Positions 1-14,118 of a stretch of DNA of 14,118 bases are shown here, one piece after another (within the stretch, counting starts at the first letter, position 1; each line of letters starts with the position of its first letter). The notes beneath the pieces are model-generated. The model was not told the origin of the DNA. It ran no database searches and saw only the letters and a list, made by a program, of their open reading frames with translations. The DNA comes from Actinomycetota bacterium (lineage in GTDB: Bacteria > Actinomycetota > Acidimicrobiia > Acidimicrobiales > Ilumatobacteraceae). The position numbers were made by a program, and so were the translations under genes. The stretch covers positions 1-14,118 of the forward strand of contig WLFB01000006.1 of NCBI GenBank assembly GCA_009703975.1, read 5' to 3'.

Positions 1-741
1 ACCCATCGCAACTGCGCCAACTGCAATGTGTGTGCCGACCGAGTGATCTGAAAGTCCAACTCGACAACCAAATTTTTCAACAAGAGTCAACATCGCTCGA
101 AGATTTACATTGCTGGGTGAAGTCGGATAGTCAGTAGTGCAATGCAGAAGTGTGACCCGTTCTTTTAATTCGTGCCTTCCGGCATCGCTAGACAGAGCTT
201 GTTTGCAGGCAATAGTTGATGCTTCTGAAGTTTTATCGGTGGTCATGCCAAAAGCAATTACCCCCATCGCTAATTCGATTTCGTCAATCGTGCTCATGCC
301 GGTTGAAAGAATTATTCTGTCGGCACACCTTGCAACTTCTAACAAAAATGGCGCGTTTGTAAGTTCGCCTGATCCAATTTTGATTGTTGAAAGTTTAAGA
401 TCAGAAACTAAAAATTTAAGACTGTCAATGTCAAACGGTGTTGAGAGAAACTCGATACCACTGGCTTTGCAATATTCAAATAGCTCGCGTTGCTGGGTGT
501 GCGACAACTCAAGGCGCTGCAACATTTCTAGTTGCGTTTCTTGGCCACCGGTCTGCGAAATTTGATAGTCGGCTTTTTTGGCGCTATTTGTAACTATAGA
601 ACTGGCTACAAATGACTGAAATTTAACTGCATCTGCTTTTGCAACTACCGCTGCATCAACAAGTTGTCGAGCAAGACTAATTGAACCGTTATGGTTTACT
701 CCTGCTTCGGCAATGATAAATGTGTTTGGTGTTTTTGTCAT
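1..741 (-). CDS. legI: N-acetylneuraminate/legionaminate synthase family (NeuB/LegI), 3' end outside window
   Basis: The 247 codons visible run open to the left edge; the family is usually about 330-360 residues, so roughly the last third (including any C-terminal SAF/antifreeze-like domain) is missing. NeuB-family enzymes condense phosphoenolpyruvate with an N-acyl hexosamine to make a nine-carbon ulosonic acid in the cytoplasm. Visible family motifs: AEAGVNHNG (residues 11-19), KFQSF (40-44), STPFD (100-104), KIGSGE (121-126), STGM (146-149), HCTTDYP (200-206) and GLSDHS (229-234). The ATG shares one base with the stop of the upstream epimerase gene (TAATG), so translation is probably coupled; no Shine-Dalgarno sequence is seen. 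With LegB- and LegC-type genes upstream, the substrate is more likely 2,4-diacetamido-2,4,6-trideoxymannose (legionaminic acid) than ManNAc (sialic acid). Family membership is very sure; the Leg rather than Neu assignment rests on context. Confidence 0.93.
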   Translation of the reverse strand, partial: MTKTPNTFIIAEAGVNHNGSISLARQLVDAAVVAKADAVKFQSFVASSIVTNSAKKADYQISQTGGQETQLEMLQRLELSHTQQRELFEYCKASGIEFLSTPFDIDSLKFLVSDLKLSTIKIGSGELTNAPFLLEVARCADRIILSTGMSTIDEIELAMGVIAFGMTTDKTSEASTIACKQALSSDAGRHELKERVTLLHCTTDYPTSPSNVNLRAMLTLVEKFGCRVGLSDHSVGTHIAVGAVAMG

Positions 742-1901
742 TAAAAATTGTCGAAGAATATTTTTTGTGTAGTCAACTTCGTATTTTTTATCGTATCGGC
801 GATGCTATTTGCGGTGTTGCCAGAGCCGTATTTGCTTGTAGTTGCAAGACAACGTGCCTTCCACGAGGGAGAAAGTGCTGTCTCAATAGCGGTACGAATT
901 TCGTTATGACTGAATTTGCAGTCAATGATCGAATCAGCGCGAAGCCGACCATCTTGGCGCGTGCCGATATTAATAGTTGGCACATGAAGTGCAGGAGCTT
1001 CAATGATTCCGCTCGAAGAGTTTCCGATAACAACATCAGCAATTCTCATTAAGTTGAGATAATTTTTTTGACCCAGTGCATTGTGCAGAACACGGCGTTT
1101 TGGTTCGCGTAGTACAAATTTAGATATCTCATCATTCACGTATTTGTATCCAGGGTCGGCATTGACACCAGTAAACACGATTGTCGCTTGAGCAAAATGA
1201 TCAAGCGCGGTGAGTAATTCGGTGATTTCAGTAGTCATCGACAATTCGCTTCGTGTCGTCGGATGAACCGTTACCAGCAACAATTCTTGTTGAAGTTCTA
1301 TACCGATTACAGATGCCAGCTCGTCACGTGTCATTTTTTCAATATTTAGTAAGACATCAACTCCGAGTGCTCCAACATTAAAAACTGTGTCCGGTGATTC
1401 ACCAAGTTGAATCAACCTGCGTTGATAATCTTCTGCCGCACAAAAATGAAGATTAGACATCTTTGTGATTGCATGTCTGATGCTGTCGTCAAATGCACCG
1501 GTGGTGACTTCTCCGCCATGAATATGCGCAATTGGAATACCTAAAATTAGGGCGGCTTGGGCTGCACCAAGAATTTCGTATCTGTCGCCTAATACGACGA
1601 CAAGGTCTGGTTTGAGTTTTGCAAAAGCATCGGCAAGTTGCGATGTAGCCCGCCCCAACGCATGAGCTATCTCAAGAACCGAATCATCAGAAAGTTCAAG
1701 ATCAACTAAAGCATCGGCGATGAACCCATCTTGTTCTATGAACTTAATTGTTGAACCGTGTCGTGCAGATAAATGTGAACCAGTGACAATAAGTTGAAAA
1801 TCTATTTGTGAGTCTTGCCTAAACAAAGTCATCAATGGTGCGAGCAGGCCGTACTCGGCTCGTGTTCCGGTAACTACACAAATTTTTCGGTTTGAACTCA
1901 T
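741..1901 (-). CDS. legG: UDP-sugar 2-epimerase (hydrolysing), NeuC/LegG family
   Basis: A 386-residue protein, the usual length for hydrolysing UDP-N-acetylglucosamine 2-epimerases. These enzymes (GT-B fold) invert C2 and release UDP, delivering the free mannosamine-type sugar to the NeuB-family synthase. Visible motifs: GTRAEYGLL near the N-terminus (residues 12-20), VLGDRYEI (103-110), HGGE (128-131) followed by the family-typical TTGAFDDSIRHAI stretch, and GNSSSGIIEAP in the C-terminal half, which normally contacts the nucleotide. The ATG overlaps the aminotransferase stop by 4 nt (ATGA), and its own stop overlaps the synthase start by 1 nt, so it sits inside one operon. In sialic acid pathways this is NeuC acting on UDP-GlcNAc. 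Because a 4,6-dehydratase and 4-aminotransferase precede it, UDP-2,4-diacetamido-bacillosamine (LegG reaction) is the likelier substrate. Substrate choice is inference. Confidence 0.92.
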   Translation of the reverse strand: MSSNRKICVVTGTRAEYGLLAPLMTLFRQDSQIDFQLIVTGSHLSARHGSTIKFIEQDGFIADALVDLELSDDSVLEIAHALGRATSQLADAFAKLKPDLVVVLGDRYEILGAAQAALILGIPIAHIHGGEVTTGAFDDSIRHAITKMSNLHFCAAEDYQRRLIQLGESPDTVFNVGALGVDVLLNIEKMTRDELASVIGIELQQELLLVTVHPTTRSELSMTTEITELLTALDHFAQATIVFTGVNADPGYKYVNDEISKFVLREPKRRVLHNALGQKNYLNLMRIADVVIGNSSSGIIEAPALHVPTINIGTRQDGRLRADSIIDCKFSHNEIRTAIETALSPSWKARCLATTSKYGSGNTANSIADTIKNTKLTTQKIFFDNF

Positions 1902-3076
1902 AATCCTAAGTTTGCGCTACTTGGCACATTGATTAAAGAATTAAGAAGCACTTGCGCGACTGGTAATTCAGCGCGAGGCGAGTTTTCGTACATCGGCAAC
2001 TGATGCAACAGGTTCCATGCTGGTCGACACAAATATCCTTTTGCACGCGAATCTGTCAGCAACTCATTTCGAGTCTGCAAGTTTGGTTTCTTTAGCCGAA
2101 CAGTATTCAGCCAATAATTAGAAGTTGTCCTTTTTGGTTCGCTAACAAACTCGAGAGACTCTGAACTTTTCAGCGCAATGTCATATTTATTGGCGAGGTT
2201 TCGCTTGTTGAGTAAAAATTCGTCTAATCGGTCGAGTTGAGCGCAGCCAAGGGCGGCATTTATATTTGGCATTCGGTAGTTCCAAGCAGTTTCGTCATGC
2301 ATGAACTCCCATTCGTGTGGGAGTTTCGCGGTTGTGGCAAGATGGCGAATTTTTATAGCAAGCGATTCGTCATTCGTAAGAATTGCACCACCACCGCCAG
2401 TTGTGATGGTCTTGTTGCCGTTAAAACTTAAAATTCCACAAACACCAAATGTTCCGGTGTGTTGTTTGCCAACATAACTTCCGAGCGACTCGGCTGCGTC
2501 TTCAACTATTGGCAAACCAAATTCTTTGGCGACCAAAGAAAGTTCTTTAATATCCATTGGGTGCCCAAACGTGTGCATCGGCACGATCGCGCCGATTCGT
2601 CGACCCGTTTTCGCGTTTATCAATTCATCGCCTTGTTGAGTTGTCGCTGACGCAAGGTGTTTTCGTAAAGCGATTGGATCTAACCCAAGTGTGACCGGGT
2701 CGCTGTCGGCAAAGTGCGGGGTTGCACCGCAATGCGCAACCGCATTAGCTGTTGCAACAAAACTTAGCGATGGGATAATCACTTCGTCACCAGGCTTGAT
2801 GCCTACCGAGTGCAGCGCAAGATGAAGTGCACAAGTGCCGTTAACAATCGCGATTACATGTGCAGCACCGGTGATTTTTGAAAGTTGATTTTCGAAACGA
2901 GTGATGAACTCACCAACTGATGAAACCCAGCCAGATGATAAACACTCGGCAACCATTTTGTGTTCATGAGGACCAATATTTGGCTCATGCAGAGCGATCG
3001 TTGATTTTTCTGCTGGTCCTATTACGGAAGTTAGTACTTCAAGAAATTCTCGTGTCGGTAGATCGTAAGTCGTCAT
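1898..3076 (-). CDS. legC: LegC-type PLP-dependent sugar 4-aminotransferase (DegT/DnrJ/EryC1/StrS family)
   Basis: A 392-residue fold-type I aminotransferase that would transfer an amino group from glutamate to the C4 ketone of a UDP-4-keto-6-deoxy-GlcNAc-type sugar. Visible features: an N-terminal HEPNIGPHE segment (30-38), SGWVSSVGEFITRFE (48-62), the aspartate of VEDAAES (D193) that contacts the PLP pyridine nitrogen, and the Schiff-base lysine in FNGNKTITTGGGGA (K222). The longer N-terminus before the NIG motif is typical of the LegC-like subgroup, as opposed to shorter PglE/ArnB-type enzymes. The ATG lies 4 nt after the LegB stop and its TGA overlaps the next start (ATGA). No Shine-Dalgarno sequence is obvious, so translation probably depends on coupling with legB. 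Family certain; the LegC assignment is strengthened by the directly adjacent LegB-type partner. Confidence 0.92.
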   Translation of the reverse strand: MTTYDLPTREFLEVLTSVIGPAEKSTIALHEPNIGPHEHKMVAECLSSGWVSSVGEFITRFENQLSKITGAAHVIAIVNGTCALHLALHSVGIKPGDEVIIPSLSFVATANAVAHCGATPHFADSDPVTLGLDPIALRKHLASATTQQGDELINAKTGRRIGAIVPMHTFGHPMDIKELSLVAKEFGLPIVEDAAESLGSYVGKQHTGTFGVCGILSFNGNKTITTGGGGAILTNDESLAIKIRHLATTAKLPHEWEFMHDETAWNYRMPNINAALGCAQLDRLDEFLLNKRNLANKYDIALKSSESLEFVSEPKRTTSNYWLNTVRLKKPNLQTRNELLTDSRAKGYLCRPAWNLLHQLPMYENSPRAELPVAQVLLNSLINVPSSANLGL

Positions 3077-3080
3077 CTAT

Positions 3081-4073
3081 TTAAATGTTGTACCGATCTG
3101 CCTTGTATCGCGACAAATTACTCGGGTCTGAGAACCAGTCAATTGTTCTTTGTAATCCGATTTGAAAACCTTCGGCACCGTCCAACGACGGCTTCCACTT
3201 GAGAAGTTTTTCGGCTTTTTCAATTGAAGCGTGCAGTCTTTCAACTTCAGAATTTTTAGGGCGGTCACGTTGTTTGTCATTGGCGAGTTTTAGATCAACG
3301 CCCATAAGTTTGGCGATTGTTTTGGCGGTGTCTTCGACAGAGATTTCAAAACCACTGCCAAGATTTATTGTTTCGCCAATAATTGCGTCGCTTTCGGCAG
3401 CGGCGATGAAGCCAGATGCTGTGTCTTCAACAAATGTGAAGTCACGTGTTGGGGAAAGTGCGCCAAGTTTTACTTCTCGGTTTGTTGCAAGTTGACTAAT
3501 AATTGTTGGGATAACCGCCCGCGCGGATTGTCTCGGCCCATATGTATTGAACGGTCGAAGAATTCCGACGGGTAGATCAAATGAAGCATGAAAACTTAAC
3601 GCAAGTTGATCGGCACCAACTTTTGATGCCGCATATGGCGACTGCGGATGCAATGGGTGCTTCTCATCGATTGGTATGTATTGCGCAGTGCCATAAACCT
3701 CGCTTGTTGAAGTTTGTACAACACGCGAAACATTGTGTCGTCGCGCGGCCTGCAAAATATTTAATGTGCCCTTGATATTTGTATCAATATATGTGTCGGG
3801 CGAATGATACGAATATGGAATCGCGATTAATGCAGCGAGGTTCAAAATTACTTCTTGGCCGGAAACGGCAGCATCAACTCCGTGCGGGTCGCGAATATCT
3901 CCAGCGAAAACATCAAGGCTGTCACGAACGGATTGGTTTACATCATCAAGCCATCCCCAAGAATTGAAGGAGTTGTAAAGAACAAATGCTCGCACTTGAT
4001 GTCCGCGTTTAACGAGTGCTTCTACTAAATGCGAACCAATAAATCCATCTGCGCCGGTTACGAGAATCTTCAT
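3081..4073 (-). CDS. legB: LegB-type UDP-GlcNAc 4,6-dehydratase (extended SDR family)
   Basis: A 330-residue NAD-dependent epimerase/dehydratase, full length for the family. It would oxidise C4 and eliminate water across C5-C6 of UDP-GlcNAc, giving the 4-keto-6-deoxy sugar that LegC aminates. Visible features: an N-terminal Rossmann motif GADGFIG (7-13), the FVLYNSFNSWGWLDD stretch (30-44) characteristic of the LegB-like dehydratase subgroup, TSTSEVYG (121-128) with the catalytic Ser/Thr region, the YxxxK pair Y147/K151, and RPFNTYGPRQSARAVIPT (173-190). The tail rich in R/K near PxxSEVERL is also family-like. It follows a small membrane-protein gene by 3 nt and precedes legC by 4 nt, so it belongs to the minus-strand operon. 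A weak AGGT lies about 9 nt before the ATG. Other SDR sugar enzymes are possible, but the subgroup motif and partner argue for LegB. Confidence 0.91.
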   Translation of the reverse strand: MKILVTGADGFIGSHLVEALVKRGHQVRAFVLYNSFNSWGWLDDVNQSVRDSLDVFAGDIRDPHGVDAAVSGQEVILNLAALIAIPYSYHSPDTYIDTNIKGTLNILQAARRHNVSRVVQTSTSEVYGTAQYIPIDEKHPLHPQSPYAASKVGADQLALSFHASFDLPVGILRPFNTYGPRQSARAVIPTIISQLATNREVKLGALSPTRDFTFVEDTASGFIAAAESDAIIGETINLGSGFEISVEDTAKTIAKLMGVDLKLANDKQRDRPKNSEVERLHASIEKAEKLLKWKPSLDGAEGFQIGLQRTIDWFSDPSNLSRYKADRYNI

Positions 4074-4076
4074 TTG

Positions 4077-4388
4077 TTATTGACCTATTGATCCGGTCAG
4101 TTTGGAGACCAAAACTGCCAATATCACTGAAATGAAAACTGCTAACACGACTCCAGAGAAGATGCTAGTGATGGCGACCGCACCTACTGATCGGATATTC
4201 CAAGAATTTGTCGTCAGTGAGGTTAAATTGGAGTCTTGATTCTCCACTTGCACCGCACGCGATTTAGTTGTATTGGAATTTCGATTTTTTGTGACCAACC
4301 ACAACGTAATCAGGCTCAGCACGATGATCGCGAGAGACCTGACCGTAACATCAAGGACGGTAAGTGACATGAGTTTCGACACAACCAC
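4077..4388 (-). CDS. Small two-helix membrane protein of unknown function
   Basis: A 103-residue protein with two hydrophobic segments (about 11-32 and 68-95) separated by a polar linker rich in N, S, T, K and R. I do not recognise a family. Support for it being real: it ends 3 nt before legB on the same strand, its codons look like those of neighbouring genes, the hydrophobic pattern is coherent, and the GTG start at 4388 is preceded by a good AGGAG ribosome binding site 5 nt upstream. An internal ATG at 4370 would shorten it by 6 residues. Its 5' end overlaps the 5' end of the divergent protease gene by up to 20 bp. No known legionaminic acid step needs such a protein; a membrane accessory role is only a guess. 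It could instead be a chance open frame in a divergent promoter region. Confidence 0.6.
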   Translation of the reverse strand: MVVSKLMSLTVLDVTVRSLAIIVLSLITLWLVTKNRNSNTTKSRAVQVENQDSNLTSLTTNSWNIRSVGAVAITSIFSGVVLAVFISVILAVLVSKLTGSIGQ

Positions 4389-5544
4389 GACTGCTCCTAG
4401 CGTATCGCCGGAGGTACCTGAAGAGCATCAAGACAAGGATCAAGTAGTTATTGCGCCGCGTCAGACGAACATGTGGTGGGCAATACCAATGTTCACAATT
4501 GTTTGGATAGTTACTAGTGCGATAATTATTTCTTCACTGGTTCGCGTTAACTTTTGGGAAGTTGCACCTGGTTCTGCAGAGCAAGTTAGCTCTAGATTTT
4601 CGTTTGACAAAGATGCTCTTCAGCTTGCAGATCGGTACAAGCCAACATCGCCAGTTTTATTCGTTACTGCATTTGGATCAAAGCTCTCCGCACTTGACGC
4701 TTTGCTCGGCACGCTAGACCCAGATGTAGATGTATTGAATCGCGTACAAAAATTCGGCGATTCAACACCTGATCAACAGAAGAATCTCGGATATCAGTCA
4801 ATGACAACTGCAAAACAAATTGCAGAATATGTCGCCATGAATCGTTTGGGCTATGAGGTGTCTATTACTTATGGAGAATTAGTTATTGATCGATTTGTTT
4901 GCGAGGCCAAACCGCGTCCACTTAGTGCGTGTTTGCAACTTGGAGTTGGCGACACGATCACATCTTTTGATGGCATCAAGATTCCATCATTGGCTGACCT
5001 GCTTCCGCTTATGAAGAATTATTCGCCAGGCGATGTCGTTAAATTAGAAATCACACCTCATAGAACTACCGATTCAATTACCAAAGAAGTCGAGTTGATT
5101 GCCAGTCCAGATGATCCAAATCGTACGATTATCGGAGTGTGGCCTGCTGACACGCGAATTGTTAAGTTGCCATTTGAAGTTGATATCGACACCGACCTGA
5201 TTGGTGGGCCATCTGCCGGTCTTGCCTTCACATTGGCTCTATTGGACGAGTTAACTCCTGGCGATTTAACAGGTGGAGTTAAAGTAGCCGCGACTGGCAC
5301 GATTGACGGCGACGAAACAGTTGGTGCGATTGGTGCGTTGCGTCAGAAAACAGTTGCCGTCAAAGCCTCTGGTGCCAAAGTATTTTTTGTGCCGAGTTCG
5401 CAATCAGCAGAAGAAATTGAGGTGGCCAAGCGGATTGCGGGATCAAAATTGCGTATTGCTCCAGTTGCAAATCTTGGTGAAGCGCTAGCAATTCTCAAAG
5501 AGATGGGGGGCAGCGACATTTCTAATGACGCGATAGAGCTCTAG
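4369..5544 (+). CDS. Membrane-anchored PDZ / Lon-type (S16) serine protease, YlbL-like
   Basis: With the ATG at 4369 the protein has 391 residues: a Thr/Pro/Glu-rich N-terminus (1-34), one membrane helix (about 37-58), an external region, a PDZ domain (about 180-245) and a C-terminal Lon-type proteolytic domain. The S16 Ser-Lys dyad is visible as S282 in GGPSAG and K327 in GALRQKTVA, with the intervening GTIDGDETVGAIG stretch typical of the fold, so it should be active. Homologues in Actinobacteria and Firmicutes (YlbL type) are surface-anchored proteases of poorly known substrate. The frame stays open upstream (ATG 4324, TTG 4273), but 4369 has an AAGGA about 11 nt upstream and gives a sensible cytoplasmic tail. 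It is followed after 21 nt by the DivIVA-fusion gene. In mycobacteria such a PDZ protein lies directly beside a UPF0182 gene. Function of the domains sure, start moderately sure. Confidence 0.92.
   Translation: MSFDTTTTAPSVSPEVPEEHQDKDQVVIAPRQTNMWWAIPMFTIVWIVTSAIIISSLVRVNFWEVAPGSAEQVSSRFSFDKDALQLADRYKPTSPVLFVTAFGSKLSALDALLGTLDPDVDVLNRVQKFGDSTPDQQKNLGYQSMTTAKQIAEYVAMNRLGYEVSITYGELVIDRFVCEAKPRPLSACLQLGVGDTITSFDGIKIPSLADLLPLMKNYSPGDVVKLEITPHRTTDSITKEVELIASPDDPNRTIIGVWPADTRIVKLPFEVDIDTDLIGGPSAGLAFTLALLDELTPGDLTGGVKVAATGTIDGDETVGAIGALRQKTVAVKASGAKVFFVPSSQSAEEIEVAKRIAGSKLRIAPVANLGEALAILKEMGGSDISNDAIEL
4394..4398 (-). promoter_or_regulatory. Ribosome binding site AGGAG for the small membrane protein
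   Basis: On the minus strand AGGAG lies 5 nt upstream of the GTG at 4388-4386. It is one of the best Shine-Dalgarno matches in the window. It supports GTG rather than the internal ATG at 4370 as the start, and supports the small gene being translated. It lies inside the coding sequence of the divergent protease gene. Confidence 0.5.
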
Positions 5545-5552
5545 TCAACGTT

Positions 5553-5558
5553 TAACCT
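5553..5558 (+). promoter_or_regulatory. Putative -10 element for a leaderless transcript of the DivIVA-fusion gene
   Basis: TAACCT fits TANNNT and ends 7 nt before the ATG at 5566, placing the expected transcription start on the A of the start codon. No Shine-Dalgarno sequence is present, only an A/T run (TATATAT). No convincing -35 was found at 16-18 nt. The same geometry is seen before the starts at 7688 and 12027. Confidence 0.35.
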
Positions 5559-5565
5559 TATATAT

Positions 5566-7677
5566 ATGGCGATTACATTCTCGCGCCCTGACCCTTCATC
5601 CCCTGGTGCGGTTGGGTCAGCACAATTCAATATCGCGAGGCGCGGGTATGACCAAGGTGAAGTTCGTGACTTTTTGAGGATGGTCTCGGCCGAGTTGGCC
5701 AGGCTTCAAGAGCGAGAAAGATTTTTAGAAAGCGAAATGCGCGCGATGCAAACTCGTGGATTGTCTGATCCCGGTGTTCTCGATGAAGCAACGGTTACAA
5801 CGTTGCTCGGCGAAGAGACAGCTCGTGTTTTGTCTGTTGCTCGAGAAGCAGCACAACAGATGCGCATGCGTGCTGCAGAAACTGCGGAGAGATTGGTGCG
5901 CGAAGCAACTTCCGAAGTTGCAAGGTTACGTGAAGAAGCTGAAATTGAAAACGAGCGTCGGCGAAGTGATGCCTTAGACGACAGTGAATCAGAAATAGAA
6001 CTTGCTAAACAGCAAGGTCGCGAAATGATAAACGAAGCTCGCGCGTATAAAGAGAAAATGTTGACTGAGCTCGCACGGCGTCGCGAACTTGCGAAACAGC
6101 AAATCGAACAATTAGTTCGCGATCGTGATCGGTTGATGTCAGCATTTGAACGCGCACGGTTGGCAGCCAATGATGTGATGGGTGACTTGACTGAATTTGA
6201 TGAAGCGGCTGGAGATCTAAAGCAAGCCATCCCTGAGGGAGTGGTTGACGAATCATTGCACAATGTTGTGCTTTTTGATCGAGAAAAATTCGAAGATGAC
6301 ACTTTGGATAATTTGCGCCCAGAAGTTGCAAAGTTTTCTGACTTTGAATCATCGCAACAGATAGAACAAATTTCGCTCACTACAAATGACAAAGAGTTAA
6401 CTTTTGTTGCCGAAGAACCTTTTTTGACGTCGTCAACTGAATCGCAAGTTGAATCTGGTTTATTGCAAGAACTAGTAGTAACGCAACCGGAAGTAATGCC
6501 GGAAGTAGAACCTGAAATCAAATTAGAAGACCGGCCAGAAGTAGAACTAGAAGTAAAAGCAAATTTACTGCCAGAGACAAAACTAGAAGTAAAGGCAATG
6601 GCACTGCCAGAAGCAAAACTAGATGTAAAGCCAGAACCAGATGAAGGCCATAGAGCGAATGTCATTCAGTTATTCGGCAGAACTTCACGTCGCTTGCATC
6701 CTTCAACTGATGCACCGCCAACTGAAGTACCAGAAGTAAAAACAGAAGTCATTGACACTGTCAAAGCGCTCGACACAAATACGAAGTCGGAGCAAAAGAC
6801 TGCAGTAGCTGCGCCAAAAAAGTCAAATGTGGATGACCTCTTTGCGAAATTACGAGAGTCTGGTGCGAGTTCTGTGGCAAGTTCAATTAAACAAGCCGAG
6901 CCTGTTCAGAAAAAAGTCGTTAAGTCTGACGTGCCGAATGCAACGACTAGTACGACTAGTACAACTAGTACAACGAACCAAACACCGGTTTCGGTGAAGC
7001 CGGATCCGCAGATTTTTACAAAACGTGATGAGGCACTTGCACCAATAGTCGAAGCACTGTCTAAAAAGCTCAAACGTGTTCTCGCTGACGAAGAGAACTC
7101 AGTTCTTAACTACTTGCAAAACAAAAAAGCTCAAGTTGCATTAGAAACAGTTCTGCCGAGTTTTGATAGTCAAGTTCAGTCATTTGTCGAAGCCACCAGC
7201 AAAGATTTGATTGAAGCCGCGATGGCTGGTGCGCAATCACTTTCAAAAAGTCTTAAAGCCGATCTTCGAAAAAAGATTAGTAACACGACGGTGATGCAAG
7301 TTATGTCCAAAAAACTTGCCGATGCAATTGTGCTTCCATTGCGAACACGAATTCAGAAATGCGTCGAGAAAAGTGCCGGTGACACAAGTGAGATGTCAAG
7401 TTTGATTCGCACCGTGTACCGCGAATGGAAAATGCAGCAGATAGATAAACTTGTCAGCGATATTGCTCGTCTCGCCTACAGTCGAGGCGCCTATCTAGTT
7501 CTTGATGCGGGAACAAAAGTCTGTTGGATGGTTGATCCGAACGGTCCTGCATGTTCAGACGCAGAAGATAATTCTCTCGCCGGCACAATCGCACTTGGAG
7601 AAAATTTTCCTACTGGTCACGAGCATCCTGTTGTTCACTCAGGATGTCGTTGTCTTGTAGTTCCATCGCAGAGGTAG
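5566..7677 (+). CDS. DivIVA-domain protein with a phage Mu gpF/SPP1 gp7-like C-terminus
   Basis: A 703-residue, probably cytoplasmic protein. Residues about 18-60 match the DivIVA/Wag31 N-terminus (FNIARRGYDQGEVRDFLRMVSAEL), which in relatives binds curved membrane. Residues about 80-205 form a long charged coiled coil (many R/E/A heptads). Residues about 225-485 are low-complexity and acidic, with four 12-residue repeats (311-358) and a Thr/Ser run (460-470). Residues about 486-640 are again helical. The last 80 residues carry C653, C663, then H685, H687, H691 and a terminal GCRC (C694, C696). This resembles the metal-binding-like end of phage minor head proteins (a D..C motif, then H..CRC), preceded by IARLAYSRGAYLVL, where those proteins have an IARTE-type helix. 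DivIVA homologues in actinobacteria are usually 200-400 residues, so this is unusually long. It lies between the protease and UPF0182 genes with 21- and 10-nt gaps. A cell-pole or division scaffold role is inferred; the role of the C-terminus is unknown. Confidence 0.85.
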   Translation: MAITFSRPDPSSPGAVGSAQFNIARRGYDQGEVRDFLRMVSAELARLQERERFLESEMRAMQTRGLSDPGVLDEATVTTLLGEETARVLSVAREAAQQMRMRAAETAERLVREATSEVARLREEAEIENERRRSDALDDSESEIELAKQQGREMINEARAYKEKMLTELARRRELAKQQIEQLVRDRDRLMSAFERARLAANDVMGDLTEFDEAAGDLKQAIPEGVVDESLHNVVLFDREKFEDDTLDNLRPEVAKFSDFESSQQIEQISLTTNDKELTFVAEEPFLTSSTESQVESGLLQELVVTQPEVMPEVEPEIKLEDRPEVELEVKANLLPETKLEVKAMALPEAKLDVKPEPDEGHRANVIQLFGRTSRRLHPSTDAPPTEVPEVKTEVIDTVKALDTNTKSEQKTAVAAPKKSNVDDLFAKLRESGASSVASSIKQAEPVQKKVVKSDVPNATTSTTSTTSTTNQTPVSVKPDPQIFTKRDEALAPIVEALSKKLKRVLADEENSVLNYLQNKKAQVALETVLPSFDSQVQSFVEATSKDLIEAAMAGAQSLSKSLKADLRKKISNTTVMQVMSKKLADAIVLPLRTRIQKCVEKSAGDTSEMSSLIRTVYREWKMQQIDKLVSDIARLAYSRGAYLVLDAGTKVCWMVDPNGPACSDAEDNSLAGTIALGENFPTGHEHPVVHSGCRCLVVPSQR
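6496..6639 (+). repeat. Four tandem 36-bp units coding for 12-residue repeats
   Basis: Units begin at 6496, 6532, 6568 and 6604, in frame with the DivIVA-fusion gene. They encode MPEVEPEIKLED, RPEVELEVKANL, LPETKLEVKAMA and LPEAKLDVKPEP. The last two units agree at 28 of 36 bases; the first is the most diverged. The Pro/Glu/Val/Lys pattern suggests an extended charged linker between the coiled coil and the C-terminal part. Copy number may vary between strains. Confidence 0.8.
6943..6969 (+). repeat. Three tandem 9-bp units encoding Thr-Thr-Ser
   Basis: ACGACTAGT, ACGACTAGT and ACAACTAGT follow each other in frame and encode TTS three times inside the disordered linker of the DivIVA-fusion protein. 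A fourth degenerate unit (ACAACGAAC) follows. Such short perfect units are prone to slippage in whole codons. Confidence 0.8.
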
Positions 7678-7680
7678 TCT
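7675..7680 (+). promoter_or_regulatory. Putative -10 element for a leaderless UPF0182 transcript
   Basis: TAGTCT fits TANNNT and ends 7 nt before the GTG at 7688. Its first three bases are the stop codon of the preceding gene. No Shine-Dalgarno sequence precedes the GTG. A TTG-starting -35 candidate (7655-7660) would be only 14 nt away, so the promoter is weakly supported. Co-transcription with the preceding gene is the alternative. Confidence 0.3.
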
Positions 7681-7687
7681 TTGCTTC

Positions 7688-10654
7688 GTGCGGAACCCTT
7701 CCGATTTACCAAGATCTCCGTTTCCTCGTCGTAATTCGTCAGGAGGTTTTGGTTTCAACGCGTTTAAAAAAGGCCGAGCAATTTGGACCGTTGTATTCGC
7801 AATATTTGTAGTCGGCGGAATCTCAGCTCGAAGCATTTCTGGTTTCTATGTTGACTTGCTGTGGCATGATGTTTTGGGTCGCACAGATATTTTCTGGGGC
7901 GTAATCACCACGAAAATTTCTCTCGCCGCAATATTCGTGGCCGTTTTCGCGGTTGCTATGTTGATTAATCTTTGGCTAGCAGACCGTCTCGCACCAGAAA
8001 ATGTTCCGGTGTCTGCAGAGCAAAGAGCACTCGATGGATATCGGCAGTTGGTCGCAAAGCGCCAATGGCTTGTTCGCATTGTGGTTTCAGTTGTACTCGG
8101 CCTACTTGTTGGACTGCCTGCCACGGCACAGTGGCAAGATTGGCAATTGTTTCGTCACGCTCAACAGTTCGGCATACAAGACCCGTTATTTTCGCGCGAT
8201 TTAAGTTTTTACATTTTCCGTCTTCCATTTCTTGAATTCTTGGTTAGTTGGGTGTTGGCAGCACTCGTATTAATCACGCTCGTTACAACGATGATCCACT
8301 ATCTCAACGGTTCGATTCAGATGCAAATGCAGGGTCGTCGGGTTACTCCTCAAGCAAAAGCCCACCTCTCGGTATTGTTTGCTCTAATCGCGTTGTCACG
8401 AGCCGCGTCATATTGGCTAGGTCGCTTTGAATTAACACGATCAACACGTGGCGTGGTGCAGGGCGCAACCTATACAGACGTAAATGCCCAACTACCTGCA
8501 ACAAGTTTGATGATTCTGGTTTCGATCGCGGTAGCAGCTTTATTTTTATGGAATGTTCTACAAAAAGGATGGCGACTTCCTGTTTTGGCAACGATGCTTT
8601 GGGTTGTCGTCGCGGTTGTCGCTGGCGCAATTTACCCTTCGCTTGTGCAGCGTTTTTCTGTGCAGCCGAACGTCAGTACAAAAGAGCTTCCTTACATTGA
8701 ACGCAACTTGAGTGCAACAAAAATTGCAATGGGTTTGAATGATGTCAAACAAGTTGATGTCAAATATGGCTTGATCACAGCAGCAGATGTCTCTGCAGAT
8801 GCCGAACCATTGCGCGATGTTCGACAACTCGACCCGTTGCAGATGCGTGATCGCTTTGTCTTGGACGAAGGTCAAACTTCGTATTACGCGATTCGTGATC
8901 TAGATGTTGACCGTTACGCGATTGATGGTCGAGTCCAACAAGTGCTGGTTGGCGCCCGAGAGTTAAATACTGATGGCATACCGAACCGCACATGGGTTTC
9001 ACGACATCTCCTATATACACACGGCTGCGGACTCGTTGTTGCACCAGCAAGCAAAGTCACAGTAGACGGCCGACCAATTTATACGAACCTGGATGTGAAG
9101 CAACCTGAGTTGTATTTTGGTGAAGGCCTTGATTCGTATGCGTTAGTAAAAAGTCGTGAAGTAGAGCAGTCATGCGCTGATGGTAAAACAAGTGCATTTT
9201 CTGGAACGGGTGGTGTGCAACTTTCGTCGTTGATTCGCCGAGCGGCATTTGCCGTACATTTTGGCGAGTACAACCTTCTTGGGTCAGGCTTGATCACACC
9301 GCAATCACAAATTATGTTTTTTCGAAATATTCGTGAGCGTGCAGAAAAAATTGCACCATTCTTAAAAATGGACTCTGACCCTTATCCGGTCGTAGTCGAC
9401 GGAAAAGTCATGTGGGTGCTGGATGCATTTACGACAACCGATCGTTATCCGTATGCGCAACGCGCGAATATCGATCAATTGAGCAGCGGTAGCGGACTAA
9501 ACACCAACTTTAACTACGTTCGTAACAGTGTAAAAATTGTCGTTGATGCCTATGACGGTTCAATGAAGTTTTATGTCGTAGATCCAAAAGATCCAATTAT
9601 CACTACTTGGCAATCCGTTTATCCAAAGTTGTTTACTTCAGTGGCACTCGCACCGAAGCAACTAGTTGAACACTTTAGATATCCAGAGGATTTATTTAGA
9701 GTGCAAACAAACACTTATGGTCGATATCAGTTCGAAGATGCGACAATGTTTTTTAATCGCAACGCTGCGTGGAGCGTTGCTCAAGCTCCCGCAATTGAAC
9801 CGGAAGGCGTAAGTGGGGCAGTATCTGGCGGACTCGTCGATGACTTAAACACACTAAACACTGGTGACGTGCGCGACGCAAGTGTGGCGCGGTTCGAACC
9901 GTATTACACGATGTTTCATGAGCCAAATAGTGCCCAAAAAACTGGTGTGTTTTCAATGTTGCGTCCGTTTGTACCGTTCTCAGCAGATAACGCAAGAAAA
10001 GAATTGCGTGCGTTTATGACAGTTTCAAGTGACCCAGCAACTTATGGTCAGTTGACAGTTTTCAAAATAAACGACCCGCTACCAGAAGGACCAGCAACAG
10101 TCGCCGCAGAAATTGGCAGTGACCCTGCGGTTTCTCAGCAGATAACTTTGCTCGACCAAAGAGGCTCTCGAGTAATTTATGGTGACTTGCAAATAGTCAA
10201 CATCGGAAAAGGTTTGGTCTATGTTCGGCCATTATTTGTGCGACCAGATGACCCATCGGCAAAACAAATATTTGTCAGAAAATTTCTTGCGTCATATAAC
10301 AACAAAGTGGTTCTCGCTGACGATCTAACTTCAGCAATCGCTAAATTATTCCCGGGTTTCAAAGATAATCTTGGCGACAGAATTAATGACGGTTCTGCTG
10401 CGCCAGCTGAAGACACAGCAACTAATAGTGCGCCAACCGACGACACAGCAACGACTGATACAACTTTGCCGTCAAGTACGGGCGGCAATTCAGCTTTGGA
10501 TACTCCGAACGCATTGCTAGCAAAAGCTGAAGAGTTATTCGCAGAAGCCGATGCGGCACTTGGTAATACTCCGCCGGATTTTTCTTTGTATCAGCAGAAA
10601 CTCGCTGAAGCTAGAAGCTTGATTAGTCAAGCAATTTCACTAATCGGCGGCTGA
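7688..10654 (+). CDS. UPF0182 family integral membrane protein
   Basis: A 988-residue protein, full length for UPF0182 (COG1615), a family widespread in Actinobacteria with no established function. Seven hydrophobic helices fill the first third: about 32-53, 74-96, 129-147, 181-204, 226-244, 272-291 and 298-319. The short loop after the first helix holds the family-typical FYVDLLWHDVLGRTDIFW. Residues from about 320 to 880 form a large domain, predicted to be extracytoplasmic, with the conserved PNVSTKELPYIERNLSATKIAMGL entry and VWVLDAFTTTDRYPYA-like segments. A Thr/Asp/Ser-rich linker and a C-terminal helical tail (AKAEELFAEADAAL) close it, as in many relatives. The GTG at 7688 is the only sensible start; the next in-frame methionine is inside the second helix. 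It follows the DivIVA-fusion gene by 10 nt and converges with the coiled-coil gene. No frameshift or missing segment was seen. Confidence 0.93.
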   Translation: MRNPSDLPRSPFPRRNSSGGFGFNAFKKGRAIWTVVFAIFVVGGISARSISGFYVDLLWHDVLGRTDIFWGVITTKISLAAIFVAVFAVAMLINLWLADRLAPENVPVSAEQRALDGYRQLVAKRQWLVRIVVSVVLGLLVGLPATAQWQDWQLFRHAQQFGIQDPLFSRDLSFYIFRLPFLEFLVSWVLAALVLITLVTTMIHYLNGSIQMQMQGRRVTPQAKAHLSVLFALIALSRAASYWLGRFELTRSTRGVVQGATYTDVNAQLPATSLMILVSIAVAALFLWNVLQKGWRLPVLATMLWVVVAVVAGAIYPSLVQRFSVQPNVSTKELPYIERNLSATKIAMGLNDVKQVDVKYGLITAADVSADAEPLRDVRQLDPLQMRDRFVLDEGQTSYYAIRDLDVDRYAIDGRVQQVLVGARELNTDGIPNRTWVSRHLLYTHGCGLVVAPASKVTVDGRPIYTNLDVKQPELYFGEGLDSYALVKSREVEQSCADGKTSAFSGTGGVQLSSLIRRAAFAVHFGEYNLLGSGLITPQSQIMFFRNIRERAEKIAPFLKMDSDPYPVVVDGKVMWVLDAFTTTDRYPYAQRANIDQLSSGSGLNTNFNYVRNSVKIVVDAYDGSMKFYVVDPKDPIITTWQSVYPKLFTSVALAPKQLVEHFRYPEDLFRVQTNTYGRYQFEDATMFFNRNAAWSVAQAPAIEPEGVSGAVSGGLVDDLNTLNTGDVRDASVARFEPYYTMFHEPNSAQKTGVFSMLRPFVPFSADNARKELRAFMTVSSDPATYGQLTVFKINDPLPEGPATVAAEIGSDPAVSQQITLLDQRGSRVIYGDLQIVNIGKGLVYVRPLFVRPDDPSAKQIFVRKFLASYNNKVVLADDLTSAIAKLFPGFKDNLGDRINDGSAAPAEDTATNSAPTDDTATTDTTLPSSTGGNSALDTPNALLAKAEELFAEADAALGNTPPDFSLYQQKLAEARSLISQAISLIGG

Positions 10655-10659
10655 GAATT

Positions 10660-10680
10660 TTCTAAGAGCAAGTTTTAGAA
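10660..10680. terminator. Weak inverted repeat between two convergent genes
   Basis: TTCTAA (10660-10665) and TTAGAA (10675-10680) can form a 6-bp A/T-rich stem with a 9-nt loop in the 26-nt gap between the UPF0182 stop and the coiled-coil gene's stop. The position suits a bidirectional terminator. The stem is weak and has no clean U-tract, so this is a tentative call. Confidence 0.22.
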
Positions 10681-11064
10681 TTATTGAGTTCGACGAATTT
10701 GTTCAACTAGTTCGGCAAGGTCTTGCCTGAAAGCAATTTCGTATCGAGCTTGTTCGTTGGCGATTCTGATTTGACTAACACGAAGTTGTTCTAATGCTTC
10801 GCTCGAAACACTGTCTTGTGAAGACTTAGTCATAGTCTCAATTTCTGATCCAAGTTCGTGAATCTGATTTGAAAGCTCGGTGGTCATCGTGGTAACCCGT
10901 TGATCGATGATTGAAATTTTTTGATCTAAGCCATTGGTCAATGCTGTCACGAGCGAGAGGGCATTTGTTCGTTTAGTTAATTCTTCGCGCAGTGCAACGA
11001 GTTCTGTCTTCAGGGTTTCTAAGTCAGACTGTGAGGCTTTTTGAGTTCGGTTGAAGAGTGCCAT
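10681..11064 (-). CDS. Small coiled-coil protein of unknown function
   Basis: A 127-residue soluble protein without signal peptide or membrane helix. Nearly the whole length after residue 12 is predicted coiled coil: heptad-like stretches such as LETLKTELVALREEL (15-29), then IDQRVTTMTTELSNQIHELGSEIETM, and a last helix ending in DLAELVEQIRRTQ. I do not recognise a family; a structural or partner-binding role would be a guess. It converges with the UPF0182 gene (26-nt gap) and is transcribed away from the initiator tRNA. A CATAAT hexamer on the minus strand (11080-11075), 10 nt before the ATG, could be its -10, and an AGGTG sits only 2-3 nt from the ATG. Length, coherence and lack of overlap make it a likely real gene. 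Confidence 0.75.
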   Translation of the reverse strand: MALFNRTQKASQSDLETLKTELVALREELTKRTNALSLVTALTNGLDQKISIIDQRVTTMTTELSNQIHELGSEIETMTKSSQDSVSSEALEQLRVSQIRIANEQARYEIAFRQDLAELVEQIRRTQ

Positions 11065-11069
11065 CGCAC

Positions 11070-11098
11070 CTGTGATTATGGCACGCCGATGGTAGCCT
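11070..11098 (+). promoter_or_regulatory. Putative promoter of the initiator tRNA gene
   Basis: A -10-like TAGCCT (11093-11098) lies 11 nt upstream of the mature tRNA 5' end. A weak -35-like CTGTGA (11070-11075) stands 17 nt further upstream. The 45-nt gap between the divergent coiled-coil gene and the tRNA must hold both promoters. Only the spacing and -10 are reasonable matches. Confidence 0.35.
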
Positions 11099-11109
11099 GA
11101 CTGGTACGA

Positions 11110-11186
<77 letters not shown>

Positions 11187-11200
11187 ATTCTCAGTAAGTT

Positions 11201-11204
11201 GAGG
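11201..11204 (+). promoter_or_regulatory. Ribosome binding site GAGG for the aldolase gene
   Basis: TTGAGGT lies 5 nt before the ATG at 11210 and fixes the start. The 23-nt gap after the tRNA has room for this site but not for a promoter, so the aldolase message probably begins at or before the tRNA. Confidence 0.6.
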
Positions 11205-11209
11205 TATCC

Positions 11210-11968
11210 ATGAACAGGCTTGAACGAGTGCGGACAATTCGCAAATCATTGGGTGCAGGTTCGGCAGTCGTCGGAAGTTGGATGCAGATTCCAGATTCAA
11301 ATATTGCAGAGATTATGGGTCGCGCCGGTTATCAATGGGTTGCAATCGACATGGAGCATGGGCCCGTTTCGGTTAGTCAGCTGCCAGATATTTTTCGTGC
11401 GCTTGAACTCGGGGGCACACTTCCTTTGGCGCGTGTCGCGAGCCCTTTGCCAATTAATTGTCGACAAGCTCTCGACCAAGGCGCTGGTGGTGTGGTGATT
11501 CCGATGATTTCTTCGGCCTCGCAACTTGAAGCGATTATCAGTGAATGTCATTGGCCGCCTCGTGGGCGACGCGGAGTGGGCTTTCAACGAGCAAATGTTT
11601 TCGGAAAGTTCTTTGATGCGTATCTCGAAGAATCACAAGAGGCACTAGTCGTCGCCCAAATTGAACACGTTGATGCCGTTAACAACCTTGAATCAATTGT
11701 CGCTGTGAATGGTTTGGATGCGATCATGGTCGGCCCATATGACTTGTCGGCGTCACTCGGCGTAACTGGTGACTTTGAAAATAAAAAATATCTTGACACG
11801 CTTTCTCAAATTCTTAAAGTGTGTGCAAAATTTAAAATGCCATGTGGAATGCATGTAGTTCAGCCAGATACAAAAATGCTTGAGCAACGAATTCGTGAAG
11901 GTTACAAATTCATTGCCTACGGCGTCGATACAGTATTTTTGAATCAGGGCGCAGCTGCGCCACAGTGA
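11210..11968 (+). CDS. HpcH/HpaI family class II pyruvate aldolase
   Basis: A 252-residue TIM-barrel aldolase, full length. The family reversibly splits or joins pyruvate and an aldehyde to form 2-keto-3-deoxy acids, using a divalent metal. Key residues line up with E. coli HpcH/HpaI: the catalytic His in DMEHGP (H50), an Arg in LARV (R75), metal-binding Glu in AQIEH (E152) and Asp in GPYDLSASLG (D178). The glycine/proline stretch PPRGRRGVGFQRANVFG (117-131) is also characteristic. It opens a plus-strand cluster with a Gfo/Idh oxidoreductase, a phosphatase and an Fe-alcohol dehydrogenase. That company suggests a role in making or degrading a 3-deoxy-ulosonic acid rather than aromatic (homoprotocatechuate) breakdown, for which no other gene is seen. 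The exact substrate is unknown. Confidence 0.9.
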   Translation: MNRLERVRTIRKSLGAGSAVVGSWMQIPDSNIAEIMGRAGYQWVAIDMEHGPVSVSQLPDIFRALELGGTLPLARVASPLPINCRQALDQGAGGVVIPMISSASQLEAIISECHWPPRGRRGVGFQRANVFGKFFDAYLEESQEALVVAQIEHVDAVNNLESIVAVNGLDAIMVGPYDLSASLGVTGDFENKKYLDTLSQILKVCAKFKMPCGMHVVQPDTKMLEQRIREGYKFIAYGVDTVFLNQGAAAPQ

Positions 11969-12013
11969 TTGAAACTTGCCCGGCGATCAAAATTTGCACA
12001 GTGACTAGGTATT

Positions 12014-12019
12014 TAAACT
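12014..12019 (+). promoter_or_regulatory. Putative -10 element for a leaderless transcript of the Gfo/Idh gene
   Basis: TAAACT fits TANNNT and ends 7 nt before the ATG at 12027, where no Shine-Dalgarno sequence exists. A TTGCAC (11994-11999) could be a -35, but the 14-nt spacer is short. The 58-nt gap after the aldolase gene otherwise shows nothing clear. Confidence 0.35.
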
Positions 12020-12026
12020 TCACGAT

Positions 12027-13079
12027 ATGAGTGCAAAAGTTTTAAAAGTCGGTATCGCTGGTTACGGCGTGGTCGGTAAGCGCCGTGGTGATTGCGTTGA
12101 ACGGCACCCTGATCTTGAACTCGTCGCGGTTTGCGATCGCGTATTCAAAGACGACGGGGTATTACCAAACGGTGTAAAACACTTTCGTACCTACCAGCAA
12201 CTTCTAGAACAAAAACTAGACGTCTTGATTGTCTGTGTAACCAACGACATCGCCGCAGAAGTTACACAGGCTGGCTTGAACCTTGGTCTTCATGTGTTTT
12301 GTGAGAAGCCACCAGGTCGAGACATTGCCGACATAACTCGCGTAATTGAAACTGAAAAGAAAAATCCAAATTGTCGATTGATGTATGGTTTTAATCACCG
12401 TTATCACGATTCAGTTCAAGATGCACTGAAAATTATTCGTTCTGGTCGTTTCGGCGAGATCATCAATATGCGGGGTGTCTACGGAAAATCAAAGTTAATA
12501 ACTTTTAATCAAGCCGACTGGCGAGCCAAAAGAGAAATTGCCGGTGGAGGAGTGCTTCTAGATCAAGGCATACACATGGTTGATTTAATGCGTCTGATGG
12601 CGGGTGAGTTCGTAGATGTCCAGAGTTTTATCTCAAACGGTCATTGGGGATACAACGTCGAAGATAATGCGTATGCATTAATGAGAACCAAAGATGGTGT
12701 CGTGGCGATGCTTAATTCATCTGCGACCCAATGGCGACATCAATTTAGTCTTGATATAAATATGCAACGTGGCGGTGTTATTTTGCGAGGAATCTTGACC
12801 GGCTCAAAAAGTTATGGAAACGAGACAATGACACTCGTAACTGCCGATCCAGATCGAGATAACGGTGACCCGAAAGAAGAACTTTTTGAATACAAAGACG
12901 ATCCATCTTGGGATTCTGAGATCGCAGCGTTCACCCAAAGCATTCTTCATAATCAACCCGTTCAAAACGGCACATCACACGATGCCTTCGAAACAATGAA
13001 ACTCGTCTATAAAATTTATTACGCCGATCCAATTTGGCGTAACAAATTTAATATTGAAAACCCTGAGGTACCCCAGTGA
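12027..13079 (+). CDS. Gfo/Idh/MocA family NAD(P)-dependent sugar oxidoreductase
   Basis: A 350-residue oxidoreductase of typical family length. The N-terminal Rossmann fold has VGIAGYGVVGKRR (8-20, GxGxxG-type), followed by the VCDR acidic end of strand 2 (35-38). The family hallmark EKP is present as FCEKPPG (91-97; K94 is the usual catalytic lysine). The C-terminal domain carries GGGVLLDQGIHMVDLM (173-188), with D179 and H183 in the active-site positions. Members oxidise or reduce hydroxyls of sugars, inositols or nucleotide sugars. Its GTGA junction overlaps the phosphatase gene by 4 nt, so these two are translationally linked. The substrate cannot be read from the sequence; context suggests a sugar or ulosonic acid intermediate. 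Confidence 0.9.
   Translation: MSAKVLKVGIAGYGVVGKRRGDCVERHPDLELVAVCDRVFKDDGVLPNGVKHFRTYQQLLEQKLDVLIVCVTNDIAAEVTQAGLNLGLHVFCEKPPGRDIADITRVIETEKKNPNCRLMYGFNHRYHDSVQDALKIIRSGRFGEIINMRGVYGKSKLITFNQADWRAKREIAGGGVLLDQGIHMVDLMRLMAGEFVDVQSFISNGHWGYNVEDNAYALMRTKDGVVAMLNSSATQWRHQFSLDINMQRGGVILRGILTGSKSYGNETMTLVTADPDRDNGDPKEELFEYKDDPSWDSEIAAFTQSILHNQPVQNGTSHDAFETMKLVYKIYYADPIWRNKFNIENPEVPQ
13065..13068 (+). promoter_or_regulatory. Ribosome binding site GAGG for the phosphatase gene
   Basis: TGAGGT inside the end of the Gfo/Idh gene lies 7 nt before the GTG at 13076. It supports that GTG over the internal ATG at 13106 as the phosphatase start. Confidence 0.6.
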
Positions 13080-13927
13080 GCGAAGATACAACGACCTACC
13101 TGTCAATGACCGATCTAACAGTTAACGATATTCAAGGTCTCGTGATCGCGACGACAGAACTCGTGCGTAACGTGGGTAAAAAATTCATTCGTGCAAATAG
13201 TCAAGAAGCCAAAGAAGTAGTTGATCTTCAAGTAGGTGGGCGTGAAATCAAACTTGCCGCCGACAAAATTTTAGAAAAGCAACTGATCAAGGGACTAAAA
13301 AGTTTCGGTTTTCCAATCCTTAGCGAAGAAACTGGGTTCATTGATTCAGGTAAATTTAGGAATCTGCTTTGGGTGATCGACCCATTAGACGGTAGTTACA
13401 ACTTCAGCAGAGGCCTCGGACCTTCGATGATTTCGTTGGCACTGTGGCAAGGCAATGAGCCCGTGCTTGGAGTGCTATTTAATTTGGTAACAAAGCAACT
13501 GACTTTTGGTGGACCAAAAATCGGTGCATACGTTGAAAAAGTTGCTGTACACGTGTCTGATCGTGAAGAACGTGGCCAAGCGACTCTTTGCACCGGGTTT
13601 CCAAGTCGGTTTCCAATTGATGACCCGCGAGCCGTTGAAGCCTTCGCAACAACAATGCGCTCGTTCGGAAAGATACGGATGATCGGTGCAGCAGCGGCCT
13701 CTTTGTGGCTTGTTGCAACAGGCGCGGCCGATGTTTATGCAGAGCACAACATTATGTTTTGGGATGTTGCCGCAGGATTAGCAATCGTGAATGGTGCAGG
13801 GGGCACATTCGAAATAGAGGGCGTTAACTTGCCCGAGCGAGTTTTCAGCGAGCCGTGCACTGTAGTTGCGAGCAACGGCAAATTTGATGCATCAGTGTCA
13901 ATGTTCGACGCTGTGCGAGGGCTGTGA
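13076..13927 (+). CDS. Inositol monophosphatase family phosphatase
   Basis: A 283-residue Mg-dependent, Li-sensitive-type phosphatase (IMPase/FBPase/CysQ superfamily). Metal-site motifs are visible: SEETG (83-87), DPLDGSYNF (102-110, with D102 and D105; the family usually has DPIDGTxNF) and WDVAAG (229-234, D230). The GTG start overlaps the upstream stop by 4 nt and has a GAGG site. The stop shares one base with the next start (TGATG). Members dephosphorylate inositol phosphates, histidinol phosphate, PAP or sugar phosphates. In this cluster it might remove the phosphate from an 8- or 9-carbon sugar acid, a job done by KdsC in classical Kdo synthesis, but that is inference. The Ser replacing Thr in the DG(T/S) motif is conservative. 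Confidence 0.9.
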   Translation: MSEDTTTYLSMTDLTVNDIQGLVIATTELVRNVGKKFIRANSQEAKEVVDLQVGGREIKLAADKILEKQLIKGLKSFGFPILSEETGFIDSGKFRNLLWVIDPLDGSYNFSRGLGPSMISLALWQGNEPVLGVLFNLVTKQLTFGGPKIGAYVEKVAVHVSDREERGQATLCTGFPSRFPIDDPRAVEAFATTMRSFGKIRMIGAAAASLWLVATGAADVYAEHNIMFWDVAAGLAIVNGAGGTFEIEGVNLPERVFSEPCTVVASNGKFDASVSMFDAVRGL

Positions 13928-14118
13928 TGACGGGCCTCGACACAGGTGTCAAAATTGTTCGCAATGTTGGAAGATTCACGATTGGAGACGGTTCAGTTTC
14001 GGGAGTTGCAGATTTAGTAAATTCGCAACGCACCAAAGATTCACCTAATGCGGTCTATTTAATTGATGAGTTTTTTGAAAATAGTAGAAATGTTCTTGAC
14101 TCGTTAGGAATGATTGCG
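13927..14118 (+). CDS. Iron-containing alcohol dehydrogenase family, possibly KdnB-like, 3' end outside window
   Basis: Only the first 64 codons are visible; the family normally has about 350-400 residues. The start is an ATG overlapping the phosphatase stop by one base (TGATG). The N-terminus reads VKIVRNVGRFTIGDGSVSG, the usual opening of Fe-dependent alcohol dehydrogenases (strand, then an F/I-x-G-x-G-S segment), then YLIDEFFENS, consistent with the first nucleotide-binding strand. The extra residues and wording (SQRTKDSPNAVYLIDEFF) recall the KdnB subgroup (Kdo 8-oxidase of Shewanella 8-amino-Kdo synthesis). This is from memory and from a short fragment. Dehydroquinate-synthase-like or other Fe-ADH functions remain possible. 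Confidence 0.65.
   Translation, partial: MTGLDTGVKIVRNVGRFTIGDGSVSGVADLVNSQRTKDSPNAVYLIDEFFENSRNVLDSLGMIA

Follow-up and report, generated by a model that had tools for sequence, protein, structure and literature searches.

What might a DivIVA-type protein do with a C-terminal domain that resembles part of a phage head? The question is raised by a gene in an Actinomycetota genome (family Ilumatobacteraceae; contig WLFB01000006.1 of GCA_009703975.1), of which positions 1 to 14,118 were analyzed; this whole stretch of 14,118 nt is called the window here. A preliminary description of the DNA had reported one uninterrupted 703-codon gene with a DivIVA start, and the reading frame is indeed open throughout (Table 1). 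We class the protein as a relative of DivIVA that carries a new domain, and its interest lies in a combination: a domain apparently derived from a virion, a polarity scaffold, a fixed locus and a missing canonical gene. It would represent domestication of a virion protein within a cell-polarity scaffold, common to several classes and fixed beside one gene.

Architecture of the protein and identity of its C-terminal domain

The N-terminal part is DivIVA, as first described: PF05103 covers residues 18–129 at 37.4 bits, above its curated cut-off of 28, and the AlphaFold2 (AF2) model places a long helix (residues 74–219) behind the head. Pfam gives nothing besides DivIVA for the whole window protein at E≤0.1. 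The linker (residues 216–480) carries a net charge of −20. In the full-length model, built from 27 alignment rows and weak overall (pTM 0.37), it is disordered except for the helix at 421–440, whereas residues 480–703 modeled alone reach a pLDDT of 90.4 and a pTM of 0.88. The linker helix is conserved in those 27 rows, which include another class, with L425 invariant and R430 present in at least 90%, and a loose version of its VDDLFAKLR pattern occurs in 65 of 95 ORFs of at least 450 codons; conservation and the predicted helix make it a candidate partner-binding peptide. On the minus strand, the frame in register with the fusion ORF is full of stops, and another frame holds a 319-aa ORF at 5706–6665.

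Table 1. Features of the locus, with the basis on which each was assigned
Feature	Position	Strand	Basis
PDZ + Lon-type S16 protease-domain protein (SepM-like), directly upstream	4273..5544	+	PF05362 above and PF13180 slightly below cut-off
DivIVA-MuF fusion gene, 703 aa	5566..7677	+	open frame; PF05103 over cut-off
DivIVA head, residues 13-65, including ARRGYD segment	5602..5760	+	PF05103 match; AF2 helices 13-17, 23-26, 30-65
Long helix at residues 74-219, presumed coiled coil of DivIVA type	5785..6222	+	single AF2 helix, pLDDT mostly high
Acidic disordered linker, residues 220-480	6223..7005	+	pLDDT mostly <50
Short linker helix, residues 421-440, VDDLFAKLR motif	6826..6885	+	AF2 helix and conservation
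MuF-like domain, residues 482-703: helical bundle, then C-terminal knuckle	7009..7674	+	phrog_2662, hhalign, BFVD folds, AF2
Cys/His knuckle C663 ... H691-C694-C696	7552..7653	+	conserved columns; like motif in phage MuF domains
UPF0182 membrane protein, directly downstream	7688..10654	+	PF03699, 7e-240

What is the C-terminal domain? Several lines of sequence and model evidence indicate that residues 482–703 are almost certainly a MuF domain, homologous to those of phage minor-head proteins (Mu gpF, SPP1 gp7) and of portal-MuF proteins. First, its motifs are conserved across distant relatives. Thirty order-level domains (from 34 aligned loci, the four without the terminal part being left out) fall to as little as 31% identity with the window's domain; in residue numbers equal to alignment column plus 489, R504, W654, P682, G684, C694 and C696 are invariant in all 30, and C663, D665, D668, N669, H691 and R695 are kept in at least 90%. 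That W654, C694 and C696 are invariant even though identity drops this far argues that the C-terminal motifs are more than chance. Second, when these 30 domains are scanned singly at a lax limit of E≤10, phrog_2662 (annotated as a portal protein) matches 28 (best 1.4e-14), ahead of head-morphogenesis and minor-head PHROG families, and PF04233 (Phage_Mu_F) matches 13 (best 3.6e-5). The window's own domain matches phrog_2662 at 1.1e-5 over residues 6–212 of 214, on profile positions 489–708 of 717, a stretch that is the end of the portal protein. PF04233 does not match the window protein, either at E≤0.1 with the full length or at E≤10 with the domain alone. Third, the search works in the opposite direction: among 12 phage proteins, a profile of the 30 host domains matches the portal of Brevundimonas phage Strzyga at its end (8.7e-16), with weaker matches in Sonali, D3112 and HATV-3 and no significant match to Mu gpF alone (E 0.28). 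When Mu gpF is joined by six relatives, fetched by likeness to Mu gpF rather than to the host domain (an eighth record being omitted), hhalign aligns the host profile with them at a probability of 83.9 and E 7.7e-6 in a one-template comparison. The controls fail, with E 0.86 for the reversed alignment and at most 0.22 for five column shuffles. The phage side of this comparison consists of Mu gpF and those six relatives. Searches with single sequences give weak results: in tblastn against 50,697 phage records, the domains of two relatives find one record (E 0.03) and three records (best E 0.001).

Fourth, the predicted fold points the same way, bearing out the phage head-like C-terminus that the preliminary description had proposed. 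A search of predicted viral structures (BFVD) gives 25 matches at E≤0.001, 12 of them named; 10 of the 12 are portal, head-morphogenesis or capsid proteins and the other two are called “Zeta toxin domain containing” and “Uncharacterized.” The best three (two portals and the “Zeta toxin domain containing” protein), all predicted structures, have TM scores of 0.69–0.71 on the query. Solved structures in the PDB give no match at E≤0.001. Viral contigs in IMG/VR contain the domain at 20 loci, most of whose domain ORFs end much as the host proteins do, with W ... C-x2-C ... PPAHPGCRC. Searched alone, residues 480–703 match 3130 proteins at E≤0.001, the best 120 of which were listed. It is extremely unlikely, then, that an ordinary DivIVA acquired a Cys-rich tail by convergence, with no relation to phage. 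Such a tail would be consistent with the missing PF04233 match, with a full-length PHROG search that yields nothing below E 0.2 for the window protein, and with the result for Mu gpF alone, but PF04233 among the relatives, phrog_2662, the BFVD folds, hhalign and the Strzyga portal all agree on MuF and the reversed and shuffled controls fail, so that this reading is already contradicted.

The C-terminal motifs agree with their first description except for small differences in spacing. The H..CRC element at 691–696 is exact (H691-S-G-C694-R-C696). The IARxxxxxxGA helix exists as IARLAYSRGA, with five residues rather than six between IAR and GA, and D657 and C663 are both present but six apart, so they form no tight motif. 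Conservation of the Cys and His residues was counted in the tree alignment, in 37 window-class, 18 other-class and 17 phage rows that each reach profile position 195. In these rows, selected for completeness, C694 and C696 are kept without exception (37/37, 18/18 and 17/17, respectively), which supports the Cys/His conservation that had been put forward as a check. H691 is kept in 31/37, 16/18 and 16/17, and C663 in 33/37, 16/18 and 13/17. At position 666, Cys occurs in 26/37, 18/18 and 16/17, and Ala in 11 of the 37 window-class rows, the window's own among them. Twelve of the 131 class matches, from 11 of the 130 genomes, end no later than profile position 165 of 207 and fall short of the knuckle; some of these short matches are weak, so the knuckle there may have diverged instead of being lost. 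These short matches, and genome G046, whose DivIVA at this locus lacks the domain, make parts of the domain look dispensable. Hence, the conserved columns suggest that the knuckle is likely a putative metal or structural site in most lineages and seemingly dispensable in some.

The same two observations would fit a helical bundle that merely lengthens or multimerizes the scaffold while its knuckle decays. This is improbable given that none of the 55 complete host rows, which span three classes and were chosen to reach the profile end, lacks Cys694 or Cys696, and that the C-terminal match, found in many family codes of the order, outscores the DivIVA match in most of the order's genomes outside the window's family.

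Distribution, ancestry and the canonical divIVA site

How widespread is the fusion, and how did it arise? A whole-protein search of 61 related genomes (the window's own included) finds a match to some part of the protein in 57, and 26 of 28 same-genus genomes have matches. Of 198 genomes sampled from the window's class, 130 carry the domain; at least 11 of the 68 misses (11 among the 20 listed) are genomes of about 1 Mb from genus code g274. In a phylum sample, 57 of 396 genomes match, with G436 a false match, and the 18 true ones beyond the window's class fall in two classes. Searched separately, the class of G200 has matches in 16 of 66 genomes and that of G225 in 8 of 24. A DivIVA motif is seen by eye at the start of 13 of the 18 out-of-class loci; of the rest, L175 and L187 are cut by a contig end, L192 is a short ORF, and L174 and L183 have no motif in frame. 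The domain at locus L094 is 99% identical to the window's (among the best 80 of 513 loci).

Trees of the two halves are consistent with each other. In the MuF-domain tree, a branch with support of 99/99 parts all 17 phage rows from all 55 host rows; this tree is unrooted, has 140 columns and a bootstrap that is not fully settled, and its phage rows were collected mainly for their likeness to the host domain. In the tree of DivIVA halves, a 100/99 branch parts 27 proteins of the fusion locus, including the MuF-less G046 DivIVA, from 14 other DivIVA proteins drawn from the same genome set. Since the host MuF domains form one group and the fusion-locus DivIVA halves another, a single fusion or capture followed by vertical descent with losses fits best. 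By this evidence the fusion is a second, old DivIVA-type protein of the Actinomycetota. The MuF domain was most likely captured from a phage, the direction being suggested by the breadth of MuF across phages. Because the trees are unrooted, they would also accommodate phages having taken the domain from actinobacteria. We regard that as very improbable: phages that infect widely differing hosts, one of them archaeal, carry MuF-type proteins, and all host forms examined occupy one locus.

The canonical gene has a different address. In G173, from the window's family, divIVA sits between sepF and the gene for a class I tRNA synthetase (assigned by Pfam, ileS by eye). Querying the window's genome (G000) and G004, G005, G016, G026, G028, G032 and G310 with this divIVA returns only the fusion. 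Moreover, none of the nine window-family genomes readable at this site (G000, G004, G005, G016, G026, G028, G030, G036 and G310; sepF by Pfam, ileS by eye) has a divIVA between sepF and ileS, where there is room for a small ORF only. Left out of this count were G032, whose contig ends there, and G387 and G105, which belong to another family and have a different gene order. Although the genomes are incomplete (the window's is 75.7% complete), they do contain the sepF locus. Only the fusion exceeds the PF05103 cut-off in the window's genome. A weak match (13.6 bits) lies in a 210-aa ORF beside ORFs that by eye are coaD-like and DUF177-like, a position that may resemble that of mycobacterial SepIVA. 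Other genomes retain two or more DivIVA proteins. The pattern makes one ask how cell growth and division proceed in these freshwater actinobacteria, whose usual divIVA site lacks the gene.

Compared with canonical actinobacterial DivIVA/Wag31, the fusion shares the PF05103 head, the helical region and the RGY segment. It differs in lying between the PDZ gene and UPF0182 rather than in sepF-divIVA-ileS, in being about twice as long (703 aa versus 325 aa for the G173 product), in carrying the MuF domain, and in having a DivIVA half that falls in a separate tree group. Against the Wag31 equivalog model NF050102 it scores 33.9 bits, far from the cut-off of 260, so it departs from that equivalog in both score and position.

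Gene neighborhood and possible function

Gene order provides the clearest functional clue. The set comprises 111 loci, 80 from the nearest relatives (the best 80 of 513) and 31 from the G-numbered genomes, and 110 of them have MuF. In all 110, UPF0182 lies directly downstream on the same strand within 200 bases; in the window the gap from fusion stop to UPF0182 start is 10 bases. Among the 97 loci with enough room upstream, 78 have a PDZ-S16 gene immediately before the fusion. The 19 exceptions are 16 loci from other classes and three split fusions (L096, L117 and L121), in which the fusion is two ORFs and the PDZ gene stands ahead of the first. The window's PDZ-S16 protein scores 105 bits with the SepM model NF041438, below the cut-off of 200. 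On this gene order, the best-supported link of the fusion appears to be with the neighboring UPF0182 membrane protein, which the fixed arrangement makes the prime candidate partner.

UPF0182 needs no fusion, as it and the PDZ gene co-occur without one. Indeed, UPF0182 occurs, at 19 loci, in 17 of 24 genomes that give no MuF match; the PDZ gene is directly before it in 7 of these loci, with gaps of at most 220 bases, and the fusion gene was seemingly inserted into, or lost from, this adjacent pair. One further locus of the 19, in G046, has the order PDZ gene, DivIVA without MuF, UPF0182, and in 11 there is no PDZ gene in the short flank. The conserved UPF0182 tail motif RNPSDLP is found in many window-class rows and is absent from the other MuF-bearing classes looked at. 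The co-occurrence without the fusion and the restricted motif both weigh against the docking model proposed below. A sequence search for solved relatives of UPF0182 finds none at E≤0.001. The family also occurs in Corynebacterium glutamicum, and its mycobacterial member is presumably Rv3193c. In the accessible part of one study, Rv3193c is among the TnSeq hits of a mutant in the divisome gene rv0954 (PMC8093794), a list that also includes genes for division and the cell wall; this agrees with a role of UPF0182 in the envelope. Our literature search on UPF0182 yielded papers that give no function, and the fusion offers a first handle on this large, conserved membrane protein.

What could the fusion do there? 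Overall, we put a probability of roughly 60% on a DivIVA whose captured MuF domain serves as a docking head for an envelope partner at sites of growth or division. The DivIVA head and coiled coil would assemble on inward-curved membrane at the septum and poles, and the acidic linker of 260 residues would let the MuF domains reach out. Either the MuF domain or the linker motif at 421–440 would then bind an envelope partner, most likely UPF0182, while the PDZ-S16 protease would act at the outer face of the membrane. The outcome would be an envelope-building or quality-control module concentrated at growth or division sites. A phage precedent exists in SPP1 gp7: according to the available portions of two papers, the portal directs this protein, in few copies, to the procapsid, and it aids infection (PMC6316719, PMC5576092); since this relative docks onto the portal, a docking role may have been reused in the fusion. 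That the mechanism is specifically recruitment of UPF0182 by the captured MuF domain is a more tentative proposal, to which we give slightly less than even odds. A fuller version is doubtful: that a portal-docking domain was captured once, before at least three classes split, docks UPF0182 and, through the membrane, a PDZ-S16 protease, and displaced canonical DivIVA in streamlined freshwater lineages. In that reading, the phage-headed DivIVA would be part of a polar or septal envelope machine.

There are two further ways to account for a phage-type domain at this site. The domain could keep DNA binding of the gp7 type and anchor the nucleoid at the pole. A title cited by PMC5576092, as far as its accessible text goes, names SPP1 gp7 a DNA-binding protein, and at pI 8.6 the window's own domain is basic, like several from phages. 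However, 23 of 30 host domains have a pI of at most 6.4, making general DNA binding unlikely as a shared property, and the neighbors scanned include no match to a chromosome-segregation family. We therefore consider such a tether improbable, and the link to DNA or a protein cage suggested in the preliminary description finds no support. Alternatively, the domain could be a decoy that poisons portal assembly of infecting phages. It has phage relatives, and defense by blocked virion assembly exists, to judge from the part of PMC10884400 available. Its fixed place next to UPF0182 and its presence in nearly all same-genus genomes speak against this, and PADLOC gives no match for the fusion or UPF0182 and matches the S16 protein weakly (E 0.0016); a decoy is thus very unlikely.

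How does the fusion compare with known MuF proteins? In phage portal-MuF proteins (phrog_2662; the Strzyga portal), the C-terminal MuF is matched over nearly its whole length and has a very similar knuckle layout, but it is joined to a portal there and to DivIVA here. The domain is likewise homologous, by profile comparison, to the Mu gpF minor-head proteins of PF04233, although that model misses the window protein. Unlike Mu gpF and SPP1 gp7, the fusion has no portal or capsid gene nearby, as judged from seven neighboring proteins searched against PHROG and three sugar-pathway neighbors identified by Pfam; the seven match no phage structural family and give one match of unknown function, on the S16 domain. 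A literature search found no DivIVA-MuF fusion described, most subscription papers lying outside its coverage. The closest parallel for MuF outside plain head assembly is the MuF polymorphic toxins of temperate phages (PMC5576092, from the portion available), in which, by the accessible text of another paper, the fused toxin comes after MuF (PMC6316719). Pfam finds no toxin domain in the fusion protein, where MuF is itself the C terminus, the phrog_2662 match running to within 2 residues of the end.

Cysteines of the MuF-like domain and loci with other DivIVA-type ORFs

Every row counted carries Cys at position 663 and/or 666 of the candidate metal site (numbering of the 703-aa DivIVA-MuF fusion), and none lacks both. 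Among the fusion and its relatives, Cys653 is found almost only in rows with Ala at position 666. A ligand swap is possible, though the pattern is mostly confined to one clade.

At locus L282 of a related genome (G046), the PDZ gene is followed by a 333-aa ORF encoding DivIVA without MuF and then by UPF0182. The MuF domain thus seems to have been lost here, at the same locus that holds the fusion elsewhere. In the window's own genome, a 210-aa ORF on contig 55 (L206) gave a sub-threshold DivIVA match and is flanked by coaD-like and DUF177-like ORFs; from its position, we take it to be perhaps a SepIVA-like protein. The Acidimicrobiia fusion locus also occurs in genomes titled Bifidobacterium breve (L104, L106, L132, L143 and others), titles that are evidently wrong.

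Genes and ORFs around the fusion

Features of the window near or opposite the fusion
Feature	Position	Strand	Remark
NeuB, UDP-GlcNAc 2-epimerase, DegT aminotransferase and GDP-mannose-dehydratase-type genes	1-4073	-	Family matches
103-aa ORF	4077-4388	-	Overlaps mechanical TTG start of PDZ gene (4273-5544, +)
319-aa serine-rich ORF	5706-6665	-	Antiparallel to DivIVA part of fusion
127-aa coiled-coil-like protein gene	10681-11064	-	Convergent to UPF0182
tRNA-Met (CAT)	11110-11186	+	Between coiled-coil gene and HpaI-like aldolase gene

The 319-aa ORF probably arises as a shadow ORF from the codons that encode the coiled coil, and the true start of the PDZ gene may lie further downstream than the mechanical TTG. 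In many genomes of the window's class, the N-terminal tail of UPF0182 contains an RNPSDLP-type motif (window 7688-7740; L094-L173), and none was seen in the other MuF-carrying classes looked at. The 127-aa protein gene adjoins UPF0182 at many loci of the window's class; family-profile scans with its product gave nothing above cut-off. To the left, the minus-strand gene set perhaps represents a nonulosonic (sialic-acid-like) sugar pathway adjoining the fusion locus; among the loci compared, these genes are retained beside the fusion in the nearest relatives.
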